DNA from: a virus
Virus record (IMG/VR): IMGVR_UViG_3300027973_000053
Span: 1 to 64,000 of that record
Length of the DNA stretch: 64,000 nucleotides
Direction: 5' to 3' (one strand)
Made by a program: the position numbers and the translations under genes. The notes beneath the pieces are model-generated. The model made no database searches and was not told the origin of the DNA. It worked only from the letters and a program-made list of their open reading frames with translations. Below are positions 1-64,000 of this stretch, one piece after another; the first letter of the stretch is position 1; every line of letters starts with the position of its first letter.

Positions 1-71
1 AAATAGAAGTTTGCGTGTAGTAATACTCACGAATGTCCATAAAGGCTTATCTTTGGCAAAACAGCTATGGT

Positions 72-215
72 ATGCCGTTTAAATCAAAGGCTCAAATGAA
101 GGCAGCGTTCTCCGGTGCTTTGGGAAGTGAAATGAAAGCAAAGGCTAAAGGATGGGCGAAGGAAACAAAGAATATCAAGTCTTTGCCGGTGCGTGTGATG
201 AAGAAGTCAAAATAG
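72..215 (+). CDS. Small conserved phage protein (KSKAQ-type)
   Basis: A 47-residue basic protein starting MPFKSKAQMKAAF and ending with a KETKNIKSLP segment. I recall this overall pattern as recurring in small hypothetical phage proteins; no function is known to me. An in-frame ATG at 33 would add 13 residues, but the MPFKSK start matches the usual beginning of the family. It converges on the RusA gene, and the two 3' ends overlap by 41 bases. It is the only plus-strand gene in the first 3.6 kb and may be the tail of a plus-strand operon that begins outside the window. Confidence 0.6.
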   Translation: MPFKSKAQMKAAFSGALGSEMKAKAKGWAKETKNIKSLPVRVMKKSK

Positions 216-699
216 CGATATCCTCCAAGTCGGGTTCGCTGGGTGGTGCAATCTTGACTGAAATCCATCCCATCTCAAAGTCAACCCATCTCTTTTGTAG
301 TTCACCATAGTGGGCAATGTACTTATCTTCTACTATTAAACTATCTGTAAATGCTTTGACCAAGTTATCCAAGTCGGGTTTGGATTGGTGCAGCTTTAGG
401 TGGTGTGCCCTTTTTTTCTTCTTAGACCAAGTCTTAGGGCAGGGGATGAAGAATGTAATGGATGCCCCGGATGCAGGGAAAGAAAAGCCGATTCGCTTAG
501 CTTCTGCCAACAACGTAATTTTATAATCGTTGTATCTTTCTAAACGAAGCAGCCTTTTCAGTCCGGTGGGTCTTAGTCTTTCTCTGGGGATTCGGAAAAA
601 TATCCTATCTCCTTGTGTTGCCCTTACGTGGGTTTGTGGTGTTACATTAAGAATTAGTGTCTTTTGTTGCACGTTTTCTTGTTTTTTCTTTAACACCAA
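175..699 (-). CDS. rusA: RusA-family Holliday junction resolvase
   Basis: RusA enzymes are Mg-dependent homodimeric endonucleases that cut Holliday junctions during phage recombination and replication. The protein (up to 174 residues) has the diagnostic KPDLDNLVKAFTDSL stretch in its second half: two aspartates, a lysine and a third aspartate matching the catalytic Asp/Asp/Lys/Asp set of E. coli RusA. The start is uncertain. The longest frame begins at a GTG at 699, inside the upstream gene. An AAGGAG sequence lies just before the IFFRIP segment near residue 33, where such proteins often begin, but no ATG/GTG/TTG is placed there. About 35 extra residues follow the core at the C-terminus. Family assignment is strong; the start is not. 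Confidence 0.85.
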   Translation of the reverse strand: MVLKKKQENVQQKTLILNVTPQTHVRATQGDRIFFRIPRERLRPTGLKRLLRLERYNDYKITLLAEAKRIGFSFPASGASITFFIPCPKTWSKKKKRAHHLKLHQSKPDLDNLVKAFTDSLIVEDKYIAHYGELQKRWVDFEMGWISVKIAPPSEPDLEDIAILTSSSHAPAKT

Positions 700-814
700 C
701 TGCCAATAAAATTGAAATCATCTGACTAACCGAGCGATTATCTCTTTCGGCTATTTGCTTTATCTGCTCTACTGTTTCTGATGGAACAGTTGCACAAATT
801 TGAATGTTTGCCAT
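647..814 (-). CDS. Ribbon-helix-helix DNA-binding protein
   Basis: A 55-residue frame reads MANIQICATVPSETVEQI, then a helix ending in NRSVSQMISILLAVG and a basic tail KEKTRKRATK. This is the Arc/MetJ/CopG layout: a short beta strand for DNA contact, helix A, the turn N-R-S-V-S, and hydrophobic helix B. Such proteins are dimeric repressors. It lies immediately upstream of RusA and overlaps the long form of that gene by 53 bases in another frame, so the pair is probably co-transcribed. A TATCTTTG box lies 14 bases upstream of the ATG. I infer autoregulation or control of the adjoining minus-strand genes; the sequence does not prove it. Confidence 0.75.
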   Translation of the reverse strand: MANIQICATVPSETVEQIKQIAERDNRSVSQMISILLAVGVKEKTRKRATKDTNS

Positions 815-827
815 ACTTTTTTTACTA

Positions 828-835
828 CAAAGATA
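828..835 (-). promoter_or_regulatory. Putative -7 box of the RHH/RusA operon
   Basis: On the minus strand this reads TATCTTTG, a perfect fit to the Bacteroidota -7 box TAnnTTTG, placed 14 bases before the RHH start codon. No TTTG box is seen at the expected 19-base distance upstream, so this is only a half-matching promoter. Confidence 0.4.
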
Positions 836-984
836 GGCAATTTATATTGATTTAAGTAATCTTTATTAATGTGTAAAATTGTTCGTTAGCAAAGTGTAAG
901 GCAGCTTTACTTTTTGTAGTCGAAAGTCAAGGTATAACCTGACAAAAACGATATAAGTTGTAATGTAATACTTGACAAGTGAAC

Positions 985-1078
985 AACCACCTACGAGATT
1001 CGAACTCGTATCTCCCTGCTACAATGCCGGGACGTTACCCTTTTAGCCGATATTTATTTTCGGTTACGCCAAAGTGGT
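985..1078 (-). tRNA. Atypical tRNA or tRNA-like gene, anticodon unclear
   Basis: The minus strand folds into a tRNA frame. The 7-bp acceptor stem is ACCACTT with AGGTGGT, extendable by two more pairs outside it. The T arm is ACGAG-TTCGAAT-CTCGT with a canonical TTCGAAT loop, separated by AGAT from the preceding stem. At 94 bases it is long. The D region is enlarged by a small CCGA/TCGG hairpin before a GGGTAA loop, and the D stem pairs GCG with CGT. The anticodon stem fits poorly: CCCGG against CAGGG leaves one mismatch and an 8-base loop CATTGTAG, so TTG or TGT could be the anticodon. No CCA is encoded. It sits 2 bases upstream of the GNAT stop. It may be a degenerate tRNA or a specialised one. 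Confidence 0.6.
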
Positions 1079-1080
1079 TG

Positions 1081-1485
1081 CTATAAATGTAGGATAAAAT
1101 ACATTACATCGTTTCCTGCATAAGCATATACCGGATTGTGCAATAAAAAATTAGCTTTGATTAGATTATTTGCCGAAGCGTAGTTATTTCGCACTGTATA
1201 TGTAACGATATCTTTGCATCTTTTGTTTTTAGCACTTGCTATTCGTGCTTTGATTAGTTTCTTGTGTATCCCCTTGTTTCGGTGCGACTTTGCTACCCAT
1301 GCTCTTACAAACACACATACTCCTTCACTATATAAACAACCACAATAAGCAATAATACTATCACCATCCATCAGTACCCACCAATCCCTGTTAGGCTTAA
1401 ACTCATTGTCGCAACCGGGGAAGTTTTTTTCATCTAACTCTCCCAGCCGATAATAAAGTGCAGAGTTTTTCCTAACCTTTATCAT
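1081..1485 (-). CDS. GNAT-family N-acetyltransferase
   Basis: GNAT enzymes move an acetyl group from acetyl-CoA to an amine on a small molecule or protein. The 134-residue protein has the length and layout of a single GNAT domain. Near residue 69, VAKSHRNKGIHKKL fits motif A, whose R-x-x-G-x-G/A loop holds the CoA pyrophosphate. The later SANNLIKANF segment fits the motif B helix preceding the last strands. The substrate is unknown. The start lies 1 base from the stop of the phosphoesterase gene upstream, so the two are probably translated together. The stop nearly touches the tRNA. Confidence 0.8.
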   Translation of the reverse strand: MIKVRKNSALYYRLGELDEKNFPGCDNEFKPNRDWWVLMDGDSIIAYCGCLYSEGVCVFVRAWVAKSHRNKGIHKKLIKARIASAKNKRCKDIVTYTVRNNYASANNLIKANFLLHNPVYAYAGNDVMYFILHL

Positions 1486-1486
1486 T

Positions 1487-2479
1487 TTAGTATATTTTTC
1501 CGTTGATTATTTGGAAGTTTTTTAGATGAAAGTTTCCATCTTTTTCAACAATTATGTGTGCAAAACCATGTTGGCTATTGCTAACCAATGGCGAATAATC
1601 CGGTCTAAGTTCACATAAACACCCGGTACTCCAACAGCTTATAACATCACCATCTAATGTAATTTCGGGATGGTGGGATGCCCGGTGCAAATGACCTACA
1701 ACCAATGTTTGTTTACCACGAAGAAAAGCACCACGAGCAGGGCTTACCGGGGCGAAAACACCCTTAAACACATGATGCCCATGAGTAATAGATAGTTTAC
1801 CTGCTTTTACAAGAACCTTATCATCTAACAAAATAACTCTTTCTTCGTTTAATCGTAACCTTTCCTCCAAATGAAAATAGGGGTCATCCCATATTTCAGA
1901 TGCCTTTTGTAGCAGAAATCTTTCCCAGCGAACACAATGGTTTCCTTTTAGCCAATAAATATGAGCATTGGGAAATGTGGCACGCAATATCCTTAAAAAC
2001 TCCTTTGTGGCATCAAATTCTTGTTTGGCAGAACGCTTTTTGGGGTCTTTTTCAAATTTGCTTACTTGGTGGTTGTCAATCAAATCTCCGTTTATGAAGA
2101 TTGTGTTAATTTTATTTTCAACTCCGTAATTGAGTGCTAATGTTATTGCATCAATGTCGTGGTAGGGGATATGTAAATCGGAAATTAATAGAATACTATT
2201 ACAGGCTTTGGGTAATATATATGGCTCTCTTTTTTCTTGATATGATTCCGGAATATTATACGGATTCTTTGGTCTTTCTTGTGGCATATAGTATTTAGTT
2301 TTGATTACTTTGTATGGGTCTTGATTCTTTCCCTCAATTCTTCTCAAAATACTGCGTGCATATTCCACATTCTTGAATGATAGCTTATTATCTGCGTACA
2401 TTATGCGTGCAAGTTTCAAAGATGGCATTGCCATTCCATACTTATCCCTGTACTGCCTTGCTATATCAGATAGGCTCAT
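1487..2479 (-). CDS. Calcineurin-like metallophosphoesterase
   Basis: This 330-residue protein carries the ordered motifs of the two-metal phosphoesterase superfamily: SDLHIP (D-x-H) near residue 100, NGDLID (G-D), KGNH (G-N-H), THGH, and VVGHLH (G-H-x-H) near residue 265. Members hydrolyse phosphomonoesters or diesters, including nucleotides and DNA ends. About 90 residues precede the catalytic domain; they are basic and helical (SDIARQYRDKYG, then an ARSILRRIEG helix) and look DNA-binding, as in phage phosphoesterases with an N-terminal HTH-like region. Substrate is unknown. It is the first gene of a three-gene minus-strand unit with GNAT and RusA beyond it, downstream of the palindrome-rich region. 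Confidence 0.85.
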   Translation of the reverse strand: MSLSDIARQYRDKYGMAMPSLKLARIMYADNKLSFKNVEYARSILRRIEGKNQDPYKVIKTKYYMPQERPKNPYNIPESYQEKREPYILPKACNSILLISDLHIPYHDIDAITLALNYGVENKINTIFINGDLIDNHQVSKFEKDPKKRSAKQEFDATKEFLRILRATFPNAHIYWLKGNHCVRWERFLLQKASEIWDDPYFHLEERLRLNEERVILLDDKVLVKAGKLSITHGHHVFKGVFAPVSPARGAFLRGKQTLVVGHLHRASHHPEITLDGDVISCWSTGCLCELRPDYSPLVSNSQHGFAHIIVEKDGNFHLKNFQIINGKIY

Positions 2480-2538
2480 AAATACTTTTTAAAATAAGTA
2501 ATAAGGAAAGTAACAGCAGAATAATTTTCATCCAATTG

Positions 2539-2553
2539 TCCGAATTATTCGGA
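2539..2553. promoter_or_regulatory. Palindrome TCCGAA-TTA-TTCGGA
   Basis: A perfect 15-base inverted repeat with 6-base arms and a 3-base centre, in the gap upstream of the phosphoesterase gene. A related site with the same TCCGA half (2919-2935) lies on the other side of the 54-residue ORF. The pairing suggests binding sites for one dimeric regulator such as the RHH or HTH proteins of this phage; that is inference. Confidence 0.45.
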
Positions 2554-2565
2554 TGTTTGAAATAT
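2553..2565. repeat. 13-base inverted repeat, left copy
   Basis: ATGTTTGAAATAT here is the exact reverse complement of ATATTTCAAACAT at 2934-2946. The two copies face each other about 370 bases apart and enclose the small 54-residue ORF and the TATACGAT repeats. Confidence 0.6.
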
Positions 2566-2605
2566 AGCTGCATAAACAGAGTTATGTTATCAAAGTTATA
2601 ATATT

Positions 2606-2614
2606 TGTGGATAA
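2606..2614 (-). promoter_or_regulatory. Consensus DnaA box
   Basis: TGTGGATAA is the exact reverse complement of the bacterial DnaA box TTATCCACA and lies between genes. Chance alone would give roughly one perfect match in a window of this size and composition, so its weight comes from the intergenic position and from the phage encoding a DnaA domain IV protein at 10201-10566. Confidence 0.4.
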
Positions 2615-2622
2615 AAAAAAAC

Positions 2623-2787
2623 TTATAGTTTACTTTTAATAAGGAAATAGTAGGCTTCCTCCGGTTTTCCGTAATTTTTTATGTAGTTATTCAATTCTTC
2701 AAAGGCTTTTCGGACTTGAATACTGTTTTTGTAGCCCCTTTTTATCAATACTTTCTTTTGGAGCATTAAAGTTACTGTTCCCGGCAT
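2623..2787 (-). CDS. Small hypothetical protein
   Basis: A 54-residue basic protein (MPGTVTLMLQKKVLIKRGYK onward, ending FLIKSKL). I do not recognise it. The frame is open further upstream to 2859 (78 residues), but that extension is encoded by the TATACGAT repeats and has an unusual composition, so the ATG at 2787 is preferred. It stands alone between the divergent blocks, enclosed by matching inverted repeats, which suggests a regulator or initiator of the neighbouring region. Confidence that it is a gene is only moderate. Confidence 0.45.
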   Translation of the reverse strand: MPGTVTLMLQKKVLIKRGYKNSIQVRKAFEELNNYIKNYGKPEEAYYFLIKSKL

Positions 2788-2790
2788 ATT

Positions 2791-2822
2791 TTTATACGAT
2801 TTTATACGATTTATATACGATT
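2791..2822. repeat. Tandem TATACGAT repeats (iteron-like)
   Basis: TTTATACGAT occurs twice head to tail (2791-2800, 2801-2810), then a third TATACGATTT follows at 2814-2823 after a 3-base offset. They sit directly upstream of the ATG at 2787 on the minus strand. Short directly repeated sites next to a small gene are typical of operators or replication iterons. Confidence 0.55.
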
Positions 2823-2888
2823 TTAGACAACGTAAACACCAAACGACCAAATATACCACTCAACCTATTATCTTCAAAATTTGATGCT

Positions 2889-2935
2889 TTCACGTAACGT
2901 GAACAAATATGGGCAATTATCGGAACTTGTCCGAT
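2889..2935. promoter_or_regulatory. Two adjacent palindromes
   Basis: The first (2889-2903) is TTCACGT-A-ACGTGAA, a perfect palindrome with 7-base arms. The second (2919-2935) is ATCGGA-ACTTG-TCCGAT with 6-base arms, sharing the TCCGA half with the 2539-2553 site. They are 15 bases apart, in a gap with no convincing gene. Confidence 0.5.
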
Positions 2936-2946
2936 ATTTCAAACAT
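2934..2946. repeat. 13-base inverted repeat, right copy
   Basis: ATATTTCAAACAT is the exact reverse complement of bases 2553-2565. It overlaps the end of the palindrome at 2919-2935 by two bases, just as the left copy abuts the 2539-2553 palindrome. Confidence 0.6.
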
Positions 2947-3265
2947 TATTATACGGAATTAGGTATAATGTCGTTTATTTTCCACAAAAAAGGTGTTTTT
3001 GAGTATAAATATTCCACACTTTGTTACAAAAACTCCCAAAAATATCCTTCACTACCTACCAAAACACCTAATTATCAATAAAAACTAACCTTATGCACTC
3101 CTGATTGTGCAACAATTCTGTTAAATGCACTTTCGGATGGTTCTACCACTTAAAATCCTAAAAACAAAAAAAACTCCAGAAAACTCCGAAAAATAACAAA
3201 AATCTCGCGAAATATCTGATTACAAGTCGAAGCCACCCCTTGTTGATTGTTCGCTGCCTACCTTC

Positions 3266-3481
3266 GGGGGGTCTCGTTTCCCTATATTGGGGGGGTTGTG
3301 TTTTTTGTTTCGTTCCTTCGTGCTGCTTGCCTTTGCTGTGGGTCTGGGTTTGTTTGGGTTCGGGCTGTTGCCTTGCGTTGGTTCGTTGTGGTGGGGTGGT
3401 GTATTGGGGTGGGGGTAGTATTAGTGTTTTGTTTTTGTAGGGGGTAGGGGGGATAGGGGTAGGGGTAGGGGGGGGGTGGGG
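3266..3481 (+). other. G-rich tract with quadruplex potential
   Basis: The plus strand switches from AT-rich to G-rich with almost no C runs. It has G-runs of 6 and 7 at 3266-3271 and 3289-3295, and then six runs of 4 to 9 G within 42 bases at 3440-3481, separated by TA, ATA or T. That spacing satisfies the usual G-quadruplex pattern (four runs of at least three G with short loops) several times over. The rest of the window has nothing similar. Confidence 0.75.
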
Positions 3482-3544
3482 ATATATTAATATAAAATAC
3501 ATTTGTTAAAGTTTTCTTAATACTTATTTATTTGATTGTTTGTA

Positions 3545-3576
3545 TTTGGTATATTCAACTAATTAGATTAATTTAG
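3545..3576 (+). promoter_or_regulatory. Early promoter, TTTG-N20-TAATTTAG
   Basis: TTTG at 3545-3548, a 20-base spacer, then TAATTTAG at 3569-3576, 33 bases before the ATG at 3609. It matches the Bacteroidota -33/-7 pattern and closely resembles the next promoter, sharing an ATTCAACTA spacer core. Confidence 0.65.
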
Positions 3577-3608
3577 CATTATAAAAATTAACCAATAAAC
3601 ATTTTAAC

Positions 3609-3842
3609 ATGAAAGCAAAAAATTTAACTAACGAGCAAAGACTAAAAAATTTAATTAAAACAAACAGCCCTTTATTAAATGCGTTGCTAGTTGAACGCTT
3701 GTTATTAATTTGCGAACTTACTAGTAAAGAAATAGAGGAACTTCACAGTAACGGCAAAAGTTTTTCGGTACTCGTATCGGATAAAGAATATGTACAGCTA
3801 TGCAAAAATGTAAACGAAATATTATTTTTAAGTATTTTTTAA
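3609..3842 (+). CDS. Hypothetical early protein
   Basis: A 77-residue protein that I do not recognise. The N-terminal half is leucine-rich and helical (NEQRLKNLIK, LLNALLVERLLLICEL); the C-terminal half has an SVLVSDKEYVQL segment. It is the first gene after the divergence region and has its own promoter directly upstream. It resembles the many small host-takeover proteins transcribed first by phages, but nothing shows a target. Confidence 0.6.
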   Translation: MKAKNLTNEQRLKNLIKTNSPLLNALLVERLLLICELTSKEIEELHSNGKSFSVLVSDKEYVQLCKNVNEILFLSIF

Positions 3843-3851
3843 CCATTCTAT

Positions 3852-3882
3852 TTTGTAGATTCAACTATTTAGACTAATTTTA
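3852..3882 (+). promoter_or_regulatory. Early promoter, TTTG-N19-TAATTTTA
   Basis: TTTG at 3852-3855, 19 bases, then TAATTTTA at 3875-3882, with the ATG of the next gene at 3905. No terminator is visible between the previous stop and this promoter. Confidence 0.7.
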
Positions 3883-3904
3883 TACCATACCCAAAAAAAA
3901 CACT

Positions 3905-4348
3905 ATGAACAAGAAACAGCAAAGAATTGAAAACCTCAATAAGCATTATTTAAATATTGCTAATCTTTATCAATTATCCACAGGTTTAGAAATTTCAATT
4001 AATGAAGCAAAAAAAATATCTAATAAACTGAGGAAGTTAGAAAAATTAGCTACCATAGAAACAACAGCACAAAATAACGGATACTATACCGAACCAACTC
4101 CCCTTGATTGGAAAACAGGCAGAGCCGAAAAAATGCGTTTAAAATGCGATAATGACGGCAATTATATAGATAGTGATGCAAAAATTGAGGAAATAAAAAA
4201 GCAAGTTAAAAGCATTTTTAATAACAATTTACAAGGATTTTTTATTAATTACGATTCTAGAGGATACGCACTAAAAATAAAATCCGATAGTTGCCCACTT
4301 TCCAAAGATTGGGGAGGATATTATATTTTAAGTCCAGAAATTAATTAA
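3905..4348 (+). CDS. Hypothetical early protein
   Basis: A 147-residue, highly charged protein that I do not recognise. Residues 1-60 are helical (KKQQRIENLNKHY, AKKISNKLRKLEKL). The middle has EPTPLDWKTGRAEKMRL, and the end looks beta-rich (GFFINYDSRGYALKI, then GGYYILSPEIN). It is a single-gene unit with a promoter at 3852 and a terminator at 4356. A perfect TTATCCACA DnaA-box match at 3974-3982 lies inside the coding sequence and is probably chance. Confidence 0.7.
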   Translation: MNKKQQRIENLNKHYLNIANLYQLSTGLEISINEAKKISNKLRKLEKLATIETTAQNNGYYTEPTPLDWKTGRAEKMRLKCDNDGNYIDSDAKIEEIKKQVKSIFNNNLQGFFINYDSRGYALKIKSDSCPLSKDWGGYYILSPEIN

Positions 4349-4355
4349 AAAGTTA

Positions 4356-4380
4356 AGGGGTGAAAATCCCCTATTTTTTT
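4356..4380 (+). terminator. Rho-independent terminator
   Basis: AGGGG and CCCCT arms enclose a TGAAAAT loop and are followed by ATTTTTTT. It starts 8 bases after the preceding stop codon. Confidence 0.8.
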
Positions 4381-4403
4381 GTATTTTATTTAACTATTTT
4401 TAT

Positions 4404-4434
4404 TTTGTATATTCATATATTTAAACTACTTTTA
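4404..4434 (+). promoter_or_regulatory. Early promoter, TTTG-N19-TACTTTTA
   Basis: TTTG at 4404-4407, a 19-base spacer, TACTTTTA at 4427-4434, then the ATG at 4461. It follows the 4356-4380 terminator directly. Confidence 0.75.
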
Positions 4435-4460
4435 TTTTTTAATTAATCAAATCAAATTTT

Positions 4461-4829
4461 ATGTATCAATCTAAGGTTATTGTAAAACTAAAGCATGACA
4501 AAGGAACTACAAAAATTAGCGTTTGGGCGACTTCTTTACAGGAAGCTATTGACAAGGTAATAGAATCCGAAAAAGCCCCTTTAAATAGCGTTATTTACGC
4601 TAAAGTTTCACCCCTCAGTATTTCAGACATTAAATATTTGAGCAAGGAAAAAGCCCCCTATTTTTTCAGTCGTTCTACTATGCGATTTTTTAATCAAAAA
4701 ATGCGAGATTTTTCCGTTACCAGATACGGAAACGAAAAATTTTATATTTCCGCTCCATCGGAATCCCCCGAACATAAAACAAAAAGAATATTTAACCCAT
4801 TTACAAGGGAGTTGGAATTTATTGACTAA
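4461..4829 (+). CDS. Hypothetical early protein
   Basis: A 122-residue protein that I do not recognise. The N-terminal 40 residues look like a small beta-alpha unit (SKVIVKLKHDKGTTKISVWA then a helix LQEAIDKVIESE). The rest is basic and aromatic with an RSTMRFFNQKMRDF segment. The unit is isolated, with a promoter upstream and a hairpin terminator downstream, so it is expressed on its own. Confidence 0.7.
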   Translation: MYQSKVIVKLKHDKGTTKISVWATSLQEAIDKVIESEKAPLNSVIYAKVSPLSISDIKYLSKEKAPYFFSRSTMRFFNQKMRDFSVTRYGNEKFYISAPSESPEHKTKRIFNPFTRELEFID

Positions 4830-4836
4830 CTACATA

Positions 4837-4860
4837 TAGGGGTGAAAGTCCCCTAATTTT
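4837..4860 (+). terminator. Rho-independent terminator
   Basis: TAGGGG and CCCCTA arms enclose TGAAAGT, followed by ATTTT. It is nearly the same hairpin as the one at 4356-4372, so the two look like copies of one element. Confidence 0.75.
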
Positions 4861-4883
4861 CACTATATTTTAACAATATCTAT

Positions 4884-4914
4884 TTTGTATCTTTGAATAA
4901 TTATTTTACCTTTA
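4884..4914 (+). promoter_or_regulatory. Early promoter, TTTG-N19-TACCTTTA
   Basis: TTTG at 4884-4887, 19 bases, TACCTTTA at 4907-4914, with the ATG of the 45-residue gene at 4930. Confidence 0.75.
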
Positions 4915-4929
4915 TTAAAATTTACGGCT

Positions 4930-5067
4930 ATGATTATCAAAAAATATTTTACCACTATAAAACAAGCGGAACAATTTTTAAACAGGTTATATAACAAATA
5001 TGATTCAGTAACCTGTTTAAACTGCCCTACTTTTGAAAGTGGTGTGTATGTATTCCAATGTATTTAA
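4930..5067 (+). CDS. Small hypothetical protein (FTTIKQAEQFLNRLY type)
   Basis: A 45-residue protein beginning MIIKKYFTTIKQAEQFLNRL, then YNKYDSVTCLNCPTF. Very similar short proteins with a K/TTIKQAExFLNxLYxKYDSV core recur in phages and mobile elements of Bacteroidota; their role is unknown to me. It is the first gene after the promoter at 4884 and is followed after 27 bases by the lipoprotein gene. Confidence 0.65.
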   Translation: MIIKKYFTTIKQAEQFLNRLYNKYDSVTCLNCPTFESGVYVFQCI

Positions 5068-5094
5068 TTAACCAACCAATAAAAAACAAAAACA

Positions 5095-5265
5095 ATGAAA
5101 AAAACACTCTCAATCCTTTGCCTTATTGCCTTGATTTTTTCGTCATGTGCTAAAGGTGGATGCCCCACAACTGATAAAAAATACTTTACCAGAGGAGTAC
5201 CAAAAGCAAAAAGCCTGTATAAAGGTTATCCAAGTACAAGAGGAAATAAATGTTGGGGTAAATAA
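5095..5265 (+). CDS. Small lipoprotein
   Basis: A 56-residue protein with a KK start, a hydrophobic stretch LSILCLIALIF and a lipobox-like SSC at residues 16-18, typical of Bacteroidota lipoproteins cleaved before the cysteine. The mature part has four more structural features: GGCPTT, a RGVPKAKSLY turn and a C-terminal CWGK. It would be exported and anchored to a membrane, where phage lipoproteins often block superinfection. That role is inferred. A different frame (5147-5344) overlaps it and extends beyond; it lacks export signals and is less likely to be coding. Confidence 0.6.
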   Translation: MKKTLSILCLIALIFSSCAKGGCPTTDKKYFTRGVPKAKSLYKGYPSTRGNKCWGK

Positions 5266-5359
5266 AAAAGGGTATCCGGCTGAAATGGATTATAACCATT
5301 GTAACCTAATGTTTTTAGGCAGCACCATTTTATTAATCAAATAAATTAAATCTATTTTT

Positions 5360-5611
5360 ATGCAACCTTGTCAAATCATTAAAACAAATGACTACACCAA
5401 CGAAAAAATTGTTTGGGATACTTTTAAAAGCAAAAAAGAAGCTATTCAATACTTAAAAACAAAAAGTAAAACTTCCAAACATTTATATTCTAAATGTAAA
5501 TATTTGCCTATAAATGAAATGCTAATATGCTACCATGCAGAAAATGACAATGTAACATATTACCGGATAGAAATTTTACCCAAATTAGAAAACATAATTT
5601 ATAAAAACTAA
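5360..5611 (+). CDS. Hypothetical protein
   Basis: An 83-residue protein that I do not recognise. It begins with a short beta segment (QPCQIIKTNDYTNEKIVWDT) then FKSKKEAIQYLKTKSKTSKH, a basic helix, and ends with a beta-rich YYRIEILPKLEN. The overall plan, a strand pair followed by a KKEAIxYL helix, recurs in other small genes here. It is part of the unit read from the promoter at 4884. Confidence 0.6.
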   Translation: MQPCQIIKTNDYTNEKIVWDTFKSKKEAIQYLKTKSKTSKHLYSKCKYLPINEMLICYHAENDNVTYYRIEILPKLENIIYKN

Positions 5612-5622
5612 ATTAAACTATT

Positions 5623-5820
5623 ATGCAACAATTAACCGAGCAACAATACAAGAGCCTAAGACAAGCCATTTATAACTCTATAATGGGTTTAACAATGTAC
5701 TGCGAATGTGGGGAGGAATGTACTTTGGGTATGGGTGAAATGGGAGAAACAAGCGATGAAGCGGAAAGAGTAGTAGATGAATGGATGGAATTAAATAAAT
5801 TAACCTTAAAAGAAGATTAA
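5623..5820 (+). CDS. Acidic hypothetical protein
   Basis: A 65-residue acidic protein that I do not recognise. It starts MQQLTEQQYKSLRQAIYNSI, contains a CECGEECTLGMGEMGE segment with three closely spaced cysteines, and ends in an acidic helix (SDEAERVVDEWMELNKL). Three cysteines could bind a metal together with another ligand, but this is not a known motif. The stop is 1 base from the next ATG. Confidence 0.6.
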   Translation: MQQLTEQQYKSLRQAIYNSIMGLTMYCECGEECTLGMGEMGETSDEAERVVDEWMELNKLTLKED

Positions 5821-5821
5821 A

Positions 5822-6100
5822 ATGGAAAAAAAAGCAAAATTCACAAAATTTAAAAAGGGGGATAATTGGACTTTTGGCACAGTGGGTATTTTAAATTTTG
5901 AAGCTAAATTATTTGATGAACCATCTAGCTATGGTATAAATAATGGTAGGGTATCTAAATTACATATTAGTTATCCAAGTGGTGAGTGCATACTTAATTA
6001 TGACAGGGGATGGGATATAGAACCAGAGCCACAATATTTACTTGACTATTTTAAAGTAATGGTATTACTTGAAAATGCACCAAAAACAAGATTTAAATAA
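5822..6100 (+). CDS. Hypothetical protein
   Basis: A 92-residue protein that I do not recognise. It is beta-rich with many aromatic and glycine residues (KFKKGDNWTFGTVGILNFEA, SKLHISYPSGECILNYDRGW) and an acidic/proline turn IEPEPQYLLDYF. No cysteines are paired and there is no signal peptide. It is tightly packed between neighbours, 1 base after the previous stop and 6 bases before the next start. Confidence 0.6.
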   Translation: MEKKAKFTKFKKGDNWTFGTVGILNFEAKLFDEPSSYGINNGRVSKLHISYPSGECILNYDRGWDIEPEPQYLLDYFKVMVLLENAPKTRFK

Positions 6101-6106
6101 ATTAAA

Positions 6107-6298
6107 ATGGAAAAAAACTACAAAATACAAAACCCACAGGGCAAATACTTGTCATTCAATATGCAAGGTATCCCACAATTTTTTGAAGGGGTTGATATGT
6201 CATACTCCTTTACTTTGGAACAGGCAGAAACTATATTGGAAAGATACTCCGAATTAAATTTAACCATTACAACCAAAAACAAACTTTATGCCAGCTAA
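6107..6298 (+). CDS. Hypothetical protein
   Basis: A 63-residue protein that I do not recognise, reading MEKNYKIQNPQGKYLSFNM, then PQFFEGVDMSYSFTLEQAET and an amphipathic helix ILERYSELNL. The KIQNPQGKYLS and FTLEQAETILERY pieces look like a short beta hairpin and helix. Its 3' end overlaps the next gene by 11 bases, which argues for translational coupling. Confidence 0.6.
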   Translation: MEKNYKIQNPQGKYLSFNMQGIPQFFEGVDMSYSFTLEQAETILERYSELNLTITTKNKLYAS

Positions 6299-6491
6299 AA
6301 ACTTACGCAGATTACTTGCAAATGCTATTGTAGAACTATTTAGTGATGAACTTACTTTGGAGGATTACAATAATATGATTGGGGAAACTGAAATAGAATT
6401 AACGGAAAGACTTATATCAATAGCACAATGGTATAAAATAGCCTCAATTGAAGATGATACTTTTGATAGGTCGCACGAAAATGATGATTAA
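6288..6491 (+). CDS. Acidic hypothetical protein
   Basis: A 67-residue, mostly helical acidic protein that I do not recognise. Its second half contains the TERLISIAQWYKIASIEDD segment and an acidic end. It overlaps the preceding gene by 11 bases and lies 20 bases upstream of the RadC-like gene. Confidence 0.55.
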   Translation: MPAKNLRRLLANAIVELFSDELTLEDYNNMIGETEIELTERLISIAQWYKIASIEDDTFDRSHENDD

Positions 6492-6511
6492 CTTAACCAT
6501 AAAAAAATATT

Positions 6512-6958
6512 ATGAAACCAAAAACCGCAAAGGAGTATAAATTAGTTGCAACCGAAAGCAAAGAACACTTTGAAAGGAAAAAAATGACCTGTTCGGAGGA
6601 TTGTGCAAAGTATATACGGCAATTTTTTGATTCGGATATAGCCATTTATGAAAGTAGTTTTGTGTTACTCCTCAATCAAGCAAATACCACAATAGGCTGG
6701 GTAAAACTTTCACAGGGGGGTATCAATGGTACTGTTATGGATGTTCAGTTAGTGGCAAAAATAGCCATTGAGAGCCTTGCAAAGTCGGTAGTTATTTGCC
6801 ACAACCACCCTTCGGGTCAACTAAAACCTTCGGATGCAGATAGGCAAATAACTAATCTAATTCAACAAGGATTGAAACTATTTAGTATTAAGCTACTTGA
6901 CCACGTTATTTTAACAGAAGATTCGTACTTTTCTTTTCTTGATGAAGGTTTGTTGTAA
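6512..6958 (+). CDS. RadC-like JAMM/MPN+ domain protein
   Basis: The 148-residue protein keeps the complete JAMM zinc-protease signature: an upstream glutamate at residue 47 (YESSFVLLLN), H97-N-H99, seven residues, S107, two residues, D110, within CHNHPSGQLKPSDAD. This is the RadC core without the helix-hairpin-helix DNA-binding domain of long RadC proteins. JAMM enzymes cleave isopeptide or peptide bonds. RadC-like genes recur on phages, plasmids and anti-restriction islands, but their substrate is unsettled. Its own promoter is not evident; a strong promoter for the next gene overlaps its final codons and stop. Confidence 0.85.
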   Translation: MKPKTAKEYKLVATESKEHFERKKMTCSEDCAKYIRQFFDSDIAIYESSFVLLLNQANTTIGWVKLSQGGINGTVMDVQLVAKIAIESLAKSVVICHNHPSGQLKPSDADRQITNLIQQGLKLFSIKLLDHVILTEDSYFSFLDEGLL

Positions 6959-6965
6959 CCTTTAT

Positions 6966-6996
6966 TTTGTACTTTCACATAATTGTTATACTTTTA
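6966..6996 (+). promoter_or_regulatory. Early promoter, TTTG-N19-TACTTTTA
   Basis: TTTG at 6966-6969, a 19-base spacer, TACTTTTA at 6989-6996, then the ATG at 7020. It starts 8 bases after the RadC-like stop codon. Confidence 0.75.
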
Positions 6997-7019
6997 TTTT
7001 AACCAAAAAAACAAACACT

Positions 7020-7259
7020 ATGTTACTAAAATTGATTAACGCACGATTCCGTTCAAAATGCCCCGAAACAGGTAGAACAATATGCAGAGGGGATGCTACC
7101 TATTACGATGTAATTAATAAGGTTGCTTACCATCCATCCGCAGATATTGTACGGATATTTGAGAGCAGACAAGTGGCAGCAGACCTCAACACCGAAAGGA
7201 TAGTACAAGCCCAAGAAGAAGCCTATTTTGATAACTTTTGCCAACAAAACAACATATAA
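7020..7259 (+). CDS. Hypothetical protein (CPETGRxICRGD type)
   Basis: A 79-residue protein starting MLLKLINARFRSKCPETGRT, with ICRGDATYYD and a C-terminal acidic helix. The FRSKCPETGRTICRGD pattern recurs in small phage proteins of Bacteroidota and resembles a two-cysteine treble-clef remnant (CPETGxxIxxGD). An upstream ATG at 6939 would add 27 residues encoded by promoter DNA, so the start at 7020 is preferred. It is followed one base later by the next gene. Confidence 0.65.
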   Translation: MLLKLINARFRSKCPETGRTICRGDATYYDVINKVAYHPSADIVRIFESRQVAADLNTERIVQAQEEAYFDNFCQQNNI

Positions 7260-7260
7260 T

Positions 7261-7386
7261 ATGAAAAACAAAAAACAAATTAAAGTAACCAAATACAATA
7301 AGGTATGGAAGTTAGTTTATAACTGTAAATTATCCGATTGCGTAAACATTATTTCCGGAACATTTAAAAACAAAAAAATATGCTAG
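7261..7386 (+). CDS. Small basic hypothetical protein
   Basis: A 41-residue basic protein (MKNKKQIKVTKYNKVWKLVY, then two cysteines and a basic end) whose start is 1 base after the previous stop. I do not recognise it. The next gene starts within its last codons, so the spacing supports a packed operon. Confidence 0.45.
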   Translation: MKNKKQIKVTKYNKVWKLVYNCKLSDCVNIISGTFKNKKIC

Positions 7387-7487
7387 CCAGCTACCTTGCT
7401 ATGATGCTTTTTATTTCCTGTTTAGTTGCTCACTTTCAAATAGAAGGAGAAGATACAGGATACAACGATGATAACTATTTAAATTAA
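7380..7487 (+). CDS. Small membrane-associated peptide
   Basis: A 35-residue frame with a hydrophobic N-terminus (SYLAMMLFISCLVAHF) and an acidic end (EGEDTGYNDDNYLN). It is either a single-pass peptide with an acidic exposed tail or a short exported peptide. It overlaps the previous frame by 7 bases. I do not recognise it. Confidence 0.4.
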   Translation: MLASYLAMMLFISCLVAHFQIEGEDTGYNDDNYLN

Positions 7488-7507
7488 ACCAAAAAAACCT
7501 AATCAAA

Positions 7508-8068
7508 ATGTTTACTACAAAAGTAAAAGAAACGGCAGCCGCCAAAAAAACCGACAAAAAACTATTTTCAGCCCTTGAATTAGAGGGCAAAATAAGCACG
7601 TTTACAGCCCTCAAAAATCAAATTGATACCTTGACAGGGCAATTAAAGATGATTGAAGGAGAGATAAAGGAGAGGGCAAAGATTGAATTTTTTACCCAGT
7701 ATCGGAAGGAACGCAGAAAACCCGATAATTTTAAGCTGCAAGATGCAGAAGGTGGGCAAGTTATGGCAATATTTATGGATAAGTATTCGGTAGTAGATTC
7801 CGATAAAGCAGCAGCCTTGCAACCTTACAACCTAGTTACTGAAAAGAAAGTATTTAAGTTTAACAATGACCTATTAGAAAAGTATCAAGATACAATTACA
7901 GAACTTCTTTCCAATTCACCAAATATAGATGCAGAAGATAAGCCTAACTTAATTGAAGGAGAACTTACCTATCATGTAGAAAGTGGGGCAATAGAGAAGT
8001 TATTTGCATTTCCTAATATGGAGGAAGTATTTGAACTTATTAAGCCTGTAATAGCATTAAAAAAGTAA
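7508..8068 (+). CDS. Conserved-looking hypothetical phage protein
   Basis: A 186-residue, charged protein that I do not recognise. Residues 20-70 form a helical or coiled-coil segment (LEGKISTFTALKNQIDTLTG, then KMIEGEIKERAKIEF). The middle is mixed and the C-terminus acidic (NSPNIDAEDKPNLIEGE). No catalytic motif stands out. It sits in the early operon ahead of the ligase-like gene, separated by one small gene, so a DNA-metabolism role is possible but unsupported. Confidence 0.65.
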   Translation: MFTTKVKETAAAKKTDKKLFSALELEGKISTFTALKNQIDTLTGQLKMIEGEIKERAKIEFFTQYRKERRKPDNFKLQDAEGGQVMAIFMDKYSVVDSDKAAALQPYNLVTEKKVFKFNNDLLEKYQDTITELLSNSPNIDAEDKPNLIEGELTYHVESGAIEKLFAFPNMEEVFELIKPVIALKK

Positions 8069-8070
8069 TT

Positions 8071-8364
8071 ATGAAAAACATACAAGGGAAATATTATATT
8101 GAACAATTAACAGATTTAGAAATAGCTGCACGTGAATATTATAAAAGCAGATGGTTAGGGTTTGAAAGGGAGGTAGATACCGAAAAGGCTTTTAAAGAAG
8201 GTGCTAAATGGCAAGCAAGGGAGATGTATAGTGAGGAAGAAGTATTAAAAATATTAAAAAATTTTAATAGACATACCTTACAACTTCAAAAGTGTCAATT
8301 AGGAAATAGTTTTGATGTAAAATGGTGGTTTGAAAAACATAAAAAGAAACAACATGGAGTATAA
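8071..8364 (+). CDS. Hypothetical protein
   Basis: A 97-residue charged helical protein that I do not recognise, reading LEIAAREYYKSRWLGFER, then AFKEGAKWQAREMYSEEEV. FxEGAKWQA-type segments are frequent in small phage proteins of unknown role. The start is 2 bases after the previous stop, and the last 11 bases overlap the ligase-like gene, so the three genes are coupled. Confidence 0.6.
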   Translation: MKNIQGKYYIEQLTDLEIAAREYYKSRWLGFEREVDTEKAFKEGAKWQAREMYSEEEVLKILKNFNRHTLQLQKCQLGNSFDVKWWFEKHKKKQHGV

Positions 8365-9034
8365 CTCATTCAGCTACTTGTACCCGCCCCGACCAGAGTA
8401 TAAGATTCTACCAGATGATTTGAATTTATACGAAGGTAAGGGGTGGGCAGCACAGCCAAAATACAACGGAGATTGCCTTATTGTGTTCACCAATGGGATA
8501 GAATCCTATGTGTATAACCGAAGGAAAGAACTTTACTCAAAACAAACTAACATAGATTTCACCCAGCTACACTATGGAGAAATACCGCCAACTAAATTAA
8601 ATACATGGTTTGTTTATGTAGGGGAATTTATTAATCCCAAAAAAAAGATAGGTGAACATGGTATAATAGAGCCGCCTAAATTCGTAATCTTTGATATTTT
8701 GGTATATGCAGGGCTTTATTTAGTGGGCGAAACCTTTTGGACTAGATTAGCACTATTGGAGGAAATCTTTCCCACTAATCGGATGCAAGTAACAAGCGAT
8801 GGCAGTATAGTGCATTACAAACACCTATCCTTTACCAATTTAGAGGGCATTTACAGAGCCCCTACCTATTTAGGTAACTTTGTTAGCTTGTACGAAGAAG
8901 TATCAAAGGTGGACTTATACGAGGGGTTGGTGATGAAAAAAACGGATGCAAAGTTATTGCCCGGCTATTCGGAAAAAAATAATGACTTATGGCAATTCAA
9001 ATGTAGGAAATCAACTAAAATTTATAACTTTTAA
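8354..9034 (+). CDS. ATP-dependent DNA/RNA ligase-like nucleotidyltransferase
   Basis: Covalent nucleotidyltransferases form a lysyl-AMP and seal nicked nucleic acid. The 226-residue protein shows the ordered motifs: K36 in QPKYNGDCL (motif I, K-x-x-G), FVYVGEF (motif III), KFVIFDILV (motif IIIa), EGLVMKK near residue 190 (motif IV), and a C-terminal LWQFKCRKSTK (motif V, with the invariant lysines). This is the adenylation core only; the OB domain of full-length DNA ligases is missing, as in some RNA ligases and small viral ligases. The ATG at 8354 is preferred to the one at 8330. Nick sealing is likely; DNA versus RNA is not settled. Confidence 0.8.
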   Translation: MEYNSFSYLYPPRPEYKILPDDLNLYEGKGWAAQPKYNGDCLIVFTNGIESYVYNRRKELYSKQTNIDFTQLHYGEIPPTKLNTWFVYVGEFINPKKKIGEHGIIEPPKFVIFDILVYAGLYLVGETFWTRLALLEEIFPTNRMQVTSDGSIVHYKHLSFTNLEGIYRAPTYLGNFVSLYEEVSKVDLYEGLVMKKTDAKLLPGYSEKNNDLWQFKCRKSTKIYNF

Positions 9035-9045
9035 CTAAAAACAAA

Positions 9046-9609
9046 ATGAAAAATTTAATTCTCATTCTCATTCTCACACTTAGCACATCATCAAAAGCAC
9101 AAGTATTTGATGGAGTACCTGTAAGCGGAAAACTTGAAACCTTTATTAAAAAAATGGAGGAAAGGAAATACAACCTTGTAAGGAAAACCGAAGGGCAAGG
9201 GCAAGTTATTATGAATGGATATTTAGCCGAGCAAATAGTGGAAATTTATGTATCATCCACACCCAAAACAAACCAAGTAAATAGACTAACCTTATTTTTT
9301 AATGAATGGAATGATTGGACTAAACTTAAATACGAGTATGATAAAATTCTTTCTGTTTTTACCGATAAATATGGTAAACCAGATGATAAGTACAACCAAT
9401 TCCTTTCACCCTATGGAGATGCAGGAACAGAATTAACCGCAGTAGAAAATGATAAGTCTTTATTTCAATGCTATTGGTGGAAAAAAGATGGTGCAAATTT
9501 AGCAGTAATCATTTCAAAGTATAAACAAGTTAAGATAGTGTATGAAAACATTAAGAACACCGAACTATACGATACCGAAGAAGAATCAATCAAAAAAATA
9601 AAATTTTAA
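9046..9609 (+). CDS. Exported protein of unknown function
   Basis: A 187-residue protein with a clear type I signal peptide: MKN, a leucine/isoleucine-rich core (LILILILTLSTSS) and cleavage after S-K-A. The mature protein is mixed beta/helical with many charged residues and a C-terminal acidic patch. I recognise its general look (FxGVPVSGxLxxFIxxME) from secreted proteins of Bacteroidota, but not a function. It would go to the periplasm. Being inside an early operon suggests envelope remodelling or superinfection exclusion; this is inference. Confidence 0.65.
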   Translation: MKNLILILILTLSTSSKAQVFDGVPVSGKLETFIKKMEERKYNLVRKTEGQGQVIMNGYLAEQIVEIYVSSTPKTNQVNRLTLFFNEWNDWTKLKYEYDKILSVFTDKYGKPDDKYNQFLSPYGDAGTELTAVENDKSLFQCYWWKKDGANLAVIISKYKQVKIVYENIKNTELYDTEEESIKKIKF

Positions 9610-9611
9610 TA

Positions 9612-9830
9612 ATGGCAACTCTAGAAAACAAAGATAACACCACATGGTTAAGTATAGCCGAGTACATTGAATGGGTAGATGGTTCACTATTTAGAGCCAA
9701 TAGGAAAGACAACTCAAAAATATCCGGTAATGCAATTAAACACCGAATTAAACACAAAATAGAACTGCCATACGTTACTGATGTAAGAAGGGTAGCAGGT
9801 GCATATTTTTTACTTACTAAAATGAATTAA
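9612..9830 (+). CDS. Small basic hypothetical protein
   Basis: A 72-residue basic protein that I do not recognise. It opens with KDNTTWLSIAEYIEWVDG and has a basic middle (NAIKHRIKHKIE) that could be a recognition-type helix, so nucleic-acid binding is possible. The start is 2 bases after the exported-protein stop and its own stop is 1 base before the next ATG. Confidence 0.55.
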   Translation: MATLENKDNTTWLSIAEYIEWVDGSLFRANRKDNSKISGNAIKHRIKHKIELPYVTDVRRVAGAYFLLTKMN

Positions 9831-9831
9831 A

Positions 9832-10119
9832 ATGACAAAAGAAGTTTACGATAAGAAATGGATGCAAATAAAAAGAAGTTTTGAAGCGGCAAAAGACGCA
9901 TTGTATATAGAGTTTGCTTATGCTAACAATCCATACAGATTGGGGGATATTGTTACTGACCGTATAGGAAGTATTAAAATAGAAGAAATACGACCTTATT
10001 TTGGTTTAGATAAATATCCTCAATGCGTATATTTTGGAATTGAATATACAAAAAAGGGTGAGCAAAACAAAAGGGGCAACAAAAGAAACGTTTATCAATC
10101 AAACATTATAACCAACTAA
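9832..10119 (+). CDS. Hypothetical protein
   Basis: A 95-residue protein that I do not recognise, with an N-terminal helix (DKKWMQIKRSFEAAKDALYI) and a beta-rich second half (RLGDIVTDRIGSIKIEEIRP). The GDIVTDRIGSIKI part looks like a small SH3-like barrel. It is packed between neighbours at 1-2 base spacing. Confidence 0.55.
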   Translation: MTKEVYDKKWMQIKRSFEAAKDALYIEFAYANNPYRLGDIVTDRIGSIKIEEIRPYFGLDKYPQCVYFGIEYTKKGEQNKRGNKRNVYQSNIITN

Positions 10120-10120
10120 A

Positions 10121-10198
10121 ATGAAACTACTATTTATCATCCTCATTATTATTGCATACATTTTTATTTGCCAAATACCTCAAAAAGATAAGTATTAA
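10121..10198 (+). CDS. Tiny single-helix membrane peptide
   Basis: A 25-residue frame, MKLLFIILIIIAYIFICQIP then QKDKY, almost entirely one transmembrane helix. Its start follows the previous stop within 2 bases and the DnaA-like gene starts 2 bases after it, which supports it being a real gene in the packed operon. No function can be named. Confidence 0.5.
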   Translation: MKLLFIILIIIAYIFICQIPQKDKY

Positions 10199-10200
10199 AT

Positions 10201-10566
10201 ATGAACTACTTTACAATGCCGGGTATGAAACAATTTAAGTTATCAGACCGAAAGAAAAGAAAGAACACAATAGCAGCAGCCTATTATAAGCAGCAAGATA
10301 TTATTGATACAATATGCAATTACTTTGATTTCACCTTTGATATTTTACAAGCTAAAACAAAGAAGGGGGAGATAGTATTCGCTAGGCAAATATGCCAATG
10401 GTTTCTTATGAAGAAATGCGGATTAACCTGTACTCACGTTGCTGGATTATTTCTTCGTGACCATACTTCCGTATTACACTCAATTAAGATGGTAAACAAT
10501 ATGCTTGAAGCTGATTATGACAACCCAACAAAGTATCATGTTGACCAACTGAAAGCTATTATTTAA
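10201..10566 (+). CDS. Stand-alone DnaA domain IV (DNA-binding) protein
   Basis: A 121-residue protein equivalent to the C-terminal DNA-binding domain of the bacterial initiator DnaA, without the AAA+ ATPase. The signature is intact: IVFARQICQWFL (helix before the basic loop) and GLFLRDHTSVLHSIKMV, in which the D-H-T residues that contact the DnaA box in real DnaA are conserved. The basic N-terminus (KLSDRKKRKNT) adds charge. It should bind DnaA-box-like DNA. It could recruit or block host DnaA at a phage origin or at the host origin; that choice is inference. It is the last gene before the promoter at 10577. Confidence 0.8.
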   Translation: MNYFTMPGMKQFKLSDRKKRKNTIAAAYYKQQDIIDTICNYFDFTFDILQAKTKKGEIVFARQICQWFLMKKCGLTCTHVAGLFLRDHTSVLHSIKMVNNMLEADYDNPTKYHVDQLKAII

Positions 10567-10576
10567 CAATATTTAT

Positions 10577-10607
10577 TTTGTCATTAAACGCAATTACTTT
10601 AATTTTA
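10577..10607 (+). promoter_or_regulatory. Early promoter, TTTG-N19-TAATTTTA
   Basis: TTTG at 10577-10580, a 19-base spacer, TAATTTTA at 10600-10607, then the ATG at 10626. Confidence 0.7.
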
Positions 10608-10625
10608 TACCCTAAAACAAAAACT

Positions 10626-10871
10626 ATGTTAGAATCAATTTTTGAAGCCCTTAATCCGGTAAAGCTGTTTAAACTTAAATCTTTGTACCTATCCAAGAAA
10701 CGATTTGAAGTAGGGGATAAGGTAAACGTAAAGGTAACCGACCTTGAAAAAGATGATGCAGGAGATTTTGAAATAGCAGAACTAGAAGGTAACTTATCCA
10801 ATACTATATTTAAAGTTACCCTTATAGAGATTAAGACAGGATTACGTTATTCATTTGAAATTAAAGACTAA
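10626..10871 (+). CDS. Hypothetical protein
   Basis: An 81-residue protein that I do not recognise, starting MLESIFEALNPVKLF and continuing with a beta-rich GDKVNVKVTDLEKD region. The longer frame from 10578 would place its first 16 residues within the promoter, so the ATG at 10626 is preferred. The composition suggests a small beta-barrel fold. The stop is 3 bases before the next ATG. Confidence 0.6.
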   Translation: MLESIFEALNPVKLFKLKSLYLSKKRFEVGDKVNVKVTDLEKDDAGDFEIAELEGNLSNTIFKVTLIEIKTGLRYSFEIKD

Positions 10872-10874
10872 ACC

Positions 10875-11060
10875 ATGACACTAGAAGAACTAATACACCA
10901 AGAAGCTAATAATCAAATAGAGGAAATAAAATCTGTGTTCCCCTATTTACGAGAAAACGAATTAAAGTTTATTACTTCTTGCTTACGTTCCGCTTATATT
11001 AAGGGGACTATGGATGCACTTGATAACAAAAAAGAAGTGATTGTTAAACCAAAACAATAA
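10875..11060 (+). CDS. Small helical hypothetical protein
   Basis: A 61-residue, mostly helical protein (LEELIHQEANNQIEEIKSVF, then KFITSCLRSAYIKGTMDALD) that I do not recognise. The RSAYIKGTxDAL helix resembles ones in other small phage proteins. It ends 4 bases before the next likely start. Confidence 0.6.
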   Translation: MTLEELIHQEANNQIEEIKSVFPYLRENELKFITSCLRSAYIKGTMDALDNKKEVIVKPKQ

Positions 11061-11064
11061 ACCA

Positions 11065-11457
11065 ATGAAATACAACGAACAAGAAATAACATTAACTATC
11101 TCCTTTTACAATGAAATAAAGGAAGATTACTTTATGTTTAGTATATGGAGAACTATCTATGAAACACACGATAAATACGATACAAGACACGATGAAGCAC
11201 CATCTGAAGTGCCTATTAAAATGGATGAAATCTATTGGGATGAAACTATTAAAAACTTGTATAGCCGTAATGATAGTAAGTTTATAGAATCTTTACTAAA
11301 AACTATCCCAGACTTTATAGATGCTAAATTTTTGGATGCATATTATTACTTCCTTCGTTATGGAAAACAAGACAAAACACAAGTGGTAGTTAATGGATAT
11401 GAAACGGAAGGTAATTTTAACGCAGCCACTTCCTCTTTGGGCAAGGTGGAGGGATAA
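11065..11457 (+). CDS. Hypothetical protein
   Basis: A 130-residue acidic protein that I do not recognise. It has aromatic-rich helices (YFMFSIWRTIYETHD) and an acidic middle with EAPSEVPIKMDEIYWDE. The ATG at 11065 sits 4 bases after the preceding stop; an in-frame start at 11041 would overlap the upstream gene. Its last 41 bases overlap the 3' end of the minus-strand gene, so the two large transcription blocks converge here without an evident terminator. Confidence 0.6.
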   Translation: MKYNEQEITLTISFYNEIKEDYFMFSIWRTIYETHDKYDTRHDEAPSEVPIKMDEIYWDETIKNLYSRNDSKFIESLLKTIPDFIDAKFLDAYYYFLRYGKQDKTQVVVNGYETEGNFNAATSSLGKVEG

Positions 11458-11665
11458 CCGGGGAAAAAGCCTTACCTGTTCCGCACTTACATATTGAACA
11501 ATGTTCCCAAACAAGGGAATCAGATACCCAAAATTCACATTTGGGTATTTTTTTTTCTTCGTTACCCATACATACTGATAACCTTTCCTCTGCTATTTCT
11601 TTTTGTAGTTCAGTAGGATTAAGCTGTATTATGTAGGATTGTATTATTTCTGCAATTTTGTTCAT
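11417..11665 (-). CDS. Small cysteine-rich zinc-ribbon-like protein
   Basis: An 82-residue protein with cysteines at SVCMGN, KCEFW, CSICKCG and PPPCPKRKW. I recall a family of small phage proteins with a leading C-x-x-C, then a C-x-x-C-x-C and a CPxxKW end. Here the first pair is degenerate (C-M-G-N). It probably binds a metal and its function is unknown. It overlaps the gene upstream by 4 bases (ATGA-type) and converges with the last early gene. Confidence 0.6.
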   Translation of the reverse strand: MNKIAEIIQSYIIQLNPTELQKEIAEERLSVCMGNEEKKIPKCEFWVSDSLVWEHCSICKCGTGKAFSPVIPPPCPKRKWLR

Positions 11666-12633
11666 TGAAATAAATGTTGATAAAAACTACTTTTACCCCA
11701 ATAGGGATGATTCTCGGTATATTCTTTTCGGTAAATTGAATTATGGGAGGTGAAGTGGTAGCCATGATTGATATGGATGGCTTGGTATTTTGACTGCCAT
11801 TGTTCCCTTTTCATTTTTTGTGGTTCAACCATTCCCGAATTAGTTAATATGGCATTAGGTAATATGCTCTCAAAATGCTTTATAGCGTCATTAAACCTCA
11901 TTGTCATTTGGTGCATTGGTTCATCCATTTGATTCTTTTCCTGCCAACCTTGCGAAGATAAACCGCCATAGTTCATATTTGTTAGGATAGTGCCTTCCTC
12001 AAAGTCTGGGAATGAAAAATATCCGGCAGGGTACAATACATCGTGTTCAAGGAAACTTACATACTCATAGGGTGCTTTTGTTTCCCTTGCAAAGTATAAA
12101 CATTGAAGTATCTGCATTACTTGATTAAGATGGCTAGATACCCTGTAATTGCTTATTAATTCTATGAATGGATTGTAGGGTAGCTTTTCCCATACGCAGG
12201 TGATTATATCAGCGTGTAGGATATATCTATTTTGATTTGTGTATCCTATTCTTGGGTTATAAATTATCTCTTTGTTATCAGCAGGAAAATTAGGATATGA
12301 CATTAAATGATTACTAAAATCTATTGACTTAATAGATTCAGTTATTGCAGGGGTTATTTTCGGGTTGTTATTGTTGGAATAGAATATACCTAATCTTTTA
12401 GCAGTTGATTGTGGATAGATAGCCATTGTACCCTCTTTAAACCATAGGCTTTCAGTCGTTACAACTAATGGAGTTATACCTAAACTAACTTCCAATTCAA
12501 GGTACTTTACTTTACCCGGCTGCGTATCTCCTATTATATCATTGTTTACCCATAGGTTTAATCTTCCTTTTCTTATGGCTGATTTTACTTTATCAGTACA
12601 ATCTACACCTCCGTATGTTGCTTTTGTAATCAT
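11662..12633 (-). CDS. Glycosyltransferase-like protein with DUF3395-like N-terminus
   Basis: A 323-residue protein in two parts. The first about 50 residues (TKATYGGVDCTDKVKSAIRK) resemble the small YGxxDCTxxV domain found in unrelated proteins (DUF3395-like). The rest resembles a GT-A-type sugar transferase: PYEYVSFLEHDVLYPAGYF near residue 190 contains an E-H-D element where a D-x-D metal site would sit. It lacks a signal peptide and so acts in the cytoplasm. It is next to a second glycosyltransferase-like gene and a small membrane protein, in line with a glycan pathway. The exact family is uncertain. Confidence 0.6.
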   Translation of the reverse strand: MITKATYGGVDCTDKVKSAIRKGRLNLWVNNDIIGDTQPGKVKYLELEVSLGITPLVVTTESLWFKEGTMAIYPQSTAKRLGIFYSNNNNPKITPAITESIKSIDFSNHLMSYPNFPADNKEIIYNPRIGYTNQNRYILHADIITCVWEKLPYNPFIELISNYRVSSHLNQVMQILQCLYFARETKAPYEYVSFLEHDVLYPAGYFSFPDFEEGTILTNMNYGGLSSQGWQEKNQMDEPMHQMTMRFNDAIKHFESILPNAILTNSGMVEPQKMKREQWQSKYQAIHINHGYHFTSHNSIYRKEYTENHPYWGKSSFYQHLFQ

Positions 12634-12635
12634 TT

Positions 12636-12767
12636 TTAATTCTTGTTTATGTTTTTTCTATTTTTATTCTTTTGCTCATACACAAATTTTTCAAGGCAAT
12701 ATGCTACAACAAATAAATAAAATAATATCCCGAACCCTATTAAAAATGCTTCTATTATATTTATCAT
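12636..12767 (-). CDS. Small one-helix membrane protein
   Basis: A 43-residue frame: MINIIEAFLIGFGILFYLFV continuing VAYCLEKFVYEQKNKNRKN. It is one transmembrane helix with a basic cytoplasmic tail. The start codon overlaps the upstream glycosyltransferase stop in an ATGA arrangement, and the next gene starts 3 bases after its stop, so it is almost certainly translated. The location suggests an anchor or partner of the flanking sugar enzymes, which is not proved. Confidence 0.7.
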   Translation of the reverse strand: MINIIEAFLIGFGILFYLFVVAYCLEKFVYEQKNKNRKNINKN

Positions 12768-14113
12768 TTTACTATCATTATTTGTTTAACTAATTCATAA
12801 TAAGGAGAACAAGCTGAAAGGGGGTTAATTCTTAAATTCTTATCCGGTACTTTATCTTGAAATTCACCCTTAAAGAATAATCCATGACCAGATTCAGTTA
12901 CCCCTGCATTGTGGTATATGTTACATTCATTGTATCTTTCTATTGTATCGGTAGCCCAAGCGAAATCAAAGAATTTATGTGGTATAGTCTTTTTACCTAG
13001 CTTCCATAAACACCATAAAACAGCCCACATATCAGCAGCAAATATTTGTAGTTCGTGGTATTGTGGGTTTTGTGCTTTAATGTAGTTGTTTCGTTGGGTT
13101 ATCTTTAAAAATAGTTCCTCCGATATTTTTTCCACTTCCTCCCAAAAGTCCGCAGATACATTTTTAATCAAGTATTGAGCCCCTATGCAGTTGTGTTCGT
13201 TATCCCTTACTACTCTTAATGGTATTTGTGCTATTTGACACATATACTCTAATACATTGTGTTCTTTGCTTGCTATGTAATCGTGGCTTATGTAAAACCT
13301 TACATCACTTCCATAACATATATCATCTTGTAAGAAAGGAGTAAAGTCTAAATCATTCTTTGTAAATATCATATCGCAATCGTGGTAGAAAAATGTTTTA
13401 ATCTCTGGGTGTTTTGCGAAATGTTGTTTTAATAGGTTAGGTCGGATAGAGGAAGGATAATGCTTGGTTGCTCTTGTATCTAAGTAATAATGAAAACTTA
13501 AATTGGTATGTGAATCAGCTATACTTAAGGGGAGTACCGAAAAGCTAAGGTTAACAGAAGATACCGTTCCTCCTATTGATACTATATGCACTTCATATTT
13601 AGGGTTATCCAATATACCCATTTCATTAAAGTTTCTTAGCATTACTTCTAGCTGCCAAGCATAGTATTTTGTATTGGGTTGGGCACAAATGAAATATAGT
13701 TTTTCATTTTGTCGGTGATATACCGAATCCGCTTGGTTTTCTTCCCCCACTTCTGCCAAGCCTTCCGTAAAGTGTTGAACAAATCTTTCGTAGAATTTAG
13801 GAGTAAGTAGCAAAGAGTCAATTTGCCTTGTTGCAGAAAATTCCTTTCCAGCTTCTTCTTCGCTTGCTACTTTTTCATACCAAGTATATGATTGCCTTGT
13901 TGCAGAACCTTCCATTTTAGCTTTTTCATCTAATCCTACATTCTTTTTTTCATCTTGCATAATACTTTCAATAAATCTTCTTTCGTATTCCTTGTGTATT
14001 ATTTCTTCATGTTCCCCAACAATAGCTTTTTTCAAAGATTCTACTTCTGATATAGCTTCTTTTATTTCAGATTCTAATCCCTTTAATCTTGATAGCAGTT
14101 TGTTTATTGACAT
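12764..14113 (-). CDS. Glycosyltransferase-like protein with coiled-coil N-terminus
   Basis: A 449-residue protein. Residues 1-70 form a coiled coil (LKGLESEIKEAISEVESLKK), and a linker repeats a short SATRQ motif at two places. From about residue 130 it reads like a GT-A sugar transferase; near residue 242 there is FFYHDCDMIFTK, in which D-C-D fits the metal-binding D-x-D motif and is followed by the hydrophobic strand of this fold. Later comes QIFAADMWAVLW, a conserved-type helix. Unlike its neighbours, it has a complete promoter (14130-14160) and sits downstream of a terminator, so it is separately expressed. Donor and acceptor are unknown. Confidence 0.65.
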   Translation of the reverse strand: MSINKLLSRLKGLESEIKEAISEVESLKKAIVGEHEEIIHKEYERRFIESIMQDEKKNVGLDEKAKMEGSATRQSYTWYEKVASEEEAGKEFSATRQIDSLLLTPKFYERFVQHFTEGLAEVGEENQADSVYHRQNEKLYFICAQPNTKYYAWQLEVMLRNFNEMGILDNPKYEVHIVSIGGTVSSVNLSFSVLPLSIADSHTNLSFHYYLDTRATKHYPSSIRPNLLKQHFAKHPEIKTFFYHDCDMIFTKNDLDFTPFLQDDICYGSDVRFYISHDYIASKEHNVLEYMCQIAQIPLRVVRDNEHNCIGAQYLIKNVSADFWEEVEKISEELFLKITQRNNYIKAQNPQYHELQIFAADMWAVLWCLWKLGKKTIPHKFFDFAWATDTIERYNECNIYHNAGVTESGHGLFFKGEFQDKVPDKNLRINPLSACSPYYELVKQIMIVK

Positions 14114-14129
14114 AATGTGTATTTTTAAG

Positions 14130-14160
14130 CAAATATACTTAAATTAATTGAAAAAACAAA
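14130..14160 (-). promoter_or_regulatory. Promoter, TTTG-N19-TATATTTG
   Basis: On the minus strand TTTG (14157-14160) and TATATTTG (14130-14137) are separated by exactly 19 bases, a full Bacteroidota promoter. It is 17 bases from the start codon at 14113. It overlaps the T-rich tail of the terminator upstream. Confidence 0.75.
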
Positions 14161-14187
14161 ACCCCCTATGTAGAAACACAAGGGGTT
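14150..14187 (-). terminator. Rho-independent terminator
   Basis: AACCCC and GGGGTT arms enclose about 15 bases; the minus strand then runs into a T-rich tail. It follows the 572-residue virion gene, whose stop is about 40 bases upstream. Confidence 0.7.
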
Positions 14188-14226
14188 GCTTTAACCAAAA
14201 AAAATACACATGAAACCAAAACTAAA

Positions 14227-15945
14227 CTAAGACATTGCTTCTTGACAGATTATATCCACACCCACATCTGATGCTGTACCTGATTGGGTGCTTACTGCAA
14301 TAGTCAAAAAGTCGGGTAAATTACCACGAATTGTATTATAAAGGGGGAAAAGTTGGGATAAGTCAATATCTTGTAATCCCGAACCACCCGCAGGGGCTGT
14401 AAACTTAAATACTACCTCTCCACCATACATAGAAGTTCCGGATACATCTCTTTCGGCAAAGGATGAACCCGCCCCCAATGCTGAAAGTGCCTGAAAGCTA
14501 GAGCCTACGACAATAACAGGGCTATTCGGAACAGATGCAATCAATTCTACTTGACAAATAGCAGAAGTCGAAATCATCAATCTGCGAGGCAAAATTTGAC
14601 CTCTATTTAACAATCCAATAGTATAAGTCAATCCCGAAGTTAAGGCGGCAGGAAGTGGTAATCCGGTTGCTACATCTTGAACAGTTAAGGTAGTAGAAGT
14701 ATTCCCTGTAATTCTTGCGGTAATGGGTGCGGTAGTTGTTCCTACAACGGTTATAGTTCCGGCATTTGTAAGCAAGGTTACAGTAACTTGTGTTGTTGAA
14801 ATTACACTTGCTACTGACCAAGTTCCGTTCCATCCGGCAGGGGTAAAGCCTGAAAGATTAATGATATTACCCGGTGCAAGTGAGTGAGCCGAAGTAAATG
14901 TAATTGTTCCTACAAACCCTGCCGTTGAAGTACCCACTGTAATTGCAGGCATAGGTGCTGATGGCATATAAACAAATCTACCTTTCCATTGGTCGGTAGT
15001 CCACGATGCACCCCCTACTACAAGTGTGGTTGTACTTCCTCCGGTAGATGCAGAATTGGCTTGTGTGAACTCAATAGTACCCGCAACACGATTGCGGATA
15101 GTAAGTACCGGATAACGAGTAGTGGCAGCAGCAACAGTTCTTCGTGGTGTACCTAAAGCCATACCATAAGAGTATGTAAATCCTCTTTGGTCGTCTGCAC
15201 CACCTTCACAAATAACTGATACTCCATAGTGAATCATATCATTTTGGGCGGTAGTTACTCCGGTATTTCTTTGTTCATATCTTACAGGTAGGTTTCCTGT
15301 TCTTGCCCAAGCTGCGGTATTTCCACTTCTATTTCCAAAGGCGTATGTATGCAAAAGAATTTGTTTACCATTAATTGTTACTCCGAATCTTACTACTCCT
15401 GCACCATACCAAGCATACTCTATCCACATCATTTGAATCCTAGTCCAATCTACTAAATCAAGTCTAGTTGCACCATCTCCGTTCCATTGGTCTAAAGTTG
15501 TACGAAGTTCCGTAATTGCACCTGTCCCACCGCCATCTGAACGAACAACCACACACATACCTGATGGGTTTGCGGCAGTTGTTGTACCATTTTGCTCAAA
15601 AAATGCACCATTACTATCATCAAAAAATCCTACCCGATTCACTTGGTTCGCAAGGGCAGTACCAAAAGTTACGGCAGCAGCCATAAACATTGATTTGCCC
15701 GGTTGATAACGCTGATAAGGTCTTGATTGACGGATTGTAATATCTCCCGAAGCAGTAGTTAAACGCATACGCACACCACCGATACTGGGCAAATGTGTTA
15801 TAGTTCCACCACCTGTTGTAAATGATTCCCAACGCAAGGGTTGAGCACCATATTCAAAATCCGCATCATAGATATTTTGGTGTCTTGTTGTTTTTAATCT
15901 ACCAAAGACATCTGTATTTTCAACTAATAAGACTGTATCGGACAT
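14227..15945 (-). CDS. Virion fibre or head-fibre-like protein
   Basis: A 572-residue beta-rich, Thr/Gly-rich protein with little charge, typical of phage exterior proteins. Residues 1-290 look like a lectin-like or trimeric domain. From about 330 there is an Ig-like domain with the frequent phage pattern GFTPAGWNGTWSVASVIST (cf. TPAGYNGTY). The C-terminal 120 residues form another beta domain. It is the first gene of a minus-strand unit that ends at a terminator, and the lysis cassette lies upstream. The exact location on the particle is unknown; head decoration and tail fibre both fit. Confidence 0.6.
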   Translation of the reverse strand: MSDTVLLVENTDVFGRLKTTRHQNIYDADFEYGAQPLRWESFTTGGGTITHLPSIGGVRMRLTTASGDITIRQSRPYQRYQPGKSMFMAAAVTFGTALANQVNRVGFFDDSNGAFFEQNGTTTAANPSGMCVVVRSDGGGTGAITELRTTLDQWNGDGATRLDLVDWTRIQMMWIEYAWYGAGVVRFGVTINGKQILLHTYAFGNRSGNTAAWARTGNLPVRYEQRNTGVTTAQNDMIHYGVSVICEGGADDQRGFTYSYGMALGTPRRTVAAATTRYPVLTIRNRVAGTIEFTQANSASTGGSTTTLVVGGASWTTDQWKGRFVYMPSAPMPAITVGTSTAGFVGTITFTSAHSLAPGNIINLSGFTPAGWNGTWSVASVISTTQVTVTLLTNAGTITVVGTTTAPITARITGNTSTTLTVQDVATGLPLPAALTSGLTYTIGLLNRGQILPRRLMISTSAICQVELIASVPNSPVIVVGSSFQALSALGAGSSFAERDVSGTSMYGGEVVFKFTAPAGGSGLQDIDLSQLFPLYNTIRGNLPDFLTIAVSTQSGTASDVGVDIICQEAMS

Positions 15946-15955
15946 AGTTTTGTTT

Positions 15956-16318
15956 TTATTTTTTAAATAATGTTTTTACAAGTTCCCATATAATAGCTAT
16001 AAAAACACCCATTCCAAGTGAAATACCAACTAATTTGTTTTTATAACTTTTTAAATCTTCTACTTCTTTTTTTATTGTTGCTGGGTCTGTTTTTTTTATT
16101 TCGCTAATATCTGATTCAATCGCACTTATATCTTCTTTAATTTTTTTTAGTTCTTGCAATATCCCCTCTTGCCCAAACTCTTTATCTCCTATTACTACAT
16201 CGTGAAGTTTTGATACCTTTTTTTCCATTGTATGTATGATGCCGACAATATCAGACCAACTAGCTAGAAAATCTCTGTTTTCATTCAGTAAATCTTTTAT
16301 GTTTGTTGTGGGGGGCAT
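15956..16318 (-). CDS. Lysis-cassette protein, coiled coil plus C-terminal membrane helix
   Basis: A 120-residue protein with heptad-like charged helices (EGILQELKKIKEDISAIESD) and a C-terminal membrane helix (GISLGMGVFIAIIWELVKTL). This layout matches hemolysin XhlA-type proteins that accompany phage holins and endolysins. Its start codon overlaps the amidase stop by 1 base, so the two are coupled. A holin-accessory or membrane-bound regulator of lysis is likely. It carries no signal peptide. Confidence 0.6.
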   Translation of the reverse strand: MPPTTNIKDLLNENRDFLASWSDIVGIIHTMEKKVSKLHDVVIGDKEFGQEGILQELKKIKEDISAIESDISEIKKTDPATIKKEVEDLKSYKNKLVGISLGMGVFIAIIWELVKTLFKK

Positions 16319-16857
16319 TACAATACTATTTTTTCGTATTTTTCAATAATGTTTGCTACACCACTTGCCAACGAAAAAAAGTTTTGGTCGTAGTTGCTCA
16401 TATCTTCTGCATTATCTATAAAGCAAATTTCCAAAAGGCAAACAGTTCCTTGTTCACGCATTAATCCAAGCCTACCTCTATGACTTTCTGATTCTGATTT
16501 CACTCCCCTATTTGTTACACCAAGTATTTCAGATGTTAAGGCAGATAGTTCTTGTGCAAACATTTTATCCAATCGGTCTGCATCATTACCTACAAGTGCA
16601 GTAGTACCGGAAGCTGTTTTATTAAATGCGTCAAAGTGAAATTCTATTACTACTGAACCTTCGCCTGTTTCTATTCTTTTTAGGTATTGGGCTAAACTTT
16701 CTTCATCATTATCGGTGATTACCTTTAGCCCCTTTTGCTGGCAATATTTTACTACTGCATCCCTAAACTTGATTGTTTCGGCTGCTTCTGTTCTGTTATT
16801 TACACCCGAAGCACCGGGGTCGTGATTATTGTGTCCTGCGGAAATAAAACAAGCCAT
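16318..16857 (-). CDS. N-acetylmuramoyl-L-alanine amidase endolysin
   Basis: A 179-residue Amidase_3 enzyme that cuts between MurNAc and L-alanine of peptidoglycan. The zinc ligands are in place: H9 in SAGHNNHDPG, E24 in RTEAAE, H74 in EFHFDA. The catalytic E143 is in CLLEICFIDN. The protein consists of the catalytic domain only; there is no binding module and no signal peptide, so release needs the holin. Its start touches the holin-like gene, and the 120-residue membrane protein follows, making a compact lysis cluster. Confidence 0.9.
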   Translation of the reverse strand: MACFISAGHNNHDPGASGVNNRTEAAETIKFRDAVVKYCQQKGLKVITDNDEESLAQYLKRIETGEGSVVIEFHFDAFNKTASGTTALVGNDADRLDKMFAQELSALTSEILGVTNRGVKSESESHRGRLGLMREQGTVCLLEICFIDNAEDMSNYDQNFFSLASGVANIIEKYEKIVL

Positions 16858-17096
16858 TATTGTTGATTTTCGGGTGGATTCTTAGCGGTTAATTGAGAAG
16901 TAAGCCCTACTGCTGCACAAAAAGCTATGGTGTATTTACAAATAGACAAAGCCCAATTGTCAAGATTAAGGCTTAGTGATGTATTAGCTAACCAAACGGC
17001 AGTTGCAGAAGAACCGATAGTTATTGCAAGTCTTTTTACTTTAGAAAAGAAAGGGGGAATTTCAGCTTTCCATCTTTTAACAAATAAAGAATTCAT
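16857..17096 (-). CDS. Holin-like membrane protein
   Basis: A 79-residue protein with a short basic N-terminus, a hydrophobic segment around residues 24-40 (AITIGSSATAVWLAN) and a second around 50-68 (CKYTIAFCAAVGLTSQL), then a polar proline-rich end. Two membrane helices in under 100 residues directly upstream of an endolysin is the classic holin layout. The assignment rests on topology and context only. Confidence 0.65.
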   Translation of the reverse strand: MNSLFVKRWKAEIPPFFSKVKRLAITIGSSATAVWLANTSLSLNLDNWALSICKYTIAFCAAVGLTSQLTAKNPPENQQ

Positions 17097-17144
17097 GTGC
17101 TATTATTTTTGTAAATATATAGCACAATAAAATAAATAATAAAA

Positions 17145-17585
17145 TTAAAGTTTTGTTATTACAAAAATTGATAAAATGAGCAAAAATGCTTGCGAAGCCC
17201 TTGACCTAAATTTAACTTTGGCAAATTCCTTATCTTTTTTTCTTGCATATTCTTCGCAGTTTTGTAGGGATATCCGGTAATTATTGATTGAACCTAAGTA
17301 CCCTTGTGCGATTTGCTTATTTAACAAAGAATCTTTTTTGTAGCTATTTATCTTCTTTTGCAGTAGGGAAGTGTCTTGCTTTAAATATTCGTTTTCCTTT
17401 TGAACTATATCAAGTTTCAGCAAATCTTTTACGATAAATACTGCGGTTTCTTTTGTTGTTACTACCAATGAATCATTTTTCTTTACGATTAGCGTATCTT
17501 TCTGCCCAATACCTTTGAATTGAATCAATAGACAAAGAATTAGCAAGGCTATCTTTGATAAGGTAAATTTGATAATCTGTTTCAT
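17145..17585 (-). CDS. Spanin-like protein, overlapping partner
   Basis: A 146-residue protein with an N-terminal hydrophobic segment (ALLILCLLIQFKGIG), a long periplasmic coiled coil (KENEYLKQDTSLLQKKINSY) and a C-terminal hydrophobic stretch (AFLLILSIFVIT). It begins 113 bases inside the upstream membrane/coiled-coil gene, in another frame. Such nested pairs recall Rz/Rz1 spanins, which bridge the inner and outer membranes in the last step of lysis of Gram-negative hosts. It lacks the small lipoprotein form of an Rz1, so the topology is tentative. Confidence 0.55.
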   Translation of the reverse strand: MKQIIKFTLSKIALLILCLLIQFKGIGQKDTLIVKKNDSLVVTTKETAVFIVKDLLKLDIVQKENEYLKQDTSLLQKKINSYKKDSLLNKQIAQGYLGSINNYRISLQNCEEYARKKDKEFAKVKFRSRASQAFLLILSIFVITKL

Positions 17586-17799
17586 ATTTAATTTTTATTT
17601 TGTTTCTTAATTTTTGTATTGAATCTCTTTCGTTGTTGCTTACTTGTAGTAATACTTCCAAAGCTGCAACCTTACTTTTATATGAATCCAAAGAATCTTT
17701 GTTTGCAGGAAGATATTTAGTTTTTTCGGGTGAACCAACTAATACCTTAATAAGCAAAAAAGCTATAATACCTAAGTATAAAAAGTCTTTTAGTTTCAT
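17473..17799 (-). CDS. Spanin-like protein (Rz-type)
   Basis: A 108-residue protein with an N-terminal membrane anchor (FLYLGIIAFLLIKVLVG, residues 6-22) followed by a charged helical region (SLDSYKSKVAALEVLLQVSN) and a C-terminal helix (DSIQRYWAERYANRKEK). That anchor plus periplasmic coiled coil layout is that of an Rz-type inner-membrane spanin. It lies in the lysis cluster and overlaps the following gene out of frame by 113 bases. Its start is coupled to the stop of the upstream gene by an ATGA overlap. Confidence 0.55.
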   Translation of the reverse strand: MKLKDFLYLGIIAFLLIKVLVGSPEKTKYLPANKDSLDSYKSKVAALEVLLQVSNNERDSIQKLRNKIKIKYETDYQIYLIKDSLANSLSIDSIQRYWAERYANRKEK

Positions 17800-17993
17800 T
17801 GTTTTGATTTTTCAAATGAAATGCTCCAATTTGCAATTTGTATTCTTTTCGTAAAACCATTTCTTTCGCTAAATGTTAAATCATGTACAGATACATTTTT
17901 AAAAAATAAGATTATATTAAATAACCTTATCCAACCACACCCTTGAAAATAAAAAAATGTGATACAACCAATACTTTTAAAATAATATTTCAT
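17796..17993 (-). CDS. Small hypothetical protein, possible membrane segment
   Basis: A 65-residue protein that I do not recognise. The first half is hydrophobic and aromatic (YYFKSIGCITFFYFQGCGWI, then RLFNIILFF), the second half is polar and beta-like (TFSERNGFTKRIQIANWSIS). Both its start and stop form ATGA overlaps with neighbouring genes, which strongly supports it. It lies upstream of the spanin-like genes. Confidence 0.55.
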   Translation of the reverse strand: MKYYFKSIGCITFFYFQGCGWIRLFNIILFFKNVSVHDLTFSERNGFTKRIQIANWSISFEKSKQ

Positions 17994-18115
17994 CTTGCAT
18001 ATTTTATCAGTAAGTTAATATACTGCTGCGGAGGAAATTTCGCTTTCTTCTTTACTTTTTTTTCTTGTTCCCTTTTTAAATGCTTTGCTAATAAAAAATT
18101 AATTTGCGTTTTCAT
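17990..18115 (-). CDS. Small basic protein
   Basis: A 41-residue basic frame, MKTQINFLLAKHLKREQEKK then VKKKAKFPPQQYINLLIK. The stop overlaps the ATG of the next gene (ATGA). I do not recognise it. Confidence 0.5.
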   Translation of the reverse strand: MKTQINFLLAKHLKREQEKKVKKKAKFPPQQYINLLIKYAR

Positions 18116-18132
18116 AAAATATAATGTGATAA

Positions 18133-18387
18133 TTAATAAGGAATTACAGATACATAAATTATATCACCTTTTTTAAATCTAGCTTTTATAAGGTCATAAC
18201 CGTAAGGTATTTTGGCAGTTATATATCCATGATTACTTTCTGATGTAAATGCAATCCCATCAATAACAAATTCAGTTCCTGCTATTTTAAAATTATTAAA
18301 AATATCAATAATTTCTTGTAGTGCTTGCCCCTTGCTTATTTTATGATTGCAAAGGCTGTCAATTATTTCTTCAAATTTTTGTGCCAT
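18133..18387 (-). CDS. Hypothetical protein
   Basis: An 84-residue protein that I do not recognise, starting MAQKFEEIIDSLCNHKISKG and ending with a basic beta segment (KGDIIYVSVIPY). It is the first gene of the run of small genes leading into the lysis cluster and is preceded by a complete promoter. Its start region shares DNA with a divergent plus-strand gene, so the two are likely regulated together. Confidence 0.6.
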   Translation of the reverse strand: MAQKFEEIIDSLCNHKISKGQALQEIIDIFNNFKIAGTEFVIDGIAFTSESNHGYITAKIPYGYDLIKARFKKGDIIYVSVIPY

Positions 18388-18404
18388 AACTATATTTTAT
18401 CTTT

Positions 18405-18435
18405 CAAAGTTACTTAAAGTAATTATATTTACAAA
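18405..18435 (-). promoter_or_regulatory. Promoter, TTTG-N19-TAACTTTG
   Basis: On the minus strand TTTG (18432-18435), 19 bases and TAACTTTG (18405-18412) form a full match. It drives the 84-residue gene and probably the lysis-side genes. Confidence 0.75.
18424..18431 (+). promoter_or_regulatory. Possible divergent -7 box
   Basis: TATATTTA on the plus strand, 14 bases before the ATG at 18446. No TTTG lies at the expected distance upstream. It overlaps the minus-strand promoter, so the two would compete. Confidence 0.4.
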
Positions 18436-18445
18436 AAATATTTTT

Positions 18446-18685
18446 ATGTCAGCAAAAAGACCACCAATAAACTATCAAAAGAAGTACAACATGACAGCAT
18501 CTGAATACCTTAAAATAAAGGAAATTCGCAACAATGCAACAGGAATGATAAAGGATGGTAAGATGTGGGTATTATGGGAAGGTGAGTGGATATTAGAAAG
18601 TGAGTTTAAGGAAATGTTTCCTATACCTCAAATGCTTTATATGGCAAAAGAAAACCCCGATAAAAGAAAAGACTACCTTAAATAG
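18446..18685 (+). CDS. Lone plus-strand hypothetical protein
   Basis: A 79-residue basic protein beginning MSAKRPPINYQKKYNMTASE, with a WVLWEGEWILESEF segment. I do not recognise it. An upstream in-frame start at 18347 would encode 33 hydrophobic residues antisense to the neighbour, so the ATG at 18446, preceded by a TATATTTA box, is preferred. It is one of only two plus-strand genes inside the 50-kb minus-strand block and ends in its own terminator, so it is probably independently timed. Confidence 0.65.
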   Translation: MSAKRPPINYQKKYNMTASEYLKIKEIRNNATGMIKDGKMWVLWEGEWILESEFKEMFPIPQMLYMAKENPDKRKDYLK

Positions 18686-18697
18686 TAGTCTTTCTTT
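18668..18697 (+). terminator. Rho-independent terminator
   Basis: AAAGACTAC and GTAGTCTTT pair in nine base pairs around an 8-base loop that contains the stop codon of the 79-residue gene; CTTT follows. The hairpin is symmetric, so it could also end minus-strand transcripts. Confidence 0.7.
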
Positions 18698-18715
18698 GGG
18701 ATAGGGGGGCAGAAA

Positions 18716-19045
18716 TTACTTGTACAAAATATCAAATAGGATAGGATAGGTTTCCTTTGTTTTAATCTCTCCCACTTTTTCTGCAAGGTCTAGGGGGAAA
18801 TTTTTTATCAAATCTTCGATGTTGTAATCGGTGTTCATTAGTTCTTCTGTTTCTTCTTCGGGGGCAGGCAGAATTTCGGTTAATTGCTTTGCAAACTTGT
18901 TTAAGAAGTATTTGCTTTTCAAATCAAGTTCTTGTTTTAAGATACCTTGTGTAATAACTGTTGTTTCGTTTGTTTGGGTATTAGATACCATCATTCCAAA
19001 TAGTTCAAAAGATAGTTCCTTTAATTGGCTAAATTTTAGTGTCAT
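18716..19045 (-). CDS. Hypothetical protein
   Basis: A 109-residue acidic, helical protein that I do not recognise, starting MTLKFSQLKELSFELFGMMV, with PAPEEETEELMNTDYN in the middle. The size and helix-rich, acidic look would fit a small chaperone for the adjacent tail fibre, but nothing proves it. A TACCTTTG -7 box lies upstream at 19057-19064. Confidence 0.6.
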   Translation of the reverse strand: MTLKFSQLKELSFELFGMMVSNTQTNETTVITQGILKQELDLKSKYFLNKFAKQLTEILPAPEEETEELMNTDYNIEDLIKNFPLDLAEKVGEIKTKETYPILFDILYK

Positions 19046-19056
19046 ATTTTAGGTTT

Positions 19057-19064
19057 TGTCAAAG
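19057..19064 (-). promoter_or_regulatory. Putative -7 box
   Basis: TACCTTTG on the minus strand, 11 bases before the start of the 109-residue gene; no matching TTTG box at the 19-base distance. Confidence 0.35.
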
Positions 19065-19072
19065 GTAGGTAA

Positions 19073-19366
19073 TTATTTTAATTTTTCGGTTTCTTGAATT
19101 AATGTTAATCCAAGTTGTTTTGCCGCCCAATCCCAAGCATCTTGATTGGTTTGCCAATTTTCATAATCCTTTCCTGTTATTGTTAAATTACCATCTACTA
19201 ATTTTTCCCCTTGAATATTTTCCCCTTCTTTATTTGTAGTTTCTGCAAATAAAACATAATAGAACATTGCAGAATCTTTAAAGTTATCTGTTCCTGACAA
19301 AGTCATATACTTTGCTGGTTTTTTTACTCCATTTATCCAAATGTTTTCCGGTTGTATTTTTTTCAT
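19073..19366 (-). CDS. Fibre-associated hypothetical protein
   Basis: A 97-residue protein starting MKKIQPENIWINGVKKPAKY, with a segment MTLSGTDNFKDSAMFYYVLF. I recall short proteins of this type immediately after tail-fibre genes in Bacteroidota phages. It may be a chaperone or a minor virion component; this is inference. An in-frame start at 19426 would reach inside the fibre gene and is less likely. Confidence 0.6.
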   Translation of the reverse strand: MKKIQPENIWINGVKKPAKYMTLSGTDNFKDSAMFYYVLFAETTNKEGENIQGEKLVDGNLTITGKDYENWQTNQDAWDWAAKQLGLTLIQETEKLK

Positions 19367-19377
19367 TTTTTTTGTTT

Positions 19378-21606
19378 TTAGAAAGTGGTTATTAATGCTC
19401 TTTTCCAAGTATTTGTTGCAGTACAAATATATATTGCACTAGCGTCTATTCTTATTTCTCCTAGTGTACCTGTTGATGTAGCAAGTGCAGGGGCAGTATT
19501 TAATGCTGATAGTTTGTATTGGGTGGATATTGTAGAACCACTTACCTGTAAATTATCAGTTGAATTATCAGTAGTAGTATTTATCATTACCCTACCACGA
19601 AGGAAAGTCTTTGTGATAGATGAGTTACCGAGTGTTACGGTGTTGCTTCCTTGACCTATTGCAGTATGACCAAATACCATTTCATTTGTATTACCTGCTA
19701 CGCTTGCTCGTGTATCTTCACCAATAAATATAGACTGATTAGATGTTTGGTTGGCAGTACCGGCGCTTATTCTTCTTCCGGCATCTAATCCGAAAGCAAT
19801 GTTTGATGCACCTGTGGTGTTTTCGTATAATACTTGACTACCGACACCTACGTTCTTGCTTCCTGTTGTAAATTGCATGGCAAATGCACCTATGCCAAAA
19901 TTATCAGTTGCAGAAACTACGGAATTCAATGCGTTTGTACCTATACCTACATTTCGTTGTCCCGAAGTATTATTTTCTAATGCGGTAAAACCAAGTGCTA
20001 CGTTACTATATCCTGTATTAATAAATTTTAATGCTCGAGAACCAAGTGCGACATTATAATAACCAGACGTATTATTTAGCATTGCATCTACACCAATTGC
20101 AGTATTTTCTTCACCTGATGTACTACTTAATCCACCTCCTCCAATCCATATATTTCTACCTGCTCCTGTGTTATAATACGATGATATAGTAACTGTTTGC
20201 CCTGATGTATTAAATTTAAAAGTAGATGCTATTGCACTACCACTCACCTGCAATTTATCTACTCCATTGTCGGTGGTGTTTATCATTAATGCAGCAGAGC
20301 CAGCCCCATTAATTACATATCCTTTATCATATATATAAGTACTACCTACACCTCCCCCTGCATTAATAGCCCAACAATTTACAAATGTTGCAGAGTTGTT
20401 TCTGTGTTGAAAAACCATTGCTCCGGTTGGGTTATCACCTAATAGTCTACCCGCCCAACCATTACTTGTATTATTTGCTAAAATTGTTAAATAAGCACTT
20501 GCAGTTCCACTACCAATAGCTAAATTTTGACCAGAATTATCCCAAGTAAGGTTTGCACTTGCTCCAAATGCTCCACTACTATTGTATTGTATTTGTGTAT
20601 TAGAGCCTGCCGGACTTCCTCCGCCACCCGAAGGTGCTGCCCAAGTTCCATCTGCTCTCAAAAAATTAGTTGTTCCCCCTCCACTTGCAGGTGCAAGTCC
20701 TTTTAATGCTGAAGTAAAGTTATCTAAAAGTGTTGTGGCTTGTGTACCTGTTAAATCCTCTACATTTCCTGTTCCTGCCGTTACCCTACCTCTTATTCTT
20801 GCGGTTGCTATTTGAGCAAGCATTGCATTTGTTACTTTATTTGTTCCTATCGCAGTTGTAATAGCAGTTGTACCTGTACCACTTATATCTCCCGATAATG
20901 TTATGGATTGGTTGGCAGTAAGGTAGGTATTTGTATCAAGGGTAAAAGTGTTTGCCCCTGTCATTTTTACAAAGGAAGCAGAAGCATAAGTAAGTCCTGC
21001 AAGTGATGATAAACTCCCCGATGCCGCTTGCGCCCCTATTGTATTATATGAAATGATTTGTGCTGCACCTCCATTAAATGATGTTCCCGATGCCGCACCC
21101 GAACCACTATTATTAAAGGTTATTGAATTGGCGGTTACTCCACCACTACCATTTGTTACAATAGCAAATAATAACTTATGATTATTAGTAAACGCTGCTC
21201 CTGCTGATTGAGTTAAAGTAACAGGTATAGTCCAATAAGATGAAGCTATTTGCGTAGGTGTTCCTGTAACAGTCCATATTTGAAATCTTTCTGAAACATC
21301 TCTATCTTGAACTATTAATTTATTACCAACTGCTATTGCTGATAAATATAAATCAATATCTTGTATAGGAGTATCGGTTAAGTGGCTTATATTTAATTGT
21401 GTTGCACTTGTTTGTGTAGCATTATTCCATATTAAATATCCACTTCCCGGGTCGCCCGAAGTAATAGTTGTTTTTGCTTGATAGAAAAATGAAACAGTTG
21501 TACCTCCTGTATTTGTTGTTGCATATACAAGTCCATTTACTGCAATAAGATAACCATTTAGGCTTCTTATTTGTACATCTCCCGTGAATAAACCCTGTAC
21601 TGCCAT
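19378..21606 (-). CDS. Tail fibre with YadA-like head repeats
   Basis: A 742-residue Ser/Thr/Gly/Asn-rich protein. Residues 1-230 read as a particle-attachment region. From about 460 there is a tandem series of roughly 20-25-residue units of the form N-x-A-L/I-G-x-x-A-L-x-N-N-T-S-G, as in GYYNVALGSRALKF and GYSNVALGFTALEN, which is the left-handed beta-roll pattern of trimeric adhesin heads. It ends with LGEIRIDASAIYICTATNTW, a common fibre tip. No intramolecular chaperone (peptidase S74) is visible. It is the best candidate for the receptor-binding protein. Confidence 0.8.
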   Translation of the reverse strand: MAVQGLFTGDVQIRSLNGYLIAVNGLVYATTNTGGTTVSFFYQAKTTITSGDPGSGYLIWNNATQTSATQLNISHLTDTPIQDIDLYLSAIAVGNKLIVQDRDVSERFQIWTVTGTPTQIASSYWTIPVTLTQSAGAAFTNNHKLLFAIVTNGSGGVTANSITFNNSGSGAASGTSFNGGAAQIISYNTIGAQAASGSLSSLAGLTYASASFVKMTGANTFTLDTNTYLTANQSITLSGDISGTGTTAITTAIGTNKVTNAMLAQIATARIRGRVTAGTGNVEDLTGTQATTLLDNFTSALKGLAPASGGGTTNFLRADGTWAAPSGGGGSPAGSNTQIQYNSSGAFGASANLTWDNSGQNLAIGSGTASAYLTILANNTSNGWAGRLLGDNPTGAMVFQHRNNSATFVNCWAINAGGGVGSTYIYDKGYVINGAGSAALMINTTDNGVDKLQVSGSAIASTFKFNTSGQTVTISSYYNTGAGRNIWIGGGGLSSTSGEENTAIGVDAMLNNTSGYYNVALGSRALKFINTGYSNVALGFTALENNTSGQRNVGIGTNALNSVVSATDNFGIGAFAMQFTTGSKNVGVGSQVLYENTTGASNIAFGLDAGRRISAGTANQTSNQSIFIGEDTRASVAGNTNEMVFGHTAIGQGSNTVTLGNSSITKTFLRGRVMINTTTDNSTDNLQVSGSTISTQYKLSALNTAPALATSTGTLGEIRIDASAIYICTATNTWKRALITTF

Positions 21607-21611
21607 TTTTT

Positions 21612-22118
21612 TTATTTAACTAATATTCTAACAAATTCATCCGTAACAAAAGCTACTGCAACAGTAAGTGTTCCTGTTGTACTATCCCATACTACTTGAT
21701 TTCCTGTTGGTGTACCCGAAGTAAGTATAGCACCCACATCAATACCACCCCTACTTGCATATAATAATGTTGAATTAACTGCATCAGTAAATTGTATTGA
21801 ATAGGTTGCCGCAGTAGCAAATTTAGAAAACTCTCTTACCCCATAATTACCACCACCGGGTATTACATTTCCACCAACTCCACCTACTTGCAATATGTTA
21901 TTAGCTACTTGTACGTTTTGTCCGCACATAGCATAAACATAATTAATCATTCCGTTTGTTGCATTTGCACTTGCGTATTCAAGTGCTTTTCTTTCCATAT
22001 ACAATTGCCTTGCCTTGTATGGGTCAATATTGCCACCAAAAAAGCTACCCTTTGAAATGGTTTCATTCCAAAGAAACTGGCTTATTTTAGCTATTTGTAT
22101 GACTGTTGCTGCATCCAT
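21612..22118 (-). CDS. Virion-associated hypothetical protein
   Basis: A 168-residue protein, helical at the start (TVIQIAKISQFLWNE, YKARQLYMERKALEYASANA) and beta-rich at the end (TPTGNQVVWDSTTGTLTVAV). It lies 5 bases upstream of the fibre start, and its start codon touches the stop of the preceding gene. A link between particle and fibre is possible. I do not recognise a family. Confidence 0.55.
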   Translation of the reverse strand: MDAATVIQIAKISQFLWNETISKGSFFGGNIDPYKARQLYMERKALEYASANATNGMINYVYAMCGQNVQVANNILQVGGVGGNVIPGGGNYGVREFSKFATAATYSIQFTDAVNSTLLYASRGGIDVGAILTSGTPTGNQVVWDSTTGTLTVAVAFVTDEFVRILVK

Positions 22119-22654
22119 TAAAAGAAGTAGTTTGAGTTGTTTACAAAGTAAGTAGCCCTATTAAGTGCCGATTGTGCTGTGTAAATATCCGAAGCAAATT
22201 GTACTGCTTGTTGTGCTGAATCAAGTTCTACTCTTAATTTCATTTTGTTTTCGTACCAATCCGTGCTTGCGGCAAGGGATTGATTTGCTACTTGTTGTTG
22301 AGATAGTCCATAGTAAAATGATTCACAATAAGCCGAAAACACAAAAGAAGTAACCTTACTTGCTACCACATTATTGCTTACATCAAGCCATTGTACTGTT
22401 ATTGATAAGGCAGTATCTTGTGTTAAAACATTTAAGTCAACTGTTAATGGTTGCCGGGTAGTTGTATTTGTAATAGCCCAATCAATATAGCTTGTGGTTG
22501 TTCCTGTTGGCACTAAATAAGTTCCATCTGCTTTAAGCAAGTATATTCTTCTTTTGGTAATAGTAGTATCTGTACCTGTGGAAGTATCTGTTAAAGTAAA
22601 TGTACTTGGTGTACCGCTACTTTGGGTTGCTGTAAAGGATTGAGTAATCGGCAT
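22118..22654 (-). CDS. Virion-associated hypothetical protein
   Basis: A 178-residue protein. The first 110 residues are beta-rich and Thr/Ser-rich (TFTLTDTSTGTDTTITKRRI, SYIDWAITNTTTRQPLTVDL), the rest helical (VANQSLAASTDWYENKMKLR). This mixed plan is usual for phage baseplate or fibre adaptors. It is coupled to the next gene by a 1-base overlap. A TATATTTG box is upstream. Confidence 0.55.
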   Translation of the reverse strand: MPITQSFTATQSSGTPSTFTLTDTSTGTDTTITKRRIYLLKADGTYLVPTGTTTSYIDWAITNTTTRQPLTVDLNVLTQDTALSITVQWLDVSNNVVASKVTSFVFSAYCESFYYGLSQQQVANQSLAASTDWYENKMKLRVELDSAQQAVQFASDIYTAQSALNRATYFVNNSNYFF

Positions 22655-22669
22655 CTGTCATATTTTGTC

Positions 22670-22677
22670 CAAATATA
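22670..22677 (-). promoter_or_regulatory. Putative -7 box
   Basis: TATATTTG on the minus strand, 15 bases before the start codon of the 178-residue gene. No TTTG at the 19-base spacing. Confidence 0.4.
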
Positions 22678-22700
22678 CTATTGGAATTATTTAATAAATT

Positions 22701-23189
22701 TTAATTTTCAAAGGTTTCCTTGTCAAATACTAGCAAAGCTGCCTTATCAGTTCCACATTGATTTAATGTAGCAAGGTAGTCAAATGCTTCACCTATGCTT
22801 TTTGTTTGTATTTCAACATATTGGATTAGTCTTTGGTGGATGGAAGCATCCTTTGTTGACATATACCAATCGTTATAAAACTCCCCTAAGTCCTTTTCCA
22901 TTTCAAAGTATAGTTCAAAGGCTTCAAGTAGGGTGGTTAGAGATTCTGTACTACCTTTTACGGAAGGAACATCTAAAACACTACCCCTATCATTCACAAA
23001 ATCAGCCCATAATTGGTAGTGTATAAGTTCGTCTGAACTTTCACCTAGAAAGAACTTTTGGCTACCAAAATACCCTATTGATTGCATTTGGTTGGCAATA
23101 TGTTTATATAGGTTGCTTGCGGTTAGTTCCCTTTGTGCTGCATCCTCAATTTTATTTAATTCTTGTTTGGATAGTAGGCTATTTTTCAT
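22701..23189 (-). CDS. Ferritin (non-heme, ferroxidase site intact)
   Basis: A 162-residue ferritin-like four-helix protein; such proteins oxidise Fe(II) and store the mineral in a 24-subunit shell. Aligning by eye with E. coli FtnA gives a constant offset of four: E21, Y28, E54 and H57 (in ESSDELIHYQLW), E98, and a YVEIQ segment matching FVEEQ of the last helix. The ferroxidase set therefore looks complete. There is no signal peptide. It lies between the 2,430-residue virion protein and fibre-side genes, inside the late operon. Whether it is packaged or acts in the infected cell is not shown. Confidence 0.8.
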   Translation of the reverse strand: MKNSLLSKQELNKIEDAAQRELTASNLYKHIANQMQSIGYFGSQKFFLGESSDELIHYQLWADFVNDRGSVLDVPSVKGSTESLTTLLEAFELYFEMEKDLGEFYNDWYMSTKDASIHQRLIQYVEIQTKSIGEAFDYLATLNQCGTDKAALLVFDKETFEN

Positions 23190-23207
23190 TTTTATGTTTT
23201 TACAAAT

Positions 23208-26200
23208 TTATTGATTAAATACTTCTTTTTTTGTTTTATCTGTGGCATCCGAATTTAAAAGTGAAACAATTTTTTTTAATTGGTCTTTATTTAATTCGGT
23301 TAAATCTATCTTTTCTTTTGGCTTACCTTCTCCCCTTGATATAGATAAATTACCAAACTTGTCTATATATACATATCCTTTTTCTTGAATTTTATCTAAT
23401 GATTCTGTTAATTTTTCCTTGTGTATCTTTTTAAAATTATCAATAGTTTCTTTTGGAAATTCATCAAGCGGCTTTTTAATACTTAATTCATCATCTTCTA
23501 TTTCTATTTTATACGGATTCAACTCTTTAAATTCAATGCCCTTATTTACAAAAAATTTGAATGGTTCTTTTGCTTTATCTTCTTCACTAAATTGTAATTG
23601 TTTTTCCTTAAATAAACTTGGTTTTGCCCCTGTACCACCTGATATTGCAGCCATAACTAAAGCATCAACTATTTTAGGGTCGCCACCATGTTCTGCTGCT
23701 GATTCATACATTACATGTGCTGCTTCGGCAATAGGTAATGGTGCAGCTTGCGATAAATATTCAAACCATCCTAGCTTATGTTTACCTTGTCTTGGCTTGT
23801 CGCTTGAATAAGGTAATACGTTTCCACTAAAGTCTGTGTTAAATGCAAAATCAGATACTTTTTGATAAAAAGGTGCTAGTTTACCTCTTAAATATTGTAT
23901 AGATTTTTTTCCTGTTGCTTCCATCCTTGTATCTCCATTCAATTCTTCAAGTTCTTCTGTTGATATAAAAACTAAGCTTTTAATAAAATTAGTTACTCCT
24001 AACATACCTGATGTTGCATCAATATTTATATCACCAAATTTAAATTTACCAAAATCATTTTCTTTTGGATTGGAAATATTTACTTTGTTTTTTGGATTTA
24101 TTGCATTTTGCATAGCATAATTAACTGCCAAAGCCGATGCCATAAAACCTAATTGCCTACCCACTCTGCTTGCCCATACTTTTGCAAAAACTCTTTCAGA
24201 AGAAGATGCTTTTTTAGGATTTACCAATGCTCTTACAGCTATTTCGGATGCCCTTAATGGATTCCTTGTTAATTTAGCCCATCTTGCCATCTCCATACCT
24301 CCTGCAAATGTTGCTTCATTAAGCCATTCCGGTACTTTTAAATTTGTTGCACCTGTTGAATTATTTATCAGCCATGATATTTCTTTTGCAGCCATTGGAA
24401 CTCCTTTATCATCTAGGTCTAATTTTTCGGATTCGGTTAATTTATTCCAATGATAATCAAATAGGTCTTGTCTTAAAACTTTAATTGCGTTGAATCCCTG
24501 CTCTCCTGCACCTCCTAATTTGCCTAAAAAGTTTTGGCTTTTTTGAAATTCCTCTGCATTTATAACGTCTGGATTGTTTTTTAATCCTGACCTTTGAGCC
24601 ATATTGTAGTTGTTCCTATTTTTAAGTTCCTGCATAGCTATTTCATAGTTTGCTTTATTTCCATAAGCATACCTCCATGCTCTGAAAAAGGCAGGAACAG
24701 TTTGTTTCCAAGTTAAGGGGTCAAACAATGTCATCATAGCGTGAGTACCAACAAATATACCACCATGACCAAATACGGATATTCCTCTAATTTTATCTGA
24801 AATTCTTTTTAATAATTTAGCGTACTCGTTTTTACCCTGTTCCTCTACCCATCTTTTTGTTGCGTTTTGATTCTTTTTATAATTAGAGTTTTTTATCCAC
24901 ATTTCATCTGAAATTCTTTTTGTTTCAGTTGTGGTTATGGCATAGTTCATTTGCGACCAAGTCAATCCTAAATCTTCTGCAACTAAAGAAATCATATCTT
25001 TATACTCTACACCTTTGTCTAAATATTCTTCTTTTGCGTATTTCCATATAGCCTTCTTTTCTTCAATGCTGAACATATTCTTAGGGTTCTTTAAATCCCT
25101 TAATACGTTTTTATCAAGCAAGTCTATTATTTCCTCTTTTCTTTTTTCTTTCAGTTCTATTTGTTCTTCTTCGGTAAGTGGTTTTTCTTGCTTAGATTTT
25201 ATTAAACCTAAGTTTTCTTTTAACCCACTAATTTCCTCCTTTAACTTGTTTATTTTTTCTTGTTGCTCGGGAGTTGGATTAAGATTATTTACATTTTTTT
25301 GCTTTATTATTCCGTTTTCTAAATCTTCTTTTTCTTTCTCTAATCTTTCTATTTTTTTCTCTTCCAAAGTTATTTCCAATCCATAATCTGTATCTTTTAC
25401 ATTCTTAGATGGAATCAATCCCATCATTTGTTTTTGTTCAAATATTTTATCCTTTAATTCTTTTTCTGCATTTGATAATTCTCTTTTATTTGGCGGCTCT
25501 TTTAATATACCTTGTCTTAAATTGTCTAATTCCTTTTCAAGTCTTTTTAAATTTCTTGATTCGGGTGTTTCCGTTAATCCATAAGCATATTCTTCAACTT
25601 TACCTTTAGATGGAATTAATCCTAATTTTTGTTTTTGTTCAAATATTTTATCCTTTAATTCTTTAATAGCAGAAGTATCTTTAAACTTTTCTGCTTTTTG
25701 TTTTACCAAACCTTGTTCTAAATCCTTTAGTTCTCTTTCAAGTCTATTTATTATTTTTTGTTCTTCGGATATTTTAGTTTTAGGCTCTAGTGTTGGTTTT
25801 CCCTTTATTAAACCTAAGTTCTTTTTTGCTTCAAATATCTCATCTCTTAATTCTTTTATTTCGGGAGTATCTTCTATTTTAACACCATTTTGCTTTACAA
25901 TTCCTCTTTGTATGTTTTCTAATTCATTTTGTAATCTACGAATTAGTTTTGCTTCGGGTGTTTCTTCAACAGCGTCCTCAAATTGTTTAGTAAATTGTTT
26001 TTCTAAATTAGTTTTATCTTTATCTGATAATTTTTGATACCATTCTTTGTCTTTTATGTTATTAATTATTTCTGCTACACCATCTGCTATTTCACCTGTT
26101 TTTTCTATTGTTTTTGCACCTAATTCAATTAATTCATTCCATGATACACCGGCTTTATTTAGTTGAATTTCGTTTCCGTTTTCATCTCTAAATACAAATT

Positions 26201-29200
26201 CTTTGTTTTTTAATTTTCTAAAATTATCTGCAACTTTTTTTGCTTTTTCGGAGAAAGATACTTCTGCTGATTCTTTACCACCCTTACCACCAAATGCTTT
26301 ATTTGCAGCTTCTATTGCTGCCTTTTCTGCTTTTTTTGCTTGTTCTTTTAATTTTTTATTCTGTTCGGTTAGTTCTATTATTTTCTTTTCTTGTTTGGCA
26401 TTTATTCCGCCTAATTTTTCCATTTTTTCCTCAACAGAACCTTTAACAACAGTAAAGGAATCTGAATCTAAATCTCTTTCACCTTGTAATGCAGTAAATG
26501 GCTCACTTGCTTTTGTTCCCATTTCTTTTGCAACAACTTGCCATTTGGATAACTCTTGCTTAGCTTCTGTGTACTGCCTACCATTTCCCCATTTAGCATA
26601 CATTTCATCTGCTATTTTAGCCAAATCTTCTATATGTGCCCTTACAATAGAAATATCATCTGCTGTTGGCTGCATACCATCTTTAAAATCTTTGGCTATT
26701 TGCTCTACATCTGCTCCGGCATTGTATAATAGCCTACCTCTATTAGCCATTTCTTCGGGTGTATCTCTTTGACCCCTTACAGGTTCTTTTAAACCTAATT
26801 TTTTTGCCAGCTTTTTTAATGCTTCGTGAGATACCCCTACCTTTCTTTCTTCGGGTGCTTCTTTTTTTGTTTTTTCCTTTGCAGCTACATTTTCCTCAAA
26901 TTTTCTTGCCCATTCTTTTTCATCAAAAGGTAAATTATTTTCATTGTGCCAATCTTTTAGATGAACCAATGCTTCCGATATTGCTTTTGCTACATCGTTT
27001 ACTTTTTCATAAACATCTGCAAAAGTTTCTAATGCCTTTGCTGCTGCTTCTTGAAAAGATATTCCAGATAGTTTGGCATCTTTGGGTAGGTCGGCTTTTA
27101 GCCAATCGGGTAATATTTGCTTTTCACCACTTCTTATTTTTTCGGCTAAATCTCTTGCTTTTGCGGCAATGTTTTCTTTTGGTGGTGCTATTCTGCTTTT
27201 TGCCCTTTCTTCATTTGTTGGCTTTGGTTGTTCAGCTTTATTAGGATTGCTTTCTTTTGTAAATCCGTCAGTTTCTCGGTAGGCTTTCCAATAGGCATCT
27301 GTAAGTTCTTTTTCTGATTTCCATTGTTCATAGGTTAATTTTTTTTGTTCTTTATTTAATTTTTCAAATTCGTAATTAATTGCTTTTTCTGCTATTTTAT
27401 CATTTAATTTTAGCCCGGTTAGTTTAAAGAATTTTTGTTGGGCATCAAATGAAATATCATTGCCTGCCATATTTTTCTTGGATAAAGCAGAAGATTCCCC
27501 ATTTGGGAACTTATCAATAAAATCAATTAATTCTCCGGGAGTTATTTCATAATCATAGTGGTCGCTTATTTCTTTTGCAATAACATCTAATGTTCTCCCG
27601 TTTTTGTTTATATAGGCTTTGGCTTTAGAAAGGTTCATATTGTTTTTATCGCCAAACTCCTTATAGCTTGAAAACTTAATTTTACCAATACCAAATTCAG
27701 CTATCATCATTTCTACGGATGAAAGATTATATGTTTTTGGTTGAGAAACATAGATATTTGCTATTTCAGAGGGGTTTTCACTATTATCTACTACAAATCT
27801 ATCATGTTCTTTTTCATCCTTAAATACCATATCTTTTGGTATTTCTGCTTTCTTTCCTTTGCTTAAATCAACATTCTTTTTCTTTCCATCTACTATGCCT
27901 TCTATTATTGGAGATTCTTGAACTTTTGCTTCCTCTTTAGGTAATACTTCTTCTTTTTTAACTTCTTTGGCTATTTCTTCTTTTGGTTTCGCTTCTTCTA
28001 CTTTTGGCAACGGAAGTAAATTGTCTTTTGCTTTTTTTAATCTATTTAGCTTATCTTCTGCATCTACTTTTGCGGATACTAATTTATCAAATTCGGGGTC
28101 ATTCCCTGTTGGGTATCCATTCTTTTTTATATATTCTAATCTTTTTGCTTGTGCTTTATCATAAGCATCTTGTGCTTCACTTATATATTCATCTGCTTTT
28201 TTATGAGCATCTATAATAGGTTGTTCTTTTAGTGTTTTGGATGGCGGATTCCATTCCTTTGCGCTTTTAGGGGCATCTGTAAATTTTTCTACTACTCTTA
28301 TTGGAATATTTCTAGCACCGTTGTCTTTAAGCACATCCAATCTTGTATGTCCGTCAGTTAATTCAGCAACTCCTTCATTTGGATAATAGGTTATTACTGC
28401 CGATTCTTTTAACCCTTCTTTGTTTATTTTACTATCTAATTCAATGGCATTTGCCGTAACTAAATTTGTTGGTTTTTGCTTCCTTAAATTATCAACTTCA
28501 TTTATTGGCAATACAAAATCGCTATCCTTTGTATTATTTTTAATACCACCGCCTATCTCTGTTTCTTTCTTTTCTGCTTTTAATAATGGAGTAATTAGTT
28601 TATCATATCTATCGTATATTTCTTTTTTCTTTACCTCGTCTTTTTGATTAGGCATAGCATCATACTCTGCTTGTTCTTCTGCTCTTAGTTGTTTTACTTT
28701 TTCTTTATTTGTAAGTGTTTTGGTAGGTTCTGCTTTTATTTCGGTAGGTTTTACTTCCTCTGCCTTTGGTTCTTCAATAGGTTTTATTTGTTCCTCAACC
28801 GCCTTACCTATTTCAGTAGGTGTTTGTCCTGTTAGGTTGTCTTTTTCAAACTTTTCAACTTTTCCTGTTTTTACTATTCCATCTATTTCAGAATCTAAAT
28901 TTGATATTGCCTTATCGTTATTTTCTATTCTTGCATTAAATGAGTTGCCATATTTTTTTAATTCCTTGTTTTCTTCCTCAATCTTTTTTCTTTGCAATAA
29001 TTTACCTGTAATGGATGCTTTTTGTTCTTCATTCAAATCCATTCCATTTACTACTTGCTTTTGTTCTTCAAATTCATTTAGCTTGTCCACTACCTTATCA
29101 GCAGTACCTTCGGGGAATACACCTCTTTCTTCCATACCCTTATAAAACTGCTTTACTTCTTCTCTTGGTGCTGATGCTACTATATTTTCAGCTTGTGGTC

Positions 29201-30500
29201 GTAAGTAAGAAGGTATCTTAAATGGTTGCCCAAGTGCCCACAATCCAAAGTGCATTACTGCCATTTCTTTAGCACTTTCAACTGCATTTTCGCCTATTTG
29301 TTCGGCTTCTATTTTATTTCCTGATAGATTAGATGCAATGTCATTTATTACTGACCCTGCTGCTGCGGTAGCACCTACTTTTGGATAGGACTTAATAGCA
29401 TGGGTTAGTGAATTAATAAACCCGGTCGTTTCAACTGTTGGGGATGGTAATTGTATATTTTTTGGTGCAGCATAGGAAAACACCGCATTTGTAGTAAGTG
29501 ATGTTACCTCGCCTACTAAAGCTGCTTTATTCGCTTTGTCATAGGCTTCGCTATCTGAAAATTCCGGATGCTGCTCTTTTATGCCACGATAATTTTTTTC
29601 TAGATTTTGTGCGTACCCTGCGTTTGCCATATCCTTTGCATTTGCAAGGAACATTCCAAAACTTGCACCTCCTGTTTCCGGTGCTAAAGCTGTTCCGCCT
29701 ATTGCCCCTGTTGTTGCTTTGGTAAGCATAGGTATATTTTCACCTAAGAACTCACCCACCTTTCCAAAAAATCCAGATGGTGCAAATTCTCTTTTATTTT
29801 CAAATGTTTCCAGAGAAGCCATTTTAGTATTCAAATAACTTATGGCTTTGTCTTTTGGAAGTGTTGCTATGTAACTATTTTCTAAATTTTGAACATGATT
29901 TTGCTGTACCGCATCAGAAAAAATATCAAAAATTTCAAAAAACCCTGCACCTCTTTTTAATACGGATTTTCCATTTTCGTTTACAGGAACTAAATCTCCG
30001 TTTTTAACTGATTCTATAACTTGGTCTTTAACATATGAGGGTAATTTTGTACCTCCCTTTGCTCTGTATTCTTTGTTTTTTTGTTCTACTGCATTATTAA
30101 TAGCTTCTCCTATATCGGGTAAATTAGATTTTGTTGCAACGTATGGTTTTGCACCTAATCGTTCTGCACGTTTTACTTCTTCTGAAACTTTTGGCGACTC
30201 TGTCTGTCCAAAATCTAAAAATCTATTATCTTTTTTATTTTCTTTTAATTGTGATGATATAGCCGAAGATTGAGAAGGTTGTGGGGGTACTTTTTTTTTA
30301 AAAGAATCCTCAAATGTTTTATAATCCCCTATCTCGTATTGTGGTGCAGCTTCTTGCCAAAAGCCTTTTCTAAAATTGCTATCGGAATATATATTTTTTT
30401 TAAAGCCATCAAAATTCCCCAACTCGTGTGTTGCAGACATTGATTCCCATAAAGCCTTTAATTGTTTTTCATCCATTTTTTTTATTTTTGAGTTTTCCAT
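23208..30500 (-). CDS. Giant polyvalent-type virion protein
   Basis: A 2,430-residue multi-part protein, the longest in the window. Two short N-terminal repeats (HELGNFDGFKKNIYSDSN and YEIGDYKTFEDSFKKK) are followed by a Gly/Ala-rich, membrane-like segment near residue 270. Around 665-745 lies a ParB/sulfiredoxin-like segment with LTDGHTRLDVLKDNG. Between about 1510 and 1770 there are four 50-residue helical repeats, each ending LGLI-x-SK or LGLIKGK. The last 550 residues form a helix-rich domain (HGGIFVGTHAMMTLFD) with membrane-like stretches. No RNA polymerase or lysozyme motif was found. Large proteins of this design are injected with phage DNA and combine several enzymes. Only the ParB-like part is assignable. 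Confidence 0.7.
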   Translation of the reverse strand: MENSKIKKMDEKQLKALWESMSATHELGNFDGFKKNIYSDSNFRKGFWQEAAPQYEIGDYKTFEDSFKKKVPPQPSQSSAISSQLKENKKDNRFLDFGQTESPKVSEEVKRAERLGAKPYVATKSNLPDIGEAINNAVEQKNKEYRAKGGTKLPSYVKDQVIESVKNGDLVPVNENGKSVLKRGAGFFEIFDIFSDAVQQNHVQNLENSYIATLPKDKAISYLNTKMASLETFENKREFAPSGFFGKVGEFLGENIPMLTKATTGAIGGTALAPETGGASFGMFLANAKDMANAGYAQNLEKNYRGIKEQHPEFSDSEAYDKANKAALVGEVTSLTTNAVFSYAAPKNIQLPSPTVETTGFINSLTHAIKSYPKVGATAAAGSVINDIASNLSGNKIEAEQIGENAVESAKEMAVMHFGLWALGQPFKIPSYLRPQAENIVASAPREEVKQFYKGMEERGVFPEGTADKVVDKLNEFEEQKQVVNGMDLNEEQKASITGKLLQRKKIEEENKELKKYGNSFNARIENNDKAISNLDSEIDGIVKTGKVEKFEKDNLTGQTPTEIGKAVEEQIKPIEEPKAEEVKPTEIKAEPTKTLTNKEKVKQLRAEEQAEYDAMPNQKDEVKKKEIYDRYDKLITPLLKAEKKETEIGGGIKNNTKDSDFVLPINEVDNLRKQKPTNLVTANAIELDSKINKEGLKESAVITYYPNEGVAELTDGHTRLDVLKDNGARNIPIRVVEKFTDAPKSAKEWNPPSKTLKEQPIIDAHKKADEYISEAQDAYDKAQAKRLEYIKKNGYPTGNDPEFDKLVSAKVDAEDKLNRLKKAKDNLLPLPKVEEAKPKEEIAKEVKKEEVLPKEEAKVQESPIIEGIVDGKKKNVDLSKGKKAEIPKDMVFKDEKEHDRFVVDNSENPSEIANIYVSQPKTYNLSSVEMMIAEFGIGKIKFSSYKEFGDKNNMNLSKAKAYINKNGRTLDVIAKEISDHYDYEITPGELIDFIDKFPNGESSALSKKNMAGNDISFDAQQKFFKLTGLKLNDKIAEKAINYEFEKLNKEQKKLTYEQWKSEKELTDAYWKAYRETDGFTKESNPNKAEQPKPTNEERAKSRIAPPKENIAAKARDLAEKIRSGEKQILPDWLKADLPKDAKLSGISFQEAAAKALETFADVYEKVNDVAKAISEALVHLKDWHNENNLPFDEKEWARKFEENVAAKEKTKKEAPEERKVGVSHEALKKLAKKLGLKEPVRGQRDTPEEMANRGRLLYNAGADVEQIAKDFKDGMQPTADDISIVRAHIEDLAKIADEMYAKWGNGRQYTEAKQELSKWQVVAKEMGTKASEPFTALQGERDLDSDSFTVVKGSVEEKMEKLGGINAKQEKKIIELTEQNKKLKEQAKKAEKAAIEAANKAFGGKGGKESAEVSFSEKAKKVADNFRKLKNKEFVFRDENGNEIQLNKAGVSWNELIELGAKTIEKTGEIADGVAEIINNIKDKEWYQKLSDKDKTNLEKQFTKQFEDAVEETPEAKLIRRLQNELENIQRGIVKQNGVKIEDTPEIKELRDEIFEAKKNLGLIKGKPTLEPKTKISEEQKIINRLERELKDLEQGLVKQKAEKFKDTSAIKELKDKIFEQKQKLGLIPSKGKVEEYAYGLTETPESRNLKRLEKELDNLRQGILKEPPNKRELSNAEKELKDKIFEQKQMMGLIPSKNVKDTDYGLEITLEEKKIERLEKEKEDLENGIIKQKNVNNLNPTPEQQEKINKLKEEISGLKENLGLIKSKQEKPLTEEEQIELKEKRKEEIIDLLDKNVLRDLKNPKNMFSIEEKKAIWKYAKEEYLDKGVEYKDMISLVAEDLGLTWSQMNYAITTTETKRISDEMWIKNSNYKKNQNATKRWVEEQGKNEYAKLLKRISDKIRGISVFGHGGIFVGTHAMMTLFDPLTWKQTVPAFFRAWRYAYGNKANYEIAMQELKNRNNYNMAQRSGLKNNPDVINAEEFQKSQNFLGKLGGAGEQGFNAIKVLRQDLFDYHWNKLTESEKLDLDDKGVPMAAKEISWLINNSTGATNLKVPEWLNEATFAGGMEMARWAKLTRNPLRASEIAVRALVNPKKASSSERVFAKVWASRVGRQLGFMASALAVNYAMQNAINPKNKVNISNPKENDFGKFKFGDINIDATSGMLGVTNFIKSLVFISTEELEELNGDTRMEATGKKSIQYLRGKLAPFYQKVSDFAFNTDFSGNVLPYSSDKPRQGKHKLGWFEYLSQAAPLPIAEAAHVMYESAAEHGGDPKIVDALVMAAISGGTGAKPSLFKEKQLQFSEEDKAKEPFKFFVNKGIEFKELNPYKIEIEDDELSIKKPLDEFPKETIDNFKKIHKEKLTESLDKIQEKGYVYIDKFGNLSISRGEGKPKEKIDLTELNKDQLKKIVSLLNSDATDKTKKEVFNQ

Positions 30501-31825
30501 GTACCCGTTGCAGCGTCATATACTTTTTTTCCGGGTGTTGTTGTTGGTTGTGTTGTTTTTGGTTGCTCTTTTGTTGCAACAATTCCCTTTGCCTTAAAAT
30601 TACTTGATAAAGACTTATTAGCTATTGTTGATTTGAAAGTCATTTCCGGTATTTCGGTAACCTTTGTCATATCTGGTATATCTGTAGGCTTCCCGTTTTT
30701 GTCTTTTTGAAATCCATAAATAGCAAAAAACTTGCCACTTGTCACCCCTCTTGCTATTGCAGGGGATTCTCCATCCATTTTATATTCATCTGCAATTCTT
30801 GGTGATACATTTAATTTTTCAAAATTTGTTCCTTCTGCCCCACCAAATCTTTCACCGCTTCTTAAATCTTTTATAAAGGCATCTAATTGAGCATTTAACG
30901 CTTCGCTATCTTGCCCCGGTTGATTTCTAAATTGAGAAGTATATTCGGGATTATATTGCTTAAAGGCTTCTTTTCTTTCGTATGGTGATAGAGAAATAGC
31001 TAAAGCATCTGCAACTTGTTTTGGATTTGCTCTTCCGTTTATTATATCTATATCTCTTCCAAAATATTTTTTATATATAGGATTTAATTGTTGCAATTCA
31101 TTTGCGTTTTCTGATATTTTATCTACATGATGGGCAAACCCTTTATCATATTGATATTTTCCAGATGTTATTGTTGATATTGCTTGGTTATTAGTTGGGT
31201 CATAAGATAACTCTGTTGTTTCAACATCTTTTCCTCCAATAGATTTTTTACCAATAACTTTTTGAGAAAGGAATTTATTTCCGGCATATAGGTCTTTTTG
31301 AAAATCCTCTGCACTAAATGGCTTATAGGCATCAAAGGTAGCTGCATCAAATGGTCTATGTTCTTTGCTTAATACAGGTGCTTCATTTGCTTTTAAATCT
31401 TCAAAAGTCTTATCTGCAATTACAAAACCTTTTGCTCTTGCCCCGGCTACTGCTGTACCACCAACCCTTCCTCTTGCTGCTGCGTCTTTTGATTGAGATA
31501 CAAGGGCAAGTTGTTGTTTGTTGTAGTTTACGAATTGATTGTATGCTTTTCCACCATCCAACATAGGGTTTTGTATGGCTTTTTTGTTTTGGAAGTAAAA
31601 CCCTTTTCCTTCTTGTTGCAGTCTAGTTAGGTCGTCTATATCATTTGCTTTCATCCCGGCTGGGTTTATGTTTTTATCATAATCCATAAAGTACCGGTCT
31701 AAAGCATCTGTTCTTGCTCTTTCTTTGTTTTGTATGTCTATATATAAAGAAGTAGGCTTGCTTGAAATATCAACTGCAACTCCTTTTCTATATGGGTTTA
31801 TGCCTAATAATCCTGTCGCTGCCAT
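30482..31825 (-). CDS. Internal virion-type protein
   Basis: A 447-residue hydrophilic, helical protein that I do not recognise. It has Gly/Ala-rich and basic segments (SQSKDAAARGRVGGTAVAGA) and a low-complexity C-terminal tail (KEQPKTTQPTTTPGKK, then VYDAATGTWKTQK). It overlaps the giant protein by 19 bases and the peptidase gene by 1, so the three are translated as a unit. Context suggests an internal or ejected virion protein. Confidence 0.6.
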   Translation of the reverse strand: MAATGLLGINPYRKGVAVDISSKPTSLYIDIQNKERARTDALDRYFMDYDKNINPAGMKANDIDDLTRLQQEGKGFYFQNKKAIQNPMLDGGKAYNQFVNYNKQQLALVSQSKDAAARGRVGGTAVAGARAKGFVIADKTFEDLKANEAPVLSKEHRPFDAATFDAYKPFSAEDFQKDLYAGNKFLSQKVIGKKSIGGKDVETTELSYDPTNNQAISTITSGKYQYDKGFAHHVDKISENANELQQLNPIYKKYFGRDIDIINGRANPKQVADALAISLSPYERKEAFKQYNPEYTSQFRNQPGQDSEALNAQLDAFIKDLRSGERFGGAEGTNFEKLNVSPRIADEYKMDGESPAIARGVTSGKFFAIYGFQKDKNGKPTDIPDMTKVTEIPEMTFKSTIANKSLSSNFKAKGIVATKEQPKTTQPTTTPGKKVYDAATGTWKTQK

Positions 31826-32733
31826 TATGCTAAATTTTGTTGTTCTGCGGTATTTGTTTTTGCCAACATATTGTTTAGTTGTATAATATCTTTTTCTTCA
31901 AAGTTTTCTTTTAATCTTCTAATTTGAAGTTCGTTTTTAATTTTTGGGTTTTCCAATGCTTTTTTAAATTGTTCGGGAGTAATATTATCTCCATATTTTT
32001 TTGTAATCCCATTTTTGTAAAATATATATCTCATTCCATCAATATCTGCTTTATTTTCCCATGGAGAATATGTATGGGTATTCGATTTATCAATGGGAAT
32101 CGGCATTTGACTATCTCTAAGAATAGGTTTGCCTGTTTGTTGTGCTAATTTTTGAACGTGCTTATTTCTTGACATTATTTCTGCTTGTTCATTATAATTC
32201 AATACCATAGCAGTTCCTGATTCAGAACCGGGTCTTGCTCCTACCATGTGCCCAAACTCATGTGCTATTGCACTAGCTTCTGAATCTGGATTAATAGTTA
32301 CAAGTTTTTTTGAAGGGTATGCTTGTTGATTAACGTAAGGAGAAACCTCTGTTTTTAATTCTTGTAAGGATTGAAGTGCTTTTGCTGATGCTTCTGTTGG
32401 GTTCTTATATTTACTTGCTCTTTGCTTAAATAATGGAGATAATATATATGCTCTTTGTGCTTTTGTTACATTTTTTATTTTATTCTCTATTTCTTTTTCA
32501 TTTTGTTCTTTAATTCTTTTCCAATCAGAGTATGTAACTTGCGTATTAAGTCCATCGTTTATAGATTTTGCATTTTTCCATGAATTGCGTACTTCTTCAT
32601 CTGTTGGAAATTTACTTACAACAGGTTTTTCCATCATTGTCTGCTTTCTCCCATAAGCAGAAGTAGAAATACCCGGTCTAGTAGTATCTGAACCATTGTA
32701 AGGAATGTTCCCCATTGATAGTGTTCTTCTCAT
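31825..32733 (-). CDS. Virion-module HExxH zinc metallopeptidase
   Basis: A 302-residue protein with a zincin motif AIAHEFGHMVG near residue 158: the two histidines bind zinc and the glutamate is catalytic. ENKADIDGMRYI, about 55 residues later, supplies an acidic third ligand, as in other H-E-x-x-H...E/D peptidases. A charged helical region precedes it. The protein has no signal peptide. It lies between internal virion genes and overlaps its neighbour, so it is probably packaged and could act on the cell wall or on virion proteins during entry. The substrate is unknown. Confidence 0.75.
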   Translation of the reverse strand: MRRTLSMGNIPYNGSDTTRPGISTSAYGRKQTMMEKPVVSKFPTDEEVRNSWKNAKSINDGLNTQVTYSDWKRIKEQNEKEIENKIKNVTKAQRAYILSPLFKQRASKYKNPTEASAKALQSLQELKTEVSPYVNQQAYPSKKLVTINPDSEASAIAHEFGHMVGARPGSESGTAMVLNYNEQAEIMSRNKHVQKLAQQTGKPILRDSQMPIPIDKSNTHTYSPWENKADIDGMRYIFYKNGITKKYGDNITPEQFKKALENPKIKNELQIRRLKENFEEKDIIQLNNMLAKTNTAEQQNLA

Positions 32734-32736
32734 TGA

Positions 32737-33450
32737 TTATATTTTTAAAGGTCTGCCACTAAAAGAAGTAGGTGCTAAACCGGGCTTTATGTTTCTTGGT
32801 AGATATTCATTTAAAGAAACAACACTATTGTTGCTACCCAATGAACTATATGTAGAGGGAGGTGCTTTTGGTGTATTTGGCATAGACATACCCAACATAG
32901 CTGCATTACCCAGTGCACTACCTACCATTTGTAGTCCTGCGTTCTTTCTATCATTTGCTGCTTGTGCTTTCATTTGCTTTAACGCTAACTGCCTATTGTA
33001 AGGTGTCATTTGGTTAATATCAAATTGTGTCATTTCGTCTTGTGCTTTCATTCTTGTTGCTGCACCTAATGTTCCAAAGTCTTGTCGTCTATCTTGCTCT
33101 GCTTGTGCAACTAATCTATTGGTATTGTCCATCCCTTGTGCTGCAAGTTTTGATACCCCTGCCAAAGCCATACCTCTTTGATTGAGTGCTGAAAGTCCAC
33201 TTGCCATTGACCTGTCTGCAAGGTTTTTACCCATTACAAATTTAGAGGTTTGATAAGGAGAAGATTGATACCTTCTCATTGCTTCGCTGTAATAGCTATC
33301 TATTGGTTTGCTTCCTTGATATACAGGTGATTGTTGAGCATAGGCTTCTAGTTCTCTTTCTCTTTTCTTTGCACCCGATGTTGCTGCTTGAATACCTCCT
33401 ACAATGGCTTGTGTTCCGGCTGCTGCTAATCCTATTGCTAATGGTAACAT
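32737..33450 (-). CDS. Internal virion protein, Ala/Gln-rich
   Basis: A 237-residue Ala/Gln/Met-rich helical protein. It begins MLPLAIGLAAAGTQAIVGGI, a small-residue membrane-active helix of the type found in podovirus ejection proteins (T7 gp14-like), and continues as a long helix with SKLAAQGMDNTNRLVAQAEQ. There are no catalytic motifs. Its place directly after the tail proteins and before the peptidase supports a DNA-ejection role. Confidence 0.6.
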   Translation of the reverse strand: MLPLAIGLAAAGTQAIVGGIQAATSGAKKRERELEAYAQQSPVYQGSKPIDSYYSEAMRRYQSSPYQTSKFVMGKNLADRSMASGLSALNQRGMALAGVSKLAAQGMDNTNRLVAQAEQDRRQDFGTLGAATRMKAQDEMTQFDINQMTPYNRQLALKQMKAQAANDRKNAGLQMVGSALGNAAMLGMSMPNTPKAPPSTYSSLGSNNSVVSLNEYLPRNIKPGLAPTSFSGRPLKI

Positions 33451-33451
33451 A

Positions 33452-34000
33452 TTATCTATTATTTAAAGGCGAATTTATAAACTTTACTGTTGCACTATTC
33501 AAATATACAAAGGTTGAGGGATTATTTTTCTGAAATTTTACCACAACGAATACTCCTTTTAACTGATTACCCTCAATTAAACCTCCAATGCTATTTTTAT
33601 CTCTTAAAAATGATGCATGGTACTCGGATTCAATATTAACAAAGTCGCTTTCTAGTAATTCCGATTCCTGCCTTATGTTTACGTTGCTATCCATTTGAGT
33701 ATAAATTTCGGGGCAAGACCATACTGTATTTCCGTTTTGCATTACCGAAATCCACGTTTTTTTGTTAATTAAATCTCCTGCAAATACTGCTTGAATAAAG
33801 CAAGGGTATTGAGTACCATAAAAGTTACAATAAGCTGCTGATGTAGTGTGTTTCCATAATCCACCATCTTTAAATGTTAAAAGAGTAGTGTTTAAGCAGC
33901 CCATCATTTCGGGCTTATATGAATGAAAAGATTCAAATTTATTTTCATCCTCGTCAAAGGATATTGTATATGAATCTTGATGAAATGTTAAACTAGGCAT
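33452..34000 (-). CDS. Tail or stabilisation-type virion protein
   Basis: A 182-residue beta-rich protein. The pattern FHSYKPEMMGCLNTTLLTFK followed by GGLWKHTTSAAYCNFYG reads like a beta-propeller blade of the tail stabilisation proteins of crAss-like and related phages. The later half (SEYHASFLRDKNSIGGLIEG, GVFVVVKFQ) is also beta. It follows the Thr/Ser-linker tail protein directly. Function by analogy only. Confidence 0.6.
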   Translation of the reverse strand: MPSLTFHQDSYTISFDEDENKFESFHSYKPEMMGCLNTTLLTFKDGGLWKHTTSAAYCNFYGTQYPCFIQAVFAGDLINKKTWISVMQNGNTVWSCPEIYTQMDSNVNIRQESELLESDFVNIESEYHASFLRDKNSIGGLIEGNQLKGVFVVVKFQKNNPSTFVYLNSATVKFINSPLNNR

Positions 34001-34010
34001 AATTTAATTT

Positions 34011-34874
34011 TTAAATAGTACAGCTACCTTGTTTTGCTAAATCAGTTCCATAAATTGTAAATGGTGTTCCGTTTACTGCACATATAAAGTTACCTGCGGG
34101 TACAGTTTGTCCATAATACCAAGTTCCATCACAGGCTTGATAATCTCCATACCAATCAAGGGGTGTAAAGTTTTTATATTGGAAACATTGCCCCAAAGTG
34201 GTAGTTGTTGTTGAAGTGGTTGTTGTGGTGCTTGTAGTTGTTGTACTCGTTGTAGTTGTTGATGTTGTGGTAGTAGATGTAGTGGTTGTTGAAGTAGTTG
34301 ATGTACTTGTAGTGCTTGTAGTAGTAGTTGAAGTGGTGGTTGTGGTGCTTATACTGCAAGGGCAAGTAACCGAAGTTATAGAGCCTGTCAAATCAGAAGC
34401 AAGATTAGGTGTAGTAACTGATGTTATCTTAAACCAAGTAAAAGTATCTAATGAATAGTATTGACCTATAACTACTGTTGCAGCAAGTGGGAACTTAACT
34501 ACTGCATAATTATTAGGTAGGCTGCAATCAGTTGAAATACTACAATCATAAACCTCTGCATTGTAAAATTTAAACGCATTTGTAGTTGTGGTACTTGTAG
34601 TTGTGGTGCTTGTAGTTGTAGTGGAAGTAGTTGTACTTGTTGTAGTTGTTGGTTCTTGTGAAAGAATATCTAATTGTATAGAATCAGTACAAGTTCCTAT
34701 TGATGTAACAGTTATTTTGGTAGCTAAACCATTTACTGATACAGTTATGCCATCTAACAAATCTTGTAGCGAAGCGGTACTTGGAATAGCTGCACCACCC
34801 ACATTTGGGGTAATAGAAAACGTGCTACCCATTGAAGAACCTAAACCACTATATAATTTTACAAGTACGTTCAT
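34011..34874 (-). CDS. Thr/Ser-linker tail protein
   Basis: A 287-residue protein made of beta domains joined by Thr/Ser-only linkers. After about 75 residues comes a first TTTTST repeat (nt 34585-34650), then a beta domain with CSISTDCSLPNNYAVVKFPL, then a long second TTTST repeat (nt 34198-34350), then a C-terminal module with W-Y-G-D-Y-Q-A-C-D-G-T-W-Y-Y-G and paired cysteines. The same module and linker end the 1,379-residue protein next to it. Thr/Ser strings of this kind are typical O-glycan acceptors, though no glycosylation is shown. Confidence 0.65.
   Translation of the reverse strand: MNVLVKLYSGLGSSMGSTFSITPNVGGAAIPSTASLQDLLDGITVSVNGLATKITVTSIGTCTDSIQLDILSQEPTTTTSTTTSTTTTSTTTTSTTTTNAFKFYNAEVYDCSISTDCSLPNNYAVVKFPLAATVVIGQYYSLDTFTWFKITSVTTPNLASDLTGSITSVTCPCSISTTTTTSTTTTSTTSTSTTSTTTTSTTTTSTTTTSTTTTSTTTTTSTTTTTLGQCFQYKNFTPLDWYGDYQACDGTWYYGQTVPAGNFICAVNGTPFTIYGTDLAKQGSCTI
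34198..34350. repeat. Low-complexity Thr/Ser codon repeat
   Basis: On the plus strand the DNA reads as irregular GTAGTTGTTG/GTGGTTG repeats that encode only Thr and Ser on the minus strand. Copies also occur near 34585-34650 and 35393-35462. The codons vary, so the repeat is held by the protein rather than by exact DNA copies. Confidence 0.8.
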
Positions 34875-34883
34875 TTTTTATTT

Positions 34884-37800
34884 TTAACAAGTTACATAAG
34901 ATGTCCCTGATGTGTTTACGTTAATATATATATCATTGTATCCGCTTACCACAGTAATATAGTCATTTGTAGTATGACAATATCCTGTATAACTTCCATT
35001 AAACCCAACACCAAATTGTAAATTAGCAGCACTACCAAATTGATATATATATATTGTTACAGTAGACCCGGATGGTATGCCTGATTTTGCTAAAACATAA
35101 GATGTTGAATTTCCCAAAAGCGTATCCGGTGGAGGGACCCCCCCTAAAGATACTCTAACCCAAAATCTAGGTTCACCAGAAACTGCACCTTTTGATTTTA
35201 CATAAACATTAAACGTACAATTTCCTGTTGGCACTAAATCCATTCCGCTTAAAGTAAATGGACTATTTATGACTGCACAAACTGATGCGGATGGGGCAAG
35301 TGTTCCACCATATACCCAAGCACCTCCACATATTTGATAATCCCCTACCCAATTAATTGCTGAATTATTTGTATAAATATTACAAGATGGTAAAGTAGTG
35401 GTAGTGGTTGAAGTAGTAGTGGTTGATGTAGTGGTAGTAGTTGAGGTTGTAGTGGTAGTTGGTGTATTAGGTAAGACATAAGCTACACCTCCTGCAAATC
35501 CGCATCCGGAGTATCTATTAATTTCTTCCATAGCAATAACGTATTTATTTGTTATTGCATCAAATACACCATAAATACAAGGGTCGCCTTTATAAACACC
35601 ATCCAACGAAACACCATTGTTTAATGATTTTCTATAAGCTATTAATCTAGTAGTAAAGAATGAGTTTGTTTTATAAATCATAGATATTGGTGTAATACCA
35701 TCTTGACTTAATCTACATACTACCCCTCTATAATTATCTACAAAATAATCGCTGTAATTATTCCACGCAAGGCTTGTGTCTGCATCGCCTATTCCAAAAT
35801 CTCCTGCGTAATATTGAATCTTGTTTATTAGCCTATCCGAATTTGCTTGTAAAGGATTTCCTGTTACATCTTTAATAATTTGTGTAAGTACAGGTACTCT
35901 ACCTACCTTAAATTTTTGATAAACAACAAGTATTCTATCTCTAATGTGCAAACGCATTACATCACCAAAGCTATTATCGTATTCATCAAAGTCTTGTGGA
36001 TAAAATCTGTTTATGCTGTTTATGCTTGTATTAAGTTGATATTCTTGACCGAATCTTATGAGTGCAGGATAATATGTTTGTGCTGCGTTTTCCTCTACTG
36101 CTGACGCTCTTCCGTTGCTATTGGTTACTATATTATTGTTATCGGTAAAGCTACTTTCAATTATATCAATCGTTTGGTTTGACAAAACAGTCAATGACAA
36201 AATGTTCCCATTTGTAAATATTTGATACCCGCCAAATATTGCTTGTCTTTGTGCAATAACCCACATTTTACTATTGGGGGGAATATCAACATTAGTATCA
36301 ATATCTATTTGGGTTGGAGTTGTTGATACAGTTATTGATTCTGATAATGCAAAACTATATTTTGGAGAATATGGACTTCCTGCGTTTGAACAAATTAGTG
36401 CTGCAACAGTAAAAATTTCACTTATTGAAGTATCGCAACTTATTAATAAAGTTGCCTTGATATTCAATTTTAATGTTTTTGTTGAAGATTTATTCCAAAA
36501 CAAAAATCCACTACTTGCAAATACAGGATACGAAGAACCTGTGCTGCTTGCAATGTTAGCAGGTTGAGTTGATATTTGATAAAGAGCATTGTTAATTGTT
36601 GGTGTATTTGGTGGCTGAATAAAATAAGCATACTCGGCATATCCTATTGTGTAGGAAGTTGTTGTAACCCATTTTAATTCATATTTTCTTGATATTAAAA
36701 CATTTCTTTTTCTATAAAACAAATCTCCATTACTAGCCGATATTCTTGCCGGCACTCCTAATGGATTGCTTGCGGATTGCTGTTGCTCTAGTCCAAAATG
36801 ATATGCATTTGCTGTTCCTGCATTTCCAATACCAAACATTTTGCCAAACTCAAAAAAAACTTTTACATCTGTATTTGGAGTATAGTTGTATATAAATATC
36901 TCATAGTTTTGGTAATCGTCTGTACCCGAAAAGTTAAATGCCAATGTATTTATATCAGAAGTTGGATAGTTTATTTTAATAAAAAATCCCTTTCTATTTA
37001 TACTTGCGGAAGTGCCATCTATTACTGCTTTTATGCTATCCTCCACACCCAAAATCTCATAATCAAAAATTGCAAAATTTGTAGATATAAATTGTGGGTT
37101 TCCTGTTACATCAAATCTTCTTAAAAATCTTATTCTATCTCCCGGAGTATATTCGTATGAAACCACTCTTTCGGTAGATGATATTTGGTCATTATAAGCT
37201 GCTATATTTTCAATACCTATATAAGCATATTTTTTACCATTAATATCTGAACTTTGATAAGCTGAATTGCTTATCCAACAAAGTCTTTTTGAATAGGTTG
37301 TATTGTTAGACCTTAATAAATGAAAGTATGCCGCTTCTAATGGTGGTCTATTAGCTATTTCTAAATAAAGCTGCGGATATGTATATAAAGTAGTATTTTG
37401 TTGAGTTTGCAAGGTAGCGTTTACGCTTGTTTGTGCCCCTATCGTTCTTCCCTCTGAATCAAAATATTGAATAGCATAAGTATATCCACTATCCCAAGCA
37501 TTTGCAAAGGTTGTGTTATCGGGTTGTCCTGTTGTTGCAGATAAATATTTTGTTCCCGAAGAATTTAATAAAACAGTGTTTGAGTTATAGGTAGTTGTAA
37601 ATCCACCACCCACTCTCATTGTTAATTGATTGGAAGTAATAGAACCTACTTGACTAAAACCTTTGGTTACTAACAAAGCTGATATTGCAGTAAGTATAGA
37701 AGATGTGGTTGCAGTAAGGCTTGTGTTTGTATAAGATACACCAATATCTAATCCTGATGATGTTTGCAGGTTAATTACATATTGGGCTGCTGCATTGTTT

Positions 37801-39023
37801 AATGTACTTACGTTATTTGCACTATCATTTGTTCCTGTACCAAAAAGATATATGTTTAGATATGTGGTTGTCAAAGCTGGAAATGTTCCTGATGTTTGCC
37901 CATTTATTGTAACAAAAAACAGCAACCCACATTTATCGTAAAAATAATTAGCTGTTGAGGAAGTATTCAAAGAATACCCTTTTAAAATCATTGATGTTTT
38001 ATTGTATCCCTCGGTTATCCCTGCATACAACAAAGTATTTCCATTTGCAAGTTCTGATGCGTTTGCTTTTAAAGGAACGTAGTCTTGAAGTAATTCAGTT
38101 TCATTTATATCAAGTGGTATATAAACACTATCATTTTTAAATAAAAATGTATAAATTGAATCGTCTGCTATGTTTAGATTTGTCTTGTCAAATAGTTTTA
38201 TTAATTTCCAATCGGAGGTTATACCGCTTGTAGTTTGTCTAAAAGCAACCTCTATTCCTTTTACGTTTTGCCCTCCGGTACTAAAGTTTATAGATATTCT
38301 GCTATTTTCTTTTGGGTTATTAGATGTGTAGTTTATTGAATCTTGCTGTGGCAAAGGAACTATACTTCTTGAACTCCATACAGACTTATCTTGTGTGTCA
38401 TAAACATATCTATAACAAAACTGAAATAGAGAATTGCGAAGGTTGTTTTGAGTAGTTGTTCCTGTTGTACTATCGTTTTCATAAACAACTTGTGGCGGCA
38501 TAACAGGTGGTGCTTTGATAACCAAAATATCCTGTTTTCTCCATACCGAATATACTTGTTTTACATTAATACACTTTGGCTGCGTATTACCATCGTTAAA
38601 AAACAATATATCCCCTTCCGTATCTCTATAAACTATATTAACAGATAATATCTTGTAAGATGGGTTGAACTCTAATATATCTACTCCACCTGTGTTGGTA
38701 AGGTTTATTAAAATGCTTACTATTGAATTGTTGTTATTGTCATAGTAAAGTACGGAATGATATTTATTGCTATTCCATAAAAAGTAATATGCTCTATTTC
38801 TTTTTTTATCATCTTTGAATCCTATTATTTTATTGAACCCACTTGGTAGGGTATAAGGTACTAAAGAATTACCAATAACACCTGATACAACCACATCTTG
38901 CCCTTCGCCCGGCGAATCCTTTGTTATGTTCAACGCATCAACATAATCTCCGTTGCTTATCACACGAAAATCTGCATCGTCAAGGTTCATCCTTCCATTA
39001 AATGGGTTTGTTAATATCGGCAT
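34884..39023 (-). CDS. Large tail hub/stabilisation protein with Thr/Ser linker
   Basis: A 1,379-residue protein. It starts MPILTNPFNGRMNLDDADFR followed by VISNGDYVDALNITKDSPGE, the start I recognise from tail stabilisation proteins (P22 gp10-like) of crAss-like and related phages, in which a beta-propeller binds the DNA-injection ring. Repeated Thr/Asn-rich beta segments fill the middle. Near residue 1210 a Thr/Ser linker leads into the WVGDYQICGGAWVYG cysteine module, and about 110 further beta residues end the protein. The neighbouring adaptor and Thr/Ser protein belong to the same tail. Identity is inferred from gene order and the N-terminus. Confidence 0.7.
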   Translation of the reverse strand: MPILTNPFNGRMNLDDADFRVISNGDYVDALNITKDSPGEGQDVVVSGVIGNSLVPYTLPSGFNKIIGFKDDKKRNRAYYFLWNSNKYHSVLYYDNNNNSIVSILINLTNTGGVDILEFNPSYKILSVNIVYRDTEGDILFFNDGNTQPKCINVKQVYSVWRKQDILVIKAPPVMPPQVVYENDSTTGTTTQNNLRNSLFQFCYRYVYDTQDKSVWSSRSIVPLPQQDSINYTSNNPKENSRISINFSTGGQNVKGIEVAFRQTTSGITSDWKLIKLFDKTNLNIADDSIYTFLFKNDSVYIPLDINETELLQDYVPLKANASELANGNTLLYAGITEGYNKTSMILKGYSLNTSSTANYFYDKCGLLFFVTINGQTSGTFPALTTTYLNIYLFGTGTNDSANNVSTLNNAAAQYVINLQTSSGLDIGVSYTNTSLTATTSSILTAISALLVTKGFSQVGSITSNQLTMRVGGGFTTTYNSNTVLLNSSGTKYLSATTGQPDNTTFANAWDSGYTYAIQYFDSEGRTIGAQTSVNATLQTQQNTTLYTYPQLYLEIANRPPLEAAYFHLLRSNNTTYSKRLCWISNSAYQSSDINGKKYAYIGIENIAAYNDQISSTERVVSYEYTPGDRIRFLRRFDVTGNPQFISTNFAIFDYEILGVEDSIKAVIDGTSASINRKGFFIKINYPTSDINTLAFNFSGTDDYQNYEIFIYNYTPNTDVKVFFEFGKMFGIGNAGTANAYHFGLEQQQSASNPLGVPARISASNGDLFYRKRNVLISRKYELKWVTTTSYTIGYAEYAYFIQPPNTPTINNALYQISTQPANIASSTGSSYPVFASSGFLFWNKSSTKTLKLNIKATLLISCDTSISEIFTVAALICSNAGSPYSPKYSFALSESITVSTTPTQIDIDTNVDIPPNSKMWVIAQRQAIFGGYQIFTNGNILSLTVLSNQTIDIIESSFTDNNNIVTNSNGRASAVEENAAQTYYPALIRFGQEYQLNTSINSINRFYPQDFDEYDNSFGDVMRLHIRDRILVVYQKFKVGRVPVLTQIIKDVTGNPLQANSDRLINKIQYYAGDFGIGDADTSLAWNNYSDYFVDNYRGVVCRLSQDGITPISMIYKTNSFFTTRLIAYRKSLNNGVSLDGVYKGDPCIYGVFDAITNKYVIAMEEINRYSGCGFAGGVAYVLPNTPTTTTTSTTTTTSTTTTSTTTTTLPSCNIYTNNSAINWVGDYQICGGAWVYGGTLAPSASVCAVINSPFTLSGMDLVPTGNCTFNVYVKSKGAVSGEPRFWVRVSLGGVPPPDTLLGNSTSYVLAKSGIPSGSTVTIYIYQFGSAANLQFGVGFNGSYTGYCHTTNDYITVVSGYNDIYINVNTSGTSYVTC

Positions 39024-39034
39024 TTTGAATATGT

Positions 39035-39808
39035 TTAAGCCTTCACAGTCAGGCGGGTCGCTTCAAGGTTGGCATCGTATGCTTCTGACAAGTACAATGG
39101 TTTAAATCTTGCAAGTGCCTGTCTGCGTTGGTTGTAAAATTCTCTCTTTCTTTCTGCTTTATCTCCTAATGAGCCCTTTCTAGTGTTAGGCATAGAAGCA
39201 ATATCTCTCCACGATAACCACGCAAATAGGGCTTCTCTAAACACCATAGGAATCATGTATTGTTCATCCGGGTTAGGGCTTGAAAGGTATTCAATCATTA
39301 TATAGGGATAGGAGAAACTTTCGTTTAGCAAAATTACTCCTGCTGAATCATCAATATTAAATGAGCCTACATTTGGTGAGCCGCTTGGTAGTCCATAAAT
39401 ATTTGTAAATCCGTACCCATCCCAATAGTTGTAAAACATTGGTGTATTTTGTAAGTACCAATTTACAAGCGTGTTGTCTTGTGTTTTTTCAATTCTATCT
39501 GGAAGTGTATCGGAAAAGAAAGTCATTTTGTTATTAAACTTTAATGGAATTATTTCTCCATTTGAATTTAATACTCCTATTTTAGTATAGTTAAGATAAT
39601 CGGAAGGTAATTGTACGGTGAAGTTGGTTGTATCAACAGGCAACTTTACTGACTTTATTCTATAAAAGAAGTCAATACCTAATTGTTCCATTCCACGATA
39701 GGCAATATTATATAGTTTAGCGTACTTATTTTGGCTTTGTTCGCTTTCATCTATGTAGTCGTATATAACCGATTCAAGTGTTATATAGTTTCTTGTTTCT
39801 TGCCCCAT
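39035..39808 (-). CDS. Head-tail adaptor/ring protein
   Basis: A 257-residue protein with helical ends and a beta-rich middle: VKLPVDTTNFTVQLPSDYLN followed by a GVLNSNGEIIPLKF segment. This pattern matches ring/adaptor proteins of crAss-like phages and the T7 gp11-type tubular A family, which attach the tail to the portal. The C-terminal helix is basic (LGDKAERKREFYNQRRQAL). The start overlaps the GroES stop by one base. Assignment is by pattern and synteny. Confidence 0.65.
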   Translation of the reverse strand: MGQETRNYITLESVIYDYIDESEQSQNKYAKLYNIAYRGMEQLGIDFFYRIKSVKLPVDTTNFTVQLPSDYLNYTKIGVLNSNGEIIPLKFNNKMTFFSDTLPDRIEKTQDNTLVNWYLQNTPMFYNYWDGYGFTNIYGLPSGSPNVGSFNIDDSAGVILLNESFSYPYIMIEYLSSPNPDEQYMIPMVFREALFAWLSWRDIASMPNTRKGSLGDKAERKREFYNQRRQALARFKPLYLSEAYDANLEATRLTVKA

Positions 39809-40071
39809 TAGTTAGAGTTTGATAGGTATGCTAATATATCTGATTCACGAATAATAAAGTGCTGCTCTCCATCAACAATTATTTCTTCTCCTACATCTTT
39901 GATATGACAGATAGTATCTCCTTGCTTTGCTTCTTTACATCTATTGCCGGATTCTATTACAACTGCCATATTGTTTCTTGTTCTTACGCTTTCGGGTATA
40001 TAAAGCCCTCCTTCTGTTTGTTCATCGGGTGCACAAGGTTTTACAAGTATCAAGTTTCTTAGTGGTTTCAT
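39808..40071 (-). CDS. groES: GroES-like co-chaperonin
   Basis: GroES caps the GroEL chamber and is needed for folding of capsid proteins by several phages (T4 gp31 is the classic case). The 87-residue protein fits the family throughout: RNLILVKPCAP, the mobile loop EQTEGGLYIPESVRTR that docks to GroEL, then KQGDTICHIKDVGEEIIVDG and the last strand HFIIRESDILAYL. No GroEL is seen, so it would work with host GroEL. It sits in the virion operon, between a ring protein and a small conserved gene, consistent with a role in capsid folding. Confidence 0.85.
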   Translation of the reverse strand: MKPLRNLILVKPCAPDEQTEGGLYIPESVRTRNNMAVVIESGNRCKEAKQGDTICHIKDVGEEIIVDGEQHFIIRESDILAYLSNSN

Positions 40072-40220
40072 TTTTCTTTTGATTTTATCTTTTTTTCTTG
40101 TTGAAGCATTGCTTTTGTTGGTTTTTTTCCGCTACCCTTGTTTTCTCTAATGCTATCCCAAAGTCCATGCCTTGAATATCTGCCATCTTTTCTTTTAATC
40201 ATTGCACTTGTCTTTCCCAT
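40068..40220 (-). CDS. Small conserved phage protein (SRHGLWDSIR type)
   Basis: A 50-residue basic protein with YSRHGLWDSIRENKGSGKKP then TKAMLQQEKKIKSK. I recognise this pattern from many phages, next to capsid and connector genes; its role is not known to me. The stop overlaps the GroES start in an ATGA arrangement, and it ends 6 bases before the next gene's stop. Confidence 0.7.
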   Translation of the reverse strand: MGKTSAMIKRKDGRYSRHGLWDSIRENKGSGKKPTKAMLQQEKKIKSKEK

Positions 40221-40225
40221 ATTTG

Positions 40226-40846
40226 TTAGTTTGGCGAATCCACTCCATCGTTTGTTGTTTGGATTGGTCTTTGTTTATTTGCAATAAGTAATTTCATATA
40301 TTCAACAATAACAGGTATATAATCATCCGGTACATTTAATTCAGAAGTTAAGTCGGAAGAAACACCACCACTCACCATTCTTATTTTTGCTTTGTAGTTT
40401 GTGATTATTGTTCCCGATTTTATGTAAATTGTTTTGCCATCGTACCAAAAAGCAAATTTACCCTGTATTGGTCTGATATTATTTTGATATACTGATTGTG
40501 CGGTATTGAGTGGTACTCCTGCTCTTGATTGTTGATTAGAATAAATTTGTAAGGAAGCTATGCCATCAGTCTTTCCTAGTGCAAAGGGTATTTGTGGTAG
40601 TGTTATTGTATATAAATCAGTATCTGCTTGCGTTATAGTCAAATTAGAAAAGGTAGTAAAGAAAGAACTATTTACAAAAGCTACTCCCTCTAATTGTAGG
40701 TTATCGGTATAGTTTTTTTTCGCAGCAACACCAATGCCATCGTTTAACCACTCATTTACAAGGTTGAATGTAATAGAGGAATCATCGCTTGGCTGCTCGT
40801 TGTATATCAGCCTTAATATTCTTTCTATGAATGTTTGTCTTTGCAT
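40226..40846 (-). CDS. Connector/ring structural protein
   Basis: A 206-residue protein with an N-terminal helical section (RQTFIERILRLIYNEQPSDD) and beta-rich core (TDLYTITLPQIPFALGKTDG), ending in a helix VPDDYIPVIVEYMKLLIANK. The layout resembles the ring/connector proteins that follow the capsid in crAss-like phages. It is coupled to the adaptor gene upstream by a 1-base overlap. Function is by synteny. Confidence 0.6.
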   Translation of the reverse strand: MQRQTFIERILRLIYNEQPSDDSSITFNLVNEWLNDGIGVAAKKNYTDNLQLEGVAFVNSSFFTTFSNLTITQADTDLYTITLPQIPFALGKTDGIASLQIYSNQQSRAGVPLNTAQSVYQNNIRPIQGKFAFWYDGKTIYIKSGTIITNYKAKIRMVSGGVSSDLTSELNVPDDYIPVIVEYMKLLIANKQRPIQTTNDGVDSPN

Positions 40847-41514
40847 TATTGTCCTTGTGTAATTATAGAGTTAGCGTAATTGAGTACATCTCCATCTTTC
40901 AAGTTTATTCCTGCAAGTTTTAGTATTCTTGCTATGATTTCAAGTTGGTCTAAGTTACTCCATTTTGGTTGTTCCGATAACGCAGAAGAATAAACAGGTC
41001 TGCCATTTCCATCAGTAGTATATGCCCAATATATTCTTGTTGGTTTTTTGATATAGGATAGCCTTGCTGCGGTTATATTAGCAGGATAGAACCTAAACCC
41101 TATATCTTCAATAAGGTAGGCAGGATTGGTCGCTATTGGGTCTATTTTTGAATTATAGATAGAGTACAACTTATCTTGACTTGTCCACGTTACTCTTTGG
41201 TTTCCATAGATAGTCCACATAGCATCTGCTTGTAAATAATCTCCGGGATAAGTACAAAATCCATTTAGGTCAACAGATAAGTTTGTGGTGTATATAAATG
41301 GTTGTAGTCTTTGTCTTACGTTGCTATTTTGTCCATACCCTATTCTTGATTGAGCCCTTCCGTATTGATACTGCTGAAATTCTCCAATAAGAAAATCAGC
41401 CCATGAATTTTGTGCTTGCTCTACAAGTAGGTTGAACTCGGATGGTGTTAGGTTGCCATTTTGTGCCTTGTTAATTGCGTATTGGCATATCCTGTACATT
41501 TCATCAACATTCAT
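40846..41514 (-). CDS. Head-tail adaptor structural protein
   Basis: A 222-residue protein: an N-terminal helical part (ICQYAINKAQNGNLTPSEFN) and a beta-rich core (FCTYPGDYLQADAMWTIYGN, then RLSYIKKPTRIYWAYTTDG). The YxKKPTxxYWxY element occurs in adaptor proteins of crAss-like phages. It starts the run of connector genes after a terminator and has a TATATTTG box upstream, so it may be separately initiated. Confidence 0.6.
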   Translation of the reverse strand: MNVDEMYRICQYAINKAQNGNLTPSEFNLLVEQAQNSWADFLIGEFQQYQYGRAQSRIGYGQNSNVRQRLQPFIYTTNLSVDLNGFCTYPGDYLQADAMWTIYGNQRVTWTSQDKLYSIYNSKIDPIATNPAYLIEDIGFRFYPANITAARLSYIKKPTRIYWAYTTDGNGRPVYSSALSEQPKWSNLDQLEIIARILKLAGINLKDGDVLNYANSIITQGQ

Positions 41515-41530
41515 ACGAATATATTATACA

Positions 41531-41538
41531 CAAATATA
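41531..41538 (-). promoter_or_regulatory. Putative -7 box
   Basis: TATATTTG on the minus strand, 16 bases before the start of the adaptor gene; no matching TTTG at 19 bases upstream. Confidence 0.4.
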
Positions 41539-41553
41539 CTTATTCCAAAAATT

Positions 41554-41588
41554 AAAAAAGCCTACAATTTTTTAGTTTGTAGGCTTTT
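41554..41588. terminator. Bidirectional terminator
   Basis: AAAAGCCTACAA and TTGTAGGCTTTT pair in twelve base pairs around a 9-base loop, with A and T tails on either side. On the minus strand it ends transcription from the 295-residue gene and precedes the TATATTTG box. Confidence 0.8.
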
Positions 41589-41592
41589 ATGC

Positions 41593-42480
41593 TTATTGAA
41601 GTTTTTTTAGCTGTTCAAGGAACTGCTTACTATCATCTTGTGGGTAGAGTGCAAAGTCCACCAAGTATTCGTGTGCCTTTTGGTCTGGCGGTATTTTACA
41701 AATAAAACCTCCATCAGAAGCCCAATAAGCTGAACCCGGTCTGCTTGTCAAGTCAATTTTACTATCTGTGATAGCTTTTTTAACAACGAAAGCAACTTCT
41801 ACTTCTTTACTTCCTACTGATTGCATAAACTTATTAGGCTGCGATTCTGCGTACAATTCATAGTCATTACGCAATCCTTCTGCTGACTTAGGGAAGCCCA
41901 TTTCGTCAATAAAGCTGATACCTAAATAGTTTGCGTGCCTACGCATATCTTCTTCGGTAGCGTTTGTTGCCATTTTAATTGCTTCGATACGATTCAGCCT
42001 TTTCTTTCTATCAATTTCTGCTTGACGAAGCGGATTCCATTCAAAGAATGTGTTTCTCTTGTACCCTTTTCGGTGTGGGTTGTCAAGGTTTGCGTTTGAT
42101 TTGTTTAAAAAGTCAATCGCTGTTTGGTCATAATCTGGAAGCCTTAAAACTCTGCGTTGAAAAACAAGTGTTCTCCGGTTGGCTTTAATAAAATCTTCCG
42201 TAAGTGCCTTTTGGTCTTCCAAATAAATGCTTGGAAATCCTCGTAAAAGCCTAATACGTTCCATTCTTTGCTTCTCTGGATTCCAAACATCATCAATACC
42301 TTCCATGTGGAAATCTCCACTTTTGTTTACATCTGATAGCTTGTAAACTTTAAAGGTACTTGTTTGGATTGTTGAAGATTGTGTCGCTGACTGCGATTCT
42401 TCGTGTTGGTGTGATAAATCCGGTTCATCTTGAAATACAAGAGATTGGTCGGATAAAGATGAACTTTTTGTTTTCGCCAT
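41593..42480 (-). CDS. Virion hypothetical protein
   Basis: A 295-residue charged protein that I do not recognise. The first 60 residues are Ser/Gln-rich and disordered. The rest is helical and basic-acidic (LTEDFIKANRRTLVFQRRVL, IEAIKMATNATEEDMRRHAN) with a beta end. It lies between the capsid gene and a terminator, so it is probably a head component, but no motif identifies it. Confidence 0.6.
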   Translation of the reverse strand: MAKTKSSSLSDQSLVFQDEPDLSHQHEESQSATQSSTIQTSTFKVYKLSDVNKSGDFHMEGIDDVWNPEKQRMERIRLLRGFPSIYLEDQKALTEDFIKANRRTLVFQRRVLRLPDYDQTAIDFLNKSNANLDNPHRKGYKRNTFFEWNPLRQAEIDRKKRLNRIEAIKMATNATEEDMRRHANYLGISFIDEMGFPKSAEGLRNDYELYAESQPNKFMQSVGSKEVEVAFVVKKAITDSKIDLTSRPGSAYWASDGGFICKIPPDQKAHEYLVDFALYPQDDSKQFLEQLKKLQ

Positions 42481-42531
42481 AAATGGTGATTTTATGAATA
42501 AGCAGAATCAATAGTAGTTCCACTTACTCGG

Positions 42532-43068
42532 TTATTTAATACCCAAATTTACAATATTTTCTTTTGCTTCTAAGTATTTTTTTGCAGCTTCTCCTTCTGT
42601 ATCAAAAAAACCCAAATGCACTTGTTTTTTATTTATAATTATATAAGAACGCCATTTTTTATTGTCCTTGCGATAAGAAACGCCAACATTTTTACTTGAT
42701 TTGCCTTCTTTTTTTTCATAGTAATAAATACTATTTTCTCTATTAGTGCAATATCTTAAATTGCTTAAATGATTGTTTTCCTTATTTCCGTCAATATGGT
42801 CAACGGCTAATTTTAATTCCCCTACAAAAGCTAACATTACCAATCTATGTACTTTAAATGTTTTTGGTTTTTTGTTTTTAATTAAATCCAATTTTAAATA
42901 ATTATTTTTATCGTAAGATGGATTTATAATTTTTCCATCTTTTAATGGAATATTTACTTTATTTCTTTTTGGAGGTGATAAAAAGGATTTTATTCTACCG
43001 TAATTGGAAATCTCATATAATCCTTCATAATTTGGTATTGGTAACCAAATTTCATTTACATTTGTCAT
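42532..43068 (-). CDS. HNH homing endonuclease (NUMOD4-HNH-AP2)
   Basis: A 178-residue free-standing homing endonuclease. In order: NUMOD4 domain (EIWLPIPNYEGLYEISNYGR), HNH nuclease core (VHRLVMLAFVGELKLAVDHI, then DGNKENNHLSNLRYCTNREN, with the catalytic-type histidines and asparagines), and AP2-like DNA-binding repeat (KNVGVSYRKDNKKWRSYI, LGFFDTEGEAAKKY). Such elements cut allelic genes lacking them and spread by repair. The ATG at 43068 is chosen because the upstream extension overlaps the capsid gene's end. It sits in the intergenic gap after the capsid terminator, a typical insertion site. Confidence 0.85.
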   Translation of the reverse strand: MTNVNEIWLPIPNYEGLYEISNYGRIKSFLSPPKRNKVNIPLKDGKIINPSYDKNNYLKLDLIKNKKPKTFKVHRLVMLAFVGELKLAVDHIDGNKENNHLSNLRYCTNRENSIYYYEKKEGKSSKNVGVSYRKDNKKWRSYIIINKKQVHLGFFDTEGEAAKKYLEAKENIVNLGIK

Positions 43069-43098
43069 ATCTTTATGTTTTAGCGAATTAAAGATACG

Positions 43099-43134
43099 AA
43101 AAAACCCCCAATATTTTATTATTGAGGGTTTTTT
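43099..43134 (-). terminator. Rho-independent terminator after the capsid gene
   Basis: AAAAAACCCC-type arm pairs with TGAGGGTTTTTT around about 12 bases; 20 bases downstream of the capsid stop. It should limit read-through into the endonuclease. Confidence 0.75.
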
Positions 43135-43154
43135 ATTGCACAAATCAAGTAATA

Positions 43155-44561
43155 TTAGTCTTGAACAACTACGAATTGGTTCGCAGCGCATACACGGCTC
43201 GAACGATAACTTATCATCGCAATTTGATTACTCATTACGCCATCGGTAGGATTCGGAGAACCACCACCATACTGCCATACACGAATCCCGTTACCTACTG
43301 TTCCCCCCTTAGGCGGCTCTTGAAACATGATTGTGATGTTTTTGTATGTTTGACCGGAACGGCTATCTTTAGTTTCTCCCATTGGGTAGATAAGTCCGAA
43401 GTTACGGAAGTAATCGGTTGAAGGAGTATATCCTGTCATTACCTCGGAGTTAAACTGCGGATACTTCTTGATTTGAAGCATATATCCATCAATGTAGATT
43501 TCTTGGAAACCATAAGATACGGCTGCTTCTTTTGATTTTTCACCATTACCCCAAACGAATGAACCACCGGGATAAGCGGAGAAGATACCATCAGAGAAAT
43601 CTTGACGTTGGAAAATATCAGATAACCAAGCACATTGCTTTGCTGCTCCGTTTACGTCCATTACACGAGTAATTTCATGGAGTTTGGTAATATCCAAGTT
43701 ACCGGGAGTGTATCCTACGTTTACACCATCTGCGATTGCTTTGGGGATGATTCCTTGAGCACCAACAGAAGTGGTAGAAAGTCCGGTATTTGTTAAGGTA
43801 TCACCTCTCATTAATTTGTTCTCAATGTTGTTTTTGTAGCGTACAAGTGTTTTATACATTCCTTTGTAGGTAAATGCGGTTACACCATTTGCAGCCATGT
43901 CAGCAGAAACAGGATATTCATAGTAAGTGTCTGCCATTTGAGCCAAATCGGTATTACTCCAACCATCACGAATTTCTGTGATGTTGTTTTCGTAACGCTG
44001 GTCTAAATGAATCAATGGGTCAACTTGCGTGGATGCTTCACCAACTTCTGATACACCACCAAAAAGCAATACCTCACCTGATAAAAGTGAAGGAGAACCT
44101 GCCGATGCAAAAGCAACAGTTGATTTAAGCGGTCTTACTGTGAAAGTAAATGCACCTGCGGAAGCGGTATTAATGGAAAGGATTTTACCCTCTACGTTAG
44201 AAGATGCTACACGAAGAATTTCACCTACACGAAGTGGAGATTGTGTTCCCGAGTTGTAGTGGTCGCCTGATGAAAGCGTTAAGGTTACTGTTGCACCAGC
44301 AGCACCTGTTACAGTACCTGTGGTTGTAACTGCGGGCATCAATTTACCACGATTTTCAAACCAAAAGAAGTTTCTGTTTTTCACTTCTTCCATTCCGGCT
44401 TGGGCGGCTAACCACCATGTAAAGTCCTCGTTACCATACTTTTCAGTATATTTTTTGTAATATTGAGGGGTAAGTAATTGAAGGTCAACCATAAGCTGCC
44501 TGTTCTGCGAAGTAAGGCTAATGCTTCCGGGCTTCAATATATTTGAAGTAGGGATACTCAT
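43155..44561 (-). CDS. Major capsid protein
   Basis: A 468-residue protein recognised as a crAss-like-type major capsid protein. N-terminal helix and loop are followed by FTWWLAAQAGMEEVKNRNFF, a Gly/Thr-rich beta insertion (about residues 77-165), a helical core, and a C-terminus rich in motifs: NFGLIYPMGETKDSRSGQTY and SSRVCAANQFVVVQD. Both ends match this capsid group as I know it. It lies downstream of a scaffold-like protein and the portal, as expected for a HK97-fold capsid gene. Its own terminator follows. Fold is inferred, not tested. Confidence 0.8.
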   Translation of the reverse strand: MSIPTSNILKPGSISLTSQNRQLMVDLQLLTPQYYKKYTEKYGNEDFTWWLAAQAGMEEVKNRNFFWFENRGKLMPAVTTTGTVTGAAGATVTLTLSSGDHYNSGTQSPLRVGEILRVASSNVEGKILSINTASAGAFTFTVRPLKSTVAFASAGSPSLLSGEVLLFGGVSEVGEASTQVDPLIHLDQRYENNITEIRDGWSNTDLAQMADTYYEYPVSADMAANGVTAFTYKGMYKTLVRYKNNIENKLMRGDTLTNTGLSTTSVGAQGIIPKAIADGVNVGYTPGNLDITKLHEITRVMDVNGAAKQCAWLSDIFQRQDFSDGIFSAYPGGSFVWGNGEKSKEAAVSYGFQEIYIDGYMLQIKKYPQFNSEVMTGYTPSTDYFRNFGLIYPMGETKDSRSGQTYKNITIMFQEPPKGGTVGNGIRVWQYGGGSPNPTDGVMSNQIAMISYRSSRVCAANQFVVVQD

Positions 44562-44604
44562 TTTTATAAGTATTAATTGTTATGCTTTTCCGCAAAAAGC
44601 AATA

Positions 44605-45696
44605 TTAAGAACCGAAAGCCCATTCAGCTAAGCTATCCATCATAGAAGCATCGCTTTGGTTAATCGGTCTTTGCGGAGTTGTGCCTACGGATATTTGTCC
44701 AGATTGCTTTAATTGGTGAAGCATCCTTTGGCTTGCTGCTTCGTTCCCAACCTTTTGAAGAATTTTGCTTTGATTTTCTAACAAGTAGATATCGGACATG
44801 ATTTGTTTTACTTGGGGTTTTCCATCCTCGGCAAACCATCTTTTAGACAAATAATCATCCGGGTTAAAATCAGAAAGCAATTCCTTTAACGAATTTTTTT
44901 CTTCATCCGTAATTGAAAAGGTGATAGGCATTTCTACTTCACCATCTTTTACGGACAACTTGAAACCATCAAATTGTTGGTATTCGTTATTCAAAGTTTG
45001 CTCATAGACTTCTCTTGCTTTTCTAAGATTTTCGGAATCCTTCTCAAAATCTATTCTAGCTTGTTGGTCTATGTCTGGTAATTTAATTTCTTGTTGCAGT
45101 TTTTGCAATTCGGGTCTTGCTATTTTGGCATCAATAACAATCTTCTTGTTTATTTTATCCATTGCAATATCATAAACCCTTTGTCTTGCGTTAAAATCAT
45201 CATCTTCTTCAAACTCTCCTTTCTCCGGCTTGTCCGGAAACTTATAGTTATCAGATATGAGCAAATCTATTTCGTCTTTCGTTAAATCCGAATATTTTTT
45301 TTCGTAGTTTAATTTAACAATATCTAATGCGTTTTGGGTTACATCTCCATCAAGCAAAGATTTTATCTTTTTGTTCTCTTGAATTACCGAAAACACTTCA
45401 TCTTCTTTGCCTTCTTTAATAAGGTTAAACAGCCTTTCAGAAACCTCATTTTCAAAAAACATTTCGGGTTTTGATTTCAGCTTTTCAATTTCTTCTTTTG
45501 CTGCATCTACTGAATCGTAACCAAAGTTTTCTTTGATAAATGAATTGTAGTCAACTTGTGGTGTTTCTGTTGTTGGTGTTGCTTGGGGTGTTTCTATTGG
45601 GTCTGTTGGTTGGGTAGTATCAACAGGTGGTGGTGCTGAAACGATTGTATCATCAAATGGGTTAAAATCGTCTGCTAGTGTAATTGTTTCTGACAT
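44605..45696 (-). CDS. Scaffold-like head assembly protein
   Basis: A 363-residue acidic, helical protein. The first 50 residues are Pro/Thr-rich, the rest coiled coil (VDAAKEEIEKLKSKPEMFFE, IDQQARIDFEKDSENLRKAR) and the C-terminus has a short basic-aromatic end (DASMMDSLAEWAFGS). Size, charge, helicity and position directly upstream of the capsid gene fit a head scaffolding protein. No protease domain is seen. Not identified by motif. Confidence 0.65.
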   Translation of the reverse strand: MSETITLADDFNPFDDTIVSAPPPVDTTQPTDPIETPQATPTTETPQVDYNSFIKENFGYDSVDAAKEEIEKLKSKPEMFFENEVSERLFNLIKEGKEDEVFSVIQENKKIKSLLDGDVTQNALDIVKLNYEKKYSDLTKDEIDLLISDNYKFPDKPEKGEFEEDDDFNARQRVYDIAMDKINKKIVIDAKIARPELQKLQQEIKLPDIDQQARIDFEKDSENLRKAREVYEQTLNNEYQQFDGFKLSVKDGEVEMPITFSITDEEKNSLKELLSDFNPDDYLSKRWFAEDGKPQVKQIMSDIYLLENQSKILQKVGNEAASQRMLHQLKQSGQISVGTTPQRPINQSDASMMDSLAEWAFGS

Positions 45697-45711
45697 ATAT
45701 GTTTATTTTGA

Positions 45712-46071
45712 TTAAACTAATTGTAAAAATCTACCTAAATTAACAAATTTTACCATTGCACTTGCGGCAACAGAAGTAACTGATACACCTGTGGTAACAT
45801 TTACGCCTTGTACTGCAACCCAATTCGCAGGAACTTGTGGAACAGGTAGTATGGTTGCAGAACCTGCCGCATACCCATTGTCGTTGGTAGTATTAAAGTT
45901 TATAGCTGCGGATGGCGATATTATTTGAACTGTTGCTGCATCCCATCCCGAAACATCTTCGTAATAAGTTTGTGCAGCCCCTGTTTGAAATACAGGTGTT
46001 ACATCTACATACCTACTTACTTGTCCATTGTTTCTTGATAGTTCTATAATTACTTTTGTTGCCGTTGCCAT
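45712..46071 (-). CDS. Small head protein (decoration-like)
   Basis: A 119-residue beta-rich, Ala/Val/Thr-rich protein (KVIIELSRNNGQVSRYVDV, TYYEDVSGWDAATVQI). There are no cysteines or membrane segments. A small beta protein between portal and scaffold is consistent with a capsid decoration or cement protein; this is inference from position and composition. Confidence 0.5.
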   Translation of the reverse strand: MATATKVIIELSRNNGQVSRYVDVTPVFQTGAAQTYYEDVSGWDAATVQIISPSAAINFNTTNDNGYAAGSATILPVPQVPANWVAVQGVNVTTGVSVTSVAASAMVKFVNLGRFLQLV

Positions 46072-46095
46072 TTTTTTTGTTTTTGTGGGTTATTG

Positions 46096-48465
46096 TTAAG
46101 CCATTTCTTCTTGTGGCTGTTGTTGTTCTTGACCTTGTTCTTGTGGTTGTCCTTGTCCTTCTTGTTCCATTTGCTGCTGCTGCTGTTGTTGCATAATAGC
46201 TTGTTGAATTTGTTGGTTTTCCATTTCAACAGGCACTTGGAAGTTTTGCAAAACGCTTGAAACAACAGGCTTCAATTCTTCGGGTATAGGCATTTGAATT
46301 TTAGCCAACTCAAATAACCCTTGAATTACCATTTCCTTTTGCTTGGATTCTGATTTTTTCTTTTCAATGGCTTCGTCTGCCTGTGCTTTTGCCATTATGC
46401 TTTGCTGATTGGCTTCGTTGTTCATTTGTGCATTTTGCTGTGCCTTTTGTTGCTCTGTCTTTATGTATCTTTTTTGCCCTTGTCTGAAATACATTTCTGC
46501 AAGTTCTACACTTTCTTTTGCTATACGCATTATTTTGAAAGGGTCTAAATATACAGTAAGCAAAGGTGTAGCGGCTATGGAATTGTTCATCATAGCTTCT
46601 AGCTTCTGCATTTCGTATTCGGTAGGCAGCATATCTACTTTTGCCAAAAAGTTTCTTTGTCTTACATCTTGCTCGGAGAACATATCTCTATACGCTTCTC
46701 CGCTATGAAGTACGGAAGCATTTAATAAGCAAGCTACCTTTCTTGCGGTGTCCTCCATTACATACAAATAACTATCATAAACATAATCGGTAGCGTTATT
46801 GGCTAACTGCATAGATGATTCTATGTTTTGTACTGCTACTCTTGGTCTAGATGCTTGTTGTAATAGGTTAGGGTCGTCGCCCAATTCATCTTTTAATACT
46901 TGATAGTGGAATTGGTAAAGAGAAATAAGTGCTTGTAATTGCGGCGCAAATCCATTGTTTGCAAGTTCCTTAATTGGTATAGGTATAGCTTGCCCCTCTG
47001 CATCTCTACCACGATAGTAAAGTTTACCTGTTTGTTCCCAAATCTTTTGTATATCAATTGGCTTGGAAAAATCTCCCAAACCTAAATCAAGTTCTTGTAA
47101 AGCATCAACATCAATAGCCGCACCAGATGGAACCATCTTTGCTACAAGCTGCTGAATTTTTAGCCTTGCTAAAATCATTTGCTCAATAGGTTCTTCAATC
47201 TTTTCAGCGATAGCCACATTACGCATATCTTGCTGCTGATACATATAAAAAGAATATGAAAATTCTGCATCACCTAATTCCTTTGGGTCTTGGGGTCGAA
47301 TCATATTCTTTTTAATGTTCCATTTGATTATTTTCTTTACTGCCGGGCAATAAACTCCTTCATATATGTTCCACTTTCCTTCGCTTACAAATTCTTGGTT
47401 TTCGTCAATCTTTTGTGGTCTTTCGGATTTGCGAATGATTGTAGCGTTATTCTTCTTTGTCTTTGTAACTAAATATCCTTGTGAATCGTATGACTTTAAT
47501 TCAAAGCACATTAAATCAATGTTGTATTCATCGTATGGTCGCAAATAAGATACATTCCAATCCTGCATCCACTTTATCTTATCGGTAAGCTGATAGTCTT
47601 TTGAAAAACTAGCTATTTCAAAAATTTCTTCTTCGGTAAGTGTACCTCCGTTTTCCTTTCCGTACTTTGCCCTTAATTCGCTTATTTTAATAGAACGAAT
47701 ATGCCCTCTGTATGATGTATCTCTAAAATCGGGGTAGTCTGAATATGAATAAAAGCAGTTTTCGGGTCTTAACCACTCTACAAGAACCTCCCCTTTATCA
47801 TTCATCCATGTATAAGTTCCTACAAGCCCTACCGAAGCTGCATCGTGTAGCATCTTTTCTTTTAACACTCCATACCATCCGTTAGCGTTAAATATGTTGT
47901 TGCACCCTAAACTGAATTTTATTTCCTCTGGAAGATTATTGAACTCCATTGTCCATCTATCCAATTCGTCTTTATCTTCTGCCACAAATTGCCCTTGTGG
48001 AATCATTGGTACACCCGATTCTTGTGATATTTGAGTAAGTACCTCCTTGTTTTGGTAGTAATATTCCGCTTCTGCTGCTTTGTCTTTCTTTTCTTGTAAA
48101 CTTGTTGGGTCAACTGCGGTAACCTTTACTTTCTCTTTTCTTGCCATCCAACCACCTACAAGCCTTGATATGATTGTGTTTCCGATAAGAATAGGCTTCC
48201 AATTAATGTTTACATAATTGTTTTTGCCATTCATTTCCAATCTATCTAAATAGACTGACATATCTATCTTTCCGGTGGCTATTTGTCTATTCTTTCTAAA
48301 ACGATTATTGCGTATCCAAAAGTATGTTTGGTTTCCGTAGATGGTAGAATATATTGATTCAGCAACCTTTTTACCAAAATCTAAATCTGATTTCAATGCT
48401 ACATTGGTTGTAGTTTGAAAATCTTTTAGTGGTTGACCTGATGATATTTCGTTGTTGTTTAACAA
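46096..48465 (-). CDS. Portal protein
   Basis: A 789-residue protein placed directly downstream of the large terminase. After about 60 residues it has the portal-type segment VNINWKPILIGNTIISRLVG, followed by a helix-rich clip/wing and a long C-terminal helix (MQKLEAMMNNSIAATPLLTV) ending in a Gln-rich tail (IMQQQQQQQMEQEGQGQ). The size fits portals of crAss-like and other podovirus-type phages. The CTG-rich DNA coding the Gln tail is a simple repeat. The dodecameric portal ring is the DNA entry channel. Confidence 0.7.
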   Translation of the reverse strand: MLNNNEISSGQPLKDFQTTTNVALKSDLDFGKKVAESIYSTIYGNQTYFWIRNNRFRKNRQIATGKIDMSVYLDRLEMNGKNNYVNINWKPILIGNTIISRLVGGWMARKEKVKVTAVDPTSLQEKKDKAAEAEYYYQNKEVLTQISQESGVPMIPQGQFVAEDKDELDRWTMEFNNLPEEIKFSLGCNNIFNANGWYGVLKEKMLHDAASVGLVGTYTWMNDKGEVLVEWLRPENCFYSYSDYPDFRDTSYRGHIRSIKISELRAKYGKENGGTLTEEEIFEIASFSKDYQLTDKIKWMQDWNVSYLRPYDEYNIDLMCFELKSYDSQGYLVTKTKKNNATIIRKSERPQKIDENQEFVSEGKWNIYEGVYCPAVKKIIKWNIKKNMIRPQDPKELGDAEFSYSFYMYQQQDMRNVAIAEKIEEPIEQMILARLKIQQLVAKMVPSGAAIDVDALQELDLGLGDFSKPIDIQKIWEQTGKLYYRGRDAEGQAIPIPIKELANNGFAPQLQALISLYQFHYQVLKDELGDDPNLLQQASRPRVAVQNIESSMQLANNATDYVYDSYLYVMEDTARKVACLLNASVLHSGEAYRDMFSEQDVRQRNFLAKVDMLPTEYEMQKLEAMMNNSIAATPLLTVYLDPFKIMRIAKESVELAEMYFRQGQKRYIKTEQQKAQQNAQMNNEANQQSIMAKAQADEAIEKKKSESKQKEMVIQGLFELAKIQMPIPEELKPVVSSVLQNFQVPVEMENQQIQQAIMQQQQQQQMEQEGQGQPQEQGQEQQQPQEEMA

Positions 48466-48485
48466 TTTATGTTAAATTTTATTTC

Positions 48486-48493
48486 CAAATATA
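48486..48493 (-). promoter_or_regulatory. Putative -7 box
   Basis: TATATTTG on the minus strand, 20 bases before the portal start codon, without a matching TTTG box at 19 bases. Confidence 0.35.
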
Positions 48494-48515
48494 GTACAAA
48501 AAATAAAAAAATAAT

Positions 48516-50558
48516 TTAATTAACCAAATTTGGTACATAGCTTTTAACCATAGGTTCTTTTTTTGGCTTATCAACCACAGTTTCAAGCAGTAAAACAAGC
48601 ATCATTAAAAAAGAAACAGTAGTATCAAATTTGTTCCGGTCATTAGGGTCGTACTTCTTTGCATCCACAAGTAAGTTTTCAAAGTCCACTTTATCAATGT
48701 GGTTTTCAAAATACATTATGCCTACATCGTTTTGCTTTGTCAAACTAAATGGTGTGGTTGGAAATCCTCTATATCTTTCTGAATCTTTTTTGGTTGGGTC
48801 TATTACTGAATTAGGATATAACCCCAAATATAGTATTCTACCTCTATCCCTAAAATAACTTAGGTAGTCGTCAGAATTATGCTCGTACCACACCTTGTAG
48901 CCATAATATTCACTTGCAAGCAGAACTTGTTCATGTAGCGTTTCTTTTATAGATGGTCTGCCAATTAAGTGTCCTATTGCCTTCCCTGTTTGAGATGGAT
49001 TTAACATATCCCATCTCCTTCCTATCCACGCACTTGCTCTTGAACCATACTTACCTCCTTGACTATTACTATATCCATCAATAGCAATTACCCCATCGCT
49101 TATTCTTCCGGGCTTCTTTTGTTTTTGCTCGTATGTGTATTTGTTGTCTTGTCCTTGTGGTGGAAATTGGGTTATTTTCCAATGGAAATCTTCATCTACT
49201 GCTTCTCTCCATTTTACTTTTTGGTCTATATCTCGGTAGAATAAAACTTTTCTTTTTAGTACCGGATTTTCGTTTAGTTCTTGTTCTCTTTTGGCTATGT
49301 TCAATACGTTAAATATACAATCATCTGCATCCGTACTAAATGCTTCCTCTATTGTTAGAGGTTCTTTTCTTATCCTTGCTGATAATGCTCTAGGGTTGTT
49401 TTTTGCTGCATCCCTTTCAGCCATTATAGCCTTTAGTGTTTTTTCTTCATCCGGATATCCGTATAAGTCAAAGTTTCTTGTTTTTTTTGCAGACATAAAG
49501 AAGCGATACAATCCGCTACTTGTTTCTCCGTTTTCTTGTCTATTATTTTGGTCGGATTCATCCCACAATAACTTAAAGGCATCCTGTATTCCGTTTTTAT
49601 CGGTATCAAGTTTTTCTACTGTGGTTGTGTATAAAGCCTTGCCAATAATCCTACCTTCATCATCTTTTAAGCAATATCTTACTACTTCGTGTCTATCGTA
49701 AACATTACATTCCGTAGTTTTTCCTTCTTCATCACCAACGTATCTGTGTATCTTTTGTCCGTCATAAGCTGTTTCGTCTGCACTTTGCCAGTCAATAGCA
49801 CTACCTAATTCATCCTTATCTACTGAATCTTCTGATTTTTTACCCCTTACGTTTGTCTTTTGAAAACGCATTTCCGTTCTTGGATTGACACCTAAAGACA
49901 TATCGTATTCGGGTCGAAAGAATCTTGGTAACCTTCTAAATGGATTGACAATAGTTTTAGAAAAGAATTTCTTTGCATCAGCACCTGTCTTTGATTGTAT
50001 GCCGCCAAAAGTCATTTTGGTTCTTGTGATATAATCAACAAGAAATACACCTGCAAAGAATGACTTACCGAATCTTCGTTTCGTTACCTCTACCATCCCC
50101 ATACTAATAGGGTCTTGTATGCAGTATTCTAAAAAGTAAGATTTTTCTAAATCTGGAATCCTGAATTTAGGGCTTCCAATATCTATGTTCCACCATTGAA
50201 GATAAAGGTAGTGTAGTCCGGTTATGTAGGTTGGTTTACCATTGTTCATAAACCAAAATCCATTCAATCTTCTATCCCATTCTTGTTTCTTAAATTCTTC
50301 AAGTTTCTCGTTGTAGAAATCGGGTTGGTCGTCTTTCCTTTTCTTTTCGTAGTTATCCCACTCCTTCATTACTTCATCATACCATGCAGGGGGCTTTATT
50401 CTTTCCCAATATTGGTGCTTTGGGTTATCTGACCTTTGGTATATTCCTCTCCATTGTAGGGTGTTTGTAAAGGCATTAAAAACGTATCCCGGTTCAGGTA
50501 TATTGCATATTAACCCTTGTATATTAACCGATGTTCCGTTTTCGTATGGCTTAAACAT
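48516..50558 (-). CDS. Large terminase subunit (TerL)
   Basis: A 680-residue packaging motor. Near residue 156, VEVTKRRFGKSFFAGVFL is a Walker A of the variant terminase type (K-R-R-x-G-K-S). Further on, IDWQSADETAYDG is a candidate Walker B/catalytic region. The nuclease half has VIAIDGYSNSQGGKYG, an acidic strand of the RNase H fold. The N-terminal FWFMNNGKPTYITGLHYLYL matches other phage terminases of this size. It translocates DNA into the head and cuts it. The coiled-coil gene upstream is 3 bases from its start, and the portal follows. Confidence 0.85.
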   Translation of the reverse strand: MFKPYENGTSVNIQGLICNIPEPGYVFNAFTNTLQWRGIYQRSDNPKHQYWERIKPPAWYDEVMKEWDNYEKKRKDDQPDFYNEKLEEFKKQEWDRRLNGFWFMNNGKPTYITGLHYLYLQWWNIDIGSPKFRIPDLEKSYFLEYCIQDPISMGMVEVTKRRFGKSFFAGVFLVDYITRTKMTFGGIQSKTGADAKKFFSKTIVNPFRRLPRFFRPEYDMSLGVNPRTEMRFQKTNVRGKKSEDSVDKDELGSAIDWQSADETAYDGQKIHRYVGDEEGKTTECNVYDRHEVVRYCLKDDEGRIIGKALYTTTVEKLDTDKNGIQDAFKLLWDESDQNNRQENGETSSGLYRFFMSAKKTRNFDLYGYPDEEKTLKAIMAERDAAKNNPRALSARIRKEPLTIEEAFSTDADDCIFNVLNIAKREQELNENPVLKRKVLFYRDIDQKVKWREAVDEDFHWKITQFPPQGQDNKYTYEQKQKKPGRISDGVIAIDGYSNSQGGKYGSRASAWIGRRWDMLNPSQTGKAIGHLIGRPSIKETLHEQVLLASEYYGYKVWYEHNSDDYLSYFRDRGRILYLGLYPNSVIDPTKKDSERYRGFPTTPFSLTKQNDVGIMYFENHIDKVDFENLLVDAKKYDPNDRNKFDTTVSFLMMLVLLLETVVDKPKKEPMVKSYVPNLVN

Positions 50559-50561
50559 ATT

Positions 50562-50972
50562 TTATCTTTTTTGTCCTGCTAAATCCCCAACGGAATTGGC
50601 AACCGATTCGGCTGTAATTGGAATCCGTTCTTCAACTTTTTTTTGTACTTCTTTAGTATCTCCTTCCACTTCTTTTTGAGAAAACCCTTTAAGTATTTGA
50701 ATACTTTCTGATATTGTTTTTGCATCTGTCCAAACGCTTTTAATTCTTTCAAATGTTTTTGAGTTTTTATCATCTATATCTATTTCAGTTAGTTTGTGTT
50801 TGTTTAGTAGGTCTGCCATTTCGTTTGCCTTTCTTTGCAAAGAATTGTATAGCTTTCCTACTCCATCTGATTCGTATGAAATCAACTTATCTGATAGGTA
50901 TTTGTTTTCTTTTTTTAAAGAGTTTACTTGCTCTTTTAGTTCGTCAATTTCTTTTTTAGTTTCCATATTCAT
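50562..50972 (-). CDS. Coiled-coil protein, possible small terminase
   Basis: A 136-residue highly charged helical protein, with a strict heptad at the start (DELKEQVNSLKKENKYLSDK) and a tail with KEVQKKVEERIPITAESVAN. It starts inside the preceding gene (17-base overlap) and ends 3 bases from TerL. Small terminases often sit there, and this composition fits, but no DNA-binding domain is visible. A second possibility is a simple assembly factor. Confidence 0.5.
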   Translation of the reverse strand: MNMETKKEIDELKEQVNSLKKENKYLSDKLISYESDGVGKLYNSLQRKANEMADLLNKHKLTEIDIDDKNSKTFERIKSVWTDAKTISESIQILKGFSQKEVEGDTKEVQKKVEERIPITAESVANSVGDLAGQKR

Positions 50973-51600
50973 AAATTATTTTAGCTTCACTTGGCGAAAG
51001 TCCTATTAATACCTCACACATATTTACCTTGTTTGTCAAATCGTGTTCCATAGCTACCATTTCATCTCTTTCACCCGAACTTCTAACTCTGATTATTCTT
51101 TTTTCTTTTCCATCTTGGTCTTGAAATATCACCTCGTAATCAGAAGATTTTAATACTGCCATTACGTTTCCGGCATACTCTCCACCCGTAATATACAACT
51201 TGTTTTTTATTACGCTAGGCTGCACTCCATGAATAACCCCCTTGTATGGTTCAAATAATCTCAATGCAGTAGAGAAGTGTGGGAATGGTTTCCACTTATC
51301 CTCAAAATACAAATAACATTCATCAATAGGTACTGAATAAGTTCCGCAAAGTGGCTTGTTCCTTACGCTGAATACCTTGTTTGTATCGTGAATGGTGTTA
51401 TGGTGCATTATTACAGGTGTTCCCGGCTTTAATCCCATTCCATCTACTAATACTCCGTTTACAGGGTTGGTGTACCTTCCATTGAAGTTATCGTACCCTC
51501 TTTCAAGTCTTATTTTTGTTCCATCTTGAAAGGTGTGTGAGTTTTTGCTTTCTAAATCTACCTCTACAATAATTTTGTCTTTTGGTGCTATTAGTTTCAT
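50956..51600 (-). CDS. Conserved-looking protein, GroES-like fold suspected
   Basis: A 214-residue protein. The first half (LIAPKDKIIVEVDLESKNSH, then GTKIRLERGYDNFNGRYTNP and GVLVDGMGLKPGTPVIMHHN) reads like a GroES-type beta barrel with a mobile-loop insertion, but weakly. The second half has a beta domain and an acidic end (GLSPSEAKIIYEYGN). I do not recognise a clear family. It overlaps the small-terminase candidate and is adjacent to TerL, which is compatible with a packaging or assembly role. Confidence 0.5.
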   Translation of the reverse strand: MKLIAPKDKIIVEVDLESKNSHTFQDGTKIRLERGYDNFNGRYTNPVNGVLVDGMGLKPGTPVIMHHNTIHDTNKVFSVRNKPLCGTYSVPIDECYLYFEDKWKPFPHFSTALRLFEPYKGVIHGVQPSVIKNKLYITGGEYAGNVMAVLKSSDYEVIFQDQDGKEKRIIRVRSSGERDEMVAMEHDLTNKVNMCEVLIGLSPSEAKIIYEYGN

Positions 51601-51648
51601 ATTTTATTATTTATCTATGGCAAAATGCTCCGCAGCTTGTTTCTTTTT

Positions 51649-52272
51649 TTAGTAGTTTTCTTCTTCAAAATTCATTACTTCAACAAATTCTTCGTTTGCT
51701 AGATGAAACATTGCACGATATTCTTTTTCGCTTTTGAAAAAACACATTCTACACCCCCCCCTGCTCATAAAAACAGGCATTTGCGGATGCAAGTTATGCT
51801 TATACAAAATTTCTTCACAATCATCCCTTGTTAATCCATCTTCTATTAATGGATAAATATACTTTACGTTTTCTTGTAGCCCCCAATTTCCTTCTCTGCT
51901 ATTTTCTTCATCTGCATTTAATCCAATCATTAACTTACAATTTCCTTGACTTTTTAAATAATTGTCTATGGGTTCTATTTTAAATATTCTGGTACAAAAT
52001 CTCGCTTGTCCGCTAGGCATAAATTTTTGTGCAACAATTAATCTTTCTAAATTATCGTAATTTTGTTTTTTGTAATTGCAACTACCTTTTACCTTTATTA
52101 TGGTAAAATTAGGATGAATTTTTTTTATTTCACTTTCTACCTTGTCTAGCCTTTCATACATATACTTGTGTTCTGAACCTGTATCAGCCCATATTGCAGT
52201 CGCATCGTTTCCATACAAAATGCACATTGTTGTACTTTCAACACCCCCCGAAAATGATATAAACTTTTTCAC
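51649..52272 (-). CDS. PP-loop ATPase, PAPS reductase/DndC-like
   Basis: A 207-residue protein of the adenine-nucleotide alpha-hydrolase fold. The PP-loop FSFSGGVESTTMC at residues 5-13 binds ATP, IWADTGSEHKYMYERL supplies the second strand, and GGCRMCFF near the C-terminus carries a C-x-x-C. PAPS reductases, DndC (DNA phosphorothioation) and tRNA-modifying enzymes share this design. A lone DndC-like gene without DndB/D/E is not enough for phosphorothioation. It lies ahead of sugar and methyl transferases, so nucleotide-sulphur or small-molecule activation is possible. The substrate is open. Confidence 0.75.
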   Translation of the reverse strand: MKKFISFSGGVESTTMCILYGNDATAIWADTGSEHKYMYERLDKVESEIKKIHPNFTIIKVKGSCNYKKQNYDNLERLIVAQKFMPSGQARFCTRIFKIEPIDNYLKSQGNCKLMIGLNADEENSREGNWGLQENVKYIYPLIEDGLTRDDCEEILYKHNLHPQMPVFMSRGGCRMCFFKSEKEYRAMFHLANEEFVEVMNFEEENY

Positions 52273-52277
52273 TTTAT

Positions 52278-52406
52278 TTATTTATTGATTTGCTTTTTAT
52301 CACTTTTATAATCGTAAAAAACCATAAAACAAAATCCAATCAAAGGAGAAAAACCAAGACAAAAAAGGATAATATATTCAATTATTTCTTTAATAACAAT
52401 ATTCAT
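52278..52406 (-). CDS. Small one-helix membrane protein
   Basis: A 42-residue frame, MNIVIKEIIEYIILFCLGFS, then PLIGFCFMVF and a basic end. It is almost entirely hydrophobic. It is 2 bases from the glycosyltransferase-like stop and 5 bases from the PP-loop start. A similar small membrane gene accompanies the other glycosyltransferases at 12636-12767, an interesting parallel. Confidence 0.55.
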   Translation of the reverse strand: MNIVIKEIIEYIILFCLGFSPLIGFCFMVFYDYKSDKKQINK

Positions 52407-52408
52407 GG

Positions 52409-53218
52409 TTAATTATTTAATACTTTATCTACATAATACTCTACTGCTTGCTGATGGTAAAAATCGTATGCGTTTTCTCCGGTAGGTATTACATTAGGTA
52501 TAACAGGAGATAGTTCAAGTATTCTTGGTATTTTTAATCCTTCTGCAAGTTGATAACAAAATGACTGATTACCTAAAAAACCTTTTGCCGTAGCAAAGAG
52601 TGCAGCAAGTTCCCTAAAATTGTTTATTTCTATATGGTCTATCTCTAATCCCCATTGTTTGCAAAAGAAATCTTTTTCCTCTTTTAAACCAACAAAAACA
52701 ACTTTACTTTCATACTTTTTTAGAAAATTGTAGTCAATTATTGTATTTCTGTATCTGAATGTAAAGTTAATTATTAACTTATCGCCAAACTCAAATAGTG
52801 CAAGGTAGTGGGGTAGTTCTTCTTTTTTTACCCAGCTTTCAGATAAATCGCAAGTCATTTGAGGATAAACATAAAATATCCATCTATTTATTGAACCTAA
52901 TGGTTGATTAGTAAATACTTGCATCCGTACCTTATCTAAATCAATATCGTATTCTTGTCCGGTGTATATTTCAAACTTTTCAATATAATCTTGACTTTCC
53001 AATAGCGGTTTTAGCATATTTAACATATACTCGTTCATCATTACTTCATCCCCTATTTCATTTTTAAATGGATGAATAGCCCCCTCATATCCTATCCCTG
53101 CTACATCTAATCTTTGGTATATTATAGCCCTTTGATTTTTGTCCTCACATAGCTTTTTAATACCCGGTAACATAGACATTAAATCTCCTGCCGGAGAAGA
53201 AGTTTTGAATTTAATCAT
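52409..53218 (-). CDS. Glycosyltransferase-like protein (GT-B/heptosyltransferase type)
   Basis: A 269-residue protein. The C-terminal part has LFATAKGFLGNQSFCYQLAE and GLKIPRILELSPVIP, which read like the donor-binding end of GT9 heptosyltransferases (here with FLGNQS where D-S/G-x-x-H occurs). The N-terminal part lacks an obvious acceptor motif. It starts near the lone plus-strand gene, divergent from it, and belongs to the sugar cassette. Donor and acceptor unknown. Confidence 0.55.
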   Translation of the reverse strand: MIKFKTSSPAGDLMSMLPGIKKLCEDKNQRAIIYQRLDVAGIGYEGAIHPFKNEIGDEVMMNEYMLNMLKPLLESQDYIEKFEIYTGQEYDIDLDKVRMQVFTNQPLGSINRWIFYVYPQMTCDLSESWVKKEELPHYLALFEFGDKLIINFTFRYRNTIIDYNFLKKYESKVVFVGLKEEKDFFCKQWGLEIDHIEINNFRELAALFATAKGFLGNQSFCYQLAEGLKIPRILELSPVIPNVIPTGENAYDFYHQQAVEYYVDKVLNN

Positions 53219-53271
53219 AATAGTTCGTTATTTGATAGCCAATCATTTTTAACAATTAAAACAAATCAACA

Positions 53272-53565
53272 ATGGCAAACATGCACTTTTTAGCTTCCAT
53301 TTATGGAAAAGGTTCGTCAAGTAACGCATCGGCTCGTGCGTTATATTCTGCCGCAAACATTCCTGCTACGCAGGGGATTACAATGAGTTTCCCCTCTACC
53401 GGAACTGTTTTTTATCCAATCCCTGTTGGTAGCACCCCAACAAACGTATTTAATGGTGTAACTACCATTACTTGCATTGAGGTTCTTCCGCAAGGATTGA
53501 ATCAGCCATCAACAAAGTATTATACTGACGCAACAGTAAGTACTCTTGATAGTGCTGCTAAGTAA
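53272..53565 (+). CDS. Lone plus-strand protein, probably structural
   Basis: A 97-residue Ser/Thr-rich protein beginning MANMHFLASIYGKGSSSNAS and continuing TCIEVLPQGLNQPSTKYYTD. No signal peptide; beta-like composition as in virion surface proteins. It is the only plus-strand gene from 18.7 to 62.8 kb. It runs against the flanking sugar genes and has its own terminator 18 bases after the stop, so it is an independent unit. A TTTG box at 53231-53234 is upstream, but no clear TAnnTTTG follows. Decoration-type virion protein is a guess. Confidence 0.6.
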   Translation: MANMHFLASIYGKGSSSNASARALYSAANIPATQGITMSFPSTGTVFYPIPVGSTPTNVFNGVTTITCIEVLPQGLNQPSTKYYTDATVSTLDSAAK

Positions 53566-53583
53566 TTTTTAGCCGAAGTTTTA

Positions 53584-53612
53584 AAGCCCCCACTTGTTGG
53601 GGGTTTTTTATT
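53584..53612. terminator. Rho-independent terminator
   Basis: CCCCC and GGGGG arms enclose ACTTGTT and are followed by TTTTTT; AAAG precedes the left arm. It ends the plus-strand gene, and its C/A-side also precedes the stop of the minus-strand gene. Confidence 0.8.
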
Positions 53613-53613
53613 C

Positions 53614-53871
53614 CTAAAATATTGTATGATACCATCTTCCTTTTCCGCAATTTTTGCAAGCATCGCCTGTTAAATTTAAAGGTTCATAACCAATGCAGGG
53701 TCTTGTGCCTGTTGTTACACCTGTCTTTATTTCATAAGAAGGCGGATGCCCTGTAAGTTCGTTTATTATTCTTGCACCCTTGCAAGTGGGGCAACCCCTT
53801 TGCATACCCCCTTCGGATTGCCTAACATCTTCTCCTATTCCATTACATACCGGACATTTTTGCCAAGACAT
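53614..53871 (-). CDS. Zinc-ribbon protein, DnaJ-like cysteine motif
   Basis: An 85-residue protein. CPVCNGIGEDVRQSEGG then GCPTCKGARIINELTGHPP repeats the CxxCxGxG pattern of the DnaJ central zinc domain, and the end has a third C-x-x-C (ACKNCGKGRW). There is no J-domain. Zinc binding is near certain. The function in this phage is unknown. Confidence 0.7.
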   Translation of the reverse strand: MSWQKCPVCNGIGEDVRQSEGGMQRGCPTCKGARIINELTGHPPSYEIKTGVTTGTRPCIGYEPLNLTGDACKNCGKGRWYHTIF

Positions 53872-53889
53872 ATTTTTTAATTTAAAGGT

Positions 53890-54657
53890 TTATGGTCTTT
53901 CCTTAACCCATTCTTCCATAAATTTTGGATGGGTTACTGAAATTGGTTTCAAATCTTTTTCTGGGTCAAACCACAAGTCGGGATTAAATACCTCGCACTC
54001 GTCTAGTTTTTTATCATAATCAATCATCCCAAACACTCCCTGCTGCATATTGATTATTTTGGATTTCATTACTTCCTTTTTCCTTACAAATCCATAGTGT
54101 ACTATTACTATGTTTTCGTTTAGTTCGGGTTGTGCATTGGTAGTTGTCATTAGGCTTTCTGCATCATCATAGGCACGATAATTAGCCTTTGCCAATCTCA
54201 ATACTATATTACTGCAAGGAAGTATATTCTGCGGCACATTCAGTTCGTGGTTAGGTGTTTTCCATAAGTTAACCCTTCTTATTAGGCAACTATCTTTACC
54301 CGATTCTACAAACTTTCTTATTTCTGCATAGCTATCTTCGTGAACAACTTCGTCTGCTTGTACCGATAGAACGTAAGAAAATCCTAGTCGGTCTGCGTGT
54401 TGTATAGCTATGTTTGTGATGTAGGAAAGGCGGTGCTTGTCGGTGTAAAAGTTCCAATCGGTTTCGTCAAGGTTGATTACTATAAGCGGTGTTCCGTTGT
54501 ATTTCGTAGCCATTAATCTTTCTAAAGTATTATCTTCACTTTCTACATAAGCAACTATTACAACATCACAAACAGCCAACAAAGACTTGATTGATTCCTC
54601 AAAACAATAATCGTATTTTACTGCGTTTTTTAGTATTGATATTCCTGCTAGTTTCAT
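53890..54657 (-). CDS. Glycosyltransferase family 2-like protein
   Basis: A 255-residue GT-A-type protein. It begins MKLAGISILKNAVKYDYCFE, which fits the strand/helix start of GT2-like enzymes, and has SVQADEVVHEDSY near residue 97, where A-D-E occupies the D-x-D position of the metal site. No transmembrane segment or signal peptide. It is coupled to an upstream hypothetical gene by a 3-base gap and lies within the sugar cassette. The exact family is uncertain. Confidence 0.65.
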   Translation of the reverse strand: MKLAGISILKNAVKYDYCFEESIKSLLAVCDVVIVAYVESEDNTLERLMATKYNGTPLIVINLDETDWNFYTDKHRLSYITNIAIQHADRLGFSYVLSVQADEVVHEDSYAEIRKFVESGKDSCLIRRVNLWKTPNHELNVPQNILPCSNIVLRLAKANYRAYDDAESLMTTTNAQPELNENIVIVHYGFVRKKEVMKSKIINMQQGVFGMIDYDKKLDECEVFNPDLWFDPEKDLKPISVTHPKFMEEWVKERP

Positions 54658-54660
54658 AAA

Positions 54661-54999
54661 TTATTTTTTAGAATAAAGCCAATTTATAATTTCAATCAGA
54701 GATAAGTATTCGGCTTCTTCGTATGACACTCCCACCCCTGCATGAGTGTTGTTTTCATCCATTAAGACACTATAAAGAAAAACAAGATTGTTGCTAAATC
54801 CTGCATTTTGGGCATTATGTTGCGGACTGACATCGCAAAAAATATTGTATGAATCTCTAAACCATTTAAAAACTAAAGATTTTTCTATTGTTATTTCTTT
54901 GCTATCAAACGGAAGTTCATCTAATTCCTCAAATGACTTTTCGCTATGTTTTTTATACCCTAATTTTTCTAATTCACTAAATAATGGCATTGTGTTCAT
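54661..54999 (-). CDS. Hypothetical protein
   Basis: A 112-residue acidic protein that I do not recognise (NTMPLFSELEKLGYKKHSEK, KSLVFKWFRDSYNIFC, EYLSLIEIINWLYSKK). It lies between the GT2-like and methyltransferase genes with 3- and 13-base spacing. Co-transcription suggests a link to the sugar cassette. Confidence 0.55.
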   Translation of the reverse strand: MNTMPLFSELEKLGYKKHSEKSFEELDELPFDSKEITIEKSLVFKWFRDSYNIFCDVSPQHNAQNAGFSNNLVFLYSVLMDENNTHAGVGVSYEEAEYLSLIEIINWLYSKK

Positions 55000-55012
55000 G
55001 TTGTTTATAATT

Positions 55013-55531
55013 TTAATTTATGTAAGCAAATATTGCACCCTTATTTAATTCGGGATGAAAGTTTGGAAATATTATGCACGAATAACCCATTTTTTCAAAG
55101 TCCGTTTCAGTCCATCCACTTTTATGAGTATCCGGGTGGATAGAGTTTTCATCAACCATACAATCTCCATAGGGCGTAAATATTACTGATGATTTTGATT
55201 TTTGTTTAATCAGTTCAAGCAAACAAAGCCCATCTTCTTTGTTAAAATGCTCAATGCCATCCGAACAAATTATAGTATCAAAGTTTCCGCATCTTTCCAA
55301 GAATTTTATTGCATCTGCTTGAATAAACAAATCGTTATCTCTCAATCCAAAATCAAGTCCACGATATTGTATATCAACAAAGGTTATGCTTTTAAATCCT
55401 AGCATTGGGGTATGCGGGGCTCTATGGCACATCAAATCAAGCAAAGTGTTTTTTGGCTCTTTTGCCAATATTTCTTTTACCATTTCAACCCATAAAGCCC
55501 CACTACCATTATCGTTTTTGTAACTTACCAT
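55013..55531 (-). CDS. SAM-dependent methyltransferase
   Basis: A 172-residue class I methyltransferase. LLDLMCHRAPHTPMLGFKSI is motif I (D-L-x-C-x-x-A/G-x-x-T), ITFVDIQYRGLDF the second strand and acidic ribose-binding loop, and FDTIICSDGIEHFNKEDGL the post-I acidic loop and motif II. The ATG at 55531 is used because it overlaps the previous stop by 1 base, and a longer frame would start inside that gene. The sequence does not show whether it methylates DNA, protein or sugar; the cassette context suggests a sugar or small molecule. Confidence 0.7.
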   Translation of the reverse strand: MVSYKNDNGSGALWVEMVKEILAKEPKNTLLDLMCHRAPHTPMLGFKSITFVDIQYRGLDFGLRDNDLFIQADAIKFLERCGNFDTIICSDGIEHFNKEDGLCLLELIKQKSKSSVIFTPYGDCMVDENSIHPDTHKSGWTETDFEKMGYSCIIFPNFHPELNKGAIFAYIN

Positions 55532-56199
55532 TATTTGCTTTTTGATTTTTTCTTTTTTTCGCTTTTCTTCAACAAGGCTACATAAAAACCGTTCCACCAA
55601 CTATCATTATCGTGGCTGCCTTTTGAAGCCATGTACTGCTCAAACAAAATAATGTACCCAGCATCTTCAATACCTTTTCTTGTTCCTTGTTGAACTTCAT
55701 CCCAATCAAAATCATCGCAAAGGAAAATAAATTCATCTGCAAGATTATCTTTAAAATAAGTTAGTGCTTTTCTTTGATATTCTTCGGAATGGTCGCCATC
55801 GTAAAGGTAAATATCAATATCTTTTGGCAATAAACTTAAATCTACTTGAAAGGAATCGCTAACAATAAGAGTAAAGTTTGATTCGGGAGATTTTAGTTTG
55901 TTAGCCCAATGGATAAATTGCGGTTGTGCTTTGTCGTTTTCGTTTCCCTTGTCTGATTCAAATGAATCAACTGCAAAAATTTCTTTAAGATTAGAATTAT
56001 TTGATACGGAAGCCGTAAATGTTCCCCCTTTGTGAACACCAACCTCTAAATATTGTGTTCCTAATTTCCCAATGCTGTTTAGCAAATGCCTAATCCTTAA
56101 ACTTGTCAAAGCAGGAACTTCGTATTGCTCGTTTGGCAAATCTGATTTTAGTTGGTCTGCGTTTTCAATAGCCAATTTTAGTGCTGTAATTTTATCCAT
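55531..56199 (-). CDS. SAM-dependent methyltransferase (Methyltransf_24-like)
   Basis: A 222-residue methyltransferase. GTQYLEVGVHKGGTFTASVS is the motif I glycine loop, EIFAVDSFESDKGN the second acidic strand, IDIYLYDGDHSEEYQRK a catalytic-type loop, and FLCDDFDWDEVQQGTRK follows. The arrangement resembles Methyltransf_24/CmcI-like enzymes often found with glycan genes. The ATG at 56199 is preferred because the frame upstream is inside the preceding gene; it starts 8 bases before that gene's stop. The C-terminus is Lys-rich. Confidence 0.7.
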   Translation of the reverse strand: MDKITALKLAIENADQLKSDLPNEQYEVPALTSLRIRHLLNSIGKLGTQYLEVGVHKGGTFTASVSNNSNLKEIFAVDSFESDKGNENDKAQPQFIHWANKLKSPESNFTLIVSDSFQVDLSLLPKDIDIYLYDGDHSEEYQRKALTYFKDNLADEFIFLCDDFDWDEVQQGTRKGIEDAGYIILFEQYMASKGSHDNDSWWNGFYVALLKKSEKKKKSKSK

Positions 56200-57646
56200 T
56201 TTGATTGTTTTTAATGCCAAATTTACTTAAAATAATTTCCGCATCCAAATAATATGCTTCAAATCTTGAACAAGGTGGATTTTCTTTATCAACATAACAT
56301 TCCATGCCCTCACAACCTATTGTTTCGTGCCAGCAAAGCGGCTTATCGCATATTTTTGTTTGGTTTGGTCTATCATAAAACCAATTTAACCATAACATAT
56401 TTCTCATATCGGGATGAATTACCCTTAAATCTACACTACCCGAAAATATAACTGATGGAATACCAAATGCTTGTGCAATATGTGAAATACCCGAATCTAT
56501 GCCTATGAAAAGGTCAGCCCCGGCAACCACATTCATTAAAAATTGCAAGTTTGTTGTTTGTATAAAGTCTGCACCCTCTATTGGTTTTCCGTTTATGCCT
56601 ACTTGAAGTACGACATATCCCATTTTCCTAAATTGTAATGCTACTGAATCAAATGAAAAATCATTAATGTTTCGGTAGGGCTGTGCCCTTGTGTCGTTAT
56701 GTATTATAACATATTTTTTAAATATTCTATGTTCTTTAAAATCAAATTGAAAGTAAAGGTTGGGCTTCTTTATTACTCCGTCTTTTACTCCGGCAAATTC
56801 ATAATACGTTTTTAGGTGAAGTTCTTTTGGTTTGGATTCATAAGACATATCCAAGTTATAATACTCGTGCGTTATTCTTCCATAATCAAATTCTTCGTAT
56901 GGAATAATAGGGTATTTGTGTTGAGCAAATAAAGCATAAAATTGTGGTGTAGTTTTTAGCACTACTCTGTATCCCTTGTTGTAAAAGTGTTCAAGTACAG
57001 GTTCTACCCCAATAACATCACCCATAGCACCCATCCTTTGTATTACTACTGTTGGCTTGTATGGTTTATGGTGGTATCCATGAAATCCAAATGTTTTTCT
57101 TCTTGGTTCTTGTAGTTCAAATGAAAATCTTTCTGCTATGTAGTCAGCAGCCCATACAAGTCCGTATTTTTGTTCAAGGTATCTGCGATAAATTCTACAA
57201 ATAGAAACATCTTCGGGTGTTAATACTGAAATTGTTTCATCTGTTGCTATATCAATAAGCAATTTTTTTGACCGCCACGAAAAACCTCCGTTTCCATTGT
57301 TTAATTGGTCTTTTTCAAGCCACAATGCACCGCAGTAATCGTACAGGTATAAATCTTTTGGAAACAAATCTCCATTTAATACATATCCATCGTGTTGAAT
57401 AACCAATACAAAATCGGTGTTTATGTACTTGTATAGCTGCTTAATCATAAAGCGACTATAATCATCTACCGAATTTATGTTATCTACTTTTATTGTTGTT
57501 ACTCCCTCTAATTCAATATCAGCGTTTGTAAAAAATAAACATTCATCCGGTTCAACCTCCATCAATGTTTTTCTTAAAGCTATAACCGATTCGCCTACGT
57601 TGTAAGTATCAACGCATACTATTGTTACATTATCTAGTTTTTGCAT
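56192..57646 (-). CDS. Two-domain glycosyltransferase (DUF5672 + GT9-like)
   Basis: A 484-residue fusion. The first 205 residues resemble DUF5672-type glycosyltransferases: VLVIQHDGYVLNGDLFPKDL near residue 77, then DYCGALW and GNGGFSWRSKKL. From about residue 207 the protein resembles an ADP-heptose:LPS heptosyltransferase: VVIQRMGAMGDVIGVEPVLE at the GT-B start and GIDSGISHIAQAFGIPSVIF near residue 380, where D-S-G-x-x-H contacts the donor. Both halves look intact. Two transfer steps in one enzyme suggest stepwise extension of one glycan. It is coupled to the methyltransferase downstream by an 8-base overlap. Confidence 0.75.
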   Translation of the reverse strand: MQKLDNVTIVCVDTYNVGESVIALRKTLMEVEPDECLFFTNADIELEGVTTIKVDNINSVDDYSRFMIKQLYKYINTDFVLVIQHDGYVLNGDLFPKDLYLYDYCGALWLEKDQLNNGNGGFSWRSKKLLIDIATDETISVLTPEDVSICRIYRRYLEQKYGLVWAADYIAERFSFELQEPRRKTFGFHGYHHKPYKPTVVIQRMGAMGDVIGVEPVLEHFYNKGYRVVLKTTPQFYALFAQHKYPIIPYEEFDYGRITHEYYNLDMSYESKPKELHLKTYYEFAGVKDGVIKKPNLYFQFDFKEHRIFKKYVIIHNDTRAQPYRNINDFSFDSVALQFRKMGYVVLQVGINGKPIEGADFIQTTNLQFLMNVVAGADLFIGIDSGISHIAQAFGIPSVIFSGSVDLRVIHPDMRNMLWLNWFYDRPNQTKICDKPLCWHETIGCEGMECYVDKENPPCSRFEAYYLDAEIILSKFGIKNNQNG

Positions 57647-58124
57647 ATTCTTTAAAGTTTATTCCAATACCTAATGAAAATTTGTTTACGTTGTCAAATG
57701 AAGAAAGTATTTGTATTTTTTTTATGTTGTAAGCAACATTTAATCCATATAGTAGGTACGTTCCTCCATTCCTTGTTACATACCACTTTTCTCCGTTTGT
57801 TTCTCCGTTGTAGTAAATACTTTTCGCTGCCATTCCACATTTTACCGAAAAAACAAAATCATTTAGCAATCTTCCATAAGTTACGTAAATAGTTCCGTTA
57901 TAATTATAAACAACTTCTTTTGCAAAGGCTGGGTTGTAAAAATTTGTATAATCTATTCCTACTGCACCTTTGTTGAAAAAAGTTGTAATCCCAATTCCAT
58001 ATACACCGGAATTTCTTTTTTTAGTAAGTTGAACACCCAAAGACTTTCCGTAATAAACGGAAGCGGTATATTGTGAATAGCAAGAAGAAGCTATAAACAA
58101 AAAAATAAATAGGCTATATTTCAT
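57630..58124 (-). CDS. Exported beta-barrel-like protein
   Basis: A 164-residue protein with a signal peptide (YSLFIFLFIASSCYSQ; the C could also be a lipobox) and alternating beta strands throughout (SVYYGKSLGVQLTKKRNSGV, GIGITTFFNKGAVGIDYTNF), ending in NKFSLGIGINFKEY. This is the plan of small outer-membrane beta-barrel proteins. The ATG at 58124 is chosen because it gives a clean signal peptide. It overlaps the sugar gene by 17 bases and the upstream gene by 11. A receptor-masking role is plausible but not shown. Confidence 0.6.
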   Translation of the reverse strand: MKYSLFIFLFIASSCYSQYTASVYYGKSLGVQLTKKRNSGVYGIGITTFFNKGAVGIDYTNFYNPAFAKEVVYNYNGTIYVTYGRLLNDFVFSVKCGMAAKSIYYNGETNGEKWYVTRNGGTYLLYGLNVAYNIKKIQILSSFDNVNKFSLGIGINFKEYAKTR

Positions 58125-58392
58125 AGTTGTAATTTTGAGCAAACCAATTTTCATTGATTGTAAGTTTTGGATAATTTTTTCTTAATACCTCACATTCGTT
58201 TTTCCACCAATCAATATGTTTTGCATAAACAAATTTGTAATATTCTAAGTCATTAATTTCATTTACTACATAAGCAATAAAAGAAGAATTAACTGCCGAA
58301 AGTCTATCAAATGCTTTTGTTGCGGCTTTTGTAAACTCTCTTTTTTGACTTCTGTTTACCATTGATGGATATAAAATAGCATCATTTGTCAT
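58114..58392 (-). CDS. Hypothetical protein
   Basis: A 92-residue basic helical protein that I do not recognise (VNRSQKREFTKAATKAFDRL, SSFIAYVVNEINDLEYYKFV, HIDWWKNECEVLRKNYPKLT). It follows SSB by 13 bases and overlaps the barrel gene, so it is transcribed with replication genes. Confidence 0.55.
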   Translation of the reverse strand: MTNDAILYPSMVNRSQKREFTKAATKAFDRLSAVNSSFIAYVVNEINDLEYYKFVYAKHIDWWKNECEVLRKNYPKLTINENWFAQNYNYEI

Positions 58393-58405
58393 TTCTTAAT
58401 TTTTT

Positions 58406-58714
58406 TTACACCAGAGATATGCTGCTTACTCTAATGTGTATTTGTGCTTGAATGTTTTTATCTTCTCCGGTATATGTTTTTGCTTCGGGTTTTCCCTCTA
58501 TATAAATTGTAGTTCCTTTTTTCATATAATTTGCAATATTTGTTTTTTCAGTCCACCATGCACAATAAAGCCATGTTGTTTTTTGCTGCTCTACTCCTTC
58601 TGCATTTTTATACTTTTCAGTATGTGCAGCACTAAAGTTAATTACTGACTTTCCATTTACTTGATTAACTGTTGCATCTTTTCCAAGATTTGCGATTGTT
58701 TCAATTTTTAACAT
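58406..58714 (-). CDS. ssb: Single-stranded DNA-binding protein
   Basis: A 102-residue OB-fold SSB. IETIANLGKDATVNQVNGKS matches the first strands with the G-x-D-A/P motif, VINFSAAHTEKYKNAEG the second, and TTWLYCAWWTEKTNIANYMK then GTTIYIEGKPEAKTYTG the core. The usual acidic tail ending in D-x-x-x-F is missing; it stops after the fold, so it may not recruit host partners. SSB protects single-stranded DNA in replication and recombination. Its start overlaps the methyltransferase remnant by 14 bases. Confidence 0.85.
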   Translation of the reverse strand: MLKIETIANLGKDATVNQVNGKSVINFSAAHTEKYKNAEGVEQQKTTWLYCAWWTEKTNIANYMKKGTTIYIEGKPEAKTYTGEDKNIQAQIHIRVSSISLV

Positions 58715-58988
58715 TGTTTGGGTTTTTATTAATTAATGATTCGTATTCCTGAATTGCTTTGAATATCGGCAGAACCACTTGGGGTACTATTGCGTTACCG
58801 GCTGCTTTTATTGATTCGTTTCTCCATTTAGAAAAGGTAATTCCGTCCAGTTGGGAGGAAAGCCCATCATTTCGAGTACAAATTGGGGATTGAGATGGGA
58901 AGTTTTCCCAATAGGTTGTTTTGTTATCCCATGAATTTGATTTACTAAGCTGCTGCCCATTTGTAATTTTGGATTTGTTCTCGTACAC
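58701..58988 (-). pseudogene. C-terminal remnant of a cytosine-5 DNA methyltransferase
   Basis: This frame reads YWENFPSQSPICTRNDGLSS, then GITFSKWRNESIKAAGNAIV and a final PQVVLPIFKAIQ. GNAIVPQV is motif X of C5 methyltransferases, so the text is a true C-terminus, but there are no upstream catalytic motifs in the frame. The first ATG at 58988 is not a natural start; the open frame extends further up. It shares its frame with the motif IV fragment at 59475-59678, and its DNA is also read in another frame by the overlapping ORF. Confidence 0.75.
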
Positions 58989-59473
58989 CCCCCATTCTTG
59001 TCCGATGCCGTTGGTGTGTTTAAAAGACCTTTCTCTACTTCCCTCAATATTACTCCTGCAAGGTTGTTGCGATTTATTTGGCTTGGAGGTATCGTACTGT
59101 TCTTGTATTCTTGTAGGTGTTTTACGATTTCAATTAATTTTCTTAAACATCCTAGTTCTGCTTCTTCGTGAGTATCTTTTGGTTCATAAGGAATAATGTC
59201 AACTATAAACCCATCTTTAAGTGTGTTTGGTATTGTTCTTCCATTACCGATGTAAACCGTTTTACCATTATCTAGTGTTTTACAACCAACCCAAGTGTGT
59301 AACCCATACTTCTCCCTAAAGAACCGAAATGCTTGGGAATAGGTAGGTACTGAACATATTACCCCATAATTTTTGCTTGTTTTATCATTTTCAATGTACT
59401 TCGAATAACAAAATTCATCAAATCCAAGTTCTTTGAGGTCTAATGCTTCTTGAAATGGTGTAAAATCTTTCAT
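58808..59473 (-). CDS. MKDFTPFQEAL-type ORF fused to methyltransferase frame
   Basis: A 221-residue ORF. Residues 1-125 (MKDFTPFQEALDLKELGFDE, TYSQAFRFFREKYGLHTW, THEEAELGCLRKLIEIV) match a small protein I recognise as common and free-standing in Bacteroidota phages, which normally ends after KLIEIVK. Here it runs on into PPSQINRNNLAGVILREVEK, LLNTPTASDKNGG and LNPQFVLEMMGFPPNWTELP. That tail resembles the target-recognition end of C5 methyltransferases. The frame also extends upstream to 59764 through the motif I fragment. So it looks like a small gene dropped into a methyltransferase and fused to its rear part. Confidence 0.55.
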   Translation of the reverse strand: MKDFTPFQEALDLKELGFDEFCYSKYIENDKTSKNYGVICSVPTYSQAFRFFREKYGLHTWVGCKTLDNGKTVYIGNGRTIPNTLKDGFIVDIIPYEPKDTHEEAELGCLRKLIEIVKHLQEYKNSTIPPSQINRNNLAGVILREVEKGLLNTPTASDKNGGCTRTNPKLQMGSSLVNQIHGITKQPIGKTSHLNPQFVLEMMGFPPNWTELPFLNGETNQ

Positions 59474-59474
59474 G

Positions 59475-59764
59475 TTATTTGTTTTTATGTTGTTCAAACC
59501 AAAATTTGTTCCAGTAATTCTCATCTTCTTTTCCTTTTCGCTTTCCGGCTGATGAGTAGGGTTGGCATGGAAATCCACCTGTGAGGATGTCAATTTTTCC
59601 TCGGTGAATAGTAAAGTCTGTTTTAGTGATGTCATTGTATTGTATTGATGTAATACTTTTTGTCCAAACTCGTTCCATTCACAATGAAAAATATTTTCCC
59701 ATCCCATCCATTGTGCTGCTAAGTCAAAACCTCCTATTCCGCTAAATAAAGAACCATGTGTCAT
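59475..59764 (-). pseudogene. N-terminal remnant of a cytosine-5 DNA methyltransferase
   Basis: Two frames carry the N-terminus. From the ATG at 59764, HGSLFSGIGGFDLAAQWMGW is motif I, the SAM-binding loop, ending around FGQKVLHQY. The frame then stops being methyltransferase. In another frame (59678-59475) NDITKTDFTIHRGKIDILTG and GGFPCQPYSSAGKRKGKED is motif IV with the catalytic cysteine, followed by a stop. The break lies around 59640, where ATACA occurs twice in tandem; dropping one copy would rejoin VLHQY with NDITKTDF. Motifs VI and VIII are absent, so the enzyme is dead. Confidence 0.75.
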
Positions 59765-59776
59765 AAAATAATTTAA

Positions 59777-61606
59777 TTAAAAATAAGTAAAATCATTTGA
59801 TTCTTCAACTATTTCTTCTTGTTGTCCAAAATTAATATTTTTATTTCTTAGTAGGACTGCAATAGGGTCTATTCCATTGAATAAAAATCTTCTTGTTTTG
59901 AAAAACATTTCAAATAGTATAAAGCCCTTTTTCCCTACTATCTTTTGTCTGCGTATCTTTTTAGTGTGAAATTCACAAGATGGGTTTTGTGGGTCTGTTT
60001 GGGCTAATCCTCGGTGGTATATTAATATGTTATCCATTTTATTGTTCCACATAGCACCATCATTTAAATCAAATACATCAGGGCAAGGGTAGTTTCCATT
60101 ATTAGCTTTTACCATTAATTTAGGGTGGGCTATTATCCAAAAGAAAACATTGTTAGTTTGTGCAAATCTGCTAAATAAAGATAACACCCACTCTAGGTAC
60201 TTATCGGTTCTTTGAAAGTTTTTATATTCGTTGGTAAGTTGGTTGAATGGGTCTATATCGCAACCGTCTATATTTTCCTTTATTATTAGTTCAAGAAAAA
60301 CTTCCATTACATATTGTGGTGTAGGGCTTACATCTTTTGGATATACATAGAATATGTGTTTGCATACAAGGTCATATACTCCTTCGTAAACTTCTCTTGA
60401 AGGTCTGTTTGGATTACTTGGGCTACAATCGCATCCTAATATAATCTCTACAAAATCGTGGTAGTATTCTTCGGGTGGGTTATCTTCGGGTGCAAAGGAA
60501 GCAAACTTTTCTCCATGTAGTAACATTCGCATAGCTTGATACCATTTCTTAAAAGTTGACTTACCATAATTTCCGATTCCAGATAGCAAAGTTATTTCAC
60601 CTCTCTTTGGTTTAAACCTTTCATCTAATTCGGGTATGCCTACTCCATCAATCTTTGCATAACCTTCATCGTATATTTTTAATGCTTGTTCTTTTACATC
60701 AATACCATAAACAACATCTTTCAGTTTTAGTCCTTCATCAAATATTGTTTGGTCAACAGGTATTTCTTTTCTTGTTACTTTGTCCACTAAAACTTCTCTA
60801 TCAAAAGAAGCTGAACCATATAATGAATTATTTGATTTGTATGCTGACTTGATTGCCCTTTGTGCTTCGTTTCTTGTAAAATCAGAATTGCTTACAAACT
60901 CTGATTCAATCATACTTGTTGCGGAATGTAAATCTATTCCGAACCTGCAACAAGCAGAAGCTAACTTGAAAATAAAATTATTTCTTTCCCCTGTAACAAA
61001 CGCTTCGTTTTTATTTGTTAGCCAAGTAAGTATTCTTTTGAAGATTACATCTTGCTCTGCTGTTTTTACATAGGTTGGTATTTTTTCGGTCTTTTTTGTT
61101 TTGGTAAAAACACTCGCTTCCTTGTTTATGTAAATTTCACTATCAAAAGATTCATAGCATACCCTAGATGGGTTTATTCCGCTTTTGTCTATGTCTATAA
61201 ATTCTTCTTGCAGTGCTTGGAAATGTTCCCGGTGTTTTTTTGGGCTGGATATTTTTACAAGTGCTTTTAACCCATTTCCGGAAGGAGATACCCAACAAGC
61301 ATATACAAATGGCTTAGAAATTATATCGGTTTGCTTATCCCTTAACTCACTTACATTATCAAAATCAAGTACAATATATCCCGAATGTTCTATAAGCTGT
61401 TCATCTGTTCTATCCTTTCCAAACTTTCCCGAAAAGCAAACGGAGGGTAAATTAAGTTTAATTTTGTTCGCTTTTTCCTTGTCTAAAGTACCCCTAATTT
61501 CCTCTACTATTTTTCTGCTTTTACCCGATTTAATTCTTTCTAAAGCATCGTCAACGGAAACATAAAATGGCTCTTTTGAGAAAATGTTTTTAAAAATCGT
61601 AACCAT
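59777..61606 (-). CDS. Primase-helicase, BT4734/VirE_N-like plus RecA-type ATPase
   Basis: A 609-residue replication protein. Residues 15-165 match the BT4734-like/VirE_N primase domain: SVCFSGKFGKDRTDEQLIEH, YIVLDFDNVSEL (the D-x-D strand) and CWVSPSGNGLKALVKI, then GINPSRVCYESFDSEIYINK. From about residue 310 a DnaB/RecA-type helicase follows: TLLSGIGNYGKSTFKKW (Walker A near 340) and NIDGCDIDPFNQL (Walker B). Related proteins prime and unwind phage and mobile-element DNA in Bacteroidota. It is the first of the replication genes after the DUF1376 gene and precedes the SSB region. Confidence 0.85.
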   Translation of the reverse strand: MVTIFKNIFSKEPFYVSVDDALERIKSGKSRKIVEEIRGTLDKEKANKIKLNLPSVCFSGKFGKDRTDEQLIEHSGYIVLDFDNVSELRDKQTDIISKPFVYACWVSPSGNGLKALVKISSPKKHREHFQALQEEFIDIDKSGINPSRVCYESFDSEIYINKEASVFTKTKKTEKIPTYVKTAEQDVIFKRILTWLTNKNEAFVTGERNNFIFKLASACCRFGIDLHSATSMIESEFVSNSDFTRNEAQRAIKSAYKSNNSLYGSASFDREVLVDKVTRKEIPVDQTIFDEGLKLKDVVYGIDVKEQALKIYDEGYAKIDGVGIPELDERFKPKRGEITLLSGIGNYGKSTFKKWYQAMRMLLHGEKFASFAPEDNPPEEYYHDFVEIILGCDCSPSNPNRPSREVYEGVYDLVCKHIFYVYPKDVSPTPQYVMEVFLELIIKENIDGCDIDPFNQLTNEYKNFQRTDKYLEWVLSLFSRFAQTNNVFFWIIAHPKLMVKANNGNYPCPDVFDLNDGAMWNNKMDNILIYHRGLAQTDPQNPSCEFHTKKIRRQKIVGKKGFILFEMFFKTRRFLFNGIDPIAVLLRNKNINFGQQEEIVEESNDFTYF

Positions 61607-61720
61607 AACTTGATATTAATAATTTATTTACTATTTATTTTAAGGCTTAAATTTCGGTTCTTTTTTGGTGGGTGGTACGTTTATACCATTTTACCATTTG
61701 AATTGAAATTTACCCCTACT

Positions 61721-61740
61721 TATGGGGGTATTTCGGGCTA
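61721..61740 (-). terminator. Weak hairpin downstream of the DUF1376 gene
   Basis: TACCCC and GGGGTA pair around CTACTTAT at the end of the DUF1376 gene, its right arm including the stop codon region. No long T-run follows, so it may modulate rather than end transcription. Confidence 0.35.
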
Positions 61741-62520
61741 TTCTTCGGCATATTGCGTTGGAACAAAATTGTTTCTTGCGATTTCTAACTCTTTTTCGAT
61801 GTTTCTCGGAACGTACTCGGAGGGGGTGAAGTTCGCCCTTGCTTCCTCCAAACCTTTTTCCAAAATTTGTTTTTGGGGTGCTGCCATCGGTTTCAAAAAT
61901 GGGATTGTGTTTTTAATTTTTGCTTTCCAATTTTTTATCGGCTTGTTGTGTCCATCCTTCCATCCGTTTTCCTGCCAAGTTTCAATTTTTGATTTCACCG
62001 AATATTCAAATTTTGAAAATTCGTGTCCAAGTTTTTCAATTTCAGTTTTGGCAAAATTTAGCATTTCTGAAATTTCGGGCATTTGTATTTTTTTAACTTT
62101 ACTATTTGTAAGAATACTTTCTTTTTCTATTACATTTTCATTTTCATTTACATCTTCCATATGCTTATCCATATGAGTATCCATATGCTTAGCATATGCT
62201 TCGGTGTTTTTTTTCTTACTTTTTTCAACCAAACCGTTACTGCGTCTGCTTTCTGTGTATTTACTTCTTCTTTCTTTCTCTTTCTCTAATCTTGCATTTA
62301 AGTAATATTTACCATCAAATTCAAATTTTTCTAAAACATTTGTGCAAACATTGTCAAAGCATACGCCAAGCATATGCTTAGCTTGTGCTTCTGTAAATTT
62401 ACCCCTAGCAAACTGCAACATTAATAGTTCTATGTACGCACCTTTTTCTAATAAAGTGAAGTGCATAGTACCTAACTGCCAATCACCCGGATAAAACAAA
62501 AAAGCAGGGTCTTTTGCCAT
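61738..62520 (-). CDS. Replisome organiser, DUF1376-type
   Basis: A 260-residue protein. The N-terminus KDPAFLFYPGDWQLGTMHFT then LLEKGAYIELLMLQFARGKF is the DUF1376 domain, a winged-helix found in phage replication proteins that load the helicase. The middle has a low-complexity HMDTHMDKHMED string coded by repeated CATATG sites. The end (EYSVKSKIETWQENGWKDGH, PIKNWKAKIKNTIPFLKPM) resembles the C-terminal part of phage replisome organisers. It sits directly upstream of the primase-helicase, the expected place for a loader or origin-binding initiator. Confidence 0.75.
   Translation of the reverse strand: MAKDPAFLFYPGDWQLGTMHFTLLEKGAYIELLMLQFARGKFTEAQAKHMLGVCFDNVCTNVLEKFEFDGKYYLNARLEKEKERRSKYTESRRSNGLVEKSKKKNTEAYAKHMDTHMDKHMEDVNENENVIEKESILTNSKVKKIQMPEISEMLNFAKTEIEKLGHEFSKFEYSVKSKIETWQENGWKDGHNKPIKNWKAKIKNTIPFLKPMAAPQKQILEKGLEEARANFTPSEYVPRNIEKELEIARNNFVPTQYAEE
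62158..62198. repeat. CATATG repeat cluster
   Basis: CATATG occurs at 62158, 62170, 62182 and 62193, spaced 12, 12 and 11 bases, with an extended GCATATGCTTAGC partner at 62370-62382. All lie inside the DUF1376 gene, as origin iterons do in lambda-type initiator genes. They also simply encode HM repeats. Confidence 0.55.
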
Positions 62521-62530
62521 AAATAATTAA

Positions 62531-62737
62531 TTATTTAATTTTTAAACTAATATCCAAAACCTCGCTTATTTTTTCTAAATTTGATTCGGAAAGTAAACAT
62601 ACCTTTTGAACCAAAGAAGAATATAATGTTCCATAAGGAATATCTGTTTTACGAGAAAGCCAAGACATTCTCCTTTCCATTTCATCCAGCCTTTTTAAAA
62701 TCTTTTGAGAAATTTCATCTCTTTTTTTGTTGCTCAT
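62531..62737 (-). CDS. Helix-turn-helix regulator
   Basis: A 68-residue protein with a Cro/CI-type helix-turn-helix: RRMSWLSRKTDIPYGTLYSS is helix 2, turn and recognition helix, followed by LEKISEVLDISL. The first 20 residues are basic. It starts the minus-strand replication operon and faces the plus-strand NinG-like gene, so it could switch between the two directions. It lies 10 bases upstream of the DUF1376 gene. Confidence 0.7.
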   Translation of the reverse strand: MSNKKRDEISQKILKRLDEMERRMSWLSRKTDIPYGTLYSSLVQKVCLLSESNLEKISEVLDISLKIK

Positions 62738-62825
62738 AATTAATCGTTTTTGACAAAGTAAAGTATATTAGTCCATTTGAAAAAATAAAGTTTTATAAAT
62801 ATTTTTTTGTTTCGGAAATTTAATT

Positions 62826-62833
62826 TAACTTTG
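62826..62833 (+). promoter_or_regulatory. Putative -7 box
   Basis: TAACTTTG, a perfect match to TAnnTTTG, 7 bases before the NinG-like ATG. The nearest TTTG (62806-62809) is only 16 bases upstream, shorter than the usual 19. Confidence 0.45.
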
Positions 62834-62840
62834 GATTCTT

Positions 62841-63389
62841 ATGGCAAATTCAACTTTTATAAGGAAGAAAAAAATATGTATTTCATGTTCTGTTCCCAGT
62901 TATATTTTTTCTAAGGGAAGGTGTAAGAGTTGCGCAACAATAGAAGACACTCAAAAAAGAATTTACAAGGTAAAAGATGCAGATGAATTGGAAAGTATGC
63001 AGAACCTAATAGAAGATTTAGATTATGTTTTCTCGCAATACATAAGGATTAAATACGCAAATAAAGACGGTATTGTTAGATGTTTTACTTCGGGAAAAGA
63101 TTTTCATTGGCAACAAATACAATGCGGTCATTTTATATCAAGAAAGAATTTATCTACTCGGTGGTTAGAAGCTAATTGCAGACCACAATCGGAACACGAC
63201 AACTGCTTATTAAGTGGTAATTTAGAAGTGTTTGAAAAGAACTTAGAAGAAGAAAAGAAAGGTAGTGCAGAGTATTTAAGAGAACTATCAAGAGAAATAA
63301 ATAAACCTACTATAAGTGAGCTTAAAGAATTGATTATTGAATATAGGTCAAAACTAAATCAAGCAAAAAAGAAGTTTTTGCAGGGATAA
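62841..63389 (+). CDS. ninG: NinG-like recombination nuclease
   Basis: NinG (Rap) cuts branched DNA such as Holliday junctions in lambda recombination. The 182-residue protein has an N-terminal zinc-finger-like pair (CISCSVPS, RCKSCATI), a helical middle, the diagnostic CGHFISRKNLSTRWLEANCR and PQSEHDN, which carries the nuclease His/Asn residues, and a basic helical C-terminus (ISELKELIIEYRSKLNQAKK). It is the first plus-strand gene after the divergent HTH gene. With RusA it gives this phage two branch-cutting nucleases. Confidence 0.85.
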   Translation: MANSTFIRKKKICISCSVPSYIFSKGRCKSCATIEDTQKRIYKVKDADELESMQNLIEDLDYVFSQYIRIKYANKDGIVRCFTSGKDFHWQQIQCGHFISRKNLSTRWLEANCRPQSEHDNCLLSGNLEVFEKNLEEEKKGSAEYLRELSREINKPTISELKELIIEYRSKLNQAKKKFLQG

Positions 63390-63420
63390 TCACCAAAAAG
63401 TAGGACTAAAAAACAAATAT

Positions 63421-63690
63421 ATGATATTACAATTAAACCCAACAATTGATGTGTTAACCATAAAAGGAAATGCCGAAGCTATAATGATTATAGATTATGG
63501 CATAAATGTAAATTCTGTATGGGTATGTAGAATGAAAGGTGGGAAAGTGCTGCATTTTTATAGCGATTATATTAGAATTTACGATAATCCTATGAATGGA
63601 AATGGATGGGATGTTGTACCAGATTTTCCGGAATCAAAAGAAGAAGATGAATTACATACCCAAATGGCTTCTACTTTAAATCCTCATTAA
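63421..63690 (+). CDS. Hypothetical protein
   Basis: An 89-residue protein. IMIIDYGINVNSVWVCRMKG and an NDPMNGNGWDVVPDF-like end resemble a small beta protein of the IDYGxxxxxxWVC type seen in many phages, of unknown role. No catalytic motif. Plus strand, 31 bases after NinG. Confidence 0.6.
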   Translation: MILQLNPTIDVLTIKGNAEAIMIIDYGINVNSVWVCRMKGGKVLHFYSDYIRIYDNPMNGNGWDVVPDFPESKEEDELHTQMASTLNPH

Positions 63691-63719
63691 ACATTTTATT
63701 AACCCTCAAACAATAAAAA

Positions 63720-63911
63720 ATGGCAAAGAGAGAAAACACACTTGGTAGCAAAATTGAAAAATTGGAATTAGATGAAAGCATTTCAGTTGACAACAGCTAC
63801 ATGACTACAATGGTAACTATTTCTCGGTTGAAAAAAGACTTCAACCATTGCAACAAAAAATTTAAAGTAAAAGAAACCCAAGAAGGTGTAATTGTTACAA
63901 GAGTAAAATAA
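63720..63911 (+). CDS. Small basic hypothetical protein
   Basis: A 63-residue basic protein (MAKRENTLGSKIEKLELDES, then TISRLKKDFNHCNKKFKVKE) that I do not recognise. Basic helices at the end could bind nucleic acid. It is 29 bases after the previous stop and 11 bases before the next start. Confidence 0.55.
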   Translation: MAKRENTLGSKIEKLELDESISVDNSYMTTMVTISRLKKDFNHCNKKFKVKETQEGVIVTRVK

Positions 63912-63922
63912 TTTTAATTTTA

Positions 63923-64000
63923 TGAAAGAATATTTAGAAAGTGTTAAGTTAAGTAAAGACCCATTCAATCAGCCACAACTACCCGAATGGATTAAAACAA
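63923..64000 (+). CDS. Partial ORF at the window edge
   Basis: An open frame starting MKEYLESVKLSKDPFNQPQL and running to the end of the window without a stop. Only 26 residues are visible, so no identification is possible. Spacing to the preceding gene fits an operon. Confidence 0.5.

Follow-up and report, generated by a model that had tools for sequence, protein, structure and literature searches.

A ferritin of a phage-restricted family, encoded among virion genes and retaining invariant ferroxidase residues

Gene neighbourhood of the ferritin in the window

The window, by which we mean the whole analysed stretch of 64,000 nucleotides, comes from an IMG/VR virus record whose contig comprises 69,328 bases, and the interval to which the earlier note had assigned a ferritin corresponds in it to a 162-aa ORF of the minus strand (Table 1). 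The order of genes in this strand is as follows: large terminase subunit, portal, four products matching virion structural PHROGs, a gene encoding a 447-aa protein, a giant gene encoding a 2430-aa protein, and the ferritin gene, which is followed by the genes of 178-aa and 168-aa proteins, tail spike, endolysin, and more virion proteins. Terminase, portal, structural, tail spike, and endolysin genes are thus present on the two sides of the ferritin gene in one strand, and its location within a virion gene block, as had been claimed, holds. Contamination of the contig, also with host DNA, was rejected based on the strand, the GC content, which is like that of the neighbours, and the flanking late genes.

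The giant protein encoded directly upstream of the ferritin has a homologue of 2164 aa in a related contig, L087 (36% identity over 574 aa), and gave no Pfam or PHROG domain matches when searched as a whole or as 500-aa pieces. Judging by its size, position, and relatives only, it may be an internal or polyvalent-type protein. The terminase is the closest, as indicated by tblastn, to that of a phage contig from spring water and, as far as named phages are concerned, to those of Flavobacterium and Cellulophaga phages, which makes a Bacteroidota host likely.

Certain minor features of this region are of note. Just ahead of the ferritin start, the sequence TAAATTTG (positions 23203-23210, minus strand), which overlaps the stop codon of the giant gene, fits the Bacteroidota -7 element (TAnnTTTG); in this AT-rich DNA, the match may be due to chance, and a promoter call would not be safe. 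Two genes upstream of the giant gene (31825-32733, minus strand), a 302-aa late protein with the zincin-type HEFGH motif and a weak match to Pfam Reprolysin_5 (E 0.013) is encoded, and by analogy to what is thought of metallopeptidases of polyvalent systems, it could process the giant protein. The head block contains additionally an HNH endonuclease gene (42532-43191, minus strand).

Table 1. Features of the window, with window coordinates, and arrangements of the ferritin gene in the window and in related contigs (gene products given by name or by size in aa)
Feature	Position	Strand	Evidence or remarks
Phage ferritin, 162 aa	22701..23189	-	Pfam PF00210 7.3e-12; AF2 pLDDT 95.5; PDB Z 22.8
Codon E21 (FtnA E17), ferroxidase ligand, helix A	23127..23129	-	invariant 70/70, offset +4
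Codons E54-H57 (FtnA E50, H53), ferroxidase ligands, helix B	23019..23030	-	E54, H57 invariant 70/70
Codon E98 (FtnA E94), ferroxidase ligand, helix C	22896..22898	-	invariant 70/70
Codons Q128-S131 (FtnA Q127-E130)	22797..22808	-	Q128 in 70/70; site-C acids gone
Giant gene, 2430 aa, directly upstream of ferritin	23208..30500	-	18-bp gap to ferritin; homologue L087
178-aa gene directly downstream of ferritin	22118..22654	-	homologues in head-tail blocks of L046, L083, L166, L167
168-aa gene, second downstream	21612..22118	-	conserved pair with the 178-aa gene
Tail spike/virion structural protein, 742 aa	19378..21606	-	phrog_4636 1.2e-18
Endolysin	16318..16857	-	phrog_435 1.9e-39
Virion structural protein, 1379 aa	34884..39023	-	phrog_14478 9e-64
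Portal protein	46096..48465	-	phrog_6547 1.5e-46
Large terminase subunit	48516..50558	-	phrog_6681 2e-73
Window: giant 2430 - ferritin - 178			
L009/L010: 138 - ferritin - 1455			
Large GC-rich group: giant - ferritin - giant			
L139-L143: giant - ferritin - giant			
L002/L021/L064: lambda-type portal - ferritin			PF05136 7e-96 (L064)
L008/L082: Mu-type portal - 258 - ferritin			PF06074 4e-40 (L082)
L046/L083: crAss/Cellulophaga-type portal - ferritin			phrog_6547 6e-63 (L046)
L084-L086: GroES-like domain protein - ferritin - virion protein			
L031, L062, L136: further arrangements			

Fold and predicted ferroxidase site

The resemblance of the ORF product to ferritins is far above chance, since it matches the Pfam Ferritin family with an E-value of 7.3e-12 (45.9 bits, above the curated cut-off of 24.5) and, in a single-sequence search, archaeal ferritins of solved structure with an E-value of 1.8e-10; solved ferritins were matched at 1e-16 when the family profile was the query. 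The AlphaFold model, for which 64 family sequences served as input, comprises five helices (A, residues 8-38; B, 41-67; C, 87-111; D, 115-145; E, 149-160) at a mean pLDDT of 95.5, and thus the four-helix bundle and the short E helix are predicted. All 50 matches listed in the structure search of PDB with this model are ferritins, the best among them being T. maritima 1vlg (Z 22.8); the human H chain has a Z of about 22.5. The match to E. coli FtnA (1eum; Z 22.5, rmsd 1.3 Å over 157 residues), together with the Pfam match and the five-helix model, bears out the ferritin identity proposed before.

The ferroxidase residues had been described as aligning with those of FtnA at a constant offset. 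In our alignment with an FtnA-type protein encoded in an enterobacterial genome (FtnA numbering), E17, Y24, E50, H53, and E94 correspond to E21, Y28, E54, H57, and E98 of the phage protein, and the offset is +4 throughout helices A to C but falls to +1 in helix D (Q127 to Q128), where the description fails. The residues E21, Y28, E54, H57, E98, and Q128 are unchanged in 70 of 70 distinct sequences of the phage family, and hence the ferroxidase site is intact and not mutated, the latter having been named beforehand as an argument against the ferritin proposal.

The acidic residues of FtnA site C are replaced in the window ferritin (E126 by I127, E129 by K130, and E130 by S131). The residues listed for the phage family at these positions, namely, I, T, L, or F at 127, T, K, R, or L at 130, and S or A at 131, include no acidic ones, while position 49 is D in 57 of the 70 phage ferritins. 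Every member of the cellular comparison set (19 bacterial FTN, the archaeal sequences, and one from a eukaryote) has acidic residues at positions 127 and 130, and a single member lacks one at position 131. The phage family departs therefore from the bacterial FtnA-type site C (E49, E126, E129, and E130) at the equivalents of 126, 129, and 130. The di-iron residues of human H ferritin are E27, Y34, E62, H65, E107, Q141, and A144. Because of the presence of Q128 and S131 and the replacement of the site-C acids, the phage site resembles the di-iron site of H-type (eukaryotic-like) ferritins rather than the three-iron site of bacterial FtnA, and the loss of site C suggests a simpler H-type reaction rather than that of FtnA.

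The phage ferritin shares its fold, length, E helix, and the E17/Y24/E50/H53/E94/Q127 set with archaeal and bacterial FTN (A. fulgidus 1s3q/5ls9 and E. coli FtnA 1eum) but is 22-26% identical to them, lacks the acids E126, E129, and E130 of site C, has the helix-D offset shifted by 3, and lies on a separate side of the tree. With eukaryotic H-type ferritins it has in common the E-Y-E-H-E-Q pattern, S/A at the position of A144, and the E-x-G-D motif of helix D, although the identity is about 22% and the single eukaryotic sequence in the tree, which forms a long branch, does not group with the phage family. Dps proteins, a different subfamily, lack the E helix and have their site between subunits, whereas the window ferritin has the E helix and the site residues within one chain. 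Encapsulin cargo bears a targeting peptide. In contrast to EncFtn, with its short chain and C-terminal cargo-loading peptide, the window protein is a full, self-closing ferritin chain, and neither a terminal extension nor a fusion to a tail protein was found in 70 members of the family. Encapsulins, in which a shell of the HK97-type lineage is combined with a ferritin-like protein, can be invoked as an analogy only (PMC6668986).

The phage ferritin family is under purifying selection, with the median dN/dS of 0.097 over 281 non-independent pairs of 75-97% identity, and its ferroxidase residues are invariant even though the identity within the family is only roughly 40%. A degenerate ferritin was rejected based on the residue conservation and dN/dS. 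Iron oxidation and storage by the phage ferritin are predicted with good support from the sequences, and the ability to handle iron that had been attributed to it is in line with the fold, the ferroxidase residues conserved in 70 of 70 sequences, and the purifying selection. The suggestion of the earlier note that the ferritin could keep iron away from oxidative damage would be compatible with these results.

Distribution of the family, its neighbours, and their terminal modules

While the first scan of IMG/VR revealed seven relatives of the window ferritin, the scan with the family profile gave 83 matches, of which 80 were kept, a profile of divergent members added six further contigs, and the profile of the upstream module described below nine additional ones, giving a family of about 95 viral contigs besides the window (about 96 with it). 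When 84,980 prokaryote species were scanned twice, with the use of short conserved peptide patterns that very divergent chromosomal copies could escape, a single match was obtained, on a 6.3-kb phage-like contig in a Burkholderiales MAG (L144, CAIVGK010000053.1), in which the order giant - ferritin - giant is exactly as in phages. We regard this phage-like contig as a mis-binned phage or a prophage. No second Pfam ferritin match was present in the genome of that MAG, and 299 genomes of its phylum contained ordinary FTN only (the best at 2.8e-22 vs. 1e-84 for the phage copy). The family is therefore phage-restricted within the collections searched, with one phage-like exception in prokaryote genomes, and its bacterial origin was rejected in view of that single match and of the 299 genomes, to the extent that such peptide patterns reveal divergent copies. 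In the tree, the cellular ferritins included and the phage family lie on the two sides of one branch (support of this split 100/99, with long-branch warnings and an undefined root).

A tblastn search of INPHARED with two family proteins gave no near relatives, only places of 22-25% identity in unannotated records. Two such records of Staphylococcus phages, OR845001.1 and OR850087.1, contain a 25% identical ferritin region that could be host DNA. Two viral ferritins of BFVD, A0A8D9C9X5 (uncultured marine phage) and A0A8S5Q7U4 (Siphoviridae), have the ferritin fold and are 16-19% identical to the window protein.

The ferritin gene occurs in at least nine arrangements, its immediate neighbours being portal genes, MuF genes, those of giant polyvalent-type proteins, or further late genes (Table 1). 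In L008/L082, where the portal gene lies two genes upstream of the ferritin gene, the 258-aa gene occupies what appears from the gene order to be the MuF position. The giant proteins of several relatives match MuF_C, DUF7178, or Zeta-toxin, and domains of this kind have been described for polyvalent proteins (PMC5512222). In L084 (7084-7947), as well as in L085 and L086, the protein encoded in the head block next to the ferritin on its upstream side is of 287 aa and has a C-terminal GroES/Cpn10 domain (PF00166, 2e-8).

The head blocks of L166 and L167 (portal - 380 - 450 - 290 - 180) consist mostly of genes whose products are 34-68% identical to those of L046/L083, but ferritin was found neither after the portal nor anywhere in these whole contigs; hence the ferritin gene is an optional insert, with a clean empty site at that position. 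L087, the nearest giant-bearing relative, in which ferritin is absent, is rearranged and gives no precise empty site corresponding to the window. The ferritins of L083 and L046 branch with that of L084 and with those of L008/L082, respectively, despite the common arrangement of the two contigs, a pattern suggestive of transfer of the gene among phages.

In most members of the family, namely, in the large group and in L009/L010, L031, L136, and L139-L143, the proteins that flank the ferritin carry terminal modules: a C-terminal one of about 60 aa in the upstream protein (consensus ..KRGL..RA..I..VQ.NF.DI...L...G.VKINC) and an N-terminal one in the downstream protein (M.C.Y.F..DG......FKAYL). 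Among 1007 proteins, seeds included, all 76 matches of the upstream-module profile (E <= 0.01) were at the C-terminus of the upstream neighbour of ferritin, and the profile of the N-terminal module behaved similarly among 1007 proteins, again with the seeds included. The top outside matches of a leave-out profile, built of the large group alone, were L031 (3e-6), L009 (0.0025), L010 (0.03), and L140 (0.045), i.e., the E-values were weak, yet the gene and the end were correct every time. The scan of the collection with the upstream module detected 64 contigs, and in 64 of 64 the ferritin gene is directly behind the module. The occurrence of the N-terminal module across lineages is poorly supported. 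Neither module was found in the profile search of the window, and both are absent from the neighbours of ferritin in four arrangements (portal, MuF, GroES-type, and L062). Each module has a cysteine near its terminus (L009:541-957, L010:7582-7998, L031:2992-8004, L053, L058, and L139-L143). The 138-aa upstream protein of L009/L010 appears to carry both modules; the model of its structure (pLDDT 53.5) was too poor for a fold search.

Possible roles of the phage ferritin

Iron handling during assembly seems to be common to many viruses. The reading we prefer, to which we give roughly even chances, is that the ferritin of the window, which belongs to a phage-restricted family, is catalytically competent, is made late, along with head proteins and internal proteins of the virion, and captures iron in the infected cell; the judgement that it acts there, in the course of assembly, is similarly balanced. 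The cage, built of 24 subunits, would use O2 or H2O2 to oxidise Fe(II) at the di-iron site and keep the resulting Fe(III) inside. Being produced together with the head and internal proteins, such a ferritin would most likely serve to capture the iron freed by the dismantling of the host and in this way curb the Fenton damage that phage DNA and proteins could suffer before packaging and lysis are completed. This is supported by the fold, the invariant site, the dN/dS of 0.097, the same-strand virion genes, the occurrence in about 95 other contigs, and the 100/99 split. The repeated adjacency to genes of portal, MuF, and giant virion-type proteins, as well as the conserved modules of the neighbours, counts against it: an enzyme free in the cytosol would not have to be encoded at any particular position within the late block, and these features indicate an association with particle proteins. 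It is possible, though we hold this more tentatively, that the ferritin is a virion or assembly component located near the portal, which binds the adjacent giant injected proteins and enters the particle either iron-loaded or iron-free, so as to protect the packaged DNA or to function when the next infection begins; this would agree with the placement of iron in or on the particle considered in the earlier note. The upstream C-terminal and downstream N-terminal modules would then be docking parts in many members. Consistent with such a role are the proximity to portals of lambda type (L064), Mu type (L082, two genes off), and crAss/Cellulophaga type (L046), the module found 76 times out of 76 in the upstream neighbour (seeds included) with ferritin adjoining in all 64 contigs, and the giants with MuF_C, DUF7178, and Zeta-toxin, of the polyvalent kind for which packaging into the particle and injection have been predicted (PMC5512222). 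However, both modules are missing from the window and from the four arrangements mentioned above, and the ferritin has no targeting extension. A ferritin cage measures 12 nm, which exceeds the tail channel, and its injection would require disassembly. A still more specific, and in our opinion rather unlikely, version assumes that the ferroxidase cage is docked via the NFxDI...KINC and CxYxF..DG modules to injected giants, i.e., that the particle assembles, carries, or delivers an iron-handling machine, the window being a variant that has lost the modules.

The proposal, mentioned in the earlier note, that iron is carried in phage tails for use at host receptors fares worse, as the ferritin gene adjoins those of head and internal proteins and not of tail fibres, and no fusion or extension links its product to the tail. 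Although the docking of phages on siderophore receptors with the use of tail-borne iron (the Ferrojan horse) is a hypothesis present in the literature, where a ferritin-like fold has been claimed for a virion-detected protein of Vi01-like phages (PMC10892097), we consider it highly improbable for the family described here, since most arrangements have no tail-fibre neighbour and none of 70 members is fused to a tail protein. The one published ferritin of a phage virion, that of Vi01-like phages, is a Phyre2 call, and TonB and FeoB mutants were infected normally (PMC10892097); a search of the whole Vi01 genome with Pfam Ferritin found no match at E <= 10. The family-wide loss of site C could be explained if the ferritin fold were kept for structure only, as a piece of shell or scaffold devoid of ferroxidase activity. 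This is improbable too, given the H-type ferroxidase residues that are invariant in 70 of 70 sequences at roughly 40% identity and needless in a purely structural protein. The optional character of the gene, which is missing from the related phages L087, L166, and L167, would fit a neutral passenger acquired from a host, or contig contamination, but the dN/dS of about 0.1, the distinct phage-restricted family, the neighbour-like GC content, and the same-strand position in the late block make such an origin scarcely credible.

Ferritin-superfamily proteins known from viruses so far include Dps and Mn-catalase of phages and the ferritin of giant viruses (PMC8008677, PMC6669764, PMC7136201). The phage-borne Dps and Mn-catalase, encoded by Gratiaviridae and Lactobacillus phages (PMC8008677, PMC6669764), have been proposed to serve the management of iron and ROS (PMC8008677), as has the ferritin of giant viruses (PMC7136201). 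The gene of Lactobacillus phages is located near DNA-metabolism genes (PMC6669764), in contrast to the window ferritin gene, located among virion genes. Viral ferritins were previously noted in passing only, and our searches of the open-access literature found no description of the family presented here, its site-C loss, gene position, or modules. The phage-restricted distribution, the intact site without site C, the strong constraint, and the repeated placement among genes of head and injected proteins make this family a testable case for control of iron by many phages during assembly, and the debated question of iron in phage particles can now be put to a concrete test on named genes. Should the modules dock to the cage, phages would also offer a natural means of fastening large proteins to ferritin. 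Two further BFVD entries, A0A6J7XDU5 and A0A6J7WIS1, are annotated as prohead proteases and have matches to the ferritin/Dps-like fold; possibly, they represent Dps domains fused to capsid proteases.
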